Both the position numbers and the translations under genes were made by a program. Source: an uncultured Desulfobulbus sp. (lineage in GTDB: Bacteria > Desulfobacterota > Desulfobulbia > Desulfobulbales > Desulfobulbaceae). Taken from it: a stretch of DNA of 64,000 bases. The stretch spans positions 1,800,001-1,864,000 of the forward strand of contig NZ_OY760916.1 of assembly GCF_963664075.1 (NCBI RefSeq), read 5' to 3'. Below, piece after piece: positions 1 through 64,000 of the stretch (position 1 is its first letter; the number at the start of each line of letters is the position of its first letter). Under the pieces are notes generated by a model, which was not told where the DNA came from, did not search any database, and saw nothing but the letters and a program-made list of their open reading frames with translations.

Positions 1-2
1 AC

Positions 3-1004
3 CGTGGCATTATAGCGGCAACCGAACAACATCTCGGGAAAATTTGGGCATGGATTCTGACCGTGGACGCCCTCTTTGCCACCTGGCTTGCAGCCATGGT
101 CCTGATGAGTGCGCTTTCGGGCATTACCTCAATCATTACAGGGAAAGAGACTCCGTTCTGGGGCGTTGTCTACGGTGTTGGCGTCGGGCTCTTTTTAATC
201 TGGAAAGGATACCGAACATTTGAGACGCTGTGCAAGATTCTGGTGATCTTTGTAGTCCTCTGTTTTATCGCCACCTTGTTCATGACAGATCTCTCTCTGT
301 CTGCTCTTGGCAGTGGGCTTATGCCTGATTTTACAGGGGGAATCGATGCAGCGCTGATGATGGCTGCAATCATGGGGGGAGCCGTTCATATCACCATAAT
401 CGGTATGCACACCTACACCACAAATGCCCGGGGCTGGAAAGCCAAAGATCTTGCATTGGCCCGCTTTGATACCTTTTCATCCATGGGATTTGCCTTTGGT
501 CTCTACAGTGTCGCCATCTTTTTAGTGGCCGCTGCCGTGCTCCATCCCCATGGCATTACCATAAAGAAAGCAACGGATGCGGCTCTTGCCCTGCAACCGC
601 TGCTGGGCGAAAATGCCATGCGTATTTTTATGGCAGGGCTCTGGGGCGCGACTCTGTCCACGCTTTCGCCGACTTTCATGGCCGGTGCCTATTTTATTGC
701 CGATAAGATGGGCTGGGAACACAATGTTGGCGATAAACGCTTTGCCTGGGCTGTTTTTGCCGGCTGTCTGGTCAGTATGCTGGGACCGTTTCTTAAGGGC
801 AGCTTTTTTCTGCTGCTTCCCCTGATGCTCGCCCTGGGCTTGACCGGAACACCGCTTATCCTTGCCATTATGCTCTACTTGCTGAATCGTTCGGGAGCTT
901 ATCAGAAAAATTCTTTTGTTCTCAATTGCATGGGAGGATTGACCCTGCTGGTGACCACCTTTCTTGCTGTCCGTTTTTTATTGACCCGTTTGGTGCTTTT
1001 CTGA
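3..1004 (+). CDS. NRAMP-family divalent metal transporter (5' end missing)
   Basis: Integral membrane protein likely importing Mn2+/Fe2+-type ions or a related substrate with protons. The frame is open from base 3, so the gene starts before the window; the GTG at 63 is internal. About eight hydrophobic segments are visible. A helix around 120-140 residues after the GTG reads GGAVHITIIGMHT followed by a cytoplasmic TTNARGW, resembling the broken TM6 of NRAMP proteins where the MPH metal-binding motif lies, but the exact canonical motif is not present. That leaves room for an NRAMP-related (NRMT-like) substrate preference. The TGA overlaps the ATG of the next gene, so the two are probably translationally coupled. 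The family call is from sequence character only. Confidence 0.75.
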   Translation, partial: RGIIAATEQHLGKIWAWILTVDALFATWLAAMVLMSALSGITSIITGKETPFWGVVYGVGVGLFLIWKGYRTFETLCKILVIFVVLCFIATLFMTDLSLSALGSGLMPDFTGGIDAALMMAAIMGGAVHITIIGMHTYTTNARGWKAKDLALARFDTFSSMGFAFGLYSVAIFLVAAAVLHPHGITIKKATDAALALQPLLGENAMRIFMAGLWGATLSTLSPTFMAGAYFIADKMGWEHNVGDKRFAWAVFAGCLVSMLGPFLKGSFFLLLPLMLALGLTGTPLILAIMLYLLNRSGAYQKNSFVLNCMGGLTLLVTTFLAVRFLLTRLVLF

Positions 1005-1540
1005 TGATGGCTGCGGAGGAATACGATGTTCTGGGAAGACGGACATTGCTTGTCGGTGATGTCAATGCGGGAAAGACGACCAGAACCATTGTCCTTGTCC
1101 AGCAGTTGTTGGCAGCAGGCCATGGCCAGGACGTGGCGGTACTTGATCTTGCACCTGAAGCGGTCCAGGGGATCGGCGGGAAATTTCCAGTTTCATTGAC
1201 CGCCGGGCTGTACTATCTGAGCACAACTATCGCCGCCCCACGACTCAACGGTAAAGACGAAGCTGAAACCCAGCACCTGGCAGAGGAAAATGCCAGAGCC
1301 ATTGAAAAGCTGTTCTCCACCCTTGAGCGTCAACGTCCCCAAATTCTGGTTGTGAATGACGCCACCCTCTACCTCCAGGCTGGAAGCCTTGAGCGTTTTG
1401 CACAGGTACTGGAAGCCAGTACCACCTCAATCGTTAACGCCTATTATGGATACTCTTTTGCGGATTCTGCCCTGAGTCGGCGGGAAAGACGGTTGGCTGA
1501 GGCGCTTATACACACAAGCGACCGAGTCTTCCGTCTCTGA
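1004..1540 (+). CDS. P-loop NTPase-like protein coupled to the NRAMP transporter
   Basis: A 178-residue soluble protein of unknown role. The start is taken as the ATG at 1004, inside the TGATG overlap with the transporter stop, rather than the upstream in-frame ATG at 926 that lies within the transporter. Near residue 18 there is a Walker A motif, GDVNAGKTT, preceded by a hydrophobic strand (RTLLVG). A hydrophobic strand ending LVVND near residue 115 could serve as Walker B. The fold therefore looks like a small nucleotide-binding protein. The overlap suggests that it works with the transporter, for example in energising or gating uptake or in metal handling, but this is inference. I do not recognise a named family. 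Confidence 0.7.
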   Translation: MMAAEEYDVLGRRTLLVGDVNAGKTTRTIVLVQQLLAAGHGQDVAVLDLAPEAVQGIGGKFPVSLTAGLYYLSTTIAAPRLNGKDEAETQHLAEENARAIEKLFSTLERQRPQILVVNDATLYLQAGSLERFAQVLEASTTSIVNAYYGYSFADSALSRRERRLAEALIHTSDRVFRL

Positions 1541-1599
1541 TCCTCCCTCCAATTTGTTTACAGAAGCCGAACCTGCCATACTGCTGGCAAAGTTCAATT

Positions 1600-2577
1600 T
1601 CAGGGGACTAAGATAGTGCTTCCGGTCGTTTTTCTGGCTTCGAGATCACTATGCGCCTTTGCCGCATCCTTCAGCGCATACTCTTGCAGAATCTGCATCT
1701 TGAGAGCTCCGGAACTCACCACCGCAAAGAGATCCTGGGCATGGTCCAGCAGATCTTCCCTTTTGGCAGTGTAGTTCATCAGACTGGGCCGGGTCAGAAA
1801 GAGTGACCCCTTCGCACCCAAGAGTCCCAGGTCAAAGGGACCAATGGGGCCGGATGACTGTCCAAAGCTTACCATGGTTCCCATGGGGCGAAGGCAGTCA
1901 AGGGAGCTGTGGAACGTTGCCTGGCCAACGGAGTCATAGACCACATCAACGCCTTGTCCTTGGGTAATTTCCTTGACTGCGTCTGCAAAATTTTCCTGCT
2001 GATACAAGATGGTATGGGTACAGCCCAATGCTTTGGCTTTGGCAGCCTTTTCTTCGTTACCGACGGTGCCGATGACGGTTGCGCCAAGGTGACTTGCCCA
2101 CTGGCAGAGGATGGAACCCACACCACCGGCGGCCGCATGAAGTAGGATCGTGCTTCCTTTCCCAACCGGATAACATCCTTTGAGCAGGTAGCGAGCGGTC
2201 ATGCCCTGAAGCATCATCCCAGCCGCCTCCCTGGTTGAGATGGCATCGGGCAGGTGAACAAGCCGGTGGGCAGGAATGCAACGGATTTCCGCGTAGGCTC
2301 CCGGTGGAACACCCGCGTAGGCAACCCTGTCTCCTTTTTTGAATTCTGTCACGCCCTCTCCAACCATATCGACAATTCCAGCCCCTTCAAGCCCGATAAT
2401 GGCTGGTAATTGCGCCAGCGGATACAGTCCAGTGCGGTGATAGACATCGATAAAGTTGAGTCCCACCGCCTCGTGAACGAGTCTGACCTCGCCTCTTCCT
2501 GGCAAACCAGGATCATGTTGTTCCCAGGTGAGTACTTCCGGCCCACCGTGTTGGTGAATTTTTATTGCATAACTCAT
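1600..2577 (-). CDS. qor: NADPH:quinone oxidoreductase (zinc-independent MDR family)
   Basis: Cytosolic 325-residue quinone oxidoreductase of the medium-chain dehydrogenase superfamily. Visible are the N-terminal GroES-like fold (GPEVLTWEQ, then GLNFIDVYHRTGLYP), the catalytic-domain signature IIGLEGAG, and a Rossmann nucleotide-binding loop AAAGGVGSILCQWA near residue 150. There are no structural zinc cysteines, as expected for the QOR branch. The length matches E. coli QorA (about 327 residues). It probably reduces quinones or enals with NADPH. It stands alone, converging on the gene at 1540, with about 500 bp of non-coding DNA upstream. Confidence 0.9.
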   Translation of the reverse strand: MSYAIKIHQHGGPEVLTWEQHDPGLPGRGEVRLVHEAVGLNFIDVYHRTGLYPLAQLPAIIGLEGAGIVDMVGEGVTEFKKGDRVAYAGVPPGAYAEIRCIPAHRLVHLPDAISTREAAGMMLQGMTARYLLKGCYPVGKGSTILLHAAAGGVGSILCQWASHLGATVIGTVGNEEKAAKAKALGCTHTILYQQENFADAVKEITQGQGVDVVYDSVGQATFHSSLDCLRPMGTMVSFGQSSGPIGPFDLGLLGAKGSLFLTRPSLMNYTAKREDLLDHAQDLFAVVSSGALKMQILQEYALKDAAKAHSDLEARKTTGSTILVP

Positions 2578-3178
2578 AGTCTCTCCTCATCATCGATGAT
2601 GCTTTCTGATTACGGTCGATAGTAGAATTCAATCACAAAAATATAAGCACAAGTTGGGCTCCAGTCAGGGGATAGTTTGCTTGAAGGGAGATCTGAATCC
2701 GTGAGCATGCATAAAAAAATCCCAATCGGGTTGGGGGGTGTTGGTTTTCCTCATGCGGATACATAGAACAGGCCCAAAGGGCGGTGGGTGAAACTGAGCA
2801 ATTTCTGAATTTGTTTAAAAAATGTCGTCTGATCAGAAAGATGCGTTATTCAGTGTCCACCCGCCGTCACGGATTCAGACAAGGGGAATAAGTGAACAGT
2901 GTCTGTTATCACGCAATGATGGAATAAATGATTGACAGGAAAACAGTCGGGGTGTTTTATCCTAAAAAAGTAAAAATTGCTTGAAATCAATCGGTTACAG
3001 CCTGTTCTAGTCTAATGCCTTGCCCGATAGGCCCCCTGTGGCGGGGGATGCGGTATTGAGGTTGTACACAAGGCCGTGAATATTACCGAGAAACTAGATA
3101 ATTACTTAGTTGTTTGCACCAAAAAATGAATATCCCTATAGCGGCACCAATCATCCCACAAATAAACTGGAAAATAAA
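2578..3178. other. Intergenic region with a GC-rich hairpin
   Basis: I see no convincing gene in these 600 bp. At 3031-3048 five C and five G residues can pair across a short loop. A wider pairing between GCCTTG near 3017 and CAAGGC near 3069 could enclose it. There is no T-run, so a simple intrinsic terminator is not supported. The sequence is AT-richer than the flanking quinone oxidoreductase gene and may mark the edge of imported DNA. Confidence 0.4.
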
Positions 3179-3646
3179 ATGAGTAACGGAATTATCACAT
3201 CTCTCATTGGAATTATCGCTGCTTTGCTTGGAGCTTGGGCCGGATCTGCTATTAGCAGAAGATCCGCTAACGACATCTTGAGAAAACAAGAGTTCAACCA
3301 AGCCGCCGCAAAGTTCAGAGCTGCCTTTGCTCCTGCACAAGTAGAAATTTCCAGACGCAGGGAACTTGGCAATGTTAAACTCAGAGAATTTTTCTCCAAA
3401 GCTTTCCTTGCTCACGCTGTTGCAATTGAGGAGTTCAGGCCTTTCGCCAGCGATGCAAGTGCCTACCAGAAAGCATGCGAAGAGTACAAAAAAACACTGT
3501 TTGACGATGATGATCTTGGGGACGCTAATCTTAGATGGAGTTCCAACATGCTTTTTACTGCAGGAATAGAGAGCCACCAGGATTTTGTCATATATCTTTT
3601 GCGTAAAATTGAAGACATTTTGTATTTTGCATCACCAATGAAATAA
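3179..3646 (+). CDS. Small membrane-anchored hypothetical protein
   Basis: About 155 residues starting at the ATG at 3179. A longer in-frame start at 3110 would add 23 residues unlike a coding N-terminus. The first 25 residues form one hydrophobic helix with small residues (GIIAALLGAWAGSAIS), followed by a charged helical region (RRSANDILRKQEFNQ) and a soluble domain. This is the layout of many cassette-borne unknowns: one N-terminal anchor and a cytoplasmic helical tail. An attC-like site follows within five bases of the stop, so it may be an integron cassette. No function can be named. Confidence 0.55.
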   Translation: MSNGIITSLIGIIAALLGAWAGSAISRRSANDILRKQEFNQAAAKFRAAFAPAQVEISRRRELGNVKLREFFSKAFLAHAVAIEEFRPFASDASAYQKACEEYKKTLFDDDDLGDANLRWSSNMLFTAGIESHQDFVIYLLRKIEDILYFASPMK

Positions 3647-3650
3647 AAAT

Positions 3651-3712
3651 CACACAACCAATTATTCCAACTGACCCGCAAAAGCGCCGGGCAGCTGAAT
3701 TCTACGTTAGCC
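3651..3712 (+). repeat. attC-like recombination site between two small genes
   Basis: The site begins right after the preceding stop. CACACAAC at 3651 acts as R'' and CGTTAGCC at 3705 as R', with AAC and GTT complementary. Between them CTGACCCG (3671) pairs with CGGGCAG (3688), leaving one unpaired A as in the extrahelical bases of attC sites, and AATT stretches on both sides can also pair. The next gene, a Nudix hydrolase, starts 13 bp later, as a cassette gene would. The R'' box departs from the consensus, and no integrase or second clear site is visible, so this is a candidate only. Confidence 0.45.
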
Positions 3713-3724
3713 GGAGAAGACCCA

Positions 3725-4198
3725 ATGAATGACTCAGTACCCAAAGATGCCAGGTTGGCCTCAAGGGTAATACTCATTGGCCCAGAAAAGAAGGTGCTCT
3801 ACTTGCGAGCTGAAGAGCCGAAGTCCAAGAGGATCTTCTGGATTATGCCCGGCGGCGGGCTTGATCGCGGCGAATCCTTCGAGGAAGCAGCAGAGAGGGA
3901 ATTGCGTGAAGAGGCGGGGTGTCGGTTAGATCTTGGTCCATGCGTTTGGGTCAGGCACCACAGGCATGAATGGAACGGCAAGTCTGCATATCAATACGAG
4001 CGATTTTTTGTGGCTCACACCCAGGACGTAACCATGAGTCCTGAAGAACAAGATTCCTACATTTCGGGACATCGGTGGTGGTCTCTTGATGAGTTGCGAT
4101 ATAGTAGCGAAGAGTTCGCCCCAGGGGCTGTGGCTGAGTTGCTCCCCGATATTCTTAAAGGTCAATACCCCGAATGTCCAATTGATTGTGGGGTATAG
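3725..4198 (+). CDS. Nudix hydrolase
   Basis: Cytosolic 157-residue Nudix hydrolase that cleaves a nucleoside diphosphate linked to another moiety; the substrate cannot be read from sequence. The Nudix box is complete: GGGLDRGESFEEAAERELREEAG (residues about 44-66) carries the G-x5-E-x7-REUxEE pattern. A strand before it (IFWIMPGG) and the C-terminal HRWWSLDEL are typical of mutT-like proteins. Nudix genes are frequent integron passengers, and the attC-like structure upstream fits that. The downstream 200 bp contain no convincing second attC site or gene. Confidence 0.85.
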   Translation: MNDSVPKDARLASRVILIGPEKKVLYLRAEEPKSKRIFWIMPGGGLDRGESFEEAAERELREEAGCRLDLGPCVWVRHHRHEWNGKSAYQYERFFVAHTQDVTMSPEEQDSYISGHRWWSLDELRYSSEEFAPGAVAELLPDILKGQYPECPIDCGV

Positions 4199-4407
4199 AT
4201 GCAATGCACATCCAGAATCGGTCAACATGGTGGTCGATCGGACGCCTTCTGTGCCGGTTATGATGGCATCGTACAAGTCATTATTGAATTAGGGTCAGGC
4301 CACGCCAACGATCTGAAAAGATTGAAAATTGAGCTCAAAAAGACCATGAAAGCAGGGCTATTTCGAGTTTTTCAGGCACAAAAAGCAGTGATATAGCGCT
4401 GGTTACA

Positions 4408-4784
4408 ATGGCAAGAGCTAAGAGGCATTATCTACCGGGACAGGTTTGGCACATTACACATCGTTACCATAAGAGAGAATTTTTGCCTAAATTTTATAAG
4501 GATAGGCAAAGGTGGCTATGCTGGCTGCTGGAAGCAAAAAATAGATATGATTTAGCTATTCTGAATTACACCGTTACATCGAATCATACCCAGCTCCATG
4601 CAATTGATTGCAGGAAGGACTGGCCAGGAATTCAACCAGCGGAAGGGAAGGAAAGTCTGTGGCAGTCGGAAGCGAGCGTTTTATCAAAGAACTGCAGGGA
4701 ACGATGGGCAGAATGGTGTTGGGGCGGAAGATTGTAGAGTCTGGAAAATCATTCCATCTTCGCGAGGCACAAGCTTCCTATTGA
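4408..4784 (+). pseudogene. Decayed REP-associated (RAYT/Y1-type) transposase
   Basis: The start (MARAKRHYLPGQVWHITHRY) is a clear RAYT N-terminus, with the HUH-type region damaged where HIH is expected: NYTVTSNHTQLHA. Reading continues in three frames. The first frame holds up to about 4600. A second carries MQLIAGRTGQEFNQRKGRK from 4598. A third carries FIKELQGTMGRMVLGRKIVE and ends LREAQASY at a TGA at 4782-4784. A large internal deletion and at least two frameshifts are needed, and the length is about half of the family. RAYTs normally act on REP hairpins; I see no obvious REP cluster beside it. It is not functional. Confidence 0.8.
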
Positions 4785-4814
4785 TCTCTTTTGGGGATGA
4801 AAAATAAAAGAGAA

Positions 4815-5089
4815 TTAAACTAAGGAAACTTCAATTCGACGACCGAGTGCTTTCGCAAATTTCTCGAGAGTTGAGAGTCGGATGTCGGAGGCATGGTTTT
4901 CCATTCTGGAAATAACAGATTTAGTCGTTTGGAGCTCTTTCGCAATTTGATCCTGCGTCATTCCAGCTTCCTTGCGGGCTTGTTTTAAAAGAACACCAAG
5001 CTTAAAAGTTTCGAATTTCTCATCAAAATCTTTCCAGTATTCAGGATCTTGCTGTTTCCGTTTGTGTATATATTTTTAAGGTCGCTCAT
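4815..5089 (-). pseudogene. Xre/HTH antitoxin-like gene with a 5' frameshift
   Basis: On the minus strand a short protein of the HigA-like Xre family is encoded: after YIHKRKQQDPEYWKDFDEKF comes a helix-turn-helix (GMTQDQIAKELQTTKSVISR) and RLSTLEKFAKALGRR. A good start exists (ATG at 5089 with AAGGAG nine bases upstream) and reads MSDLK, but then the frame is wrong: the A5 run at 5073-5077 needs one more A to join the HTH frame. In the correct frame a TAA blocks any upstream start. This is either a real homopolymer deletion or a read error. No toxin gene is recognisable upstream, so it may be an orphan remnant of a toxin-antitoxin pair. Confidence 0.75.
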
Positions 5090-5290
5090 TCTTTAGTTCT
5101 CCTTGAGAAAGGAGTTAGCAGTTGTGCGAACAATTTTCAACTAGAGTCGGTATTACTAATTTAAAAATTTGCACAACGAAAAAGGCTCTCTCATTGGTCG
5201 AGATGACATCCAGATGGTGCCCACAACCCCGAGGGATCTTTCCTGTCACAAAAGACCGAAAAATCAAAACACTATCACGGATTCAGGACT

Positions 5291-6268
5291 ATGAAAAGTC
5301 TCAGCCTGCCCCCCTTCAGTGTCTTTGCTTTGCTCTGTATTGTCTGTTGTGTGCCGTCATGCTCGTCCACGACACGCGGCCACCTCTCTACGGGAGGATC
5401 GACTGCAGGGATGATAACAGATAAAAATATTGATGAGGCAAGCGGCATAGCCGCCTCAAAAATCAATCGAGGCGTTTTGTGGGTAATCAACGACAGTGGA
5501 AATACCCCGGCCCTCTATGCAGTCGATACCCAGGGAAATACCCTGGCGACAGTGATCGTCTCCGGTGTTAAAAATTATGATTGGGAAGATTTAGCGACCT
5601 TTGTCCACAAGGGGAAATCGTACATCCTCATAGCCGATACCGGGGATAACAAAGCCCTTCGGAAACAATGCTTTATCCATATCGTCGAAGAACCGGATCT
5701 GCGGTCGGTTTCTCCCGGAAGTCGCCGTAAAGTAAAGCCCAGCTACAGTTACCCTTTCACCTATGAGGATGGCCCTCACGATTGTGAGGCGGTTGGGGTG
5801 GATGCCCAGCGGCAAACAATTTTATTGCTCACCAAAAGAGAACAACCTCCCGTCCTCTACCAATTACCATTGTTTCCTCAGGAAATACTGGCCGTTGCCC
5901 GAAAGGCAGGACCAATACCACCGTTGCCGCGACCGTCCCTCAACGATGGTCGTTTACTTAACTTCACCCCTTATGCTACCCAGCCGACGGCACTCGATAT
6001 TTCCGAGGACGGAACATATGCCGTTGTTCTGACGTATGCAAACGCCTACATTTTCACCAGAGCCGATGGCGCATCCTGGCTGTCGGCATTTGCCACTCCA
6101 CCCCGGGAAATTGTGCTTCCCCCGTTGCCGCAGGCCGAATCGGCCTGTATCAGTCACGATGGCGAGAGTCTGTTTGTCACCTCGGAAGACACACCGGCAC
6201 CATTACTGAAAGTCGACCTTGCAACGCATTCCAACGCTGATATATCGGGTGCGACCTCTCTCCCGTGA
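5291..6268 (+). CDS. Exported beta-propeller-like hypothetical protein
   Basis: A 325-residue protein with a signal sequence (FSVFALLCIVCC) and a possible lipobox ending VPSC near residue 24, so it is probably a lipoprotein or periplasmic. The body begins DEASGIAASKINRGVLWV and continues with repeated short strands (VINDSGN, YAVDTQGN, IADTGDNK, LDISEDGTYAVVLTY, ESLFVTSED), characteristic of blades of a propeller. Proteins with this start are annotated only as hypothetical or esterase-like propellers. The acidic loops could hold metal, as in phytase-like propellers, but no catalytic residues can be assigned. It is monocistronic. Confidence 0.75.
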   Translation: MKSLSLPPFSVFALLCIVCCVPSCSSTTRGHLSTGGSTAGMITDKNIDEASGIAASKINRGVLWVINDSGNTPALYAVDTQGNTLATVIVSGVKNYDWEDLATFVHKGKSYILIADTGDNKALRKQCFIHIVEEPDLRSVSPGSRRKVKPSYSYPFTYEDGPHDCEAVGVDAQRQTILLLTKREQPPVLYQLPLFPQEILAVARKAGPIPPLPRPSLNDGRLLNFTPYATQPTALDISEDGTYAVVLTYANAYIFTRADGASWLSAFATPPREIVLPPLPQAESACISHDGESLFVTSEDTPAPLLKVDLATHSNADISGATSLP

Positions 6269-6402
6269 CCTGGACGTCCCTTCAGTGCATAACTCCGTAG
6301 AACAGCGGTTGGGGCGCCTAGGCAAGAGCTAGCCCGAGGCTGACCAGTACCGCTGCCAAATTAGGGGGGCAAGTCAGCCCCGCGATGAGACATGGAAATA
6401 GA

Positions 6403-6687
6403 ATGAATCCTACAAAGGTCATACGAGAAAAGGTTCAATGTCTTACCGATTTACCGAATATTGGGAAAGAAATGGAAAAAGACCTAAAACTTATTGGCAT
6501 AAACAAACCTTCCCAACTGACGGGGAAATGCCCGTATGAAATGTATTCTCAACTTTGCAAGGCCACCGGTCAAAAGCACGATCCATGTGTTCTTGATGTT
6601 TTTCTATCTATTACCCATTTTGTGCACGGTGATTCGCCAAAACCATGGTGGAAATACACAAAAGAAAGAAAAGAACATTTGAAATGA
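6403..6687 (+). CDS. Helix-hairpin-helix protein, Cdd1/pathogenicity-locus family
   Basis: A 94-residue protein starting at ATG 6403; the ATG at 6385 adds six unlikely residues. The helix-hairpin-helix region LTDLPNIGKEMEKDLKLIGI (near residue 14) followed by CPYEMYSQLCKATGQ and the conserved tail CVLDVFLSITHFVHG matches the small Cdd1-like family related to TfoX C-terminal domains. Such domains contact DNA or protein, but the cellular role is unknown. The stop lies six bases before the ecotin ATG, so both may be co-transcribed, although they have no obvious shared job. Confidence 0.75.
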   Translation: MNPTKVIREKVQCLTDLPNIGKEMEKDLKLIGINKPSQLTGKCPYEMYSQLCKATGQKHDPCVLDVFLSITHFVHGDSPKPWWKYTKERKEHLK

Positions 6688-6693
6688 GAGAGC

Positions 6694-7170
6694 ATGATGA
6701 AGATAGGCCCACTGACAGTCCTTTTACTGCTCGGAGCAATAGTTCTTGCCCAGGCTGCGGATAACATGAAAGCATTTCCGCCAGCCAATAGTGGCATGGT
6801 ACGCTACGTGTTGCAACTCCCCGAACAGAGCGATGAGGCCTTGTTCAAAGTGGAGCTGATTGTCGGCAAGAATGTCGAGGTTGATAAGGAAAACAGATAC
6901 TTCTTCGGCGGTACAATCGAGTCGCGGTCAATTCCGGGATGGGGATTCACCCGTTACGAGGTCACCAAAGTCGGCCCGATGGCAGGAACACTCATGGCCG
7001 TGGATCCGAGCGCACCTAAAATCAATCGCTTTATCGCACTGGGCGGTGCGCCATACCTTATTGGCTACAACAGCAGGCTTCCCGTGGTCGTTTATGTACC
7101 TGAAGGTACCGAGGTGCGCTACCGCATATGGAGCGCCGAGCCCGAGATGCACTCAATGAGCAAGGAATGA
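6694..7170 (+). CDS. eco: Ecotin, periplasmic serine-protease inhibitor
   Basis: A 158-residue ecotin with a cleavable signal peptide (VLLLLGAIVLAQAA). The family landmarks are all present: KVELIVGKNVEVD, a tryptophan loop PGWGFTRYEV, the reactive-loop region GTLMAVDPSA, and the C-terminal YNSRLPVVVYVPEG and RYRIWSAEPE. Met in TLMAV aligns with the P1 methionine of E. coli ecotin. Both cysteines that form the loop disulfide in E. coli are absent here (K in VEVDKEN, V in LMAVDP). It would protect the cell envelope from trypsin/elastase-like proteases of hosts or predators. ATG 6694 and 6697 are alternative starts. Confidence 0.95.
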   Translation: MMKIGPLTVLLLLGAIVLAQAADNMKAFPPANSGMVRYVLQLPEQSDEALFKVELIVGKNVEVDKENRYFFGGTIESRSIPGWGFTRYEVTKVGPMAGTLMAVDPSAPKINRFIALGGAPYLIGYNSRLPVVVYVPEGTEVRYRIWSAEPEMHSMSKE

Positions 7171-7322
7171 CATAAGACGTGTGGTATCAGAGGCAATTTT
7201 GGTTTTCCTGGACAATCAGGCAAGAATTATGGAGTTTTTGCCAAAGTTGAAATGGCTGCCTGTTCTATTTTATTCTACCACTCTGTAGCGAATACTCTCT
7301 CTCGTTCTCCTGGAGCAATACT

Positions 7323-8117
7323 ATGGACACAGACGAACCTGTCCTGCGTTTAACAAATATCCATAAATCGTATGGAAGCGATGAGGTGCTCAAAGGGATC
7401 AACCTCATTGCCAATAGGGGAGAGGTGCTGACGCTCTTAGGGCGAAGCGGTGCCGGAAAATCGACCTAGCTTCGCTGCATCAACCTGCTCGAACAACCGG
7501 ATGTCGGCGAGATTGTTGTAAGCGGAACGCATTTGTCTTTTCCTGTGGCCAAAGGGATCAACAGTAGGTTGAAGACCAATACCGTTCTCGAGTTACGGCG
7601 GAAGACAGGTATGGTCTTTCAGCCTTTTAATCTCTGGAGTCATAAAACCGTGCTTGAAAATGTGATTGAGGCTCCGGTCACTGTTATGAAAATGAGGAAG
7701 AAAGAGGCGAGCGACCGGGCAAGGGAACTGCTTGCCAAAGTGGGGCTGTTCGAGCGACAGGAGAGTTATCCATCCCAGCTTTCAGGCGGTCAGCAACAAC
7801 GGGTGGCTATTGCCAGGGCCCTTGCCATTGAACCGCAACTTTTGCTCTTTGATGAATCGACTTCTGCTCTCGATCCCGAGTTGGTGGGGGAGGTCCTTAA
7901 GGTCATGGGCGAGCTGGCGGCGGAAGGACGAACCATGTTGATCGTCACCCATGAGCTTGGTTTTGCACGAGATGTCTCCTCGAAGATGGTCTTCCTGGAC
8001 AAGGGGCATCTGCTCGAACAGGGGCCACCGCGTCAACTGCTGAATAATCCGAGCTCCGAGCAGTTCAAAACATTTCTCGCCAGGTCTTTTGCTGAAAGGA
8101 TCATGGTTGCAACTTGA
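7323..8117 (+). pseudogene. Polar amino-acid ABC transporter ATPase with internal TAG
   Basis: A HisP/ArtP/GlnQ-type ATPase of 264 codons, starting at ATG 7323 with GGAG eight bases upstream. Walker A is intact (GRSGAGKST), but the very next codon, at 7467-7469, is TAG where Leu or Phe is expected before LRCINLLE. The rest is complete: Q-loop MVFQPFNLW, signature LSGGQQQRVAIARAL, Walker B LLLFDESTSALDPE, switch VTHELGF. Translation restarting at the ATG-like codon at 7533 would lack Walker A and be inactive. A single substitution or a base-call error explains it. The rest of the operon is intact, which argues for a recent event. Confidence 0.85.
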
Positions 8118-8149
8118 CTCAAGTTAATTGCAAAACATTAAGGAAATAC

Positions 8150-8926
8150 ATGAAAAAGTTATTTGTACTCTTTTTGATGTTTTTCTCCATCATCCATACC
8201 CAGGCACTGGCCGCAGATCGCCTTTTAAGGATTGCCATTGAGGGGCAATATCCCCCCTTTAACTTTATAGATCAACAGGGCCAGCCCAAAGGTTTTGAGA
8301 TTGATCTCGCCCGGGAACTGTGTCGCAGCATTGGCCGAACCTGTACATTTGTAGTGCTGGATTGGAATGGCATGTTACCCGGACTCCTTGCCGGTAAAGT
8401 GGACGCGATTATGGCCAGCATGTCCATCACCGAGAAACGGAAAAAAGCAGTTGCTTTCACAGATAAATATTACGAAGAGAGTGGCAGTTTTGTTATTCGC
8501 AAAGACTCCGGGCAGCAAATCTCTCCTGAGGGACTAAAAGGAAAGAAGATAGGTGTCCAGAATTCCACGACTTGGGAGAGCTACATTAAAAATACCTATC
8601 CCGATGCGCAGGTCGTCTTTTTTGAGGATGATAACCGGGGCTGTTTTGACCTATTGTCAGGACGGATCGATACCTATCTTGCCCAGAGCTATTTTATGAG
8701 TGAGTGGGTGAAAAAGCCCGAGGCCAAAAATCTTGTGATCGCGGGCGATCCCGTACGCGATACTCGCTCTATCGGTGAGGGGATTGGTATTGCGCTCAAA
8801 AAATCAAATACTGAGCTTAAAAAAGAATTGAATGAGGCTTTGGCCGCGATCATCGCCGATGGCACCTATCAGCAGATAGCCTCCTCCTATTTTGATTTCG
8901 ATATATACGGATTCCAGAATAATTAA
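8150..8926 (+). CDS. Periplasmic polar amino-acid-binding protein
   Basis: Solute receptor of the HisJ/ArtJ/lysine-arginine-ornithine family, 258 residues from ATG 8150 (AAGGAAA just upstream). A signal peptide ends at TQALAADR. Family signatures: YPPFNFIDQQGQPKGFEIDL near the N-terminus, KVDAIMASMSITEKR, KIGVQNSTTWESYI, and the late GIGIALKK. The ligand is probably a basic or polar amino acid; the exact one cannot be told. It lies between the ATPase and two permeases in an operon with close spacing, giving a complete importer apart from the interrupted ATPase. Confidence 0.92.
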   Translation: MKKLFVLFLMFFSIIHTQALAADRLLRIAIEGQYPPFNFIDQQGQPKGFEIDLARELCRSIGRTCTFVVLDWNGMLPGLLAGKVDAIMASMSITEKRKKAVAFTDKYYEESGSFVIRKDSGQQISPEGLKGKKIGVQNSTTWESYIKNTYPDAQVVFFEDDNRGCFDLLSGRIDTYLAQSYFMSEWVKKPEAKNLVIAGDPVRDTRSIGEGIGIALKKSNTELKKELNEALAAIIADGTYQQIASSYFDFDIYGFQNN

Positions 8927-8947
8927 TCGGAATTAAAGTAAGAAGTA

Positions 8948-9640
8948 ATGCTTGAACTGAACGGATACGGCCTCTCTCTGCTGCTTGGGATGGTCAACAC
9001 GGTGAAGCTAAGCGCAGGAGCACTGGTCATCGGCTTCTTTTTAGGGGGAGCCGGGGCTGTTGCCAAACTCTCAGCTTCCTCGTTTCTGCGTTGTATTGCT
9101 AATGGCCTCACCACGATCATTCGCGGTATTCCTGAGCTGTTATTTATTTTTGGGCTCTATCTCGGGAGCAGTGTTGTGGTGAACAGCACTGCCCAATTTT
9201 TTGGCTATCAGGAGTATATTGATATCAACGCCTTCTGGGCGGGGATCATTGCTTTGAGCATTGTTTTTGGGGCCTATGCAACAGAGGTATTCAGGGGGGC
9301 GATTTTGGCGGTTCCAGAAGGGCAGGTCCTTGCGGCCAAAGCCTTTGGCTTCACCCCATACATGACCTTCAGACGAATTATCATTCCACAGATGTGGCGG
9401 GGCGCCCTGCCCGGGCTGGGGAATCTGTTTTTGGTTCTCTTGAAAAATACAGCCTTACTCTCGGTCATCGGCGTGCAGGATCTGATGCGCAATGCCGATT
9501 CTGCCGTGGGGTATACCCATAAGCCCTTTGTGTTTTATCTTGTCGCCACTGCGCTTTATCAGGTGTTGACTGCCATCAGTATGCTCGGGATCAGGATACT
9601 TGAAAAACGTGCGGGTTTGGGAGTGAAACAGGGCTTCTGA
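8948..9640 (+). CDS. Polar amino-acid ABC permease (HisQ/ArtQ-like)
   Basis: Inner-membrane permease of 230 residues with about five helices. The HisMQ-type N-terminal motif (GMVNTVKLSAGALVIGF) and the EAA loop (VFRGAILAVPEGQVLAAKAF, then IIIPQMWRGALPGLGN) that docks on the ATPase are clear. Its TGA overlaps the ATG of the next permease (TGATG at 9638-9642), so the pair is translationally coupled and presumably forms the heterodimeric channel. Confidence 0.93.
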   Translation: MLELNGYGLSLLLGMVNTVKLSAGALVIGFFLGGAGAVAKLSASSFLRCIANGLTTIIRGIPELLFIFGLYLGSSVVVNSTAQFFGYQEYIDINAFWAGIIALSIVFGAYATEVFRGAILAVPEGQVLAAKAFGFTPYMTFRRIIIPQMWRGALPGLGNLFLVLLKNTALLSVIGVQDLMRNADSAVGYTHKPFVFYLVATALYQVLTAISMLGIRILEKRAGLGVKQGF

Positions 9641-10314
9641 TGGATGTAGTACTCATGCTCGAAGCACTCCCCAAATTGTTGAGGGCGACCGAGTTGACCT
9701 TGTTGCTTGTGGGCATGACCCTTGTTCTTGGTCTTGCACTTTCTTTCGTGGTTGTCCTGCTTCGTGTCTCCAATAAAAAAATTCTCAGCTGGCCGGCCAC
9801 TGGCTACATATTTTTTTTCAGGGACAGTCCGCTGCTGGTGCAGCTCTTTTTAATATATTATGGCCTGTCCCAGTTTGAAGCGGTTCGTGCGAGCATACTT
9901 TGGCCGATTTTTCGAGAGCCTCTGTGGTGTACTCTCCTGGCCTTTTGTCTCAATACCGCAGCCTATACCGGTGAGCTGCTCAGAGGTGCCATTGAAGCGG
10001 TTCCATCAGGGCAGATTGAAGCGGGCAGGGCCATGGGGTTGAGTACCTGGATGCTCTATAGAAGAATTATCCTTCCCCAGGCGATACAAATTGCCCTGCC
10101 TGCTTACAGCAATGAGGTCGTTTACACGATTAAAGACAGCTCCTTGGCAAGCGTGGTGACCCTCATGGAATTGACCGGAATGGCGCGAAATATTATTGCT
10201 CAAACCTATAAGCCCCTTGAAATATTTGTTTTGGCGGCCTCTATTTATCTTCTCCTGGTTTTTGTGGCCACACGGATTTTTAAATGGCTGGAAAAACGTT
10301 TAGCCACCCCTTGA
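9640..10314 (+). CDS. Polar amino-acid ABC permease (HisM/ArtM-like)
   Basis: The second membrane subunit, 224 residues. It opens with the same family motif (LLRATELTLLLVGMTLVLGL) and carries the EAA loop LLRGAIEAVPSGQIEAGRAM followed by IILPQAIQIALPAYSNE. The helix pattern matches HisM. The gene ends the operon; the 300 bp that follow hold two perfect palindromes rather than a clear terminator. Confidence 0.93.
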   Translation: MDVVLMLEALPKLLRATELTLLLVGMTLVLGLALSFVVVLLRVSNKKILSWPATGYIFFFRDSPLLVQLFLIYYGLSQFEAVRASILWPIFREPLWCTLLAFCLNTAAYTGELLRGAIEAVPSGQIEAGRAMGLSTWMLYRRIILPQAIQIALPAYSNEVVYTIKDSSLASVVTLMELTGMARNIIAQTYKPLEIFVLAASIYLLLVFVATRIFKWLEKRLATP

Positions 10315-10380
10315 ACTGGTCTGTTCGCCCTCATTTCTTGCCTTTTTTTGTTGTCCCACTCTTTTTGCTGAAAAAGGATG

Positions 10381-10394
10381 CTCAATTAATTGAG
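10381..10394. promoter_or_regulatory. Perfect 14-bp palindrome CTCAATTAATTGAG
   Basis: A perfect dyad in the gap between the ABC transporter and doxX. It has no T-run or GC-rich stem, so it resembles a dimeric regulator site more than a terminator. Which gene it would control is unknown; doxX lies 228 bp downstream. Confidence 0.35.
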
Positions 10395-10457
10395 TGAATG
10401 CACATGTAAAAAAATATCTGTGCATTTATGCAAACAAGAACTGTGTTTATGCCTGAT

Positions 10458-10471
10458 TGATTTGCAAATCA
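10458..10471. promoter_or_regulatory. Perfect 14-bp palindrome TGATTTGCAAATCA
   Basis: A second perfect dyad, 64 bp after the first and unrelated in sequence. It could be an operator ahead of doxX. No repeat copy was noticed elsewhere in the window. Confidence 0.35.
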
Positions 10472-10621
10472 TCCGACATCATAGTGCAAGGCAAAGGAAA
10501 GCCTCTGGCCTCTGACTTTGATTCTGACAATTCCAAAGAGGGAGGGCAGTGAGGAAGAAAAAAATTCTAGGGCAGGTGAAAATCCCTGCCTCAATTATTT
10601 GATAATGAAAGGAAATGTATC

Positions 10622-11072
10622 TTGTTGAAAAAAATGTTTGCAACAAGAAATGATGTAGCCCTGACCGTCCTTCGTCTTGCCCTGGCTGTGGTCGTGCTTC
10701 CCCACGGAGCGCAAAAGGTTCTGGGGGTGTTTGGTGGCGCAGGATTTAACGGAACAATGCAGTTTTTCACTGTAACCATGGGGATTCCCTACCTGTTAGG
10801 TCTCATGGCAGTATTGGCCGAATCACTTGGGTCCCTTGGCCTTCTCTTTGGCTTTATGACCCGCCTCAGTGCATTTGGAGTCGGTGTAACCATGGTGGTC
10901 GCTGCCCTGATGGTTCACGTGCAAAACGGTTTTTTTTATGAACTGGTTCGGGACCCAGGCCGGTGAAGGGTATGAATATCATATCCTTGCAGCTGGAATG
11001 GCAGCGGCCCTGGTAATCGCCGGCGGAGGTCGCTGGTCAGTGGATGAGAAAATCAGCCAAAAGTTGATATGA
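10622..11072 (+). pseudogene. DoxX-family membrane protein with homopolymer frameshift
   Basis: A four-helix DoxX protein of about 150 residues. The N-terminal part reads through VLPHGAQKVLGVFGGAGFNG, then LLGLMAVLAESLGSLGLL, up to HVQNGFF. At the T8 run 10930-10937 the frame slips: removing one T restores the conserved family end MNWFGTQAGEGYEYHILAAG and IAGGGRWSVDE, ending at TGA 11070-11072. As given, translation ends after an out-of-frame YELVRDPGR. The start is TTG 10622 (GAAAGGA upstream) or ATG 10634. DoxX proteins are linked to thiosulfate/quinone or oxidative-stress functions; the exact role is unknown. Confidence 0.85.
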
Positions 11073-11212
11073 AAACTGTGGTCGATTTGAAAAAAGTCGT
11101 CAAAAATGCGAAGGGACATCCTGCCCCGTATCAAGTGGATCTTATGCGCTATTATCAATGGCAGCATGTGAATGATTTTCTGAGTCATCCTTTGGATGAT
11201 ACGTTAACCTGA
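11069..11212 (+). CDS. Small 47-residue ORF overlapping the doxX end
   Basis: Begins at an ATG overlapping the corrected doxX stop (ATGA) and encodes MKTVVDLKKVVKNAKG followed by PAPYQVDLMRYYQWQHVNDF. The coupling and residue composition look protein-like, but I do not recognise the family and there is no homolog evidence. It ends 20 bp before the transposon target duplication and is not itself interrupted by the insertion. Confidence 0.4.
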   Translation: MKTVVDLKKVVKNAKGHPAPYQVDLMRYYQWQHVNDFLSHPLDDTLT

Positions 11213-11232
11213 CTAAGCGTCTTTGTTTTGAG

Positions 11233-11237
11233 ATAAT
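11233..11237. repeat. Left target-site duplication ATAAT
   Basis: Five bases directly before the left transposon end. They are identical to 29077-29081 after the right end, the 5-bp duplication expected for Tn3-family insertion. Confidence 0.9.
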
Positions 11238-11275
11238 GGGGCTTGAAGCCCAATGGAACGAAAAACCACGTTAAG
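11238..11275 (+). repeat. Left terminal inverted repeat of the Tn3 element
   Basis: A 38-bp end starting GGGG and ending CACGTTAAG, the Tn3-family pattern. It contains the tnpA stop codon. Its exact reverse complement is at 29039-29076. Confidence 0.92.
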
Positions 11276-14200
11276 CAATCGCCACCATCTCAATTGGCTG
11301 ATTCAGAGGGCGGAGTTTTCCATTCTTAATTGCATCAGACAGCGTGAACGCATAATGCCCCAGCATGTTGACATGCCCGTGAACCAAAGGTGAAAGACGG
11401 GCTTCATCCTCTTTATTGATCACTACCGACCTCTGGCGAAGATGATCGAGTGCAGCCTGAATATAGATCGTGTTCCATAAAACCAAAGCATTCGTGACTA
11501 ACCCTAGGGCTCCCAACTGGTCCTCCTGCCCCTCGCGGTAACGCTTGCGGATTTCTCCCCGTCGCCCATGGCAAATCGCACGGGCAACTGCATGCCGCCC
11601 CTCGCCACGATTCAATTGCGTCAAAATGCGGCGACGATAATGTTCATCATCAATGTAGTTAAGAAGATATAGAGTCTTATTGATGCGTCCAACCTCGATA
11701 ATGGCCTGGGCAAGACTTGAGGGACGTTCACTTTTCAGTAACGAGCGGATTAATTCAGAAGCATGCACAGTACCGAGCTTAAGAGAACCCGCGATCCTCA
11801 GCATGTCATCCCAGTGTTGTTCGATCTTCGGGACATTCACCTGACCTCGGGCTAAATCATTCAATGGGCCATAATCGGCGTCTTTATCGACCCGCCAAAA
11901 GATTGCTTCGCCCGCATCTGCCAAGCGTGGTGAAAATTGGTAGCCCAGAAGCCAGAAGAGGCCAAAGACCATATTACTGGTGCCGCTGGTGTCGGTCATG
12001 ATTTCCGTCGGATTTAGTCCTGTCTGCTGTTCCAGCAACCCTTCCAAAACGAAGATGGAATCTCTCAATGTTCCCGGAATGACAATGCCGTGGAACCCGG
12101 AGTATTGATCTGATATAAAATTGTACCATGTGATTCCCTGCCGCGATCCATAATATTTCGGGTTAGGCCCTGCATTGATGGTTCGGATCGGCGTAACGAA
12201 ACGCATTCCATCAGCAGATGCAACTTCACCACCGCCCCACTCTTTTGCTAATGGAACAAGTGCTTGGTAATCGACCAACCGTGCATTTGCTCGGATGAGT
12301 GTTTCTGACCGAAGATAGTTCTGTTTCGCCCAGCTGAGGCGGTGTCTCGTCAAAGCCGGAATCTGATGTTTGATCAATGGTTCTAGGCCAATATTGCAGG
12401 CTTCCGCTAAAAGAACTGCACAGATACTGACATTCAGATTATCGGCTCGTGCATTAGCCTCACTGACATGGGTAAACTCGTCAGCAAAGCCGGTATGGGC
12501 ATGAATTTCCAACAATAGTTCAGTGAGGTCCACTGTTGGAAGCAGGCCCAAGACCTGTTCGTTCAATCTGGTCAAGCTCTCGGGTTCTTCCAGCTTCTCT
12601 AGATTGGTGATGGTCAGAGAAGGATTCTTACCCTTCAGATCAAGGATCACATTCGCATTGTTGTCAAAATTAGCCGAAACTTTTTTGTAGGTTGTGTCCA
12701 GTTGATGGATCAAACTGGCAATGGCTTCCTTGGGCTTGATTGGATGACCAAGTGAACGACAAACCTGAACGCGATTGGCCTGCCACTCTTCGCCTTGCAG
12801 GAGTTTGGATCTGGCATCACCCCAGCGATCACTTTGTTCAACGTATATATCTCGCCTACGTAGAGCGTCCTGGAGCTTATCAAGAAGACAGAGAGTGTAG
12901 CCGCGTCGGGTGACACGGCCTTCCTGATCAAAGACCAAGCGTTTCCACGGGCCTGAAATGATGTCGAGAGGTGGATTGTCCAAGTATTGTGTTCGCTTAA
13001 TGCCATCTGCCGCCAAGTAATTCAAAGCGTCCAGGGTTGTTTGGCCAGCCGGAGCAGATTTGAAAACAATATCTCGAAGCAACGTTGGAAGGAAGCGCCG
13101 CACACGGCCATACTGTTCCATCATCTCCTTTTGAAAACCCTCATCTGATGGCCTAGCCAAATCGCGGATCCTCAGAATCGTTTCTGCCAGATCCTCTTTT
13201 GAAATTTTTGAATATATCGCTTCCCTTAGACAGTCGTCCTTAGTTTCATCATTAATGATCATGGCGCAAATCTCGGCTAGGGTCAGGGCCGACTTATCCA
13301 AGTCTTTTAGCGAACGTAAGCGTTTCTTCTGACCGATTTTTTTTGCCTCACCGACGATCTTGGTAATGAACATATCCAGTACATCAAGGGCATCGTCAAG
13401 AGCCATGGTTTCGAAGGCTCTGACAAAAGCAACCAGAAATCCTATTCGCTTTTTGTCAGCCATGCGCCCAACCTTGTACATGGAGATCATTCCAGCATGT
13501 CGAGCTAAGCTTTTCAGCCGAGTAAGAGGGATATGTGAAAAATCGAGGCTTTGAATTCCAAACGCTTCTAACTTCTTGTAACGATTAACCGCATCATTAA
13601 ATGCAGGGCCGCTAATCTTGACGGGCCCTTTTTTAAATAGGTCGAACTGGGAATTGCGTAGTCCTTCCGAAATCTCCAGCAGCTTGTCCAGTTCCACTTT
13701 TTGTTCATCCGAGGGCAATGTCGAAAGTCGACTCCACAAGAGGCTAGTGGCTCGTTCTCGAATTTCCGCAATCAAGCGTGTGAGAGTTGTCACACCGGGG
13801 AGCAGCACCTTGTGTTGAATGAGCCATGCTGTTGCAAAGTCAAACATCAAGCTTGGCCTTTCGTTGCTGATCCAAGCTCGTGAGTATAGATGTCGGCTTA
13901 GGCGAAATCCCCAGGGCGGACTATTAAAATCGCGATAACCATATTGATCGCGGATCAGAGCCATGTGCTCCCACCTGGTGTTTTCTCGCCGGGCGTAACC
14001 AGATAATACCCTAATGTCTTTTATTGATAATTGATTCGCAACGAAGAGTTTAACATTTTTCGGCACGACGGTGAGGTCAGGAAGGAAATTTCCTAAAAAC
14101 CTGGCAACGGTGATTTGTAATGCAACTCCTAGCCGATTCTGTTCTCCGCGTCGTTCAGAAATAAAGGCGATGTCGGCCTCATCAAGCAGGAAATAGCGGG

Positions 14201-14279
14201 CAAGTTGAGCTTCGTTGGGTTCTTCGGAAAACTGACCGTAACTACTCCTCTGCTCTTCGTTTAAAAAATCGACAGGCAT
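11271..14279 (-). CDS. tnpA: Tn3-family transposase
   Basis: A full-length 1002-residue DDE transposase catalysing replicative transposition at the 38-bp ends. It has the N-terminal DUF4158-type region (MPVDFLNEEQRSSYGQF, then FLLDEADIAFI) and the C-terminal catalytic DDE region: EIMTDTSGTSNMVFGLFWLL, FSPRLADAG, and the end HGHVNMLGHYAFTL. No frameshift or stop is seen, so it should be active. The stop lies within the terminal repeat. tnpR follows upstream in the same direction, separated by 890 bp containing a hicB gene. Confidence 0.97.
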   Translation of the reverse strand: MPVDFLNEEQRSSYGQFSEEPNEAQLARYFLLDEADIAFISERRGEQNRLGVALQITVARFLGNFLPDLTVVPKNVKLFVANQLSIKDIRVLSGYARRENTRWEHMALIRDQYGYRDFNSPPWGFRLSRHLYSRAWISNERPSLMFDFATAWLIQHKVLLPGVTTLTRLIAEIRERATSLLWSRLSTLPSDEQKVELDKLLEISEGLRNSQFDLFKKGPVKISGPAFNDAVNRYKKLEAFGIQSLDFSHIPLTRLKSLARHAGMISMYKVGRMADKKRIGFLVAFVRAFETMALDDALDVLDMFITKIVGEAKKIGQKKRLRSLKDLDKSALTLAEICAMIINDETKDDCLREAIYSKISKEDLAETILRIRDLARPSDEGFQKEMMEQYGRVRRFLPTLLRDIVFKSAPAGQTTLDALNYLAADGIKRTQYLDNPPLDIISGPWKRLVFDQEGRVTRRGYTLCLLDKLQDALRRRDIYVEQSDRWGDARSKLLQGEEWQANRVQVCRSLGHPIKPKEAIASLIHQLDTTYKKVSANFDNNANVILDLKGKNPSLTITNLEKLEEPESLTRLNEQVLGLLPTVDLTELLLEIHAHTGFADEFTHVSEANARADNLNVSICAVLLAEACNIGLEPLIKHQIPALTRHRLSWAKQNYLRSETLIRANARLVDYQALVPLAKEWGGGEVASADGMRFVTPIRTINAGPNPKYYGSRQGITWYNFISDQYSGFHGIVIPGTLRDSIFVLEGLLEQQTGLNPTEIMTDTSGTSNMVFGLFWLLGYQFSPRLADAGEAIFWRVDKDADYGPLNDLARGQVNVPKIEQHWDDMLRIAGSLKLGTVHASELIRSLLKSERPSSLAQAIIEVGRINKTLYLLNYIDDEHYRRRILTQLNRGEGRHAVARAICHGRRGEIRKRYREGQEDQLGALGLVTNALVLWNTIYIQAALDHLRQRSVVINKEDEARLSPLVHGHVNMLGHYAFTLSDAIKNGKLRPLNQPIEMVAIA

Positions 14280-14871
14280 TCAATCACCGCTGATAAAGAA
14301 TGGTCACAATATTTAAAAGTCGAGAGTTGCTGCAGGCGAAATGTACATGGACCCGCGATATTCTCTATAGTTGGCCCAACGGGAGGGGGCCGTGAGAAAA
14401 GCCGCCAAATTTTGTTAGTGATCAAAACTATCATTCATGATGCGGGTTGCTTCATCCCTGAAGATGAATGATTGTATTGGAGACGGTGGCGGAAACGAGG
14501 GTCGTGAGCGTTTAATGGGCTCCATGATCCGGTAGCTGAAGTACACTACGGGTATTCGAAGGAAAAACCTATGATCAGGTTATTCCAATTTGATGAGAGC
14601 AGTGTACAAATAAGCTTGCGAGCAGATCGAATCTTGTTCATAGGCCGATGGGACTTTTGCCACTTTTCCCGGTAACAGAATTGCGCAAAAGCTCTCGATG
14701 GCATTTAAAATATTCCATATTTTCAGCGAATTGTTCCATTTTTTTATTTCTTGATCCATTCAAAGGAAGTCTCCGTGGACTTTTGCCACTTTTAATGAGC
14801 CTGAAAAGACAGATTGGGATTAAAGCATAGCTCCGCAGAGCAGACCGTATTTTGGAGGGAAGAACTGAAAT
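14280..14871. other. tnpA-hicB gap with repeats and a possible hicA remnant
   Basis: No complete gene. Notable contents: a 72-bp block at 14373 with a related copy at 28428; a 17-bp direct repeat, GGACTTTTGCCACTTTT, at 14651 and 14777; and, just before hicB, codons for MSLKRQIGIKA and a stop at 14828, which resemble the last residues of a HicA toxin. The rest of hicA is not present, so the toxin appears lost. Confidence 0.5.
14373..14444 (+). repeat. Divergent direct repeat, left copy
   Basis: Contains GCCCAAC, then AAAAGCCGCCAAATTTTGTT, then CTATC. A related block in the same orientation lies at 28428-28500. Together they bracket tnpR and the entire cargo. The identity of the repeat family is unknown. 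Confidence 0.5.
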
Positions 14872-15141
14872 ATGAAATATCCCGTTGCAATTCATAAAGA
14901 TCAGGATTCTTGTTTTGGTGTATCGGTTCCCGATATTCCCGGATGCTTTTCAGCCGGGGAAACCATCGATGAAGCTCTGAAAAATATCCAAGAGGCTATT
15001 TCTGATCATTTGCAGATTCTGGCTGAAGAGGGGAAGGGTGCTCCTGAACCGTCTGAGGTGGAGAAGCATTACGATAATCCCGATTATGCACAAGCTTTAT
15101 GGGCGCAGGTAACCTATAAATATAACGGCTCGCACTCTTAA
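14872..15141 (+). CDS. hicB: HicB-type antitoxin, truncated
   Basis: Eighty-nine residues with the HicB fold: MKYPVAIHKDQDSCFGVSVP, DIPGCFSAGETIDEALKNIQ, HLQILAEEGKGAPEPSEV. The usual C-terminal ribbon-helix-helix or HTH domain (normally 40-50 more residues) is missing; the frame ends WAQVTYKYNGSHS. Only a scrap resembling the HicA C-terminus precedes it. HicB normally neutralises the HicA mRNA interferase and represses its own operon; this version could do neither autorepression nor, without hicA, any toxin control. Its GGAGGG ribosome site is intact. Position between tnpA and tnpR fits toxin-antitoxin passengers known in Tn3 elements. Confidence 0.85.
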   Translation: MKYPVAIHKDQDSCFGVSVPDIPGCFSAGETIDEALKNIQEAISDHLQILAEEGKGAPEPSEVEKHYDNPDYAQALWAQVTYKYNGSHS

Positions 15142-15165
15142 ATGGGCAGAGGCTCGCTTTTGCCT

Positions 15166-15765
15166 TCATCGTGGCGAGGTATCATCATCACGCGGTCCTG
15201 TCCAATTGACCCGTGCAAGTGTTTCGATCAAAGTGGTGCGCTTAACACCGAAGTTTCGGCATACCGCTGCCTTGGACATCCCATTATCAAGCGCGACAAT
15301 AATCGCATCCAGTTTCTCACCGACAATGGTGCGTGGCCGACCACCAATCCTGCCACGTTGCCGAGCGGCAGATAAGCCAGCAACGACTCGTTCTTGGATC
15401 AAAGCTCGCTCATACTGTGCAAGCGCACCAAATACGTGAAAAAAAAGTTCTCCTGACGGCGTGCTGGTATCCATGTTCTCGGTGAGGGAACAAAAGGCGA
15501 CCTGTTTTTCCCGCAATTCATTCACAATGGAAATCAAATGGGTCAGGGATCGCCCAAGGCGGTCTAGTTTCCAGACAACAAACACATCACCGGGATTAAC
15601 ATACTCCAGCGCCTTACACAGCCCGGTTCGATCATCCCTTGCACCCGAGGCTCGATCTTCGAAAATGTTCCTGACATCAACCCCAGCTTTCAAGAGTGCA
15701 TCGCGCTGCAGGTCTGTACTTTGCCGATCCGAATCCGACGAAACCCTCATATAGCCGATCAACAT
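15166..15765 (-). CDS. tnpR: Serine resolvase of the Tn3 element
   Basis: A 199-residue small serine recombinase that resolves cointegrates at res. The catalytic domain is complete: the active-site serine is in GYMRVSSD (residues 4-11), followed by DLQRDALLKAGV, the arginine-rich DRLGRSLTHL and TENMDTSTPSGELFFHVFGA with the conserved E and R (QYERALIQERV). The C-terminal HTH (MSKAAVCRNFGVKRTTLIE) binds res. It lies 0.9 kb upstream of tnpA in the same direction, the Tn21-like arrangement. It should be functional. Confidence 0.96.
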   Translation of the reverse strand: MLIGYMRVSSDSDRQSTDLQRDALLKAGVDVRNIFEDRASGARDDRTGLCKALEYVNPGDVFVVWKLDRLGRSLTHLISIVNELREKQVAFCSLTENMDTSTPSGELFFHVFGALAQYERALIQERVVAGLSAARQRGRIGGRPRTIVGEKLDAIIVALDNGMSKAAVCRNFGVKRTTLIETLARVNWTGPRDDDTSPR

Positions 15766-15900
15766 TAACGGAAAACCTCCTGTTATGATTTTCCGTACAT
15801 TATACCTTTCCGACAGAGTTTTTCGTATGAAAAATATGGCCTAGATTTGGTTTTGTTACTGCCAGTCAGCCTCTTGTCGGAAAACAGCTGTTTCCCGATA
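15766..15900. promoter_or_regulatory. Probable res site and tnpR promoter
   Basis: AT-rich DNA immediately upstream of tnpR with repeated half-sites: TTTCCGACA at 15807 and its inverse TGTCGGAAA at 15875, plus a related TTTTCCGTACA near 15790 and TTCGTATGAA near 15832. Three dyads upstream of tnpR is the standard res layout. Exact subsite limits cannot be fixed by eye. Confidence 0.6.
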
Positions 15901-15966
15901 AAAAAAATGGGGGGAGAAGACATCCAACCCTAGATTGATCGTGGCAGAAATGAAACTAAAATATGC

Positions 15967-17151
<1,185 letters not shown>

Positions 17152-17287
17152 TTTAGTAGTCCTCTCGTATTCTCTATGATTTCGCTTCTATCAATGTTCA
17201 TGAAGTCAGAGACATCATCGAGCGCATTTCTTAAATGTGTCTCTCATATGGACTTGCAACCTGAAATTTCCGGAAGTAACAATGATT

Positions 17288-17905
17288 CTACCGAATAAAA
17301 TTGGTAGCTATCCAAGTTTCTTTTTCAGGTAAGCCATACTTCTCTTTACCCAAAGAAATACTTTTTATTAAAAAAGCCATGTTTTTCCCCAATGTACGCA
17401 TAGTCTGTAATCCCTCTTCGTCTTTTCTGACATCATCTGGTGTAAATCCATGGACGCTGTTCCAATACTGACTTGAGGCAATTGGCATACCTGCAATTGT
17501 AAAATATTTATTAATTACATCAAAAGTTGATGAGCAACCGCCTCTTCTAGCTGATACTACTGCAGCGCCCACTTTCATACTCCTTTCAAATGGAACGCTA
17601 AAGAAAAGGCGATCTATAAAGGATACTAGGGTTCCATTGGCAGAAGCAAAATACACAGGGGAACCAATTACGATACCATCTGCTTGTTCAAATTTTAGTG
17701 CTACTTCATTGACTAAATCATCAACTATACATTTTCCAGTTGATTTGCATTTACGACATCCAATGCATCCTCTAATATCCTTATTTCCGACATGTATAAT
17801 TTCTGTTTTAATCCCCTGTCCATTCAGAGATTTTTCTACTTCGCTTAAAGCTGTATATGTGCATCCATGTACATTTGGACTTCCATTTATTAATAATACA
17901 TTCAT
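17288..17905 (-). CDS. Flavodoxin-fold NAD(P)H-dependent FMN reductase, Cys-rich
   Basis: About 205 residues from ATG 17905. The FMN loop is MNVLLINGSPNVHGCTYTAL; the cysteine cluster CIGCRKCKSTGKC (near residue 47) resembles the iron-sulfur flavoprotein family; IVIGSPVYFASANGTL is the second flavin-contacting loop. It could pass electrons to quinones, nitro compounds or metal oxyanions. Codon use is strikingly AT-rich compared with the genes on both sides, suggesting separate acquisition, perhaps from a Firmicute- or Bacteroides-like donor. A paralogue in the host backbone lies at 37210. Confidence 0.87.
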   Translation of the reverse strand: MNVLLINGSPNVHGCTYTALSEVEKSLNGQGIKTEIIHVGNKDIRGCIGCRKCKSTGKCIVDDLVNEVALKFEQADGIVIGSPVYFASANGTLVSFIDRLFFSVPFERSMKVGAAVVSARRGGCSSTFDVINKYFTIAGMPIASSQYWNSVHGFTPDDVRKDEEGLQTMRTLGKNMAFLIKSISLGKEKYGLPEKETWIATNFIR

Positions 17906-18018
17906 ATTCTTACTCCCTTTAAAATAAAAAATTGAGATGATCCCCCATAGTTTTGAGAGTGGTAACATACACTCTTCTTGTGCAGGGAAGGAAAAACCTC
18001 TTAGCCTTTATAGATCAA

Positions 18019-19146
18019 TTACTTATTGTATTGCTCATCTTCGACATGCTCCATCCAACTGACGGTGGAACCATTCTGAGGTTCGGAAATTGCCACATGC
18101 GACATCGCACTGTCCGGTGAGGCTCCATGCCAGTGGCGTACATTCGCCGGAATCCAGACGACATCGCCGGGAAAGATTTGCTGAATGACTTCTCCTTCGG
18201 ATTGTACCAGGCCACGGCCTGAAATAACGATGAGCGTCTGCCCTACGGGGTGTGTGTGCCAGGCAGTCCGCGCTCCAGCATCAAAATTGACTATTCCACC
18301 ACCATAGCTACCCGTAGTTTCAGATTTAAACCTGGATCCAACCGTTACATTCCCCGTGAAGTAGGCTGATGGTGCTGTAACAGGGGACGTTTTCCTGGTA
18401 ACCTTTAATTCTTTCAAACTTGCATGAGGAAGAGGCGTGCCCAACACTTCGTCGAGAATCCTCGCACCATATTCAGCACTCTGCACGTCGACTTTGTCCC
18501 TGAGGACTTCTATGAAATCCTGTAACTGGGCTTTATTATAACCCGTGCGCATTGCTATATTCAGGTGCCCCTTGAACATGGGTTCTGTTCCCGGCAAAGC
18601 TGACAAAGTGCTGATAGTCACCAATTCTCGTTGCTTATGGCTCAGGACGTCACGAACAAAGATATCAGCAAAGAGATGCTCGACGAGAAACTTGTCGATA
18701 ATCGGTGTGAACACAGCATACCCGCTGGTGCGGTGTGAAATATCCCTGCCAACAAGCTCGTTCCTGACCTTGTGTCCATAAACGTTCTGATCAAAATCAA
18801 TTGGAAGGGGGGATGCTTCTGGACCGGTTTTGTCAACCTTACCCTGCGCCTTACGTTCGTCCATGACAGCGATAAACGTGTTGATTCCCATCAATGCCCG
18901 AGGAAACCCGGCATAAGCATAAATTTGGACAAGGGTTTCCTTGATTTGGTTTACGGTCAATCCGTCATCTAATCCCTGATTTAAAGCCACTTTCAATCCA
19001 GAAAGATTGCCGCTCGCAGTAAAAGCGGCAATGGGAATAATCGCCTTCTCTGTTTTATTTAATTCGGTATCTTCTGCCCGAGAAATGCCATTCATGCTTA
19101 GAAAAGCAAGGACTAGGGTGAACAACCCAAGAAATTGTTTGTTCAT
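18019..19146 (-). CDS. Exported carboxymuconolactone decarboxylase-cupin fusion
   Basis: 375 residues from ATG 19146 (GGAGAT upstream). A signal peptide ends ISRAED. Two CMD/AhpD-like helical domains follow: IPIAAFTASGNLSGLKVALN with QIYAYAGFPRAL, and RELVTISTLSALPGTEPMFK with HLNIAMRTGYNKAQ. The C-terminal cupin carries metal ligands in HTHPVGQTLIVISGRG and GDVVWIPANVRHWHG. Neither CMD domain has a CxxC, so peroxidase activity like AhpD is unlikely. Proteins with this layout are found beside aldo/keto reductases and hydrolases in proteobacterial stress loci; the reaction is not known. Confidence 0.88.
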   Translation of the reverse strand: MNKQFLGLFTLVLAFLSMNGISRAEDTELNKTEKAIIPIAAFTASGNLSGLKVALNQGLDDGLTVNQIKETLVQIYAYAGFPRALMGINTFIAVMDERKAQGKVDKTGPEASPLPIDFDQNVYGHKVRNELVGRDISHRTSGYAVFTPIIDKFLVEHLFADIFVRDVLSHKQRELVTISTLSALPGTEPMFKGHLNIAMRTGYNKAQLQDFIEVLRDKVDVQSAEYGARILDEVLGTPLPHASLKELKVTRKTSPVTAPSAYFTGNVTVGSRFKSETTGSYGGGIVNFDAGARTAWHTHPVGQTLIVISGRGLVQSEGEVIQQIFPGDVVWIPANVRHWHGASPDSAMSHVAISEPQNGSTVSWMEHVEDEQYNK

Positions 19147-19211
19147 GATATCTCCAGCTTTTATGTTATGTGGCTGCATCCCTTTAAAAAGAGATGCAGC
19201 ACAGATTCCCT

Positions 19212-20300
19212 TTAGTTCAAGCCTTTCTTTTTTAGGAAATCGCTCATCAGATCTGCGATTTGGATATTATTCAGATCGGAAAAGGGAAAATGGGTATTGC
19301 CGTGAATACCAATCTCGGGCAAATGGACAACCGTGGCATCACCGCCATGACGGTTTACGGTTTTCACCCATAATCTTGCCATTTGAAGACGGACTCTCCA
19401 CATGTCCTGCCCTGGGTTGTCCACAGGTGTTGCCGGAATATTGTCTCCGTAATAGATGATGATGGGAATTTTGGTCAACTTCAGGAAATCCGCCAAGGGA
19501 ACACTCAACGGATCTAACGTTCCGCCAGAACTGGCCATCGGCGGCGGAACCTCACCCTCTGGGAAAATGAAATTGGAGCCTGGTTCGTAAGCAACGACAC
19601 CGCGAATCTTCTCGCTTTTGAGAACGGTCGCCCATCCCATCCCCCCGCTATGAGAATGGGTGACGAGCACTCCAGGGCCGATTTTGTTGAACAGCGCCGC
19701 CACAGCGTCCGAGTTGACATCGATATCATTGGTGCCGGTGTCGGGCGTCATCTGGCGAAAGTACTGTTCAAGGGCATTCGGATCCTTTGAAAACTGCACG
19801 CCTGGAAAGAAATTCGGCCAAATGCCAAGGCGGAAAATATCGAACCACTTCTGCTCATCAGGCTCAGCTTTTATGGCGGTGGGTTTGGTGCTGCGTCCGG
19901 CATTGCCACGGCGGGGTTGGTCGATCACATACACCCCGTAACCTCGGCGCAGAAAAATGTTTTGATACCCCTCTCTCCCATCTGGAGTCGTCTCCCAGGT
20001 CTTGGAAAATTGACCGAATCCATGCCAGAGCACGAGGGGGAATTTTCTGGCCTTTGGGGGAATCTGGTAAAATACATACGCATGGTCCCCATGATAGGTT
20101 TGTCCCTCGGATGTCATTTTGATGGGATCGAATGTTCCCGGATTGGTGACGACCGAACCACCAACTGCAAAACTTCCCTGCGCCTGTATAACCAGCGGTG
20201 CGGCTGTGCCACTTTCCAGGGGTTCTGCATAGGCGGTGATGTTCAGGTTGACGAAAGTTAGTACGAGTGCAGCAATGAGACTGCTCAGCTTTGTCTTCAT
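19212..20300 (-). CDS. Exported alpha/beta hydrolase
   Basis: 362 residues with signal peptide (LIAALVLTFVNLNITAYAEP). Alpha/beta hydrolase landmarks: oxyanion HGFGQFSKTWE, nucleophile elbow THSHSGGMGW (Ser), and late histidine in GIHGNTHFP. The family resembles secreted esterases annotated near CMD-cupin proteins. The substrate is unknown. It follows the hydrolase at 20313 within the cargo operon with a 12-base gap, so the two exported hydrolases are probably co-expressed. Confidence 0.85.
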   Translation of the reverse strand: MKTKLSSLIAALVLTFVNLNITAYAEPLESGTAAPLVIQAQGSFAVGGSVVTNPGTFDPIKMTSEGQTYHGDHAYVFYQIPPKARKFPLVLWHGFGQFSKTWETTPDGREGYQNIFLRRGYGVYVIDQPRRGNAGRSTKPTAIKAEPDEQKWFDIFRLGIWPNFFPGVQFSKDPNALEQYFRQMTPDTGTNDIDVNSDAVAALFNKIGPGVLVTHSHSGGMGWATVLKSEKIRGVVAYEPGSNFIFPEGEVPPPMASSGGTLDPLSVPLADFLKLTKIPIIIYYGDNIPATPVDNPGQDMWRVRLQMARLWVKTVNRHGGDATVVHLPEIGIHGNTHFPFSDLNNIQIADLMSDFLKKKGLN

Positions 20301-20312
20301 CGTTCACTCCTC

Positions 20313-21392
20313 TTACAATGTTTCAGCATAGAACTGAGTCAATTTGACCATGGCCTGGTTCACATATTGTGGCTTCCAATACGTTTCAATATGGGTCGCT
20401 CCTTCGAGAAGGTAGAGTTCTTTCTTTTTGGCGTTGATCGCCTTTTTAAAGGCATCCTCAGTCATATACAGAGAATCTGCCTTGCTCCCGGCCAACATCA
20501 GAAGTGGCTGATTGATCAAATCCATATTGGTTGCAGCATCGAAATTCATTAACTCGAGCAGGTTGCTCAGTGGGTATCTGAAGGTCGAATTGGGGTGTGC
20601 GTGGGTTTTGCCATAATACTCAAAACCTTGGCGATAAAGGTCGAACGGCAGCTTTGCAATCTGCTCATCAGAGAGTTTTGTGTCAGCGGTATAGATGATT
20701 TTGCCTCCAGCCGCTTCCTCTGCACGGGCGCTTGAGGCCTGCTGCAAACGGTCCTGTATGGTTGAGAGTTGCGAATCCCTAAAGCCATTACGTCGGACCA
20801 AGCCTGAATTGAACATGCTCAAGGTCGCCACGGATTTGAACCGCTTGTCCGTTTGAGCGGCTTTCAATGAATAACCGCCGCCACCACAAATGCCCAGGAG
20901 GCCCAAACGATCCGTGTCGGCACCGGCATACTGGCTGATAAAATCCGCCATCCCATGAATGTCTTCGATGCGATTGGCGGGCTTGTCCGTATTTCGTGGT
21001 TCGCCGCCACTTGCACCTTGATATGCCGCGTCAGCAGTGATGGTGATATACCCTTGTTCAGCAAGTCGTTGGGCATACAGGCCAGCCACTTGTTCTTTAA
21101 CGCCTCCATTGGGGTGGGCGACCACAATCGTCGGGTATTTCTTCTTTGAGTCATAGTTCGGCGGAGTATAAACGTTGGCCGAAATGTCAATGCCATCCAG
21201 TTTGTAGGTGACCGGATGTATGTTCACGGCACCTGGTACGTTTTTCGTCAACGCGCCATCATACACAAGAGAAAAGGGGTTTTGTTTATAGTCCGCAGCC
21301 ATGGTTGCTCCTGTTGCCACAAGAATGAATGATGAAACAAACAACCACGTGATTGTTCCTCTCCATTTCGACGTCTTGTTCCACTCTGTCAT
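20313..21392 (-). CDS. Exported dienelactone hydrolase-like enzyme
   Basis: 359 residues from ATG 21392, chosen because GAGGAGC lies just upstream; longer frames start inside the neighbouring gene. An N-terminal hydrophobic signal (WLFVSSFILVATGATMAAD) exports it. The nucleophile elbow is LGICGGGGYS, with Cys as in dienelactone hydrolases rather than Ser; the acid is probably in LAGSKADSLY and the histidine in GATHIETYW. The substrate is unknown. It is adjacent to a second exported hydrolase. Confidence 0.85.
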   Translation of the reverse strand: MTEWNKTSKWRGTITWLFVSSFILVATGATMAADYKQNPFSLVYDGALTKNVPGAVNIHPVTYKLDGIDISANVYTPPNYDSKKKYPTIVVAHPNGGVKEQVAGLYAQRLAEQGYITITADAAYQGASGGEPRNTDKPANRIEDIHGMADFISQYAGADTDRLGLLGICGGGGYSLKAAQTDKRFKSVATLSMFNSGLVRRNGFRDSQLSTIQDRLQQASSARAEEAAGGKIIYTADTKLSDEQIAKLPFDLYRQGFEYYGKTHAHPNSTFRYPLSNLLELMNFDAATNMDLINQPLLMLAGSKADSLYMTEDAFKKAINAKKKELYLLEGATHIETYWKPQYVNQAMVKLTQFYAETL

Positions 21393-21424
21393 TTTCCAGC
21401 TCCTCATGGGGTGAATAGATAGGA

Positions 21425-22315
<891 letters not shown>

Positions 22316-22331
22316 TTAAACAATGGGGCCC

Positions 22332-23576
22332 TCAATTCTCACTGGTTCTTAGGGGGAGGAGTAACAGGGTAGACAAAAGGCAACCTATTCCGCATACCGC
22401 TATCACCCATCCCATGGGCCATGGGGTATTGTCAGTAAATATGCCGACTAGCCCAGAGCCGAGGATACCGCTGCCATATTGCATGGCACCCGTTAACGCA
22501 GAAACGGCTCCCGCGCGTTCAGGGAAAAGTGCCATTGCACCGGTGATGGAGTTGGCAACGATAAGCCCGGTGGTCGAGACAAAAATGAACAGAGGAACAA
22601 CTAAACCCCAAAGCCCTCCCCAACCTATTCCCGCAGAGAAGGCGGTGGCTATTGCGGAAAACGCACAGAGGCAGCAGCCAACCAACAGCACCCGGTCGTA
22701 GCCATGGCGCAATACCAGTCGTGCGTTGAGCATGTTGGCAAACATGATGCCGATAATACCCAGGGCAAACAAGATCCCATACTTTTGCACTGGTACGTGA
22801 TAGTAGCTGATGTAGGCAAAGGGGGTTCCCGCTATGTAGGCGTACATCCCGGCATAGAGGAAGGCTCCTGTTCCCACGTAACCGAGCAGACGTCGATTCT
22901 TGAGAAGAGTGAAGTAATGAATCATCGCCCGGCCAATATGTTCTCTATTGCGTCTGGCTGCAGGCAAAGTTTCCGGAATTGTCATCAGTGCGGATAGGGT
23001 AACCAGGCCTACGCCTACCAAAACCCAAAAGATCGCCCGCCAACTTGCCCTGGCGACGATTTGCCCACCAACCGTCGGCCCGATGAGCGGTGCGATTGCC
23101 ATCACTGTGATCAGGGTGGAGAGCATCTGGGCGGCACGATTGCCCGCATAAAGATCGCGAACCATGGCCCGTGACAGGGCTACACCGGCACATGCACCGA
23201 CAGCCTGAACAATTCGCCATGCAATCAAGAGATGGGCATTGGTGGCCAGGGCACAGCCTGCCGAACCAATCACGAAAAGAACCAACCCGACAGCCACTGC
23301 CGGTCGACGTCCATACCGGTCGCTGATCGGACCCCAGAGTAACTGGCCCAGGCTAAAACCGATGAGGTAGCTGGAAATTGTCAGTTCGATCATGCCGGTA
23401 TCCGCACCCAAAGACTGGGCCATGAGCGGCATTGCCGGTAAATACAGATCCGTGGAGATCGAGGCAAACCCCATCAGCATGCTCAATACCGCAAGAACAT
23501 ACCAACCCGGTTTGATGGCGATGGGTTCGACCATACTGTTGGCTTTGGTTGATTTTATCGAGATTGAGGTGGCCAC
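22332..23576 (-). CDS. Bcr/CflA-family MFS drug efflux transporter
   Basis: 414 residues, twelve predicted helices. Family motifs: STDLYLPAMPLMAQSLGAD, FSLGQLLWGPISDRYGRRP (motif A), RIVQAVGACAGVALSRAMVR and AIAPLIGPTVGGQI. The start is GTG 23576, right after the stop of the SDR gene (TAAGTG), with AGGAG seven bases before; an internal ATG at 23534 lacks a ribosome site. It probably exports a hydrophobic toxic compound and so supplies the efflux arm of the cargo. Confidence 0.93.
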   Translation of the reverse strand: MATSISIKSTKANSMVEPIAIKPGWYVLAVLSMLMGFASISTDLYLPAMPLMAQSLGADTGMIELTISSYLIGFSLGQLLWGPISDRYGRRPAVAVGLVLFVIGSAGCALATNAHLLIAWRIVQAVGACAGVALSRAMVRDLYAGNRAAQMLSTLITVMAIAPLIGPTVGGQIVARASWRAIFWVLVGVGLVTLSALMTIPETLPAARRNREHIGRAMIHYFTLLKNRRLLGYVGTGAFLYAGMYAYIAGTPFAYISYYHVPVQKYGILFALGIIGIMFANMLNARLVLRHGYDRVLLVGCCLCAFSAIATAFSAGIGWGGLWGLVVPLFIFVSTTGLIVANSITGAMALFPERAGAVSALTGAMQYGSGILGSGLVGIFTDNTPWPMGWVIAVCGIGCLLSTLLLLPLRTSEN

Positions 23577-24323
23577 TTACAGCTCCTGTACTGTTGGCCG
23601 AAAAAGAATTTCGTTAATATCCACATCTTTCGGCTGACTTATGGCAAAGGCGACGGCCCGGGCAAAAGAATCTGCAGGGATCGCGTATTGTTCGTAAAAT
23701 CCCTGGACAGCTTCGAAAACATCACCTTCGGTTATACTCTTGGGCAGTTCAGTGGCAACAGCCCCGGGTGAGATCACCGTTGTGCGGATGTTATAGGGTT
23801 TCACTTCTTGGCGAAGCCCTTCGGAAAGGGCGCGCACTGCAAATTTTGTCGCTGCATACACAGCGGCACCAGCTCGGACCGTATGTCCTGCCACAGAGGA
23901 AACATTGATAAAATGACCGGATTTTTGGTTTTTCATGTACGGCAAAGCTGCTGCAATGCCGTAAAGTACCCCTTTTAGGTTCACATCGATCATGGCGTCC
24001 CAGTCATCGATTTTGAGCCGCTCCAGAGGTGAATGGGGCATCAGGCCTGCATTGTTGATCATGACATCAATGCGTCCATAGGTTTCCACTGTGGCATCGA
24101 CCAACGCTTGTACCTGTTCGACCTTGGTTACATCGGTGGTGACCGCAAGGGCCTGCCCACCCTGACTTTTTAATTCTTCGGCAAGTGCCGTAATGCGATC
24201 TGAGCGGCGAGCGGCTAAGACAACGGTAGCTCCCTGTTCACTTAAACGCCGGGCAGTAGCTTCACCAAGACCGCTGCTTGCTCCTGTTATGACGATTATT
24301 TTCCCGTTAATTTCAGTATTCAT
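23577..24323 (-). CDS. Short-chain dehydrogenase/reductase
   Basis: 248 residues from ATG 24323. Classical SDR: cofactor loop [19 protein letters not shown] at about residue 85 (MINNAGLM), catalytic Ser in NVSSVAGH and YxxxK in [12 protein letters not shown], then [10 protein letters not shown]. It resembles YdfG-type or cytosolic NADPH dehydrogenases acting on small alcohols or carbonyls. Directly coupled to the efflux gene (stop abuts its GTG). Confidence 0.94.
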
Positions 24324-24372
24324 AGTTCTATCTCGTTGATGTCGTGTTTGTGTAAAAGAGTTTAGAGAGTGT

Positions 24373-25834
<1,462 letters not shown>

Positions 25835-26764
25835 ATGAATATCGAAAACGAGCGAGAGAAGTTGGAAAACATTTTGAACTTACTGGGGCAAAGTATTTCT
25901 CGTTGGACAGGTAAGGAGGAGAGGGTGGAAACATCCGTTCCAGGGTTGTCGCTTTTCAGACGCTATCAACCGACCGGCCCCATGGGGGGAATGTATGAAC
26001 CAAGCATCTGTCTTATTGCCCAGGGGGCAAAGCGCGTGTTACTCGGCGACGATACCTACGTATATGATGCAGACCATTACTTAATCACTGCCGTGCATCT
26101 CCCCACAATTGCGGAAGTTATTACTGCCAGCGAAACAAAGCCGTATCTCGGGCTCAGGCTAAAATTTGACCTCCATCAACTTGCGCAACTGATGGCAGAT
26201 AGCAAACTCCCTCCTCCGCGTGTTCAACAGTCACCACGGGGGATGGCTATAGGGAAGGTAACCTTACCGCTCCTCTCGAGTTTTCAAAGGTTGCTTGATC
26301 TTCTTGAAGAAGAGGAAGATGTTCCGATTCTTGCGCCTGGAATAATACGGGAAATCACCTATCGCCTACTCATTGGTGATCAAGGGGAGCGTTTACGCCA
26401 GATATCTTCGGTATTCAGCCAAGGGAATCAAATAGCGCGAATTATCGATTGGCTAAAAGACAACTATACCACATCTCTTCGCATCGAAGATCTCGCAAAG
26501 CAAGCCAGTATGAGCGCTTCGTCCTTTCACCAACATTTTAAATCAATTACAGCGATGACGCCTTTGCAATTTCAGAAAATGTTGCGCTTGAATGAAGCTC
26601 GCAGAATGATGCTTACCGAACCGACAGATGCCTCAACAGCTGCTTTTAATGTTGGCTATGAAAGCGTATCTCAATTCAATAGGGAATATCATCGATTATT
26701 CGGTGCTCCACCATTACGTGATATCAAAAAATTGCGCGAGATACCCACTGAAGGTAGAGCATAG
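25835..26764 (+). CDS. AraC-family regulator, YqhC-like
   Basis: 309 residues from ATG 25835 (AGGTGG upstream; a GTG nine bases earlier is less likely). The N-terminal AraC_N-type domain includes YEPSICLIAQGAKRVLLGDD and HYLITAVHLPTIAEV, as in YqhC. Two HTH motifs close the protein: IEDLAKQASMSASSFHQHFK and STAAFNVGYESVSQFNREYH. YqhC responds to aldehydes and activates yqhD-dkgA. By analogy this protein likely senses an electrophile and switches on the divergent reductase-efflux operon; that is inference. Confidence 0.93.
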   Translation: MNIENEREKLENILNLLGQSISRWTGKEERVETSVPGLSLFRRYQPTGPMGGMYEPSICLIAQGAKRVLLGDDTYVYDADHYLITAVHLPTIAEVITASETKPYLGLRLKFDLHQLAQLMADSKLPPPRVQQSPRGMAIGKVTLPLLSSFQRLLDLLEEEEDVPILAPGIIREITYRLLIGDQGERLRQISSVFSQGNQIARIIDWLKDNYTTSLRIEDLAKQASMSASSFHQHFKSITAMTPLQFQKMLRLNEARRMMLTEPTDASTAAFNVGYESVSQFNREYHRLFGAPPLRDIKKLREIPTEGRA

Positions 26765-26909
26765 AAAGTAAACCTTTTTAAATCACCTTAATATACGTTT
26801 ATTTTTAGTTCATTGCTGTATTTCCACTTCTTCTCTCAAACCATATTTATCTCCACGAATATCCCCTGACTATCCGTGTTATAAAAAAATACTCACAAAG
26901 GAAGAGTAT

Positions 26910-27251
26910 ATGTCAGTATCAGATTCCAGTGCCTCTCACAGCACTCCATTACGCCGTGTCATGATTGCAGGTGCATCAGGACTTGTTGGCCACCATATTC
27001 TTGCAGGTTTGTTGGCGGATGACACGGTTAGTGAAGTGCATGCCCTCTGTCGGCGTAATCTAGCCGTGAAGCATCCGAAGCTCTGTGTACATTTGGTCGA
27101 TTTCAATGACCTGCCGCCACTGATGTTGGGGGCCATACTGCCCCTTAACTGGCGTCCTGTTGCGGCTCAACAGGTTGCAGCAGTATTGCTGACAGAGCTA
27201 CCGTTAAGTCATGGAAAGAAAGTTCTTTCCTCTGCCGAAATCCAAAATTGA
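26910..27251 (+). pseudogene. NAD(P)-binding oxidoreductase with internal deletion
   Basis: 113 residues joining the two ends of a roughly 210-residue atypical SDR. The N-terminus has the cofactor loop IAGASGLVGHHILAGLL and LVDFNDLPPL; then the text jumps to LNWRPVAAQQVAAVLL and KKVLSSAEIQ, which belong to the C-terminus of such proteins. About 100 residues including the active site are missing while the frame is kept. It is unlikely to be active. Confidence 0.7.
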
Positions 27252-27519
27252 GTCAAACCATACCCCGCAGCGAACAGTAAGGCTGAGAGGTTAGCTGCCT
27301 GTTGGCCTTCATGCTCATCACGTCGAATTTGTACTCCTTTTGCTGAATTCTTCGGCCCCAGCACGCTACCGTTCATCCCAAAGGGGGGCTCCGGCCATTC
27401 TGGATTCAGAAATATATTTGCGGCCTCCCCCAGGTTTCGGGGCGCTCGAATGAGCGGACGGCCAAAGTCGGCGAGATTATTTGTCGCCGCATCATCTCTT
27501 TCATCACAGTGAGGAAAAC
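27252..27519. other. Gap between damaged oxidoreductase and SDR
   Basis: A minus-strand frame of 108 codons (27209-27535) covers this stretch, but I recognise no domain, and it overlaps both flanking genes. I treat the DNA as unassigned. Confidence 0.4.
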
Positions 27520-28359
27520 ATGTCGAATACATCACGTAGTTGGTTAATCACCGGTTGTTCAACAGGATTGGGTCGGGCACTCGCGGAGCTTTTGATTATC
27601 CGGGGAGAGCGCGTTGTCGCAACGGCGCGAAATCCTGAAACAGTGCAAGACATAGTTGCCGGCCACGAAAACGCACGAGCGCTTAAGCTCGATGTCACCA
27701 GCTCGGAGGATATCCGCAGTGCGGTTGAGGAAACGGAACAACAGTTCGGTGGTCTTGATGTGCTGGTAAACAATGCGGGCTACGGCTACATCTCTTCTAT
27801 CGAGGAGGCGGAAGAAGACGAGTACAGAAGCCTGTTCGAAACCAACCTGTTCGGCTTGATCGCCTTGACTCGGGCAGTCCTTCCGGGGATGCGCGCACGC
27901 GGGTGTGGACATATTGTAAATATTTCTTCCGTCGGAGGAATGATCGGAAATCCCGGGTCCGGCTACTATGCCGCCACAAAATTTGCGGTTGTCGGCTTCT
28001 CCGAGTCGTTGTCGAAAGAAGCTGGGCCACTCGGTATCAAGGTGACGGTGGTTGAACCCGGTCCCTTCAGGACCGATTGGCAGGGGCGTTCCCTCAAGAC
28101 GGCACCGCAACGGATCGACGCCTACGCCAAGACCGTTCATGCGCGAGTGCACCAGCTCAGCGCAACCAGTGGTCAACAGGCCGGTGATCCAGTCCGCGCA
28201 GCACAGGCAATCGTAACTGCGGTGGATGCTCCGCAACCACCGCTCCATCTCGTGCTTGGCGCCCCCGGGCTTCAAATGGCGCGACAACAACTCGGCGCAC
28301 TTCAGCAGGAATTCGACGCTTGGGAAGCAGTGACGTTGAGTGCCGATTTCCCCGCATAA
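27520..28359 (+). CDS. Short-chain dehydrogenase/reductase (last cargo gene)
   Basis: 279 residues from ATG 27520 (GAGGAAA upstream). SDR of the ketoreductase/retinol-dehydrogenase-like type: WLITGCSTGLGRALAELL, LDVLVNNAGYGY, NISSVGGMIG (Ser), [14 protein letters not shown] (Tyr/Lys), VEPGPFRTDW. It is transcribed away from the main cargo operon, downstream of the regulator and the deleted oxidoreductase. GC content is visibly higher than in its neighbours, suggesting a different source. Confidence 0.93.
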   Translation: MSNTSRSWLITGCSTGLGRALAELLIIRGERVVATARNPETVQDIVAGHENARALKLDVTSSEDIRSAVEETEQQFGGLDVLVNNAGYGYISSIEEAEEDEYRSLFETNLFGLIALTRAVLPGMRARGCGHIVNISSVGGMIGNPGSGYYAATKFAVVGFSESLSKEAGPLGIKVTVVEPGPFRTDWQGRSLKTAPQRIDAYAKTVHARVHQLSATSGQQAGDPVRAAQAIVTAVDAPQPPLHLVLGAPGLQMARQQLGALQQEFDAWEAVTLSADFPA

Positions 28360-28392
28360 CTTGACGCGAGGAATGCGACTATTCGTCGATCT

Positions 28393-28425
28393 GAAGCAGG
28401 TGCCTCAGCTTCTGTCGTTTTTTTT
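28393..28425 (+). terminator. Possible terminator after the last cargo SDR
   Basis: GAAGC at 28393 pairs with GCTTC at 28408, with AGG/CCT inside, followed by TGTCG and a T8 run at 28418-28425. The stem is short and imperfect. Confidence 0.5.
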
Positions 28426-28427
28426 AA

Positions 28428-28500
28428 GCCTAACACGGCGGTCGGGGATAAAAGCCGCCAGAATTTGTTAAGGCATGATACACCTATCGCTGATAGTGCA
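28428..28500 (+). repeat. Divergent direct repeat, right copy
   Basis: Shares AAAAGCCGCCA, TTTGTTA and CTATC with the block at 14373, in the same order and orientation. GCCTAAC and GTTAAGGC at its two ends are near-complementary, with GGCGG and CCGCC between, so it can fold. Family unknown. Confidence 0.5.
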
Positions 28501-28647
28501 CATCAGGGAGGGATCATAATACAGGTACACTGGGCAAAGATAGAGCTTGAAGAACAGTGGTTTGTTGAGGATTCTGAGAGACAAACGTTGTTACCCGGCA
28601 AATCCCAGGGGTAGCAGTTAGCAGTCATAGTTCTGTTGAAGTTTTAC

Positions 28648-28715
28648 GGGGCTTGAAGCTCAATGGAACGGTAATTCAAAGCTTTACATAATGGCTCCAT
28701 TGGACTTCAACCCCC
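28648..28715. repeat. 68-bp pair of degenerate Tn3-type ends facing each other
   Basis: Starts GGGGCTTGAAGCTCAATGGA and ends TCCATTGGACTTCAACCCCC, which match as inverted repeats at 17 of 20 positions and both resemble the transposon ends. Flanking bases TTTAC and TCTAC are close to a 5-bp duplication. It looks like a tiny internally deleted element, or two old ends fused, inside the larger transposon. Confidence 0.6.
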
Positions 28716-28830
28716 TCTACGCCCATGTGAATCCCTACAGGATATCTGAGTTGGATATGAATGCAAGATTGCCCATTGAAGTGGCGGCTTAAAAGTTGGC
28801 GGTTATCGCAGCTACCCGGTCACTACCCCG

Positions 28831-29043
28831 GTTTTATGGAACACGATCTATATTCAGGCTGCACTCGATCATCTTCGCCAGAGGTCGGTAGTGATCAATA
28901 AAGAGGATGAAGCCCGTCTTTCACCTTTGGTTCACGGGCATGTCAACATGCTGGGGCATTATGCGTTCACGCTGTCTGATGCAATTAAGAATGGAAAACT
29001 CCGCCCTCTGAATCATCCAATTGAGATGGTGGCGATTGCTTAA
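28831..29043 (+). pseudogene. tnpA: 3' fragment of a second tnpA copy
   Basis: Encodes the last 70 residues of the transposase (VLWNTIYIQAALDHLRQRSV to PIEMVAIA) in frame, ending TAA at 29041. Compared with the complete minus-strand gene it is inverted, and over the 247 bp including the terminal repeat there is one base change (Gln to His near LRPLN). The homology starts abruptly at 28830. It provides the right end of the 17.8-kb element. Confidence 0.95.
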
Positions 29044-29076
29044 CGTGGTTTTTCGTTCCATTGGGCTTCAAGCCCC
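29039..29076 (-). repeat. Right terminal inverted repeat of the Tn3 element
   Basis: Exact reverse complement of the 38-bp left end at 11238-11275, ending GCTTCAAGCCCC. It includes the stop codon of the tnpA fragment. Confidence 0.92.
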
Positions 29077-29081
29077 ATAAT
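29077..29081. repeat. Right target-site duplication ATAAT
   Basis: Same five bases, same orientation, as at 11233-11237. It lies nine bases before the ATG of the acetyltransferase gene. Confidence 0.9.
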
Positions 29082-29090
29082 CAACAGACT

Positions 29091-29669
29091 ATGGAACTAC
29101 ACGAATTACTGAAGCATTTTAATCAAGGGCTCCCGGTCTGTGAGGGAGATGAGGCCCATCAGCTTTTAGTCAGCCTGAGCAATGAGGCAATGCGCCTGAC
29201 TGCTGGACTCAATGGCACCTATCATAGTCCGGATGAGGTCCGAAAAATATTTTCTGCGTTGACGGGCAAGGAAGTTGATCCAAGTTTCACCTTGTTTCCA
29301 CCATTTTACGCAGACTTTGGCAAAAACATCACTGTCGGCAAAACGGTCTTTATCAATGCCGGATGCAAGTTTCAGGATCAAGGAGGTATCTTTCTTGGAG
29401 ATGGGTGCCTGATTGGTCACAACGTGGTGATGGCCACAGTCAATCATGGCTTGAGCCGAGAAAAACGGCACTGGAATTATGTTGCGCCCATAACCTTAGG
29501 CAGCAATGTCTGAATTGGCTCGAATGTGACTATCCTCCAGGGGGTAACCATCGGAGACGATGCCGTTGTCGCGGCGGGAGCCGTTGTAACCGACGATGTA
29601 GCTGCTGGAACTGTTGTCGGTGGTGTCCCTGCACGATTCATAAAACAAATAGACCCAAAAGAAGCGTAA
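29091..29669 (+). pseudogene. Maltose/galactoside O-acetyltransferase-like gene with internal TGA
   Basis: A left-handed beta-helix acyltransferase of 192 codons: PPFYADFGKNITVGKTVFIN, INAGCKFQDQGGIFLGDGC, catalytic His region MATVNHGLSREKRHW, then GSNV, stop, [20 protein letters not shown] and [11 protein letters not shown]. The TGA at 29511-29513 replaces the tryptophan codon of the conserved VWIG turn, a one-base change. The Tn3 element inserted nine bases ahead of the ATG, taking away the native promoter and ribosome site. Loss of expression followed by decay is the simplest account. Confidence 0.88.
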
Positions 29670-29749
29670 AGCGGTGGCCTAAAAAAGTGGGTACAGCCGT
29701 TACGATGGCCAACGCTTGCTGGTTTATGACCAGAGACGATAACTCCTTT

Positions 29750-29792
29750 AAAAAAACACCTTTCTGCACACTCAGCAAAAAGGTGTTTTTTT
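29750..29792. terminator. Bidirectional intrinsic terminator
   Basis: AAAAAACACCTTT pairs with AAAGGTGTTTTTTT across a 13-base loop. A-tract on one side and T-tract on the other serve both converging genes: the acetyltransferase and the D-lactate dehydrogenase. Confidence 0.9.
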
Positions 29793-29821
29793 ATGGGCAG
29801 CCGATGTCACCGCTCCTTGGG

Positions 29822-32662
29822 TTATCCTTGGCTTGAGGGGAGAGGTTCTGTCACCGCGTCCACAAGGCTAAGTATGGATCGATAGGGGATCTCTGCATGG
29901 AGAGCAAGGCCTATCTCACAGGTTTTGCTGGTTGAGTAGCCTGCTTCGCAACCGTAGACCTGTTCCTTGAGTCCACGTAGTGCTGATTCGTTGAGCTCTG
30001 GAAAATTAAAACCTCGATCACCGGCAAAGCCACAGCAGTGAATATTTTCCGGAAGCACGACCTCAGTGGCGCAGAGTTGGGCCAGTTGTTTGAGTTTTCC
30101 ATCGAGTCCCATCTTTCGGGTACTGCAGGTGGGGTGGATGGCAATTTTCTCTTTTTTGCGGACAAACTCAAGGCGTTCCACAAGGAATTCAAGGACGAAT
30201 TCAACTGGTTCATACAGGCGCAACCGTTTGTCCAGGGTTGCACGCATGCGCATGAGGCAGGGGCTTGTGTCACAGAGGACAGGCAGCTCCCCGTTGTTGG
30301 TGATTTTTAGGAGTGCCTGGTTGAGTTCTTCTGCCTTTTGGTCGGCCTGTTCCATAAACCCCTTACTTTCAAAGGCCTGCCCACAGCAGAGTTTGTCGAG
30401 AGCCTCGGGAATAAGAACGCTGTAGCCTCCTTTATTGAGTAAGGAGAGGGTTTGCTGGGGCAGGGGGGTACGGTGGCTTTCCCCGCGAGAAGGCCCGCCC
30501 ATGGATCTGCTGGCGCAACTGGGGAAATACACCACCTGCAAGTTGGAATCTTCGGCAAGGTCCTTGCCGGATATTTTTGGGGCACCGGCAGGCATTTCTT
30601 TATTCCATAAGGGGATTTTTCCTCCACTTCCAGTACGCGCAATTTTTGAGGCGCGTTCCATGAATTCGGTTCCGGTAAGTTTATGGATGGTATCAACCGT
30701 GTTTAATAGGCCACTGACGCTTCGTGTGACCCCGGAAAAATGATTGGCCACTGACTGGGCCACCTTGTCTGCCAAATCACCGTGCGCTTCTTCTCGTAAG
30801 CTCTTGATCATTTTGCCGGTATCAATGCCAACCGGGCACATGGTGGCGCAGAGCCCGTCTGCGGCACAGGTATCCATCCCTGGATAACGATACCCTTTGA
30901 CCAGAGGTTTGAGATCATTGGGATGGGTATGTGCTGCGAGTTGGCGACTGATCTCTCGTCGGCCAACGATTCGCTGCCTGGGAGTAAAAGAAAGATTGCG
31001 TGAGGGGCAGACCGGTTCACAGAAACCACATTCTATACACTTATCCACCAGTTCATGGGTGGCTGGCAAGGGCTTGAGGTTTTTCACATGGGCCTCAAGG
31101 TCGCTGTTGAGAATAACACCGGGATTGAGCAGCCCTTGGGGATCAAACAGTGCTTTAATCTCTTTCATGAGCCCAAAGGCAGCCTCTCCCCATTCTTTTT
31201 CAACAAAGGGAGCCATGTTGCGACCAGTGCCGTGTTCTGCCTTAAGACTGCCGTCATATCGATCCACCACCATTTTTACGACCTCATCCATAAAGTCGCA
31301 GTAGCGAACGACCTCCTTCTGGATGGAAAAATCCTGGGTGAAAACAAAGTGGAGATTGCCAGCCAGGGCATGGCCAAAAATAATGGCCTCGCTGTAGCCG
31401 TGTTTGGCAAAAAGGGCCTGTAAGTCCAGGGTTGCCTGGGCAAGGTGCTCCATGGGAAAGGCTACATCTTCAATGATAACGGTTGTCCCCGTCTGGCGGA
31501 CAGCCCCCACCGCAGGGAAAAGGCCCTTACGAATTTTCCATAACTGGTTGAATTCTTCAGGTACAGCCGTGAATTCAATGGGACGGACCGTGGGCAAGGA
31601 GGCCAGGCTGCCCGTAATCTGCGCAATCTGTGCATCGAGTTGTGCAGCTGATTCTGCTCGGGTTTCTATGAGAAGGGCGGTAACTGCAGGTTCGATCTCA
31701 GCCAGAAAGGGGGGCATGCCGGGCTTTCCGGTTACGGAGGCCAGGCCTGCTCGGTCAATAAGTTCTGCTGCCGCTACCGGCTGATCTTGAAGGATAACCA
31801 CCGCCTCACAGACTCGCTCTATGTCCGGATAAAAGATCAACGCACTGGCCTTGTGGCGGTGTTCAATCACCGTCTGGTAGACAACGTCGGCAATGAAACC
31901 GAGTGTCCCCTCCGAGCCAATCATCAGATGCTGCATGATGTCGAAAGGGTCCTCAAAATCAACCAGGGCGTTGAGGCTGTAGCCGGTGGTATTTTTGATT
32001 TTGAATTTGTAACGGATCCGTTCACTCAATTCGCTATCGGCTAGAACCCGCTCACGCAAGGCGGAAAGGCCATGGATGAGTTCGGAGTGTGATTTTAGGC
32101 AGGCGGCCCGACTTTTATCATCACCGGTGTCGACAATGGTTCCATCAGCCAGGATAACCCGCATGGTGTCAAGGGTTCGGTAGGAATTCTGCTCGACGCC
32201 GCAACACATACCGCTTGCGTTATTGGCGAGGATGCCACCTATCTTGGCGCTGTCAATAGAAGCTGGATCAGGGCCAATCTTTCGGTCAAACTCAGCGAGA
32301 ATGCGGTTTGCCTGTCCACCAATAATGCCTGGTTGGAGTTGAATTTTCGTCGCATTATCAAAGACACGGTATTGGTTCCATCCGGGGCCAAGGCGAACCA
32401 GGATCGAGTCGGTGATAGCCTGCCCGGAGAGGCTGGTGCCTGCCGCGCGAAAGGTTACCGGGAGCTGGAGTTGACCCGCCTCACGCAGAATACACTGGAC
32501 CTGTTCTTCTGTATCAACATTCAAAACAATTTTCGGGATGAGCCGATAGAAGCTGGCGTCAGCGCCAAAGGTAACGGTGCGTAAAGGATCGGTGATGATC
32601 TGTTCGGATGGGATTACGTCTTTGATGCGTTTGTAAAAGGTTTGGTACGCTCCAGATAGCAT
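29822..32662 (-). CDS. dld: FAD and [4Fe-4S] D-lactate dehydrogenase (Dld-II type)
   Basis: 946 residues fusing a GlcD-like FAD domain to a GlcF-like iron-sulfur half. FAD binding: VTFRAAGTSLSGQAITDSIL near residue 70; the C-terminal flavoprotein region has FGHALAGNLHFVF and AEHGTGRN. Two 4Fe-4S motifs follow (CIECGFCEPVCP and CAADGLCATMCPVGID), then two CCG domains (DKLCCGQAFESKG and NIHCCGFAGDRGF). It oxidises D-lactate at the membrane and passes electrons to quinone. Sulfate reducers use it as a main lactate entry. A GntR-type dyad lies 216 bp upstream. Confidence 0.93.
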   Translation of the reverse strand: MLSGAYQTFYKRIKDVIPSEQIITDPLRTVTFGADASFYRLIPKIVLNVDTEEQVQCILREAGQLQLPVTFRAAGTSLSGQAITDSILVRLGPGWNQYRVFDNATKIQLQPGIIGGQANRILAEFDRKIGPDPASIDSAKIGGILANNASGMCCGVEQNSYRTLDTMRVILADGTIVDTGDDKSRAACLKSHSELIHGLSALRERVLADSELSERIRYKFKIKNTTGYSLNALVDFEDPFDIMQHLMIGSEGTLGFIADVVYQTVIEHRHKASALIFYPDIERVCEAVVILQDQPVAAAELIDRAGLASVTGKPGMPPFLAEIEPAVTALLIETRAESAAQLDAQIAQITGSLASLPTVRPIEFTAVPEEFNQLWKIRKGLFPAVGAVRQTGTTVIIEDVAFPMEHLAQATLDLQALFAKHGYSEAIIFGHALAGNLHFVFTQDFSIQKEVVRYCDFMDEVVKMVVDRYDGSLKAEHGTGRNMAPFVEKEWGEAAFGLMKEIKALFDPQGLLNPGVILNSDLEAHVKNLKPLPATHELVDKCIECGFCEPVCPSRNLSFTPRQRIVGRREISRQLAAHTHPNDLKPLVKGYRYPGMDTCAADGLCATMCPVGIDTGKMIKSLREEAHGDLADKVAQSVANHFSGVTRSVSGLLNTVDTIHKLTGTEFMERASKIARTGSGGKIPLWNKEMPAGAPKISGKDLAEDSNLQVVYFPSCASRSMGGPSRGESHRTPLPQQTLSLLNKGGYSVLIPEALDKLCCGQAFESKGFMEQADQKAEELNQALLKITNNGELPVLCDTSPCLMRMRATLDKRLRLYEPVEFVLEFLVERLEFVRKKEKIAIHPTCSTRKMGLDGKLKQLAQLCATEVVLPENIHCCGFAGDRGFNFPELNESALRGLKEQVYGCEAGYSTSKTCEIGLALHAEIPYRSILSLVDAVTEPLPSSQG

Positions 32663-33146
32663 GAATTACTCCTTGAAAATAAGAATCATATCTCATTCAT
32701 AGAGTGGATAATCAGGAAAATCCAGAAAAAATTTTTGACCTGTTTGCTTTTGATCTCACTTAAAAGGATAGAATGATTTTATATAAGCGTATTTATGTAA
32801 AATATGTCTCATGATTGAAGATGAGTTGCATGCATATTTCCTGAGGTTACAGCAATGTTTTTGACCACAGAGTGGTTTGGTTAAACCAGCTCAGAGAAAA
32901 TTGAATTTTGGTATAAAAAAAGAAAAACTTTTTTTATGGCCGAAAAAGGGCATCTACAAGGAAAATATGGTTGATAGAAATAAGAGGACGCTAACTATTC
33001 TGATTTGAGGATGTATTTTTTAAAAATCTTGCGATGAGGACAATCTTGACTGCAATAGTGTTCTGTGGTAGCTCGATAGATTTAGAAAAAGGAGGTGCTT
33101 TCGCTAAAGAATTCAAATTTTTTCTATGGAGTGCGAGTTTGATCGT
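32663..33146. other. AT-rich regulatory gap upstream of dld
   Basis: No gene seen in about 480 bp. It contains the dyad at 32878 and AT-rich promoter-like DNA. The start of the next plus-strand gene has only a weak ribosome site. Confidence 0.5.
32878..32888. promoter_or_regulatory. FadR/LldR-type operator candidate
   Basis: TGGTTAAACCA fits TGGT-N3-ACCA, the half-site arrangement of FadR-subfamily GntR regulators such as LldR and PdhR that control lactate and pyruvate genes. It lies upstream of the D-lactate dehydrogenase. No GntR gene is in the window; chance occurrence is possible. Confidence 0.4.
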
Positions 33147-33641
33147 ATGAAAACTGTCCTGCAGAATACCTTTTTTTTATGTATTGGGGTGGTTATTGGC
33201 GGCGTGATAATGCTGTTCATGTCCCAAAAAGCCAGCACAACCTTTGTGGAACTTTTGCAAATTCAATATGAGCTGAACGAAGAAACTGCGGCAAAGGATG
33301 CTTGTAAAAATGGTGATTACTTGCAAGCCATACGTCATATTAATAATCTCATTGAGAGCTCGGCCCAACCCAGCATGCAAGTTTTTGAAGAAGGCCAGCA
33401 ATTCTGGACTCCAATGTTTCCTTTGAGAGTAAAGGTGTTGCAGAGAGTAAAAGAGACCGCAGATCCCAATGGAGCTGGTGCTCAAATGATCAATGGCATC
33501 CACCAAGGCATGCTGGCTTTTGCTCTGGAGCAATACGGTTTATATGATAAGGCACAAAGACACTGGCGGGCTGCAATGCTCCGGCTGAAGAAAAAAGATC
33601 TTGCTCAGACAAAGGAATTCATTGAAAAATCGATGAAGTAA
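33147..33641 (+). CDS. Hypothetical membrane-anchored protein
   Basis: 164 residues from ATG 33147 (GCGAG nine bases upstream); ATG 33126 would add seven residues. One N-terminal transmembrane helix (FFLCIGVVIGGVIMLFM) is followed by a helical periplasmic domain (ELNEETAAKDACKNGDYLQA, EQYGLYDKAQRHWRAAMLRL) that resembles a TPR-like pair. Function unknown. The next gene is likewise a small membrane protein, possibly co-transcribed. Confidence 0.7.
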   Translation: MKTVLQNTFFLCIGVVIGGVIMLFMSQKASTTFVELLQIQYELNEETAAKDACKNGDYLQAIRHINNLIESSAQPSMQVFEEGQQFWTPMFPLRVKVLQRVKETADPNGAGAQMINGIHQGMLAFALEQYGLYDKAQRHWRAAMLRLKKKDLAQTKEFIEKSMK

Positions 33642-33733
33642 AAAAGAGGTACATGTTGGTCGGTACAAAAGTGATTTTGTACCGGTGTTGATTCATGAAT
33701 AGCTGAAAAATAACATATAATCAGAAAATTGGC

Positions 33734-34032
33734 ATGTACGACAAACAGGTGAAAACTTTTTTACATATGTTGCATCAACCCTGACAGCGCTTTTTACCTT
33801 AAGTTGTTTGGGGGCAATGTATCTCACTTTTGTTTTCCCGCAAACCATTGAGCAGTGGGTGATACAGGGCAAGTCACTTTCTGCTGTAAACCAACTTTTG
33901 GTAAACCTGAGTGTGGCTTGTCAATCAGGTTCCCCGCTCCTCATACCCGCCTTGTTTGTAGCGGCAATGGCCTGCGGATTAGGAGCCGTAATCGTCCGGA
34001 GACGTCCCTCAAATATGCCCACTTCAGAATAA
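33734..34032 (+). pseudogene. Two-helix membrane protein with homopolymer frameshift
   Basis: Starting at ATG 33734 the frame reads MYDKQVKTF and breaks in the T6 run 33757-33762. Adding one T joins it to TYVASTLTALFTLSCLGAMY and then VFPQTIEQWVIQGKSLSAVN and a second helix IPALFVAAMACGLGAVIV, ending RRRPSNMPTSE. In the given sequence the second part has no ATG before 33817 (a TTG exists at 33808). Function unknown. Confidence 0.6.
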
Positions 34033-34359
34033 CCGGTGACGAAGGCGATCGCAAGGCACTGAATATGCGATGTTATCGTCCCGCTTGCGTACAGGCGTAT
34101 GTTGCGCAGAACGATGCCTAGTTTCGAAGGCACCCCGCAATCGCTTACAGGTACGTATTACGGGGTTTGTCAGGAGATAACCCCCTGATCGGTTACCCTG
34201 TGACTTATTGTGCATGTACAGGGGAAAGCGAACAGAGATGAATGAAAGGGGAGGGAGGTCTTTTTTTACGAGGAGATCGAGACGCTTAGCTGTATGGTAG
34301 AGTATGGAAGAGAAAAGTTTGGCCTCTTCAATGACGACCCCAGACAGAGAGTAGCCTAT
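34033..34359. other. Leader region before korD
   Basis: No gene is supported. CACCCCG near 34131 can pair with CGGGGTTTG near 34164 as a long-looped hairpin. The korD promoter should lie in the second half. Confidence 0.4.
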
Positions 34360-34644
34360 ATGTCCAGCCACGATAAATCAACACAGACCTCCCCACCACC
34401 TGCATCCACCCCTGCCCCCGAGAAAAAACTTTATGATGTCGCCTTTTACTATGATTGGTGCAAGGCCTGTGGCATCTGCATGGCCTTCTGCCCAAAAGAG
34501 ATTATCCGTCCGGACAAAAGCGGCAAACCAGTGGTTGATGAGCCTGATGGTTGTATTGGTTGTCGATTCTGTGAAATGCATTGTCCGGATTTTGCCATAA
34601 CCGTCTGCCCTCGTCAGCCCAGAAGGAGGAAGGATGATGTCTGA
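34360..34644 (+). CDS. korD: 2-oxoacid:ferredoxin oxidoreductase, ferredoxin (delta) subunit
   Basis: 94 residues from ATG 34360; upstream in-frame codons are not needed. After a proline-rich start come two [4Fe-4S] motifs: CKACGICMAFCPKE and CIGCRFCEMHCPDF. It moves electrons from the TPP site of the complex to soluble ferredoxin. Its end overlaps the start of korA by 11 bases, so the four subunits are one operon in the order D-A-B-C usual for oxoglutarate oxidoreductases. Confidence 0.94.
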   Translation: MSSHDKSTQTSPPPASTPAPEKKLYDVAFYYDWCKACGICMAFCPKEIIRPDKSGKPVVDEPDGCIGCRFCEMHCPDFAITVCPRQPRRRKDDV

Positions 34645-35773
34645 AACTCCCAAACGTCAGCTTCTACAGGGCAATGAAGCAGTTGCCCACGGTGCCCTGG
34701 CGGCCGGTTGTCGATTTTTTGCCGGTTACCCCATTACACCAGCCTCAGAGATCTCCGAGGTCTTGGCTGCCTGGTTACCCAAGGTTGGTGGAACCTTTGT
34801 GCAGATGGAAGATGAAATCGCCAGCATGGGGGCCATTATCGGGGCTTCTCTGGCTGGGGTGAAATCGATGACGGCAACCTCTGGGCCTGGGTTCTCTCTC
34901 ATGCAGGAAAACCTGGGATATGCCTGTTGCGCAGAGATCCCCTGCGTGGTTGTGAATGTCATGCGGGGGGGCCCATCCACCGGCCTGCCGACAAGTCCGG
35001 CCCAGGGAGACGTGCAGATGGCCCGTTGGGGGACCCATGGCGACCATCCCGTTATCGTGCTTGCCGTCTCCAGCGTCAGCGATTCGTATACCCTGACCAT
35101 CAAGGCCTTTAATATGAGTGAGCAGTACCGGGTACCGGTAATTTTGCTCTCCGATGAGGTCGTGGCTCACACCAGGGAGTGTGTTCAGCTGCCCGATCCT
35201 TATGAACTGCGGATTATCAACAGACTTAAACCCAGTGTCCCCCCTGATTGGTACCATCCCTATGAAGGGGATAACCGTGGTGTGCCTGCCATGGCCGCTT
35301 TTGGTGATGGATACCGGCATCATGTCACAGGACTGGTGCATGACGTTCAGGGCTATCCTACAGAAAAACCCAGTGAGATCGAGGCATTTCAGCAACGCTT
35401 AACCCAAAAAATTACGCGTGGTTTTGCTCAGATCATGATGACGCGCGGTCACCGGATCGAGGATGCCGAGGTCTGTATTATCGCCTATGGTTCCGTGGCC
35501 CGTTCGGCCATGCGCGCTGTTGATGAGGCCCGGGCCCAGGGGATTAAAGCCGGATTGTTACAACTCATCACGCTCTTCCCCTTTCCGCGTAGTCATGTCG
35601 TTCCCATTTTAAAACAGTGTCGGGCTGTTTTGGTCCCGGAGATGAATTGCGGTCAGATCAGCCGTGAGGTGCAGCGGGTGAATCAGGGAGATTGCAGCGT
35701 GGTCAAACATAATCGTATTGATGGCCAGTTTATCACCCCGGATGAACTCTATACGCAGTTGCTTAAGCTCTAA
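34634..35773 (+). CDS. korA: 2-oxoglutarate/2-oxoacid:ferredoxin oxidoreductase alpha subunit
   Basis: 379 residues with a strong ribosome site (AGGAGGAAGG). Features: QGNEAVAHGALAAGCRFFAG, YPITPASEISEVLAAWLP, EDEIASMGAIIGASLAGVKS and TSGPGFSLMQENLGYA, the pyrimidine-binding face of the TPP fold. It probably interconverts 2-oxoglutarate and succinyl-CoA in anaerobic carbon metabolism, though related enzymes act on other 2-oxoacids. Confidence 0.95.
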   Translation: MMSETPKRQLLQGNEAVAHGALAAGCRFFAGYPITPASEISEVLAAWLPKVGGTFVQMEDEIASMGAIIGASLAGVKSMTATSGPGFSLMQENLGYACCAEIPCVVVNVMRGGPSTGLPTSPAQGDVQMARWGTHGDHPVIVLAVSSVSDSYTLTIKAFNMSEQYRVPVILLSDEVVAHTRECVQLPDPYELRIINRLKPSVPPDWYHPYEGDNRGVPAMAAFGDGYRHHVTGLVHDVQGYPTEKPSEIEAFQQRLTQKITRGFAQIMMTRGHRIEDAEVCIIAYGSVARSAMRAVDEARAQGIKAGLLQLITLFPFPRSHVVPILKQCRAVLVPEMNCGQISREVQRVNQGDCSVVKHNRIDGQFITPDELYTQLLKL

Positions 35774-35782
35774 GGAGGGGAT

Positions 35783-36613
35783 ATGAGTGTTTCAGCACAG
35801 GCTATCCGCCATGAGTACCTCCGCCATAATAAGAAATTTCCCCACGTCTGGTGCCCTGGCTGTGGTAACGGTATCGTCATGGGCGCACTTTTGCGTGCAA
35901 TTTACCGGTTGGAGCTCAGTAAAGATGAGGTGGTGTTGGCCTCAGGGATAGGTTGCTCCGGGCGTATGCCTACCTATCTGGATTTCAATACCCTTCATTC
36001 GACCCACGGTCGAGCCCTGACCTTTGCTACCGGAGTGAAGTTGGCCAATCCCAACCTGCAGGTGGTCACCATTATGGGGGATGGCGATGCCACAGCCATT
36101 GGCGGCAACCACTTTATCCACGCGGCCCGGCGCAACCTGGACCTGACCGCGATCATCATCAATAATCAGATTTACGGCATGACCGGAGGGCAGTATTCTC
36201 CAACCACTCCCTTTGGGGCGCGATCGACAACCTCGGTCTATGGCCATATTGAACATGCCTTTTCCATCGCCGAGTTGGCTGTGACAGCTGGCGCATCCTT
36301 TGTCGCCCGGTCGACGGTCTATCATGCGCAACTCCTGGATAAGCTCATCGAGCAGGCCATGGCGAAACCAGGGTTTGCTGTGGTGGAAGTGCTTTCCAAC
36401 TGTCATATTCAGTATGGACGGCGAAACAAACTTGGTGGTGCCGTGGAAATGCTGCAGGGGTTTAAGAAAAATTCAGTCACTGTCGCCCAGGCTCAGAAAC
36501 TGTCCCCTGAAGAGCTTATTGGTAAGACGACCATTGGTGTGCTGGCAGACAGAGAGCTTCCCATCTCCACCGAAGAATATGAGCGCATTCGCCAGAGGGC
36601 AGGGGAGGAGTAA
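35783..36613 (+). CDS. korB: 2-oxoglutarate/2-oxoacid:ferredoxin oxidoreductase beta subunit
   Basis: 276 residues. TPP pyrophosphate site GDGDATAIGGNHFIHAARRN then IINNQIYGMTGGQ; cysteine cluster start WCPGCGNG for the [4Fe-4S] centre; LASGIGCSGRMPTYL. AAGGAGG lies eight bases ahead. All expected catalytic elements are intact. Confidence 0.96.
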   Translation: MSVSAQAIRHEYLRHNKKFPHVWCPGCGNGIVMGALLRAIYRLELSKDEVVLASGIGCSGRMPTYLDFNTLHSTHGRALTFATGVKLANPNLQVVTIMGDGDATAIGGNHFIHAARRNLDLTAIIINNQIYGMTGGQYSPTTPFGARSTTSVYGHIEHAFSIAELAVTAGASFVARSTVYHAQLLDKLIEQAMAKPGFAVVEVLSNCHIQYGRRNKLGGAVEMLQGFKKNSVTVAQAQKLSPEELIGKTTIGVLADRELPISTEEYERIRQRAGEE

Positions 36614-36615
36614 CC

Positions 36616-37206
36616 ATGCAACAGGAAAAGATGCGCTATGAGATGCGTTTTTCAGGATCTGGTGGCCAGGGGCTGATTACAGCGGCGGTGGTCTTTGCCG
36701 AAGCTGTGGGGGTCCATGATGGGAGATATGTCTGCCAGACCCAGAGCTACGGACCCGAGGCCAGGGGAGGGAAGTCTAAAGCCGAGCTGGTTATCAGCCA
36801 TGCCCCAATTGACTATCCTAAGGCGCGCCAGCTTGATTTGCTCCTGACTATGAATCAGGCAGCCTGCGACGCCTACTATCGAGATCTCAAACCTGCTGGT
36901 CTCCTGGTAGTTGACAGCTCGCTGGTTGAGCAGTACCCAACCAATAGAGTCATCGCCATCCCCTTTACCCAAATCGCCAAGGAGGAATTAGGGAAAGAGA
37001 TGGTTGCCAACATGGTAGCTCTTGGTGCGGTTGGGCTGCTTTCTGGTCAGGTTTTAAGTACGAGTCTTGAAAAGGCGCTGCTGGCCCGGGTGCCGGCAGG
37101 AACAGAGGAACTCAACAAGACGGCCCTGCACCGAGGGATGGACGAGGCCGCCAAAATCAACCTGGACGCTCTCCCGCGTACCATACTTCACGATGACGAG
37201 GTGTAA
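36616..37206 (+). CDS. korC: 2-oxoacid:ferredoxin oxidoreductase gamma subunit
   Basis: 196 residues of the gamma family: FSGSGGQGLITAAVVFAEAV and QTQSYGPEARGGKSKAELVI, which contribute to CoA handling and complex assembly. It starts two bases after korB. Completes a four-subunit enzyme. Confidence 0.95.
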   Translation: MQQEKMRYEMRFSGSGGQGLITAAVVFAEAVGVHDGRYVCQTQSYGPEARGGKSKAELVISHAPIDYPKARQLDLLLTMNQAACDAYYRDLKPAGLLVVDSSLVEQYPTNRVIAIPFTQIAKEELGKEMVANMVALGAVGLLSGQVLSTSLEKALLARVPAGTEELNKTALHRGMDEAAKINLDALPRTILHDDEV

Positions 37207-37209
37207 TTC

Positions 37210-37785
37210 ATGAAAGTTGTCGCCTTTAACGGCAGTGCCCGCAAAAACGGTAATACCGCCATGATGATCAACTATATGTTTGAAGAACTGCACAAGGAGG
37301 GCGTTGAAACCGAGATGATTCAACTCTCCGGTGAACATCCACATGGCTGTATTGCCTGTTATCAGTGTTTTAAAAAGAAGGATAGCCGCTGCATTGTCGA
37401 TATAGACTGTATTAACAGCTGTGTAGAGAAAATGATTGAGGCTGATGGAATTGTTTTGGCCTCTCCTACATATTTCGCTGATATTTCGACTGAAATGAAA
37501 GCGCTTATTGATCGTTGCGGCATGGTATCTCGTGCCAACGGCGATCTCTATAAACGAAAAGTTGGGGCGGCTATTGTTACCCAGCGCCGTGGCGGAGGGA
37601 TTCATGCCTTTGACTCAATGAACCATTTTTTTACCATCGGCCAGATGATTATTGTTGGTTCAAGCTACTGGAATATAGGATTTGGTCGGGAAAAAGGCGA
37701 AGTGAAAAATGATGCCGAGGCCGTAACCGTTATGCGAGATCTGGGCAAAAATATGAGCTGGTTACTTAAGAAAATAAATAGCTAA
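37210..37785 (+). CDS. Iron-sulfur flavoprotein-like NAD(P)H oxidoreductase
   Basis: 191 residues. FMN loop MKVVAFNGSARKNGNTAMMI; cysteine cluster CIACYQCFKKKDSRC; second loop IVLASPTYFADISTEMKALI; then QRRGGGIHAFDSMNHFF. It starts three bases after korC, so it is probably part of the kor operon and may take electrons from the reduced ferredoxin made there. A similar but AT-rich paralogue is carried by the transposon at 17288. Confidence 0.88.
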   Translation: MKVVAFNGSARKNGNTAMMINYMFEELHKEGVETEMIQLSGEHPHGCIACYQCFKKKDSRCIVDIDCINSCVEKMIEADGIVLASPTYFADISTEMKALIDRCGMVSRANGDLYKRKVGAAIVTQRRGGGIHAFDSMNHFFTIGQMIIVGSSYWNIGFGREKGEVKNDAEAVTVMRDLGKNMSWLLKKINS

Positions 37786-37831
37786 TAAACGGAGAAATAA
37801 GAGGCAACCTGCTGATTTGTTAAAAAATAAT

Positions 37832-37860
37832 TTGACCGTTACCCCATAACATCCTATAAA
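37832..37860 (+). promoter_or_regulatory. Sigma-70 promoter for the zinc-ribbon gene
   Basis: TTGACC (37832-37837), a 17-base spacer, and TATAAA (37855-37860): near-consensus. Transcription would start close to 37867, right at a strong hairpin. Confidence 0.7.
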
Positions 37861-37863
37861 TTG

Positions 37864-37895
37864 TCCACAGTGGTGGTCTTCTGGTCACCACTGTG
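37864..37895 (+). promoter_or_regulatory. Hairpin at the 5' end of the transcript
   Basis: CCACAGTGGTG pairs perfectly with CACCACTGTGG over a 10-base loop. No T-run follows, so it may stabilise the mRNA 5' end or be an operator overlapping the start site. Confidence 0.6.
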
Positions 37896-37935
37896 GGAGA
37901 TGCCCCACCCTTTTGTTTTGCGAGGTGAAAAAATC

Positions 37936-38115
37936 ATGTTGGCTATCTGTGAAGAGTGTTCAAAAAAGTATAATATTGATGAATCCATGATGAAGGGGCA
38001 ACGAGCCCGTTTCTCCTGTCAGGAGTGTGGTCATATCATAGTCGTTGTCAAAAGTGGCAATGGACTGGAAAACAAAAGGGGAGAACAAGCTCCGATGAAG
38101 GAAACGGGTAAATGA
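37936..38115 (+). CDS. MJ0042-type zinc-ribbon protein
   Basis: 59 residues from ATG 37936. CEECSKKYNIDESMM then FSCQECGHII gives two CxxC knuckles spaced as in MJ0042 zinc ribbons, which occur at the N-terminus of regulators and FHA or MglA-linked proteins. Standing alone here, it may be a detached adaptor. Its TGA overlaps the ATG of the next frame, suggesting coupled translation. Confidence 0.75.
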   Translation: MLAICEECSKKYNIDESMMKGQRARFSCQECGHIIVVVKSGNGLENKRGEQAPMKETGK

Positions 38116-38804
38116 GCCTTGTCCTCACTGCCTAACTCTACCAAACTGAATGTGAAGGGAAAACCTTTCATCTCTATGGCAAAGATCATGATGGATCAGC
38201 GATCATGCTAGTTCCCCGGGAACAACCCTATTTGGAGGGACTCAACAGCTATTACCTCCATCTCGATAAATTTATAGAACACTTCCAGGGTGATATTGGC
38301 TCTGGTGCAGTGTATTGCGTTTCATCCCGCCAAGAACTTCTCATTTTCTTCAATAAAGACGAGGTCCTTACCTCTGTTCTCAAAGAAAAGGACGGACAAC
38401 TCAATACACTTGGTTCTTTTGAAATAGTCCGTAGCCATTTTTACTCAAACAGTTATTCTGTCAGAGTTTTCTTGCTTGATGAAAATGCCATTTACTATTG
38501 GGCACAGATGCCCCCTTTTCAACGAGCTAAGGCGAAACTCCGCTCGACGGAAATACCTTTACCCGATCTTATCTTTCGCCTGCGGACTAAACAGTTTTCT
38601 GGCTTCATCGAGGTGCAGCTCAATAAAAAAGAGGAAGGGGGAGTGCTGTTTTTCCACGAAGGTGACCGAATCGGCGGCTCCTACTCATGGGGAACAGGGG
38701 GCATGAGTACCGCAAATGAAGACTACAATAAACTGCTGAGTCGCGTGCAATCAAGCGAAGGTATATTTACATTTGGTAGTTTTGTTAAAGAAGAGAGTCC
38801 CTGA
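38112..38804 (+). pseudogene. DUF4388-like protein, early in-frame TAA or downstream start
   Basis: A start at 38112 overlaps the previous stop (ATGA) and reads MSLVLTA, then TAA at 38133, then continues in the same frame LYQTECEGKTFHLYGKDHDG into the body. Without that stop the protein would be about 230 residues. Otherwise translation starts at ATG 38205, giving 199 residues with a poor ribosome site. The C-terminal half (IPLPDLIFRLRTKQFSGFIE, VLFFHEGDRIGGSYSWG) resembles DUF4388/PATAN modules found with MglA-type GTPases. Function unknown. Confidence 0.65.
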
Positions 38805-38907
38805 GTAATTGAAGAAGATGCTGGCTGTTGATTAAATGTAGGTGGACTATGTCTTTCTATCCTGAATTGTTAAAGAACGTCTCATAACTATAGAGGGGAG
38901 TGAAATC

Positions 38908-39315
38908 ATGAGTGAAACTATAGAGGAGCTGGAGGCATTTATTGCAAGCTGGCAGGCAACGCAAGAGGGGAATAAAGAGGGATTCGTTCGTTTGAAAGAG
39001 CAGCTTAGCACACAGAAACAAGGTGTGATGGAATTCCATCCCAGACCTGGTGTGACCTACTCCCTGCGAGGGACGGTGCCAGGGGCCCAACGGCCATTGT
39101 ATGTCATGGTAGATGTTATCGAAGATGAGCCTCGTTGGCTTTCGGTCTGTTTTTTTGGTGACATGATTACCGACCCGCAGGAGCTTGGTTCCTTTGTGCC
39201 CGGAGGACTTTTGGGCAATGATGCCGTTTGCTTTGATCTTGAGGAATGCAGTGAAGAATTACTGCAGTATGTAGCTGCACGAATTGATGAAGCTTATGCC
39301 AGTGCAGTGAAGTAA
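38908..39315 (+). CDS. Conserved hypothetical protein
   Basis: 135 residues with GAGGGGAG upstream. Begins with a helix (ETIEELEAFIASWQ), then HPRPGVTYSLRGTVPG and a strand-rich part (LYVMVDVIEDEPRWLSVCFF), ending in a helix DEAYASAVK. It is soluble and acidic and looks like a deltaproteobacterial family of unknown role. Confidence 0.7.
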   Translation: MSETIEELEAFIASWQATQEGNKEGFVRLKEQLSTQKQGVMEFHPRPGVTYSLRGTVPGAQRPLYVMVDVIEDEPRWLSVCFFGDMITDPQELGSFVPGGLLGNDAVCFDLEECSEELLQYVAARIDEAYASAVK

Positions 39316-39323
39316 AGAAGAGA

Positions 39324-40040
39324 CTAGTTGAGTTTTTTCCCCAGGCGGTACATCTCGCCATACACCAGGGGGAGCTGATTTTTTTTCAGCTCCTCGACGA
39401 CGGTTTCGATAGCATAAGGGCAACGGTAGTGTTTCACTTCTACGTTGCCTTTTTTTATTTTAAGTAAGGCGTAGGAGGCATCTGGGGTTCCATCAAACAT
39501 GCGGCCAACCGAACCAGGGTTAATAAAATGTACTCCTCCGATATACTTATGATACGGCGTATGAGAGTGACCGGTGACGATGATTTCACAACTGGTATTT
39601 TTGGCGAGCTCTTGAAAGCGTTTATCGGGTGTATCGGTAAAAAGAAATTCTTCGTGTTCTGCCGGGCTACCGTGATACAATCCGATGAAATTATGGCCAA
39701 GTCGCAGGATTTTTTTCTTTTTTAAAGCAAGAAGATAGGCTGCGTTTTCTCTACTGAGGGCTTCCGTAGTACTGGTGTACATGATTCTTTTTTCAGGATT
39801 GGCCGGTTTTTTAAAGTTTTTTCCCTTGAGCAGCTTGATCACCCTGTCGTCGGTATTTCCTCGGATGGAAAATGCATCCCGAGAGCGTAACCAATCAAGG
39901 GTTTGATTGGGGAAGGGGGCATATACAAGGCTGTCGCCACAGTTGAGGACATAGCTAATGTTGTGCTTCGAGACGGCTTCACTGATGGCCGCCAGTGCGG
40001 GGTAGTTGCCGTGAATGTCGCTGATAAGTAATATTTTCAT
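39324..40040 (-). CDS. YfcE/MJ0936-type metallophosphoesterase
   Basis: 238 residues. Metal ligands are in order: SDIHGNYPAL (D, H), NCGDSLVY (GD), IRGNTDD (GN-D/H variant), LYHGSPAEHEE and VTGHSHTPYHK with NPGSVGR. The binuclear site is complete, as in YfcE phosphodiesterases. The natural substrate is not known. It converges with the gene at 39315. Confidence 0.92.
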   Translation of the reverse strand: MKILLISDIHGNYPALAAISEAVSKHNISYVLNCGDSLVYAPFPNQTLDWLRSRDAFSIRGNTDDRVIKLLKGKNFKKPANPEKRIMYTSTTEALSRENAAYLLALKKKKILRLGHNFIGLYHGSPAEHEEFLFTDTPDKRFQELAKNTSCEIIVTGHSHTPYHKYIGGVHFINPGSVGRMFDGTPDASYALLKIKKGNVEVKHYRCPYAIETVVEELKKNQLPLVYGEMYRLGKKLN

Positions 40041-40050
40041 TGAAAATCAC

Positions 40051-40200
40051 TTGAGGGAATCTTGAATAATTGCTTTTTCTTCCAATCCCGGCGTCATGCT
40101 TAAAATTTTATCCTCGGAATATTAGACATATGCCTGCGGTAAAATTTTGCGCAATCCTTGGCCTTGATTGAAAAATCTTATTATTCAAGACTCCCTTGAA
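40051..40200. repeat. 150-bp element with 20-bp inverted ends
   Basis: TTGAGGGAATCTTGAATAAT at the left and its near-inverse ATTATTCAAGACTCCCTTGA at the right match at 17 of 20 positions. Inside, TTAAAATTTTATCC and GGTAAAATTTTG form a second nested pairing. The whole gap could fold as one long hairpin: a MITE-like element or structured RNA. Confidence 0.5.
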
Positions 40201-40247
40201 ATAAAGAAGGACTCTCCTGCAGCCCCAAAATTGGTCTGCAAGATTCC

Positions 40248-41708
40248 CTAAAGTAGAGGGCTAACCAGTAATGCTACATTTTCCAACAGGCGCTCCCCAA
40301 AAGAGCGGCGAGTAAACTGCTCGCTCTCAAAACCAATGGTTTGCTGCAGATATTCTTGTTGCAGCTTACGGACCCGCCGAGTGAAATCCTGATTATACAC
40401 AAAGAGTGTCATCTCAAAATTCAACCAAAAACTGCGCATGTCGAGGTTGACTGAACCAAAAAGGCAGAAATCCCCGTCCACTGTGATTGTTTTTGCGTGT
40501 AACAGGCCTCCGGTAAAGGCTCTGATATGAACTCCGGCACGAGTGAGAGCGTCATATCGGGCGCGGCTTGCATAGTGGACAAGCAGAGAATCGTTGTGTC
40601 TGGGGACAATTATCCAGACTTGGACACCGCGCTGCGCCGCTGATTGCAGTGCAGCGTTCAGGGCATTGTCCGGCACAAAATAAGGCGTGGTCAGGACTAT
40701 TTCTTTTCTGGCGGCATAGATTGTCGTCAACAGCAGGTTGTGGATCGTATCCTCTCCGTAGCCTGGCCCGGATGGTGCAAGCTGGACCAGTGCCTCCCCC
40801 CGCTCTTCGACGGGGTGCAGCTCTTTGGTGATATCACTTGTGCTTAACTCTTCGCCCCGTTCCAGTAACCAGTCGAAAAAGAACGTCACCTGAAGCAGTT
40901 CCACCACCGGCCCGGTAATGCGGACCATAACATCTACCCAGGCTCCGACCCCTGAATCCTGTTTGAAAAATCTCGGGTCAACAAGGTTTTGGGAACCTGT
41001 ATAGCCGATGGTACCATCAATGAGGGCGATTTTTCGATGATTGCGTAAATCAATACGCATAAACAGAGCTCGAACCAGACCCGCGGGAAGAGCCTCTTTA
41101 ATTTCGACCCCTGCCTTTCTCAATCTCTTTGCGCTTGGGCTTTTAAAAAATTTCTTCGAGCCAATACTATCAAGCAGGAGACGGCACCGAATCCCGCGAT
41201 GACTGGCGGCAACGAGTGCAGCTAGCAGTTGCTCTACATGACCACCTTCATTTAAGATATAAAATTCCAGGGAAATATGTTCTTTTGCCTGTTGAATGTC
41301 AGCAATGAGGCAGGTGAAAAATTGGTCTGCACAATCAAGCAACTCCAGGTGGTTCCCCCCCATCGTTGGAATACCTGTGGTTGCGTGAACCTGCTGATTG
41401 AGCGGCAGTCGTTCGGGATTTACCCCACTCCAGTCGATGTTAGGGAGATGGCGAAGTGTGGTCGACCACTGGCGAATCATGGGCCTTCCTTTCACCAGCC
41501 GATCGGCTCTGCGTTCGCCAAGACGTGTCTCCCCAAAGAGAAGATAGGTAATGGCGCCAGCAAAAGGAAAAAGAAGGATGATGACCAGCCAGGCTATCGA
41601 TACAGAGGGGGCTCGCTTGCGCATAATAACCCGCAAGGAGAGGCCAATCCGGATGGCCAAATCGAATAAAAATATCGAACCGGTCAATCCCCAGCCAAAA
41701 CTTTCCAT
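40248..41708 (-). CDS. cls: Cardiolipin synthase
   Basis: 486 residues, membrane-bound. Two N-terminal helices (PLDN region around SIAWLVIILLFPFAGAITYL), then two PLD catalytic motifs: HRKIALIDGTIGYTG and HAKTITVDGDFCLFGSVNLD. LEFYILNEGG and TPYFVPDNALNAAL are family landmarks. It makes cardiolipin from phosphatidylglycerol. Confidence 0.95.
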   Translation of the reverse strand: MESFGWGLTGSIFLFDLAIRIGLSLRVIMRKRAPSVSIAWLVIILLFPFAGAITYLLFGETRLGERRADRLVKGRPMIRQWSTTLRHLPNIDWSGVNPERLPLNQQVHATTGIPTMGGNHLELLDCADQFFTCLIADIQQAKEHISLEFYILNEGGHVEQLLAALVAASHRGIRCRLLLDSIGSKKFFKSPSAKRLRKAGVEIKEALPAGLVRALFMRIDLRNHRKIALIDGTIGYTGSQNLVDPRFFKQDSGVGAWVDVMVRITGPVVELLQVTFFFDWLLERGEELSTSDITKELHPVEERGEALVQLAPSGPGYGEDTIHNLLLTTIYAARKEIVLTTPYFVPDNALNAALQSAAQRGVQVWIIVPRHNDSLLVHYASRARYDALTRAGVHIRAFTGGLLHAKTITVDGDFCLFGSVNLDMRSFWLNFEMTLFVYNQDFTRRVRKLQQEYLQQTIGFESEQFTRRSFGERLLENVALLVSPLL

Positions 41709-42117
41709 GTGTCAGTTACGCACGAGACAAATAAGGGCAGCCTTGAGGGAAGACTGGGGAGGAGAGGCAAATATGAATGAAGAGGGCGTCAATTGAATGT
41801 GTTCCAGAGATGAATTTGTTTAAAATTAATTTATACTATAAAGTTCCCCTAAACCTGATATTAATCAAGAAAAAACGGATTTTCTGGTGTTCATACTTTC
41901 ATTTTAAAGCCTATCTGTTAGAGTATTCTTCGCTTTTTATACCTAGCCAGTTTCTGTCGTTTTCGCTCATAGCCTCGATAACGACACTTCGAGCTTGGTC
42001 ATGCATTATATTGAGATAGTGTAATTTTTCAGGCTTATACTTTCCCCTTAATCTGTGGATGCTGCTGCATATCCACGATTTCAGGTTTTCATGAAGCCAT
42101 CTTCTTTAGGACATCCC
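41709..42117. other. AT-rich gap between cls and argJ
   Basis: An 80-codon frame at 41777-42019 lacks a ribosome site and recognisable features. I see only the probable argJ promoter region here. Confidence 0.4.
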
Positions 42118-43302
42118 ATGCAGGTACAAGGTTTTAAGGCAGCTGCTGTTGCAGCCGGTATTCGTTATGCTGATCGGCTCGATCTGGGCATGATTTTTTC
42201 TACAACTCCCGCTGTTGCAGCCGGTGTGTTTACCACAAGTACGGTGAAAGCTGCTCCTGTTTTGCTTGATATCGAGCGTTTACGTTCAGGGAAGGCTCAG
42301 GCACTTTTGGTCAATTCCGGAAATGCCAATGCCTGCACAGGCGAGCCAGGCATGCAACTGGCCATGGTTACCGGTAATATGGCCGCTCAGGCATTACATA
42401 TAGACCCCGCTCTTGTTCAGGTTGCCTCCACAGGGGTGATTGGTGAGCAGATCGCTACAGCCCCCTTTGAACAGGCCATGCCAAAGCTGGTTCAAGCTCT
42501 TTCCAGTGATGGTTTTGATGATCTCTCCAAGGCGATCATGACCACCGACCTGGTTCCCAAAGTCGCCACCGCTGAAATAGATGCAGACGGCAAAAAGATC
42601 AGCCTCCTTGGCGTTGCCAAAGGTTCGGGGATGATCATGCCCAATATGGCAACCATGCTCTGCTTTATCGTCACCGATGCAGCTATTGACCAGCCACTGC
42701 TGGATCAGTTGCTCAAAGCAGCGGTTGAGCGAAGTTTTAACCGTATTACTGTGGATGGGGATACCTCCACCAACGATATGGTCCTGGTCATGGCCAATGG
42801 AGCCGCAAATAATACGCAGATGACTGACCCAAGCTCTGCCGCGGTCGTTGAGTTTGCCCAAGCTCTGGATGCGATCTGTCTTGATCTTGCCCGTAAAATT
42901 GTTCTCGATGGTGAGGGGGCAACAAAATTTGTGACCATACACGTCAATGGAGCAACAAGTGAAACCAGCGCAGTGCAGGCGGCACGGACTGTCGCCAACT
43001 CAGCACTCGTTAAAACGGCTTTTTTTGGTGAAGATGCCAACTGGGGTCGTATTATTGCCGCTCTTGGCCGATCCGGCTGCCCCTTTCAACAGGAACGGGT
43101 CAGTATCAGTTTTGATGCGGTTCAGTTGGTTGCAAACGGACTTTTTGTCGGCGGAGAAGTCGAGGCAGAGGCCACCAAGGTCATGAAACAAAAGGAATTT
43201 AGAGTCACTATCGATCTTGGCGAAGGGGAGTGCTGCGGTGAGATCTATACCTGTGATTTTTCTTATGATTATGTCAAAATAAACGCAGACTATCGAAGCT
43301 GA
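42118..43302 (+). CDS. argJ: Ornithine acetyltransferase / N-acetylglutamate synthase
   Basis: 394 residues from ATG 42118 (AGGAC upstream); ATGs at 42055 and 42091 are less likely. ArgJ is made as a precursor that cuts itself before Thr in the motif MPNMATMLCF, which is present near residue 180. Other landmarks: FTTSTVKAAPVLLD, NSGNANACTG, TVDGDTSTNDMVLVMANG, EDANWGRIIAALGRSG. It recycles acetyl groups in arginine synthesis. The next gene starts nine bases later. Confidence 0.96.
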   Translation: MQVQGFKAAAVAAGIRYADRLDLGMIFSTTPAVAAGVFTTSTVKAAPVLLDIERLRSGKAQALLVNSGNANACTGEPGMQLAMVTGNMAAQALHIDPALVQVASTGVIGEQIATAPFEQAMPKLVQALSSDGFDDLSKAIMTTDLVPKVATAEIDADGKKISLLGVAKGSGMIMPNMATMLCFIVTDAAIDQPLLDQLLKAAVERSFNRITVDGDTSTNDMVLVMANGAANNTQMTDPSSAAVVEFAQALDAICLDLARKIVLDGEGATKFVTIHVNGATSETSAVQAARTVANSALVKTAFFGEDANWGRIIAALGRSGCPFQQERVSISFDAVQLVANGLFVGGEVEAEATKVMKQKEFRVTIDLGEGECCGEIYTCDFSYDYVKINADYRS

Positions 43303-43311
43303 GAGAGTTAG

Positions 43312-44871
43312 ATGAATCCGTACTCCACCCAGACCTGGTTACTTCCCGACGACCTCCATATCGACGAGTTATTGGACTCGTTTAAGGAGAAATTCAGCCT
43401 TGAGGTATCGCCTGAATATTCGACAAAGGTCAAGTATGCTGACACCTTTGACTGGCAGCTGTACGGGAAAAACTACCTTCTTCATAACCACGGTGAGGAG
43501 TGGACCCTTTTTCAAAAAGACGCCGGGACGGTAAAAGTACAGCAGGGAGGCCCTAGTCTTACGCCCCCCTGCTTTGCCTCGGATTTTCCGCAAGGAGAGC
43601 TGCGGGATATCATCCAGCCGATTTTAGGAATACGCACACTTCTGCCCCTCGCCACAGTCCTGCTTGCAGCTCAGGAAGTTCGCCTGCTTAACAGCGATGA
43701 AAAAACTGTAGTCAGAGTACATCTTGAACGACAAAAACCCGCCGGGCGAAACGACAGCTATTGCCTGATTCGACTTGTGCCTGTTCGCGGCTACGATATC
43801 GAGTTGGCTGGTGCCAAGGAAATTTTGGCCGAAAATGGTGTTATTGAAAAGGTCAGCCCGCTGATTGGTTTTGAAGAAGCCTGTCACAGTGCTGGGCGAA
43901 CGCCCCTTGATTACAGTCCAAAGTTTCAGATTCAACTCAAACCCGGCAGTACTGCGCGAGAATCGATGTCGGCTATTTATCTTGCGCTTCTCAATGATAT
44001 GCGACTCAATATTCCTGGAATGCTTGCTGACTGGGATATTGAGTTTTTGCATGATTTTCGAGTTGCCATACGAAGAACCCGTTCCGGCCTGAGTCTGGTT
44101 AAGGGGGTTTTACCCAACCCGGTGGTTGCCCGTTTTAAGAAGGAATTTGCTGCTCTGGGTAGTGTAACCGGACCGACCCGTGATCTTGATGTCTACCTGA
44201 AAGATCGGCAAAAATATCTCGATCGTTTGCCCCCTACCTTGCAACCAGGCCTTGAACTCTTTTTTGATCAGCTTTCCAAAGAACGGAAGAACGAGCAGAA
44301 AAAGCTGGTCCGTCATCTCCGTACCAAAAAGATTTCTATTCTTTTTAACGATTGGCAGCGCAGCCTTGAACAGGATGAACTTCATCCGGCTTCGAAAGCC
44401 CAAATGCCTGTACTCTCAGTAGCAAACCCCATTATTTTCAAACACTTCAAACGGGTACTAAAGACTGGTTTAGCGGTGGATCGTAGCTCACCTGACGACG
44501 ATGTGCACGCCTTACGGATTCAATGTAAAAAACTTCGCTATTCCATGGAGTTTTTTGCAAGTCTCTATCCAAAAGACGAACTGCAAAAAGTTGTTAAGCA
44601 ACTGAAAAAGCTTCAAGATATATTAGGGATTTTTAACGATCTCTATGTGCAGCAATCCATGGTCATGAAAACACTGGAGGAGCTAACCGCGCAGCGCCCT
44701 ACCAAAACGAATCTCGCCATTTCCACAAGTCTTGGGAGCCTGATGCAAAGCCTCTATCAGGACCAGGAAGAGATACGCCTCCACTTTAAAGAAGCCTTTA
44801 ACCAGTTCAGCACCGAGGAAACAACTCGCCTCTGTCGTCAACTCTTTAAGACCAAGCAGGTGTCCAAATGA
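43312..44871 (+). CDS. CYTH-like/CHAD-domain protein
   Basis: 519 residues. The N-terminal ~200 residues resemble a CYTH (triphosphate tunnel) domain (KYADTFDWQLYGKNYLLHN, VVRVHLERQKP), but its charged repeats are partly lost. The rest is a helical CHAD domain: SMSAIYLALLNDMRL, DFRVAIRRTRSGLSLVKGVL, HALRIQCKKLRYSMEFFASL. CHAD domains bind inorganic polyphosphate through conserved His and Arg/Lys residues. The stop overlaps the next ATG (ATGA). Confidence 0.9.
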   Translation: MNPYSTQTWLLPDDLHIDELLDSFKEKFSLEVSPEYSTKVKYADTFDWQLYGKNYLLHNHGEEWTLFQKDAGTVKVQQGGPSLTPPCFASDFPQGELRDIIQPILGIRTLLPLATVLLAAQEVRLLNSDEKTVVRVHLERQKPAGRNDSYCLIRLVPVRGYDIELAGAKEILAENGVIEKVSPLIGFEEACHSAGRTPLDYSPKFQIQLKPGSTARESMSAIYLALLNDMRLNIPGMLADWDIEFLHDFRVAIRRTRSGLSLVKGVLPNPVVARFKKEFAALGSVTGPTRDLDVYLKDRQKYLDRLPPTLQPGLELFFDQLSKERKNEQKKLVRHLRTKKISILFNDWQRSLEQDELHPASKAQMPVLSVANPIIFKHFKRVLKTGLAVDRSSPDDDVHALRIQCKKLRYSMEFFASLYPKDELQKVVKQLKKLQDILGIFNDLYVQQSMVMKTLEELTAQRPTKTNLAISTSLGSLMQSLYQDQEEIRLHFKEAFNQFSTEETTRLCRQLFKTKQVSK

Positions 44872-45611
44872 GCATACTTGCCGTATACAATATTAAAGGC
44901 GGCGTGGGAAAAACCGCTACCTCTGTTAATCTTGCCTATCTTGCCTCGATTCAGCGCAAAACCCTGCTCATAGATATGGACCCCCAGGGCTCTGCATCGT
45001 ACTATTTTCGTATTCGCTCTCCTGAAAAATTTGGAACGAAAAAATTACTTAAAGGAGGCAAACATATTGAAAAAAATATTCGGGGAACGGATTTTCCCAA
45101 CCTGGATATGTTGCCAGCTGATTTTTCCTACCGCAACATCGATATAGCCTTGGATGAATGCAAAAAATCGCAAACACGTCTCCAAAAAATTTTGGAGCCT
45201 TTCCTGGAAGAGTACGAACAGATTATCCTTGATTGTCCGCCTAACCTGACGCTGCTTTCAGAAAATATTTTTTATGCAGCCGATCAGATCCTTGTTCCAG
45301 CCATCCCCACCACACTTTCGATTCTTTCATCAGAACAGCTCTTTAGTTTTTTAGATGAGGTGGGACTCGGCTATGACAAGGTGCGGATTTTCTTCTCCAT
45401 GGTGGAAAAACGAAAACGTCTTCACAGCGAAGTCATAGAGTCCATGCAGGATAAGCCTGGGGTGCTTACAGCAAGTATTCCCTATTTAACCGACATAGAA
45501 CGGATGGGCATTCAGCGAATGCCTGTCACTGCGAGTCATCCCAATGCAGTCGCCTCCAAGGCCTATCAGCAACTCTGGGATGAAATTCAGGCAGAATTGT
45601 CGCTAGCATGA
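44868..45611 (+). CDS. ParA/MinD-family ATPase
   Basis: 247 residues. Deviant Walker A KGGVGKTATSVNLAYLA at the N-terminus, switch DMDPQGSASYYF, Walker B-type IILDCPPNLTLLSE. It lacks a ParB partner and is not near replication genes, so it is a stand-alone ParA used for positioning or regulation. It overlaps both neighbours by four bases, so stoichiometric expression with CHAD and SixA proteins is likely. Confidence 0.93.
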   Translation: MSILAVYNIKGGVGKTATSVNLAYLASIQRKTLLIDMDPQGSASYYFRIRSPEKFGTKKLLKGGKHIEKNIRGTDFPNLDMLPADFSYRNIDIALDECKKSQTRLQKILEPFLEEYEQIILDCPPNLTLLSENIFYAADQILVPAIPTTLSILSSEQLFSFLDEVGLGYDKVRIFFSMVEKRKRLHSEVIESMQDKPGVLTASIPYLTDIERMGIQRMPVTASHPNAVASKAYQQLWDEIQAELSLA

Positions 45612-46102
45612 AACGTCTGCTAATCTGTCGACATGCCAAATCCAGCTGGAAGGATCAAAGCGTAAGTGATTTTGAACGTCCCCTGAACAAACGTGGTAAG
45701 CGCGATGCCCCGCTTATGGGGCAACGTCTTTACGTCCGTCAGACTATTCCAGAGCTCATAATGACCAGTTCTGCTAATCGAGCGCTGACAACAGCGTTGC
45801 ACTATGCCCATGAACTGGGATATCCTGCAGAACAGATAATGACTAACTCCAGCCAGTATGCTGCAGGTGTTGCTCAGCTCGTCGCGCTTATTCAAACAAC
45901 CAGTGAGACGGTAACGACATTGATGATCATGGGCCACAATCCCGAGAGCACGCACCTTGCCAATTATCTCTCAGGGTTGCAGATCGATAATATTCCAACC
46001 TGCGGAATTGTCGCCCTTGAGTTTTCTCAGGAAAGCTGGCAGGATATCGATGCCGCTTGCGGCAAGCTACTGTTTTTTGACTTTCCTAATAAAGTATACT
46101 GA
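45608..46102 (+). CDS. sixA: SixA-type phosphohistidine phosphatase
   Basis: 164 residues of the histidine phosphatase family. RHAKSSW (RHG-like motif with catalytic His) at residues 8-14, ANRALTTALHYAHELG, and MGHNPESTHLANYLSG with the second His. E. coli SixA removes phosphate from histidine of the nitrogen PTS. The gene overlaps parA by four bases. Confidence 0.93.
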   Translation: MKRLLICRHAKSSWKDQSVSDFERPLNKRGKRDAPLMGQRLYVRQTIPELIMTSSANRALTTALHYAHELGYPAEQIMTNSSQYAAGVAQLVALIQTTSETVTTLMIMGHNPESTHLANYLSGLQIDNIPTCGIVALEFSQESWQDIDAACGKLLFFDFPNKVY

Positions 46103-46121
46103 GCGCAAAGCATTTTAAACC

Positions 46122-46310
46122 ATGCAAAATAATGCCACTGGGACACAGCCAAACTGCATGCTCTGTAAACATTTTTTTATCACTTATGAACCCGCACGAC
46201 CCCGTGGCTGTCGTGCCTATGGATTTAAGAGCAGTGCTTTTCCATCCCAGGTTGTTCTCTCCAGCTCAGGGGCTCCCTGTCAGTTTTTCTCTCCTCGACC
46301 CCAGAAATAA
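46122..46310 (+). CDS. Small conserved cysteine protein
   Basis: 62 residues: CMLCKHFFITYEPARPRGCR then AYGFKSSAFPS and GAPCQFFSPRP. Four cysteines (two in CxxC, two single) suggest a zinc or iron site. Proteins of this pattern are common in proteobacteria and uncharacterised. It lies 19 bp after sixA and may belong to the same transcript. Confidence 0.75.
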   Translation: MQNNATGTQPNCMLCKHFFITYEPARPRGCRAYGFKSSAFPSQVVLSSSGAPCQFFSPRPQK

Positions 46311-46340
46311 CAATATTATGCACATGCAGGAACTATGTTC

Positions 46341-47603
46341 ATGAAGCTTTCAGCCTTTGGTGAAAAATTTTCCGCTGGCGCAGGCATCCTTTCGCTTATG
46401 GATGATCTAGGCCGTGCCATGGCTGATCCCCAGGCTATTCTTATGGGGGGAGGGAATCCCGGGTATATCGACCAGATTGGCGAGGTAATGCACCTGCGGC
46501 TGCAGGACATGATCGCCGACAAACGAGTTTTTAAAAAGCTCATCGGCCTCTATGACCCGCCCCAAGGAGACCTGGAATTTCGTCAAGCATTGGCTCAACT
46601 GCTCCGCAGGGAATTTTCCTGGCCTATCACAGAGGAAAACATCTGTCTCACAAGTGGCAGCCAGGCTGCTTTTTTCCTGCTCTTCAATCTCTTTGGTGGC
46701 AAAACAACGGAAGGGAATTACCGCAAAATTCTCCTTCCCATGGCCCCCGAATACATTGGCTATGCTGATTTAGGCGTTGAGGAGCACCTGTTCACCTCGG
46801 TTCGTCCCAGGATCGAAGAGATCGATGAGCATCAGTTTAAATACCGGGTTGATTTCGATAAAATCACCATTGGTCCAGACATCGGAGCGCTTTGCGTTTC
46901 CAGGCCCACAAATCCGACCGGAAATGTGCTGACCGACGCAGAAATTGAGGAACTCTCTCGGCTGGCCTGCAAACATAACATTCCTTTGATCATTGATAAC
47001 GCCTACGGAGTCCCTTTTCCGTCAATGATGTACACCCAGGTGAAGCCGGTCTGGAACGAACAGCTCATCCTCTGTATGTCGCTCTCAAAATTTGGACTAC
47101 CTGCTGCTCGTACCGGGATTGTCATTGGCAATAAAGAGGTTATCCGCCAGGTTGCCAGTGCCAACGCTGTGATTAACCTCTCCACCGCAAGTTTTGGTGC
47201 TATGTTGGCAACGGATATTGTTGCCTCGGGAGAGATTATTCGCCTCTCTCAGGGGGTTGTCCGCCCTTTCTACCAAGAGAAGATGGAGTGGACGCGCAGG
47301 TGTATTGCCAAAGAGTTTTATAACTTTCCCTATAAAATTCATGTGGCAGAGGGGGCCATGTTTCTCTGGGCATGGTTCCCCGGACTTCCGATCACAAGTC
47401 GTCAACTCTATGAACGCTTGAAAGATCGTGGGGTTGTTGTAGTCTCTGGCGACTATTTTTTCCCCGGATTAGAGCCAGGCTGGCAACATACCCAGGAATG
47501 TTTACGTATCACCTATGCCCAGGAAAACGAAGCCCTTGCTCGTGGTATTCGTCTTATTGGCGAGGAAATCCGTGAGGTGTTCGCCAACTCTCAGAATCTA
47601 TAA
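46341..47603 (+). CDS. avtA: Valine-pyruvate aminotransferase
   Basis: 420 residues from ATG 46341 (AGGA nine bases upstream; ATG 46335 is too close). PLP aminotransferase class I: MGGGNPGYIDQI, LYDPPQGDLEFRQALAQLLR, CLTSGSQAAFFLLFNLFGG, NPTGNVLTDAEIEEL, active-site lysine in MSLSKFGLPAARTG. AvtA interconverts valine and alanine with their keto acids. Confidence 0.93.
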   Translation: MKLSAFGEKFSAGAGILSLMDDLGRAMADPQAILMGGGNPGYIDQIGEVMHLRLQDMIADKRVFKKLIGLYDPPQGDLEFRQALAQLLRREFSWPITEENICLTSGSQAAFFLLFNLFGGKTTEGNYRKILLPMAPEYIGYADLGVEEHLFTSVRPRIEEIDEHQFKYRVDFDKITIGPDIGALCVSRPTNPTGNVLTDAEIEELSRLACKHNIPLIIDNAYGVPFPSMMYTQVKPVWNEQLILCMSLSKFGLPAARTGIVIGNKEVIRQVASANAVINLSTASFGAMLATDIVASGEIIRLSQGVVRPFYQEKMEWTRRCIAKEFYNFPYKIHVAEGAMFLWAWFPGLPITSRQLYERLKDRGVVVVSGDYFFPGLEPGWQHTQECLRITYAQENEALARGIRLIGEEIREVFANSQNL

Positions 47604-47714
47604 CACCTTATTCTTACAGATCAATCTATTCATGTAAAACGAGCCTGATCCCGTCGCAATACCGATGGATTCAGGTGAAAATGAACAATTTCTTCACTAA
47701 ACGGAGAGGCTGTG

Positions 47715-48116
47715 ATGATGTGGCAATATCAAACGGTCCTGTTTGAATTTTCCAAGAATGGACTTCTTGGTGATCGCTACATGGACGATGAGGAAATTGA
47801 AAAAACGCTCAACACCCTGGGGAAAGAAGGCTGGGAACTGGTCAATGTTTCCCTGCTTGAAGACGGACTGCTTGCTATTTTAAAGCAGCCGCATGTTGAG
47901 CAACAGAGCTCTAAGCACTTTGAGCAATCCAGCAGGCTACACCACGAGCCAGGTCCTAGTATTGGCTTTTCAGAACAATCTTCCGATGTACAGACTCTTC
48001 AAGAGACATCCATGCATCCCCAACCTCAGCCTGAAACCATGCCTAAAGCGGCATCCTCTGGCAACAGGCTCCAGCAGCAGGAAGAAGATTTCGTGGGCGC
48101 TATTCGTATCTCTTGA
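47715..48116 (+). CDS. DUF4177-type small protein with extended tail
   Basis: 133 residues from ATG 47715 (GGAGAGG upstream). The N-terminal 60 residues match the DUF4177 pattern (WQYQTVLFEF, EIEKTLNTLGKEGWELVNVS, DGLLAILKQP). The remaining 70 residues are low-complexity, rich in Gln, Ser and Pro. Its function is unknown; it lies 39 bp before yejB. Confidence 0.75.
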   Translation: MMWQYQTVLFEFSKNGLLGDRYMDDEEIEKTLNTLGKEGWELVNVSLLEDGLLAILKQPHVEQQSSKHFEQSSRLHHEPGPSIGFSEQSSDVQTLQETSMHPQPQPETMPKAASSGNRLQQQEEDFVGAIRIS

Positions 48117-48155
48117 ATGGATACATAACGAACTTAACATGAGTTGGCTCTTGCA

Positions 48156-49202
48156 ATGGCCGTCTATATTCTGAAACGACTTATATTAATGATCCCCACC
48201 TTGATTGGGGTAATGCTTCTGACCTTTGTTGTTACCCAATTTGTCCCCGGGGGACCGGTTGAACGTATGATGGCGCAACTCAGTGGATATGGGGCAGGGA
48301 AGGAGGCTGCAGCTAATACCAGTCTGTATCAGGGGAATAAAGGGCTCGACCAGGAACGGATTGCTCAACTGAAAAAACTCTACGGATTTGACAAGCCGCC
48401 GGTGCAACGTTTTCTCGAAATGATGCGCAATTATCTGGTTTTTGATTTTGGCCAATCCTACTATCATCATATGAGTGTGGTAGAATTGGTTGTCTCCAAA
48501 CTTCCGGTCTCCATGTCACTGGGACTCTGGAGTTTTCTCATTGTCTATTCTGTTTGTATCCCTTTGGGCATCGCAAAGGCGGTGCGTGATGGTTCGACCT
48601 TCGATGTGTTCACCAGCACCGCAATTTTGATCGGTTACGCTATTCCCGGATTTGTCTTAGGCATCGTTTTGATAGTCCTTTTTGGTGGGGGGAGTTTTTT
48701 CAATGTATTTCCATTGCGCGGACTCATATCAGATAACTGGCACGAATTGAGTATCGGAGCCAGGATTCTCGATTATCTCTGGCATATGGTGCTGCCCATT
48801 ATAGCCTCCACAGTGGGCAGCCTTGCGGTCATGACACTCCTGACTAAAAATTCATTTCTTGAAGAAATACGTAAACAGTATGTCGTCACAGCACGGGCAA
48901 AGGGGCTCGAGGAACGACAGGTCCTGTATAAACATGTTTTTCGCAACGCCATTATCCCTATTATCACAGGGTTTCCTGGGAGTTTCATCACCGCATTTTT
49001 TACAGGAAGCCTTTTGATAGAAACAATTTTTTCTCTGGATGGTATGGGACTTTTGGCCTATGAGTCGGTGATGAACCGTGATTATCCAGTTGTACTGGGG
49101 ACACTCTATTTTTTCACCCTCATAGGGTTGATTTCCAGGCTCCTTTCAGATCTTTCCTATGTGCTCGTCGATCCGCGAATCAGCTTTGAGGGGCGTCAGT
49201 AA
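48156..49202 (+). CDS. yejB: Oligopeptide ABC permease YejB
   Basis: 348 residues from ATG 48156. DppB/OppB family with the YejB-specific N-terminus (RLILMIPTLIGVMLLTFVV, QFVPGGPVERMMAQLSGYG) and EAA loop VVTARAKGLEERQVLYKHVF, RNAIIPIITGFPG. Imports peptides such as microcin C in E. coli. It is followed two bases later by yejE; the receptor yejA and ATPase yejF are not adjacent. Confidence 0.92.
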   Translation: MAVYILKRLILMIPTLIGVMLLTFVVTQFVPGGPVERMMAQLSGYGAGKEAAANTSLYQGNKGLDQERIAQLKKLYGFDKPPVQRFLEMMRNYLVFDFGQSYYHHMSVVELVVSKLPVSMSLGLWSFLIVYSVCIPLGIAKAVRDGSTFDVFTSTAILIGYAIPGFVLGIVLIVLFGGGSFFNVFPLRGLISDNWHELSIGARILDYLWHMVLPIIASTVGSLAVMTLLTKNSFLEEIRKQYVVTARAKGLEERQVLYKHVFRNAIIPIITGFPGSFITAFFTGSLLIETIFSLDGMGLLAYESVMNRDYPVVLGTLYFFTLIGLISRLLSDLSYVLVDPRISFEGRQ

Positions 49203-49204
49203 TC

Positions 49205-50239
49205 ATGGCTGAACAGAGAGGAAAAGGAACAAGCCTGGCGCATAATAGATGGAAACGATTTAAGAAAAATCGTCGAGGCTATTATTCTTTGATACTATTT
49301 CTCATCTTTTTGGGGCTCAGTCTTTTTGCGGAGGTGCTCAGTAACGATAAACCGCTCTATATTCACTACCAGGGAACTTCGTACTTTCCGTTACTCAAGA
49401 TGTACCCCGAGACCACCTTTGGCGGAATATTTGAGACAGAGACCGATTATCGTGACCCCTTCATTCTGGATCAGCTGCATTTAGAGGGGAATTTTGTTCT
49501 TTTTCCCCCGAACCCTCATAGTTTCAACTCTATTAACCTAAACATCGACCGTCCAGTTCCTGCGCCCCCTTCGAATGAAAACTTTTTGGGCACCGATGAT
49601 CGAGGCAGAGACGTACTGGCCCGGTTGATCTATGGTTTTCGGCTTAGCGTTCTTTTTGGTACGGCCCTGACAGCCATTGGCACGTTGCTTGGAATCCTGG
49701 CTGGATCAGTGCAGGGGTTTTTTGGTGGAAAGACAGATCTCATTTTTCAACGATTTATAGAGTTATGGGGGTCCATGCCCGAGCTTTATCTGCTCATCAT
49801 TTTTGCCTCTATCTTTAAACCCTCTATGCTGTTGTTATTGATTTTGCTTTCCCTGTTTGGCTGGATGGGGCTTTCGGATTATGTGCGCGCCGAATTTCTC
49901 AAGGGGCGCAATATGGAGTATGTCAAAGCGGCCAAAGCACTTGGCGTCAATAATTTCACCATCATGTATCGGCACCTGCTCCCCAATTCCATGACACCGG
50001 TGATCACCTTCCTTCCTTTTCGTATGTCGGGCTCGATCCTGGCGCTCACAAGCCTCGATTTTCTCGGCCTTGGAGTCCCCCCATCGACCCCCAGCCTGGG
50101 AGAACTACTTGCCCAGGGTAAAGCAAACATAGAGGCCTGGTGGTTGTCACTTTCCACCTTTGTGGTCCTCGTTGGAACGTTGGTATTATTGATCTTTATC
50201 GGTGAGGCGCTACGAGAGGCTTTTGACCCAAGGAAATAA
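49205..50239 (+). CDS. yejE: Oligopeptide ABC permease YejE
   Basis: 344 residues. Features of YejE: HNRWKRFKKNRRGYYSLILF at the N-terminus, large periplasmic insert with KPLYIHYQGTSYFPL and TDYRDPF, then FLGTDDRGRDVLARLIYGFR and EAA loop YVKAAKALGVNNFTIMYRHL. Pairs with YejB. A terminator follows at 50417, so the operon ends without an ATPase. Confidence 0.93.
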   Translation: MAEQRGKGTSLAHNRWKRFKKNRRGYYSLILFLIFLGLSLFAEVLSNDKPLYIHYQGTSYFPLLKMYPETTFGGIFETETDYRDPFILDQLHLEGNFVLFPPNPHSFNSINLNIDRPVPAPPSNENFLGTDDRGRDVLARLIYGFRLSVLFGTALTAIGTLLGILAGSVQGFFGGKTDLIFQRFIELWGSMPELYLLIIFASIFKPSMLLLLILLSLFGWMGLSDYVRAEFLKGRNMEYVKAAKALGVNNFTIMYRHLLPNSMTPVITFLPFRMSGSILALTSLDFLGLGVPPSTPSLGELLAQGKANIEAWWLSLSTFVVLVGTLVLLIFIGEALREAFDPRK

Positions 50240-50351
50240 AAAAATATTTGATTACCATCAATACTCAGCTGGAAAAGAAGAGAGCTCTCCCTCTAGTCGA
50301 GATATGACACTCGGGAAGTGCAGTGCGCACTCGATTTGGTCGTGCCATCGA

Positions 50352-50383
50352 TGTCATCCCGAACGAAGGTGAGGGATCTCGCT
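50352..50383. repeat. Dispersed-type intergenic repeat
   Basis: TGTCATCCCGAACGAAGGTG AGGGATCTCGC has the form of a repeat seen between genes of many unrelated bacteria. A weak inverse (CTCTCCCTCTAG, CTCGGGA) lies at 50285-50315, so the gap may form a palindrome. No second copy was noticed in this window. Confidence 0.45.
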
Positions 50384-50416
50384 GTTTATGACCCACAGCT
50401 GAGGTTCAGTGGTAAT

Positions 50417-50462
50417 AAAAAAAATAAGCGGGATCATTTTTCATGATCCCGCTTATTTTTTT
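50417..50462. terminator. Bidirectional intrinsic terminator
   Basis: AAATAAGCGGGATCA pairs with TGATCCCGCTTATTT over a short loop, with A- and T-tracts at either side. It ends both yejE and the minus-strand acidic-protein operon. Confidence 0.93.
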
Positions 50463-50493
50463 CATGATTGAGCCCCTCCCCATTGGGGAGGCG

Positions 50494-52965
50494 TTAATGG
50501 TGATGCTCTAAGTGGTGGCGAACCTTAGCAAACTCATCATTGATATATTGCTTGAGGTGCGCTAGTTCGAAATACAGTTCCTTCGCACTATACTGCACTT
50601 CCTCAGTTTCTTGATTGTCTTCTACAACACTGGGCACGCGAGGCATAAACTTAGATGCCTCCAGCATCCAAGAATTAAATCGTGTAATGGCCGAGGGGAG
50701 TACGTCAGAAGTAACCTCCTTACGCATCAACTGTTCGTAGAGGTAGTTGACCAGTTTTTCGGTATCTTTTGCACTTTTGGCAGGCAAACGGGAGAGAAGA
50801 GCAATCACTGAATGAAGCAACTCGGCAAGGGCCTTGTATTCCGCTGCAGGGCTTGATTTTTGGATCTTGGCTAGAGTTGCTTCGGCTTCAGAAAGCTTAG
50901 CCTGATCAAGGGCACGAACTGCTGCTGGCAGAAGCGCTCCAAGCGTTGCAACTTCAGCTGTGAAATCATCAGTAATTGCCTCTGCGGAGGAATCTTCCTC
51001 AAGCGTTGCTTCCAGGGCTTCAGTCAGGTTATCAGACGAAACCCCTTTTACTGATGCAGCTGCCGGTTCAGCCGTTTCGAAAAAGGCATCGAGAGCTCCG
51101 GAAAGATCGCTACTTTCTTCGACCGTCCCACTGGATGCGAGTGATGCCGGTGAGACGGTTTCCTCACCCCCTGCCTGGGCGTCACTGAGCACTGGTGCCA
51201 TATCGGGAGTGTCTTCATCCAGTTCTTCTGACTCTTCACCAAAGAAAAAATCGAGCTTTTCTTCAATCTCATCAAGGGGGGAAGCATGTAATGCAGCAAC
51301 GGTTTGTTCTTCAGAAAAACCAGCCTCTTCATCACTGTCTGCCAACGCAGCAATCGGTCCGGTTTGTTCATCAAAGAAGAGTGACCTCTCGTTAGCTTCA
51401 GCCTCTTGAGCGGTGGTTGCTTCTTGCGGTGGCACCTCTTCTTCGACATCAAGGAAAAAACTATCAAGCTTACCCTCAATATCAAGAGTCACTTCTTCAA
51501 GTACAGCCTCTTGAGCACTCTTTTCTTCAGAGTCACCCTCCATAGAAAATTCAACATCTGCAAGAGCCGCAATAGGGCCTGTATCTCCATCAGTTGATTC
51601 CATCTCGTCATCGGCAAAAAGGAAATCAAGCTGCATCGCTAAATCATCATCGACGGAGTCTGGCTCACCTGCATCAGTATCGCTAAAACCAGCCTCTTCA
51701 TCACTGTCTGAAAGGGCTGGGGCCAGACCACGTTTTGAGCTGAGCTGAGCGCCAATGAGGTCATCTGCCAGTTCGTCGTCTACAGGATGGATGGCCTCTG
51801 GAGGAAGGATTTCATCTGGATATTGCTCATCAGCAGTCTCCATGGCAGGCTTTGACTCCACTCCAAAGAGTGAGTCTATTTCGTCGCCAATGGACAGAGC
51901 TTCAGGAATGATGTCGACGTCGAGCTCAGGTTCTGGCTGCGTATTTTCTGGTTGAGCAGGAAATTCCTGCACGATTTCTCGACCAATATCTCTGTTGTCT
52001 GATTCACCATGAGCCGGGGTGCTGATTTCATCAACTACTCCGGCGATCATATCCTCATCAATACCTTGCTCGGATTCTGGGGAAGCTATAACCATCTTTA
52101 GGTTGTTGAGCCGATTGATACATCCCACAAGTAATCCCTGGGTTACCTCTGCATCTAAATCCTGGTCAGAGGTCACCTTTTCAAGCGCTTCATTAAAAGA
52201 GTGGAGCAAGGTAAAGGCATCAGGATGTGAATGCGCACGTTCTTCTCCTATATAGTCTCCCAAAGCTTGCAATCCTTGAAGCAGGACAATTGCTGCTTTT
52301 TCGTCTGCAAGCTGCTTGAAACAGGATTCAAGGTTGCTATTAAATTGAAGGAGGCTTTCCTCGGTAACTTCCCAATCAAGGCCCAGGATAGCTGCCTTCA
52401 GTAACTGAGTCGGTGTAGCATCCTCAGGGAGAATGGGAGGAGCGGTGTGATCATCTGTTGGCAGGATAACTAACTCTTCATCTTCAGTGGTGTCTGCTAG
52501 ATCACTTTGCGTTATCTGGTATTGGAGAATTTTAAATTTCCGAACGTCACCTTTCAGCAACTGGGTAATTTGGTCTCCGGTTATATCTGGAGAAGAAATT
52601 ATTTTTTCAAAGTTGTAAAAAAAAGTAAGGAGCAGCTTGATAGAGTTGGGGTGAGCGTAGGCGCCCTTGGTTTGAATGTAGGTACCAATTTTTGCTAATC
52701 CCTGAAGGTAAACCTCCGCAACCTTATCGCCCTTCCACATTGGCCCAAGGACTTCAACCTCATCGGAAAGTTCCTGGAGGATCTCATCGTTAATCTCCCA
52801 GTCAAGTGAAAGAATAATTGATTTCAGACGAGTCAGGGGCGACGACTCTTCACTGGTGAACTCAAAGAGGTCTACATCCTGGGTATCGAAAGACTCGTTG
52901 GCAAAAAGAGTCAGATCTTCGAAATCTTCAGAAAGTGTGTAATTTTCACGCTGCGTTTTTTTCAT
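50494..52965 (-). CDS. 823-residue acidic repeat protein, putative MglA partner
   Basis: Large, soluble, very acidic protein with no recognised enzyme domain. Residues ~45-160 and ~185-300 are two related helical repeats (LKSIILSLDWEINDEIL and LKAAILGLDWEVTEESL, then EVYLQGLAKIGTYI and IVLLQGLQALGDYI). The centre is disordered, with recurring TGPIAALAD and SDSDEEAGFS segments. A C-terminal helical part (RALDQAKLSEAEATLAKIQK) ends in HLEHHH. Co-oriented with MglA-like and roadblock genes, it is a candidate effector or scaffold of that GTPase; this is inference from position. The ribosome site is weak. Confidence 0.85.
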   Translation of the reverse strand: MKKTQRENYTLSEDFEDLTLFANESFDTQDVDLFEFTSEESSPLTRLKSIILSLDWEINDEILQELSDEVEVLGPMWKGDKVAEVYLQGLAKIGTYIQTKGAYAHPNSIKLLLTFFYNFEKIISSPDITGDQITQLLKGDVRKFKILQYQITQSDLADTTEDEELVILPTDDHTAPPILPEDATPTQLLKAAILGLDWEVTEESLLQFNSNLESCFKQLADEKAAIVLLQGLQALGDYIGEERAHSHPDAFTLLHSFNEALEKVTSDQDLDAEVTQGLLVGCINRLNNLKMVIASPESEQGIDEDMIAGVVDEISTPAHGESDNRDIGREIVQEFPAQPENTQPEPELDVDIIPEALSIGDEIDSLFGVESKPAMETADEQYPDEILPPEAIHPVDDELADDLIGAQLSSKRGLAPALSDSDEEAGFSDTDAGEPDSVDDDLAMQLDFLFADDEMESTDGDTGPIAALADVEFSMEGDSEEKSAQEAVLEEVTLDIEGKLDSFFLDVEEEVPPQEATTAQEAEANERSLFFDEQTGPIAALADSDEEAGFSEEQTVAALHASPLDEIEEKLDFFFGEESEELDEDTPDMAPVLSDAQAGGEETVSPASLASSGTVEESSDLSGALDAFFETAEPAAASVKGVSSDNLTEALEATLEEDSSAEAITDDFTAEVATLGALLPAAVRALDQAKLSEAEATLAKIQKSSPAAEYKALAELLHSVIALLSRLPAKSAKDTEKLVNYLYEQLMRKEVTSDVLPSAITRFNSWMLEASKFMPRVPSVVEDNQETEEVQYSAKELYFELAHLKQYINDEFAKVRHHLEHHH

Positions 52966-53002
52966 CCTACCGGCTCAGGTCTGGTGGCTTTGGAGGGGTC
53001 CA

Positions 53003-53608
53003 CTACATAAGTTTTTTCTGAATCGAGATAACTGTTGAAGAAATTATTTTCTTCAATGTTTCAGGAACATTATATCCTGTTAGAGCACTGGCTTCGTAGT
53101 AGGGTACTTTCAATTTACTGTTTAAATCTTTTTCCAGGACCGAAGTCGGCAAAATGGGGATTCCCTGATTACGAAGATCGACCTTGTTGTATTGAAGGAC
53201 GAGCGGTATTTTAAAGATGGATTCTTTGTACCCCTGGAGATTTTCGTGGAGCTGGTTCAGTGATCGGATATTTTTTTCACGCATTTGTTCCTGGGCATCA
53301 GCAACAAAGACGATTCCATCAACACCTTTGAGAACCAGTTTTCGCGTTGCGTTATACTTTACCTGACCTGGCACGGTATATAACTGGATTTTGAGCTCAT
53401 ATCCTTTGATTTGCCCCATGTTAAAGGGGAGGAAATCGAAGAAGAGTGTTCGATCACCATGGGTTTTCAAACTCACCATTTCCGACTGGATCTGTTTGGA
53501 AAATTTCCGATTAATATATTCAAGGTTGGTGGTTTTACCACCTCGCCCAGGTCCATAATAGACAATTTTCACCTGGACTATTTTTTCTCTAAGGTTAATA
53601 AAACTCAC
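53003..53608 (-). CDS. mglA: MglA-like small GTPase
   Basis: 201 residues from GTG 53608 (AGGAG upstream). Ras-like G-motifs: G1 GPGRGGKTTN, G2-region KTHGDRTLFFDFLP, G3 TVPGQVKYNATRKL (PGQ in place of DxxG, as in MglA), G4 NKVDL, G5-like ASALTGYN. MglA sets polarity and type IV pilus or gliding activity in Myxococcus. It lies between a roadblock gene, the usual GAP/partner family, and the acidic protein. Confidence 0.94.
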   Translation of the reverse strand: MSFINLREKIVQVKIVYYGPGRGGKTTNLEYINRKFSKQIQSEMVSLKTHGDRTLFFDFLPFNMGQIKGYELKIQLYTVPGQVKYNATRKLVLKGVDGIVFVADAQEQMREKNIRSLNQLHENLQGYKESIFKIPLVLQYNKVDLRNQGIPILPTSVLEKDLNSKLKVPYYEASALTGYNVPETLKKIISSTVISIQKKLM

Positions 53609-53657
53609 GACGCTCTCCTGCTCGTAAACGCGTTAACAACACAACGAGGCACTCTCT

Positions 53658-54056
53658 CTATTTTCTGGACCAAATCTTCTTGATTCGTTCGATAGCCTCT
53701 ACGACGTTAAGTCGCAAGAAGCCAAGGGAAATCCCTTTGCCAAACATTGTGATGAGCAGGAGTTCATCATCTATTTTGGAAAAATGTATATTGCATTCAG
53801 CACCTTTGTGAAACAGAAGTGAAAATTCCTGTTCGCCGACCAGCTTGGCCATGGCGTCGACGGTGGCAAAGTTGCCAGCTGCCAAGGCCGCAAAGGAGTA
53901 CACATCATACTTTGAGGTACCATTATCCTTTGCAGTAATAATGTTGCCAGCCATATCAATGATGATAACGCAATCAACACCAATTTTAATGAGCTTTTCA
54001 GTCAGGATTTCATCTATTTTTTCAAGCTGCTCCTGGCTAACAACTCCATAATTCAT
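53658..54056 (-). CDS. Roadblock/LC7-domain protein (MglB-like)
   Basis: 132 residues: a single roadblock domain, with KIGVDCVIIIDMAGNIITAK, FAALAAGNFATVDAMAKLVG, LLFHKGAECNIHFSKID and LLLITMFGKGISLG. MglB proteins of this fold act as GTPase-activating partners of MglA. First gene of the three-gene operon with a GAGGTA ribosome site. Confidence 0.93.
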   Translation of the reverse strand: MNYGVVSQEQLEKIDEILTEKLIKIGVDCVIIIDMAGNIITAKDNGTSKYDVYSFAALAAGNFATVDAMAKLVGEQEFSLLFHKGAECNIHFSKIDDELLLITMFGKGISLGFLRLNVVEAIERIKKIWSRK

Positions 54057-54887
54057 ATGCTACCTCGTACCTGGTCAGTATGTTGTTAAGAAGATTGATA
54101 GTGCAAATTGGAGAAAATATTGGTTACTCACTGTGTCTGACTATTCACAGTTTGCAGCCAACCAAAAATGCGCATGATTTACTTTAACTTCTTGTATCTC
54201 TTATTAGGAAAATAAGTAACATCTTTTTCTCATGTCCAGTTCAAGTTGTGAACAGGAAAATAAGAGAAATTTCGCGATTCAATACATTTAGCTCGACAGG
54301 CCTCTGGCTGTCACTTCAAGAAAGTTTAAGGCGAAGAGATGAAACAGGCTGAATCGATTCAATAATATGATATCTGCCACAGGCCTGTAAAGCGAAACAA
54401 GATGTTAGGAACATTTACCCAATATTTTGATGCATATTAGGTGCACGCGCACATATCAGAGCGCCTGATTTTTAGTCTGTAGCCAGCACACAATGAAAAG
54501 GGGGGACACGTATCTGAGGCTTCTTCAAACCTTTAGCCTCCAGGCCTCTTGATTTTCTCTGGCCACTGGGGGGCGATTAAAAAATCTTAAAGAAGCTCGC
54601 TGCTAACAAATCGACAATCACTGGAGATTTCCTGTTTCTGAGAACAGGTTCATTTCTCAGGAAACTTGTTCAAGTATCAAGAGTATACGTCAGATCATAA
54701 ATTATATGAAGAGGTTTTTTGGAGGGAAAAATATTTCGACCTTAAACGCAAATAAAGGGCATCAGCGCTTCTTTTCTCTGGCAAAAATATTGTTCAAAAC
54801 GGGAGGTGCAAATTCGCCCGTTATTGTGAAAATCGTTACTGAATCCAAGAATAGCCCCAAAGGGAGACCTTCACTGAAACGGCATAC
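54057..54887. other. 830-bp non-coding stretch
   Basis: I find no gene with coding character. A 96-codon plus-strand frame at 54706 runs into ftsH antisense and is rejected. The roadblock promoter should be near 54060-54250. An imperfect stem can form around 54628-54665 (TTTCCTG with CAGGAAA). Otherwise nothing clear. Confidence 0.5.
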
Positions 54888-56678
54888 TTACTTACCAATA
54901 CCTGAATCCGTGGCAATAATTAAGACTATATCTTCCCGGCAGAGTGTTTCCTTATCAAGAAGCGCCTGGGTCAGTGCGTCTAGTTGTAAACGATGATCGA
55001 TAAGAATCTTTCGGGAATGGTCATAGGCCGCTTGAACTAGTTTTCTCACTTCCGTATCGATAAGCACAGCTGTTTGTTCACTGATTATGGGTTGTTGTTC
55101 ATTGAGCGGACTTGCGGCACGAAAGGTCAACGGTCCCACGACCTCACTCATTCCCCACTCACACACCATCTTGCGCGCTATGTCAGAAACACGTTCTATG
55201 TCGTTACCAGCTCCGGTTGTCATCTGGTTAAAAACGATCTCCTCTGCAATCCTGCCACCCAGTAGCGTACACAGGGTATTGAATAGGTAGGTTTGGTCAT
55301 GGGAATTACGTTCCTCTTCAGGTAATTGCATGGTCACCCCCAAGGCTCGACCACGGGGAATGATGGTAACCTTATGCACAGGATCCGCTCCCGGAAGCAT
55401 CCAGGCAACCAGCGCGTGACCAGCCTCATGACAGGCGGTAATCCGTTTTTCACGCTCGGTGATGATCAGACTGCGACGCTCCGCTCCCATCATGACCTTA
55501 TCCTTGGCTGCCTCAAGAAGTTCCATGTCAATGCAACCTTTCTGCTGCCTTGCCATGAGCAGCGCGGCCTCATTGATCAAACTTGCCAGCTGAGCGCCAG
55601 AGAACCCTGGTGTTCCTTTCGCCAGTACATTCCAGTTAATCTCAGGCGACATTTTGACCTTTCGAGCATGGACCTGAAGGATCTTTTCGCGTCCTCCAAC
55701 ATCTGGCAAGGGGACCATGACCTGACGATCAAAACGTCCAGGCCGAAGCAGGGCAGGGTCGAGAATGTCCTGGCGATTGGTCGCAGCGACGACGATGACA
55801 TGGTCGTTTGCTTCGAATCCGTCCATCTCAACCAGGAGCTGATTCAAAGTCTGCTCTCGCTCATCGTTTCCTCCAGCGCCAGTCCCGGAGCTGCGATGCC
55901 GACCGACAGCATCGATCTCGTCAATAAATATGATGCAGGGGGCTTTTTTCTTTCCCTCGTTAAAAAGATCCCGCACCCGCGATGCTCCAATGCCCACGTA
56001 CATCTCCACAAAATTAGACCCGCTAATTGAATAGAAGGGCACGCCAGCCTCTCCCGCGATGGCTTTGGCAAGCAGAGTTTTACCGGTTCCCGGTTCTCCG
56101 TAGAGTAAAACCCCTGTGGGGATCTTCGCTCCAGCCTCTGAAAACCGTTCCGGATTTTTTAAAAAGGCAACAACCTCTTCAATCTCTTCTTTTGCTTCAT
56201 CTATGCCTGCGACGTCGGTTAGCCGCACTTTGGACTCTTCGGGGTTTATAAGGCGGGCTCGTGACTTGCCAAAGGCCATGGCGCGGCCTCCGCTCTGCCC
56301 GTCTTTCTTCTGAAAGAAGAAAAACCAGAGCAGGCCCAGAAGAAGAATGGGGCCCCAGATGAGCAGGGCCTGCAGATACCAGGGAGGGGTACTTATTTCT
56401 TTGGCTAGAACACTCACCCCTTTGGCTAGAAGGCGGTCCAGCGCTTCGCTTGATTGGGGAATAATAGTTTTAAATTTTTCGCCATCTGCAGTGTCCCAAT
56501 AAATGACATCTCCCTCGGTGTGCACCTTTGTGAGGTGCCCGGAATCAACTTTTTTTAAGAAATCGCTATAGGGTACTTGGTGGTACTGTTCAGGGGCCTT
56601 GTTGCAGTAGTTAAAAAGGAATAACGCGGCAAGGGCAATAATTAGCCATAGCGAGAGATTTTTGTAAAATTTCTGCAC
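54888..56678 (-). CDS. ftsH: ATP-dependent membrane metalloprotease FtsH
   Basis: 596 residues from GTG 56678 (CAGGAG eight bases before). Two N-terminal transmembrane helices, AAA module with Walker A GEPGTGKT, Walker [38 protein letters not shown], and zinc protease motif [10 protein letters not shown]. It degrades unassembled membrane proteins and short-lived regulators. The length is slightly short of E. coli FtsH (644) because the disordered tail is minimal. Confidence 0.96.
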
Positions 56679-56946
56679 AGCATTCTCCTGAAATATGATG
56701 GGTTTGCATAAAATAAAAACTTACAATCTTGCCCGTAAATGGCAACGGGCGACGAAGCTCATAAACGTCGTTTTTGAGTTTTTTTATGAGAACGACCAAT
56801 ATGGGGATGAAGAAAAATACCCCCACAAACGTTGGGAACTGGGCCTGCAAAACAACGTCAATAGATAGGCGCAAAATAAGCCAGCACTAATCAGTGCAGC
56901 TACCATAAAAACTTCAAAAGGTAAAGCCGGAAGGAAAACCGAGGAT

Positions 56947-56976
56947 TCCCCTTCAAGGCCGCCACCTTGAAGGGGA
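56947..56976. repeat. Perfect 12-bp stem hairpin upstream of ftsH
   Basis: TCCCCTTCAAGG and CCTTGAAGGGGA pair perfectly across CCGCCA. No T-run on either side. It may be a REP-like unit or protect an mRNA end. About 270 bp upstream of ftsH. Confidence 0.6.
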
Positions 56977-57400
56977 GGGGGGAAGCCCGCTCGTAATCTG
57001 GATTTTATCGAGTGGCTAAGTGATTTATTGCATTTTCCGTTCCATAATAACCAAATGCAGGCAACTTCCGCGGAGTGTACATCTGCCTAAATTTCCGCTC
57101 TTTGCTTGGAGAGAAAATCCATGTTCAAATGAGTCCGCCAGAAATTCAGTGTTTCTTTGGGCGTATTTTTCGCCTTAATTAATGACAGCAAGAAAGATTT
57201 TACGCCCACGAGATTTTTTCATAAAAACGGCTTTTACTCGGTTGCAAAATTCCATTTAATTCGTTTTTGCAGGATAATACAAACGGTAAGAGGGTGGAGA
57301 AAACCGGAAATAACAATTTTGTTTATTAGATCAAAATGAATTTTAGGGCTAATTATGATCATGCAATTTACAAGTTTCCTTACAAATGGCTTCGATTTTC

Positions 57401-57431
57401 TTGACAGGAAAACCTGAGCAGGATAGATAAT
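57401..57431 (+). promoter_or_regulatory. MerR-type promoter with 19-bp spacer
   Basis: TTGACA (57401-57406) and GATAAT (57426-57431) are separated by 19 bases, two more than optimal, as at promoters twisted open by MerR proteins. In the spacer lies the dyad CCTGAGCAGG (57413-57422). A merR-family gene is 1.8 kb downstream in the same direction. Predicted target; not proven. Confidence 0.55.
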
Positions 57432-57438
57432 ACCTATT

Positions 57439-57452
57439 GGTAATCGATTACC
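57439..57452. promoter_or_regulatory. Perfect palindrome GGTAATCGATTACC
   Basis: A perfect 14-bp dyad starting eight bases after the -10 element, covering the likely start of transcription. It fits a repressor site acting on the same promoter. Confidence 0.5.
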
Positions 57453-57496
57453 TAAAACGTACTGGGCATACCGCCTAAAGGAGGTGTCGTTCTGTC

Positions 57497-57682
57497 ATGA
57501 GATCATCGAGCCTGTATCCGCCAATGCATCTCGATGTAAAAATGGTCATCCCGAGACCTGGTGAACCGTTCACCGTTTCCTTTGCTCCCGCCAGGGTAGA
57601 GGCAACCGAGTTCCCCAGCAATTCCGGTAAAGGCCAAGCTTGCCCCGACTCAGGGGCCAGGAGAAAAATATGGAAGCCATAG
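57497..57682 (+). CDS. Small ORF with strong ribosome site
   Basis: 61 residues (MRSSSLYPPMHLDVKMVIPR onward) preceded by AAAGGAGGTG about 11 bases before the ATG. No recognised domain, no membrane segment. It could be a leader peptide or a small unrecognised protein. Its end overlaps the next small ORF by 13 bases. Confidence 0.4.
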   Translation: MRSSSLYPPMHLDVKMVIPRPGEPFTVSFAPARVEATEFPSNSGKGQACPDSGARRKIWKP

Positions 57683-57786
57683 TCTTTTTCGTTGTCTGGT
57701 TGGGTGGTGCTGTTCTCCATACACTGTTCGATCTGAGAATCAAACCGGTTCTTCAGGCGGTCAGAGAAGAGAGTGACTTGCCCTGA
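57670..57786 (+). CDS. 38-residue single-helix membrane peptide
   Basis: From ATG 57670 with AGGAG seven bases upstream: MEAIVFFVVWLGGAVLHTLF, a transmembrane helix, then a charged tail DLRIKPVLQAVREE. Position ahead of the nrfD-like gene suggests a small subunit of the membrane complex, as short single-helix subunits occur in related respiratory complexes. Not proven. Confidence 0.45.
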   Translation: MEAIVFFVVWLGGAVLHTLFDLRIKPVLQAVREESDLP

Positions 57787-57918
57787 TATCCCAAAAATCA
57801 CGAAGGCGTTCTGAGTAACTGTCCCGTATTCAGGAACGCTACGAGTATTGAAGAGTCATCCACATTCTATCGAACAGCAGGCGGCACGGAGCTGCCATGC
57901 ATTGGAGGAAGCGCTACC

Positions 57919-59112
57919 ATGGAAAATATTGTAGCTAAGGTGTTGCCCCAGGAGGGAGGACTTGAAGGAAGTCGCTCCGGTTTATACGACAAAACCATTG
58001 GGTTTTTAGGCCTGTTGACCCTCGTCGGTGTCGGCTTTGGGGTACACGCATTTATTGCCGGCCACGAGCATGTATACGGAGTGACCCGCGAAGTACCCTG
58101 GGGACTCATGCTTGCAGCCTACGTCTTTTTCGTCGTTACCTCGACCGGACTGTGTTTGGTCAGCTCGATTGGCCACGTTTTTGGGTACGAAGCATTTAAA
58201 CCTATTGCCAAACGTTCCGTATACCTGGCAATCTCTACCATCATCGCTGGTTTTCTCGTTATCGCCTTTGAGATTGAAAACCCCTGGCGTATGGCAGTCT
58301 ATAACATCATCTCGCCTAACCTCACCTCAAACATCTGGTGGATGGGGACCCTCTATGGCGCCTACCTCTTCTGTATGCTGATCGAGTTTGCTCTGCTTCA
58401 GGCAGGCAAACATAAAATCGCAGGCATGTGTGGACTGATTGGCGTTGTAGCCGGTGTCGCAGCGCACTCCAACCTGGGTGCTGTTTTTGGATTGCTCAAC
58501 GGCCGTGAGTTTTGGCATGGCCCCTACATGCCGATTTACTTCATCACCTCAGCTATGATGTCCGGTTGCGCCACCGTTATCTTTTTTCATTGGCTTGGAT
58601 ACAAGATTAATGGCTGGCAGATGAGCGAAAAGCTCCAGGAATCCCTGCGTGCTGTAGCTAAGCTTGGAGCGCTGCTCTACATGGTGATCATGTTCTTCAC
58701 CACCTGGAAACTTATCTCTGGTATCGCAGGTCATCCCCCGGGAAAATACGAGGCCATTATGTCGCTTGTTTCGGGTCCGTACGCCACGAACTTCTGGTTT
58801 GGTGAGGTAGGCCTGGGGCTGGTCCTTCCTTTTCTGATCATCCTTGCTGTTCGGGCCAAGAACCTGACCGCCATGGCCATAGGCTCACTGGCCTCTATTA
58901 TCGGCATCTTTTTCATGCGCTATGACCTGGTTATCGTCGGCCAGATCATTCCCGGTTTTCACAAGATGGATATTGTGAATTTGCCCCATATCCTTCACTA
59001 CGCACCGACCCTGCACGAATGGGTGATCACTCTGTCTGGCTTTACCTTCTGCGGTATCTTGTTCATGATGGGAGAGCGGTTGTTTCGCGGCCATCTGTCT
59101 GAAGATCATTAA
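57919..59112 (+). CDS. NrfD/PsrC-like membrane quinone subunit
   Basis: 397 residues with about ten transmembrane helices; GGAGG lies 12-16 bases before the ATG. Family landmarks: GVTREVPWGLMLAAYVFFVV, STGLCLVSSIGHVFG, WWMGTLYGAYLFCMLIEFAL, GREFWHGPYMPIYFITSAMM, SGCATVIF. Such subunits exchange electrons with menaquinol and usually pair with a four-cluster ferredoxin and periplasmic cytochrome or molybdoenzyme. Those partners may be the genes at 62541 and 63318, on the same strand 3.4 kb away. Confidence 0.92.
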   Translation: MENIVAKVLPQEGGLEGSRSGLYDKTIGFLGLLTLVGVGFGVHAFIAGHEHVYGVTREVPWGLMLAAYVFFVVTSTGLCLVSSIGHVFGYEAFKPIAKRSVYLAISTIIAGFLVIAFEIENPWRMAVYNIISPNLTSNIWWMGTLYGAYLFCMLIEFALLQAGKHKIAGMCGLIGVVAGVAAHSNLGAVFGLLNGREFWHGPYMPIYFITSAMMSGCATVIFFHWLGYKINGWQMSEKLQESLRAVAKLGALLYMVIMFFTTWKLISGIAGHPPGKYEAIMSLVSGPYATNFWFGEVGLGLVLPFLIILAVRAKNLTAMAIGSLASIIGIFFMRYDLVIVGQIIPGFHKMDIVNLPHILHYAPTLHEWVITLSGFTFCGILFMMGERLFRGHLSEDH

Positions 59113-59193
59113 TGATATCCGTGTCGCACAGCAGGGAGCCTCGTCTTTGCCCAGGCTCCCCGTTCCGGCACCCCGCTGAGACAGGAGGCCGGT

Positions 59194-59637
59194 ATGGCAA
59201 GAAAGAAAACCGAGATACAGGCAATTCGCTCCGATGTGGCGATTTATCCCATCGGTGTTGCAGCCAAATTGCTCAATGTTCACCCGAGAACCCTTCGTAT
59301 CTATGAACAGGAAGGGCTGATTCAGCCCGCCATGGTGGGGAATCGGCGCATGTTTTCCGCTGATGATATTCAGTGGATCACTTGCCTGCGGACCTTCATC
59401 CATGAGGAAGGCATTTCGATTCCAGGGCTCAAGAAACTACTGGAATACATTCCTTGCTGGGAAGTTGCCGACTGCCCGCAAGAAATTCACTGCCAATGCT
59501 CAGCCCGAGTTGATCGCTGTGTTCCTAAAACACTGCACAAGGTCGGCGATGAAGAGGCCCGGATCGAAGCTAAAAATACCGATGTTTCCAAACGAAAGAA
59601 GGAAGATGCTGGAAAAAAGCACCAATCCTCTGGCTGA
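59194..59637 (+). CDS. MerR-family regulator with cysteine-rich tail
   Basis: 147 residues. Winged HTH: YPIGVAAKLLNVHPRTLRIY, EQEGLIQPAMVGNRRMFSAD, then a coiled dimer helix (RTFIHEEGISIPGLKKLLEY). The tail contains five cysteines in CWEVADCPQEIHCQCSARVD and RC, a CWE-type motif often binding metal or cluster. This could make it a redox or metal sensor. Follows nrfD in the same direction and ends with a terminator. Likely regulates the promoter at 57401. Confidence 0.9.
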   Translation: MARKKTEIQAIRSDVAIYPIGVAAKLLNVHPRTLRIYEQEGLIQPAMVGNRRMFSADDIQWITCLRTFIHEEGISIPGLKKLLEYIPCWEVADCPQEIHCQCSARVDRCVPKTLHKVGDEEARIEAKNTDVSKRKKEDAGKKHQSSG

Positions 59638-59733
59638 ACGAGCGTAAGAACAAACAAAAGGAACTTTTTGGCCAGGTTATTTAACTGAAATATTATGGCT
59701 GAAAAGAAAAAGCAGTCAGAGGGCATGGAATAC

Positions 59734-59773
59734 AAAAAGGGCGTTGAAGGTTTATACCTTCAACGCCCTTTTT
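59734..59773. terminator. Bidirectional intrinsic terminator
   Basis: AAAAAGGGCGTTGAAGGT pairs with ACCTTCAACGCCCTTTTT across TTAT. A strong perfect stem between merR and the converging sigma-54 regulator. Confidence 0.95.
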
Positions 59774-59820
59774 GCTGAAATCAGAGTTGAATCCGTGCGC
59801 TTTCCGATGAATTGAGCTCA

Positions 59821-62211
59821 TCAGTTGGCACCAGCGGCCGGATTAACAATCTCATAGCGTTCGATTTTTCGACGAAGCGTATCTTTGGAGATCCCGAGCT
59901 CCCGACAGGTGGCCATCTTGCGCCATTTATTTCTATCCAGACTGAGAATAATCGCCTGCTTCTCTATCTCTTCTAAACTCTGTGGACCAGACTGGTCCGG
60001 AAAAACGGCCTGGTCATCGAGTCCGGTGACAAAGGGCTCCGGCAAATGTTGCGGTTGAATATAGCCTCCCTCGCAGAGTATAAACGAATACTCGACAATA
60101 TTTTCCAGCTCTCGAATATTGCCGGGAAAATCATAACGCATCAGTAGTGACAACGCGCCGCTTGAGATCCCCACAATATCCTTTCCCTGTTGTGCTGCAT
60201 ACTTCTTAATAAAGTGTTCAATCAGTAAAGGAATATCTTCTTTTCTTTCTTTAAGCGGGGGGAGACTAATCTTGACCACATTGAGCCGGTAAAAGAGGTC
60301 ATCTCGAAAACATCCCTCCTGAACCAGCGCCTGGAGGTCGCGGTTGGTCGCAGTTATTATGCGCACATCCGCCTTGACCGGAACATTGGACCCCAATGGT
60401 TCGTAAACCTTTTCCTGCAAAACCCGCAACAGTTTAACCTGCACGCTTCCTGGTATATCGCCGATCTCATCGAGAAAGAGAGTCCCTCCTTCGGCCGCGG
60501 CAAAACGCCCCTGCCTGTCCTTGCGCGCATCGGTAAAAGCGCCCGCCTTATACCCAAAGAGCTCGGACTCCAGTAGAGTTTCGGGCAGAGCAGCGCAGTT
60601 CACCACCACAAAGGGCTTATCCTTACGCCCGCTGGCGTTAAACAGGGCTCTTGCCACCAGCTCCTTACCGGTACCACTCTCCCCGAGAATAAGCACCGTA
60701 CTCGGACTGCGAGCGATATCAGGCATGATGGAAAACAGCCGCTGCATGGCCACCGACTTGGAAATGATGGCGTCAAAGTTGTATTTCTGATGCAGCTGCT
60801 GACGCAGGGAAGTGATGGCGGTGAGATCACGAAAGGTTTCCACTCCACCTATGATATTGCCTTCATGATCAGTTAGCGGAGCCGCACTGATGCTGATGGG
60901 CACCTTGCTGCCCTGAATATCGCGAATGGTGATTGAGCGGTTTGCAACAGGCGCACCCTTGTAGAGACTCTCGGCAATGGCACAGTTTTTCCCGCAGATG
61001 GAGGAATGGAAAATATCCGAGCAGGATTTACCCATGGCATCTTCCCGTGCCCAACCGGTGATCTCCTCTGCAGCTCGATTAAATGAGGTAATCCGCCAGT
61101 TGCGATCGACCGTGAAAACGCCATCGGCAATAGAGTCTAAAATCAGGCTTTCGCGAATGGAGGAGGTGTTGTCGCGAAAGGTTTCAATGCCCCCAATTAT
61201 ATTGCCAAAATCATCAAAGAGCGGTGAAGAGCTGATTGTAACCGGGATTGAATCACCGTTTTTGTTCTTTATAAAAATGGACTGATCCACATAGCGGGCA
61301 TTGCTGTCGATTGCCTTTAACAGCATGCAGTCGCTGCCACAGGTGGAAGAATGGAAAATCTCACTGCAGGGTTTTCCCAGAACCTCTTCCTGTTTCCAGC
61401 CTGTGATGGTTTCCGCCGCCTGGTTGAAGGAGGTGATGATACGATTACGGTCGATGGTGAAGACGCCATCGGCCACCGAAGCTAGAATCAGGGCATTGTT
61501 GAGACTGTCTGAACAGTCATGGAAGGTCTGGACCCCACCGATAACACGCCCCTGGAGATCATAGAGCGGATTTGAGGTCAATGAGAGGGGGAAAAAACGC
61601 CCGTCCTTGTCGGTCATAAAAACGGTTTGCCGGTTAAATGCCTGTTCCTTATCAACTGTGGAGCGTATCAGGCACCCGTTCTCACAGAGCTCATCGGGAA
61701 AGACCTCCTGACATTTTTTTCCCAGGACATTCTCTGCGCTCCAACCGGTGATCTTTTCGGCTGATTTGTTAAAAGAGATAATTTCAAGATCCCTGTTGAC
61801 CGTGAGCACACCTTCGGCCAGGGAGTCAAGGAGCAATTGATTGTAGAGCGAGGCATTGTTTTCGTCGATGCTGACCAGGGCTCCTGAGAGGAGAGCACCA
61901 GTACCATAGAGCGGAGTAATGGTTGCCAGTACTTCCATGGGCTCAGCCCCATCCTCTGTTCGAAAAAGGAGCCCATCAAGGGTTTGCGCGTCTTCCCAAT
62001 GCGGCTGTTGAAACAATCCGGCCAGTGAATCTGCCTTTTTTGTAAACTGGAGAATATGCTCCAGAGATTCGCCCAGGAGCTCTTTGGCGCTGCGGCCAGT
62101 CAGCAGTTCAGCATTTTTATTCAGGCCCGTTATCTGGCAGCTGGAATCTATACAGATAAGGGTCACCGCATTGCGGAACATTGTGGGGATCTGCGGAATA
62201 TTTGGAGTCAT
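59821..62211 (-). CDS. Sigma-54 activator with four PAS domains, three with cysteine pairs
   Basis: 796 residues. Four tandem PAS domains fill residues ~10-470; the last three each carry a C-x3-C or like motif after the FxE helix ([27 protein letters not shown]), suggesting disulfide or metal/redox sensing. The AAA+ domain (~478-705) has Walker [15 protein letters not shown] in place of the sigma-54-contact motif GAFTGA, and [21 protein letters not shown] Fis-type HTH closes it ([20 protein letters not shown]). No receiver domain. It is divergent from the ferredoxin-cytochrome operon, its probable target. Confidence 0.95.
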
Positions 62212-62540
62212 CGCACCTACGCTTTAAAATGGGCTCAAGTTTTCACTCTGTGCAACAGGCAGACAAATGCATCCTCCCGGTCCAAAAAAGCAAAGAAAGG
62301 GAGAGGGCTACCTCAATAGGTAACCATTATCCCCGTCATGGAAAGGGGGCAAAAAGTACCGTTACTATACCATATATTTGAAAACTTGCTCTTCTCATGG
62401 TTTTGGGTTATGTTCATTTGTTGCATTTTTTAATTAATGAGGAGCTATTCATTTTCGGCTACCTTTTCTCGCGCCATAACAACACATTGTAGCACTCGCT
62501 GCCGATGTCGTCTTCGTTACTATTATTCTGAGGGTGTGGA
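62212..62540. promoter_or_regulatory. Divergent promoter region, regulator and ferredoxin operon
   Basis: 330 bp with no gene. A sigma-54 promoter is expected; candidate matches near 62400-62430 (TTGCA downstream of TGTTCA, or TGG with TG) are too weak to call. Confidence 0.4.
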
Positions 62541-63296
62541 ATGAACATTAATGAGTTGGAAAAGTTAAACAATGAAGGGGTGGAGCATCTGCCATCGCTG
62601 GAGCGCCGAACCTTTTTGCGCGCTGGACTTGCCATAACCGGCCTGTTCATGGGGGGAACAATACTCTCCCTGACCTCTGCCCGTAATGCGGAAAGCGCCA
62701 TGGGGCCCATGCCCACTAAGGAGCAATACCCGTACAGCCCTCATTACAGCATGGTCATGCGCCAGAACCTTTGCATCGATTGCGAGCGATGCATGGATGC
62801 CTGCGTCAAGACTAACCATGTGCCTGAGTATGGGTACAGGACCATTATTCTCGAGCGGAACCGCGAAATCGCTCCCAAAGAGAAAGAAACGATCTTCATG
62901 CCCGTGCTCTGTAACCAGTGCAACGAGCCGCCCTGTGTTCGCGTCTGCCCAACCGTTGCGACTTATAAGGACAAAACCACGGGCATCGTCATGATGGACA
63001 GCAAGAAATGTATCGGTTGTAAAACCTGTATGGCTGCCTGTCCGTATAATGCCCGTTACTTCAACGAGGAAGTTCGTGCCGTTGATAAATGTAACTTCTG
63101 TTTCGACACCCGACTCTCCAAAGGCAAAAAAGATACAGCCTGTGTCGAGGCCTGTCCCGCCCATGTTCGCGTCTTCGGCGACCTCAGCGATCCGAAAAGC
63201 GAAGTGTATCAGTTGATCCACAAGCCTGAGACCACGGTCTGGGTACTGCGTCCTGAGACCGGCGCACTGCCCAATGTCTTTTACATGAACGCTTAA
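62541..63296 (+). CDS. Tat-exported ferredoxin-type four-cluster electron carrier
   Basis: 251 residues of the DmsB/NrfC/HmcB-like class. A twin-arginine signal (ERRTFLRAGLAITGLFMGG) exports it. Four [4Fe-4S] motifs: CIDCERCMDAC, CNQCNEPPCVRVCP, CIGCKTCMAACP and CNFC with CVEACP. It would sit in the periplasm linking an NrfD quinone subunit to cytochromes. The multiheme gene follows 21 bp later with its own ribosome site. Confidence 0.95.
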   Translation: MNINELEKLNNEGVEHLPSLERRTFLRAGLAITGLFMGGTILSLTSARNAESAMGPMPTKEQYPYSPHYSMVMRQNLCIDCERCMDACVKTNHVPEYGYRTIILERNREIAPKEKETIFMPVLCNQCNEPPCVRVCPTVATYKDKTTGIVMMDSKKCIGCKTCMAACPYNARYFNEEVRAVDKCNFCFDTRLSKGKKDTACVEACPAHVRVFGDLSDPKSEVYQLIHKPETTVWVLRPETGALPNVFYMNA

Positions 63297-63317
63297 GTCG
63301 TCAAAGGAGAAAGGATT

Positions 63318-64000
63318 ATGAATGCAAAAACAAAAGGATCTGCACTCCTTGGCGCCTTGCTCGTCGCAGGAATGTTTTGCACTGTCAATGCGCAGGCTAC
63401 TGAGCCGGCTGCCGACGCTCAGCCCCAGTTTGAATCATACGGCGATACCAAAGTCATCGCGGTCGAGCCGATTCGGGATATGTTCAGTCATAAATCGCAC
63501 GTTGTCACCGCTGGCCTCAGCTGCGACAGTTGCCATCCCGATCTCTTTCAACGCAAACGTGGTACCGCCAAAGCCAATGGCGATTACAACATGGCTTCCC
63601 TGGAAGAGGGCAAATACTGCGGCGCCTGCCATGATGGCGACACGGCTTTCAACACCACGGGGCCCGAGACCTGCAAGGTCTGCCATGGCAGCGATATGAA
63701 ACAGCCCGACGAGGTCGTATTCAACCTACCTGTCAAGACAGTTATCTTTGATCACAAGGGCCACGTTGAAATGGGCCTTGACTGTTACAGCTGCCACGAC
63801 AAGGCCTTTGAAATGCGTGTTGGGGCTGCCGAAGAGCATCCAGAGAAATTCACCATGCAGGCTCTGTATGATGGCAAATACTGCGGCATCTGTCACAACG
63901 GCTCGGACGCCTTTGCCTCTGACACCCGTTGTACAACCTGTCATATCGGTGTAAGTGGCTTTGAACGTCGCTTTGCCTCCGAGGCTAAGGAAGATTCCCA
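63318..64000 (+). CDS. Multiheme c7-like cytochrome (3' end beyond window)
   Basis: 227 codons visible from ATG 63318 (AGGAGAAAGG upstream), still open at the window edge. The signal peptide ends near VNAQATE. Six CxxCH heme sites are seen in two tandem triads: CDSCH, CGACH, CKVCH and CYSCH, CGICH, CTTCH. Each triad is preceded by a HxxH (FSHKSH, FDHKGH) providing distal ligands, the c7/c3-type arrangement. It is a periplasmic electron wire; the total heme number cannot be known from this window. Confidence 0.95.
   Translation, partial: MNAKTKGSALLGALLVAGMFCTVNAQATEPAADAQPQFESYGDTKVIAVEPIRDMFSHKSHVVTAGLSCDSCHPDLFQRKRGTAKANGDYNMASLEEGKYCGACHDGDTAFNTTGPETCKVCHGSDMKQPDEVVFNLPVKTVIFDHKGHVEMGLDCYSCHDKAFEMRVGAAEEHPEKFTMQALYDGKYCGICHNGSDAFASDTRCTTCHIGVSGFERRFASEAKEDS

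Follow-up and report, generated by a model that had tools for sequence, protein, structure and literature searches.

A probable Tn3-family composite unit with a nested right end around metabolic cargo in an uncultured Desulfobulbus

In the 64,000-nucleotide window analyzed here, a stretch of contig NZ_OY760916.1 of an uncultured Desulfobulbus sp., a metabolic gene cluster lies between two Tn3-type ends, and the question is how these ends came to enclose it and whether the whole has moved as one unit. The original prediction placed a complete Tn3 transposon at 11233–29081; these coordinates take in both 5-bp repeats, which the element proper excludes (11238–29076, 17,839 bp). Its boundaries are as follows.

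11233–11237, no strand: left target duplication ATAAT, from sequence comparison
11238–11275, plus strand: 38-bp terminal inverted repeat (IR) of the transposon TnA, tnpA side, the same as the right IR
29039–29076, minus strand: 38-bp terminal IR, right end
29077–29081, no strand: right target duplication ATAAT

Sequence comparison agrees with the prediction that ATAAT stands on both sides and that the 38-bp ends are identical, and inverted repeats of about 38 bp (GGGG..TAAG) with a 5-bp target duplication are those of the Tn3 family. Inverted arms of 247 bp (11238–11484 and 28830–29076) differ at one position, offset 60, and their identity ends abruptly beyond 247 bp. This confirms the predicted inverted copy of the last 247 bp of tnpA plus IR at the right end, and arms of this length go far beyond chance. 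The claim of a recent formation, which was drawn from the single mismatch in 247 bp, is not demonstrated, as such near-identity is indistinguishable from the outcome of gene conversion between the arms. Random pairs of 5-mers from the window agree with a probability of 0.0012, which rises to 0.007 when each contains four or more A/T; a chance ATAAT repeat is unlikely, yet the repeat is not overwhelming on its own. Against its own 4.78-Mb, one-contig genome, the tnpA region matched in two places, the full gene and the 247-bp piece, and the 247-bp end, proposed as a query for other loci, occurred nowhere else. The agreement between the two ATAAT copies suggests movement of the whole element as one unit. 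Because no empty site was found via the flanking genes and no second copy of the 17.8-kb unit in this genome, that movement rests on a single 5-bp repeat.

We then consider the left part, which is an incomplete transposon with tnpA, tnpR, and a res-like region, lacking its far IR.

11271–14279, minus strand: tnpA of TnA, encoding an intact Tn3 transposase of 1002 aa (Pfam, NCBIfam, Tn4430 alignment)
14872–15141, plus strand: HicB-like antitoxin ORF with no partner recognized (Pfam PF15919, 1.5e-28, profile positions 1–79 of 123)
15166–15765, minus strand: tnpR, an intact serine resolvase gene, 78% identical to the resolvase of a different Tn3 group
15766–15900, minus strand: res-like region, aligning with the region upstream of a Methylomonas plasmid resolvase

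The TnA TnpA covers Pfam PF01526 (DDE_Tnp_Tn3) fully (1–389 of 389), scores 1073.9 bits with NF033527 (cut-off 500), and aligns with the TnpA of Tn4430 across residues 6–992, and so has the size and the DDE domain of a Tn3-family transposase. The Pfam resolvase gene and its alignable upstream region are the predicted counterparts of the Tn3 resolvase and res. An orientation of tnpR on the same strand as tnpA is not peculiar to this element: among the 23 relatives in which a resolvase was matched, 7 have it. The HicB-like ORF gave no match in the NCBIfam search or in the 35 tnpA loci searched. No TnA-type IR was found beside the resolvase, the best stretch within 14280–16137 having 19 mismatches in 38. 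The prediction of a complete transposon thus holds for the outer ends, tnpA, and the resolvase gene but not for this IR. The cargo does have a transposon module on one side and the end of a second copy on the other, but the module is not full, as its own far IR is missing.

The cargo adjoining this module falls into two parts.

15967–26764, no strand: cargo cluster, found elsewhere without TnA
26910–28359, plus strand: additional cargo (a short ORF and a second SDR), as such unmatched in two relatives

The cluster encodes aldo/keto reductases, an FMN reductase, a CMD-cupin, two hydrolases, a Bcr/CflA-type MFS exporter, an SDR, and an AraC-type regulator. Its proteins are 70–88% identical in two related genomes, and the stretches of these genomes that were compared contained nothing matching TnpA or TnpR at more than 30%. 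Among 204 matching plasmid records, all 20 listed align with the cargo region only at 28718–28830, in the part assigned below to a second transposon, TnB. A weak direct repeat (14374–14444 and 28427–28500) scored 22.6, the best of 300 shuffles reaching 18.3.

The original prediction had taken the right end as a simple second-copy end. On alignment it is instead a nest of a palindrome (P), a tail from another kind of Tn3 transposon, and 247 bp of tnpA.

28648–28715, no strand: palindrome P, 68 bp, with two halves like the TnA IR (12 and 16 mismatches in 38), bordering the cargo
28716–28829, plus strand: TnB remnant, a tnpA tail with a complete IR, from plasmid matches and alignments
28830–29076, plus strand: last 247 bp of a second TnA copy, the tnpA 3' end and IR

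The TnB remnant consists of the last 24 tnpA codons (28718–28789), a stop codon (28790–28792), and an IR ending in GGGG at 28829, and it meets the TnA piece at 28829/28830 with zero gap. At the equivalent point (11484/11485) the left tnpA runs on without a break, in effect an internal empty site. From this junction and the unbroken left tnpA, we infer that a second TnA copy was struck by an unrelated transposon and later cut down. At the DNA level the TnB tail is 80–83% identical to the leading 17 of the 25 plasmid records listed, among 816 with a match, and at the protein level it shows 72% identity over the C-terminal 25 residues of a TnB TnpA (E 8e-9); its alignments scored 72 and 74, where shuffled sequences reached at most 17.6 and 13.6. 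The TnB-type IR bounds one element at both ends at the loci L095 (2 and 1 mismatches) and L099 (3 and 4). A search of viral contigs for a 20-base TnB IR pattern gave none. TnB relatives on plasmids have the order tnpR-tnpA and IRs of the GGGGTAGTGACCGGG type; TnB may be of the Tn5403-like kind. That gene order is shared by the plasmid relatives, whereas just 24 codons and one IR are left here. Tn5403 itself is mentioned in the available portion of PMC5142620.

Only one TnB end remains; its own target duplication would be GGTTT. No TnB sequence was found left of P, where in five comparisons 47–195 of 200 shuffles reached the observed score. A simple insertion of P into TnB was rejected, as the DNA left of P is not TnB; the flanks of P (TTTAC and TCTAC) match at 4 of 5 positions. 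A homologue of P (78%) occurs in another genome (G050:C30), where the palindrome stands apart from any tnpA end. Other origins of the right-end interior were also discarded. For 28716–28829 as cargo or a conserved RNA-like motif, Rfam was empty and plasmid annotations gave a Tn3 tnpA tail and IR; the same annotations led us to drop 28791–28829 as a motif trailing resolvase genes. Derivation from the element's own tnpR region gave scores of 9.3 and 8.5 (15766–16000) and 11.5 and 13.2 (14280–15990), with shuffle means of 8.7–12.1.

To place the element among its relatives, we searched for TnA tnpA at the DNA level and found a match in 3 of 95 genomes, the own genome among them; the 22 further genomes from the genus had none. 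Another search matched 10 of 257 genomes, again including the own, the best foreign match having 69% identity over 2,652 of 3,042 bases; no TnA was found in viral contigs. Far ends are without tnpA sequence in 17 of the 18 relatives in which both IRs were found; the 5-bp flanks are identical in 5 of the 18, differ in 10, and reach a contig edge in 3. Of the 23 genomes of the genus, the own genome alone gave a match for the DoxX gene of the left flank. Four same-genus stretches with the right-flank dehydrogenase were compared, and none contained a match above 40% identity to a further window gene. No relative at an intermediate stage of assembly was found.

Taken together, we consider it probable, at roughly three chances in four, that this is an inverted version of a Tn1721-type composite unit in the Tn3 family, with a history of a nested hit, a deletion, and movement as a unit. 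A single intramolecular replicative transposition can yield inverted Tn3-family copies that flank the intervening DNA. Two inverted TnA copies would have come to flank the metabolic cluster with their tnpA ends outward, after which the unrelated TnB may have landed in the right-hand tnpA, 247 bp short of the outer end of that copy. A deletion with its edge now at P would then have removed the remainder of TnB and of the right TnA copy. The left copy would have lost its own second IR at the cargo junction and retained tnpA, and it appears to carry the resolvase/res module of another Tn3 group. The TnA transposase could then have acted on the identical outer 38-bp ends and carried the 17.8-kb unit to its present site through replicative transposition, leaving ATAAT on each side; the cointegrate would be resolved through the resolvase and res. 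The ends, the 5-bp repeat, the intact tnpA and tnpR frames, the TnB/TnA junction, the unbroken left copy, and the occurrence of the cargo apart from TnA are read from the sequence, whereas the order of these events, the deletion mechanism, and any present activity we infer from the arrangement.

The same arrangement might have arisen by other routes. If 28648–29076 were a 429-bp TIME-like element with TnA-type IRs on both sides, inserted near the cargo, the unit would have formed later with the left tnpA end. An IR-like end in the correct orientation does begin at 28648, with 22 of its first 23 bases matching, and DNA between TIMEs is known to be mobilized, according to the accessible text of PMC4133298. 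Its flanks are unlike (TTTAC and ATAAT), however, its left half is part of a palindrome also seen away from tnpA ends in G050, and the foreign TnB sequence inside ends exactly at the tnpA piece, so that we regard this origin as unlikely. The unit could also have been built in place, the inverted TnA copies arising by intramolecular transposition and the ATAAT match by chance. Inversion products of replicative transposition generally give inverted copies in this family, and the flanks are accessory DNA, but the low probability of a 5-mer match (0.007 for an AT-rich pair, 0.0012 for any pair) makes an unmoved unit very unlikely. Finally, identical inverted copies are a known assembly hazard, and the 247-bp copies might have been misjoined; given that the genome is in one contig, that one base differs between the copies, and that the right copy continues straight into a coherent TnB end, we consider such an artefact highly improbable.

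The proposed composite unit records, base by base, how a Tn3 unit is patched from pieces of several transposons and comes to carry metabolic genes in a non-clinical setting; the left tnpA serves as the internal control for the nested insertion. A further point is that a hybrid end can conceal a third transposon, here reduced to 24 codons and one IR. More speculatively, and in our opinion quite unlikely, the 429 bp of 28648–29076 might function as a chimeric end module, put together from a minimal IR palindrome and parts of two Tn3 groups unrelated to each other; such modules would cap lone tnpA units and enable the pick-up of neighboring genes in Desulfobulbus-type bacteria, and the P-tnpR-IR arrangement in G050 would be a sister module.

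Among known systems, Tn1721 consists of two Tn1722 copies beside the tet region, one of them partly deleted (PMC5736529, in the portion available). As there, the cargo adjoins a transposon module, a truncated transposase gene and IR of a second copy form the far end beyond the cargo, and 5-bp repeats lie outside. In contrast to Tn1721, where that text places the IRRs in the same orientation and an IRL as third IR, inverted tnpA ends form both outer ends here, and a complete minor transposon with its own IRL was not found, no TnA-type IR within 18 mismatches in 38 occurring at 14280–16137. Opposed IRRs are known for the partial Tn1721 in pAsa10 (same portion of PMC5736529). Tn7714, a Tn21/Tn1721 hybrid of about 22 kb whose movement has been shown, likewise has a truncated tnpA with an intact IRR as outer end and a 5-bp repeat; as far as the accessible text of PMC11332342 goes, it differs in retaining IRL, in carrying resistance cargo, and in having no third, unrelated transposon end in the truncated tnpA. 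TIME, TIME-COMP, and TIME-RES elements have short Tn3-derived ends (PMC4133298 and PMC13367494, in the parts available). Such ends mobilize intervening DNA, as proposed here, and the resolvase comes from elsewhere, as in TIME-RES. Unlike TIME-COMPs, described there with a TIME at each end and no internal transposition genes, the present element has on its left side a tnpA module with an intact gene. In architecture and inferred history, the element resembles both Tn1721 and the TIME composites.

The stretch at 11238-29076 is a real, well-bounded unit of the Tn3 family, with the tnpA module of a transposon here called TnA at its left and metabolic cargo between that module and the right end. 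The original prediction of a complete 17.8-kb Tn3 transposon with a hybrid right end was right in outline, the 38-bp ends being identical, the two copies of the 247-bp arm differing by 1 base and ATAAT being present at either flank. Two random 5-mers would be equal with a probability of 0.0012 from the window's own 5-mer composition, or 0.007 when both have at least four A/T. When the tnpA region was used to query the organism's own one-contig genome (4,775,109 bp), two places matched: the tnpA gene and the 247-bp right piece. The recent formation that had also been claimed is not demonstrated. Beyond the predicted picture lie a nested foreign end, an apparently exchanged resolvase and missing inner inverted repeats (IRs). 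The features are as follows.

11238-11275 and 29039-29076: terminal 38-bp ends
11271-14279, minus strand: tnpA, full-length Tn3 transposase
15166-15765: resolvase gene
From 15967: cargo, a metabolic gene cluster
28648-28715: palindrome P
28716-28829: remnant of a different Tn3-family transposon, TnB
Ending at 29076: 247-bp tnpA-end piece

Residues 6 to 992 of TnA TnpA can be aligned with the Tn4430 transposase (PDB 7qd8, 7qd4). The acidic residues in SADGMR (688), TDTSG (762) and NRGEGRH (890) have counterparts in that alignment. We take these to be the catalytic D, D and E. A HicB-like ORF sits between tnpA and tnpR; toxin-antitoxin pairs of Tn3 elements are described as mostly abutting res in PMC7157771, from the main text of which the word HicB is absent.

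The resolvase shares 78% identity with a resolvase of another Tn3 group, carried by an Aeromonas plasmid, and the transposase of that group has only 21% identity to TnA TnpA. The region upstream of the resolvase gene can be aligned up to 15900 with its counterpart in a Methylomonas plasmid element. When 35 tnpA loci were queried with the resolvase, 23 gave a match (33-49% identity), the best-placed one lying on the strand opposite to tnpA in 16 and on the same strand, as in TnA, in 7. Because of these comparisons with other Tn3 elements, the resolution module of TnA looks exchanged. A second IR after the resolvase was not found in 14280-16137, where the best stretch had 19 mismatches over 38. 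A direct repeat, weak but scoring above 300 shuffles, contains a GGGG..TTAG stretch; it lies near both interior ends (14374-14444 and 28427-28500) and is possibly an old third IR.

Reading leftward from 29076, the 247-bp tnpA end is followed with zero gap by the TnB IR, which ends in GGGG at 28829, and then by the TnB tnpA tail, comprising the last 24 codons (28718-28789) and the stop (28790-28792). At the protein level the final 25 residues of the tail match with 72% identity (E 8e-9), and in alignment the tail scores 72 and 74, where the best shuffles reach 17.6 and 13.6. With 28640-28832 as query, 816 plasmid records matched; among the best 25, from which identities and extents were taken, every match starts at 28716 or 28718 and runs to about 28829, with identities of 80-83% in the first 17 and 74-79% in the remaining 8. 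Five of these 25 (L095-L099) were inspected for annotation: the match is the 3' end of an annotated Tn3 family transposase gene in L095, L097 and L098, no gene is listed there in L096, and L099 is without annotation. With up to 13 mismatches allowed, the TnB IR was found in both orientations around one stretch in L095 (2 and 1 mismatches), L096 (1 and 3) and L099 (3 and 4); L098 has two, each from a separate tnpA copy, and a single one was found in L097. The left tnpA is intact across the corresponding point, 11484/11485. As far as sequence comparison goes, the right end is the picture of a TnB insertion into a second TnA copy, of which the outer side alone would remain.

Both halves of P look like the terminal IR in the outer 20-odd bases, one with 12 and the other with 16 mismatches in 38. 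Since P has a homologue of 78% identity, centre included, in contig C30 of the related genome G050, upstream of a resolvase gene after which a TnB-type IR follows, and since alignment against shuffles found no TnB sequence left of P, it is probably a small and older unit that lies at the edge of the deletion. TnB-type IRs with GGCC rather than GGGG tips occur in G050 and a second related genome, G057 (L080:3730-4584, L118:5034-5642, L007:770-808, L119:6719-6757), directly 3' of a resolvase gene in two of the four places, and these loci look like solo resolvase cassettes. CATAGTTCTGTTGA within the right end (28626-28639) recurs inverted as CATAGTCTGTTGA just outside (29077-29100), slightly exceeding the best of 100 shuffles, perhaps by chance. 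Just right of the right ATAAT, 29091-29513 is a sugar O-acetyltransferase-like gene with an in-frame stop, for which NCBIfam matches were far below cut-off and the piece had no Pfam match; a 55% homologue lies in G050 contig C5 (L081).

A scan of genome contigs for tnpA relatives gave 38 loci, 18 of which have both IRs within 11 mismatches; their 5-bp flanks are identical in 5, different in 10 and lacking in 3. In 17 of the 18, blastn shows the DNA past the far IR to be free of tnpA sequence; the remaining one, from Izhakiella australiensis, carries inverted tnpA 3' ends of the TnA family on either side of a 1,320-bp stretch (L051:3796-5115), and its 5-bp flanks do not match. A Legionella saoudiensis contig (L048) has two such 3' ends in the same orientation (3465-3803 and 10008-11026), about 7 kb apart.

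DNA matches to the cargo begin at 15967 in contig C24 of the related genome G186 and at 15976 in G050 contig C41, each at 86% over the first cargo gene, and continue in both as 70-73% blocks up to 26762, with gaps at the FMN reductase (both) and the second hydrolase (G050). Past 26762 neither contig matched, and therefore the short ORF 26910-27251 and the second SDR fall outside the shared block. Eight cargo proteins have 70-88% identity in G050 and G186 alike, and for the second hydrolase the value is 73% in G186 and, over 115 aa, 57% in G050. Neither TnpA nor TnpR had a match exceeding 30% identity in the compared stretches of the two genomes (20.0 and 27.0 kb), and G050 gave no tnpA DNA match at all. 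Among 195 relatives, the CMD-cupin protein matched in 29, the own genome counted; apart from the own gene, only G050 and G186 have an almost full-length match at 74%. A more distant version of the cluster adjoins a recombinase on the E. coli plasmid NZ_CP021881 (L064:1-19096), near a TnpA-like stretch with 34% identity to 137 TnpA residues. The cargo may serve in handling reactive small molecules. Just ahead of its AraC-type regulator gene is a 33-bp inverted repeat (25495-25527 and 25645-25677; 82% complementary, 117 bp between).

Among known systems, Tn1721 is described as originating from two Tn1722 beside tet, one partly deleted, and opposed IRRs are described for a partial Tn1721 (both in PMC5736529). 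TIME elements and their composites are treated in PMC4133298 and PMC13367494, and Tn5403 is mentioned in PMC5142620. Tn7714, the outer end of which is a truncated tnpA plus IRR, is reported in PMC11332342 to have moved.
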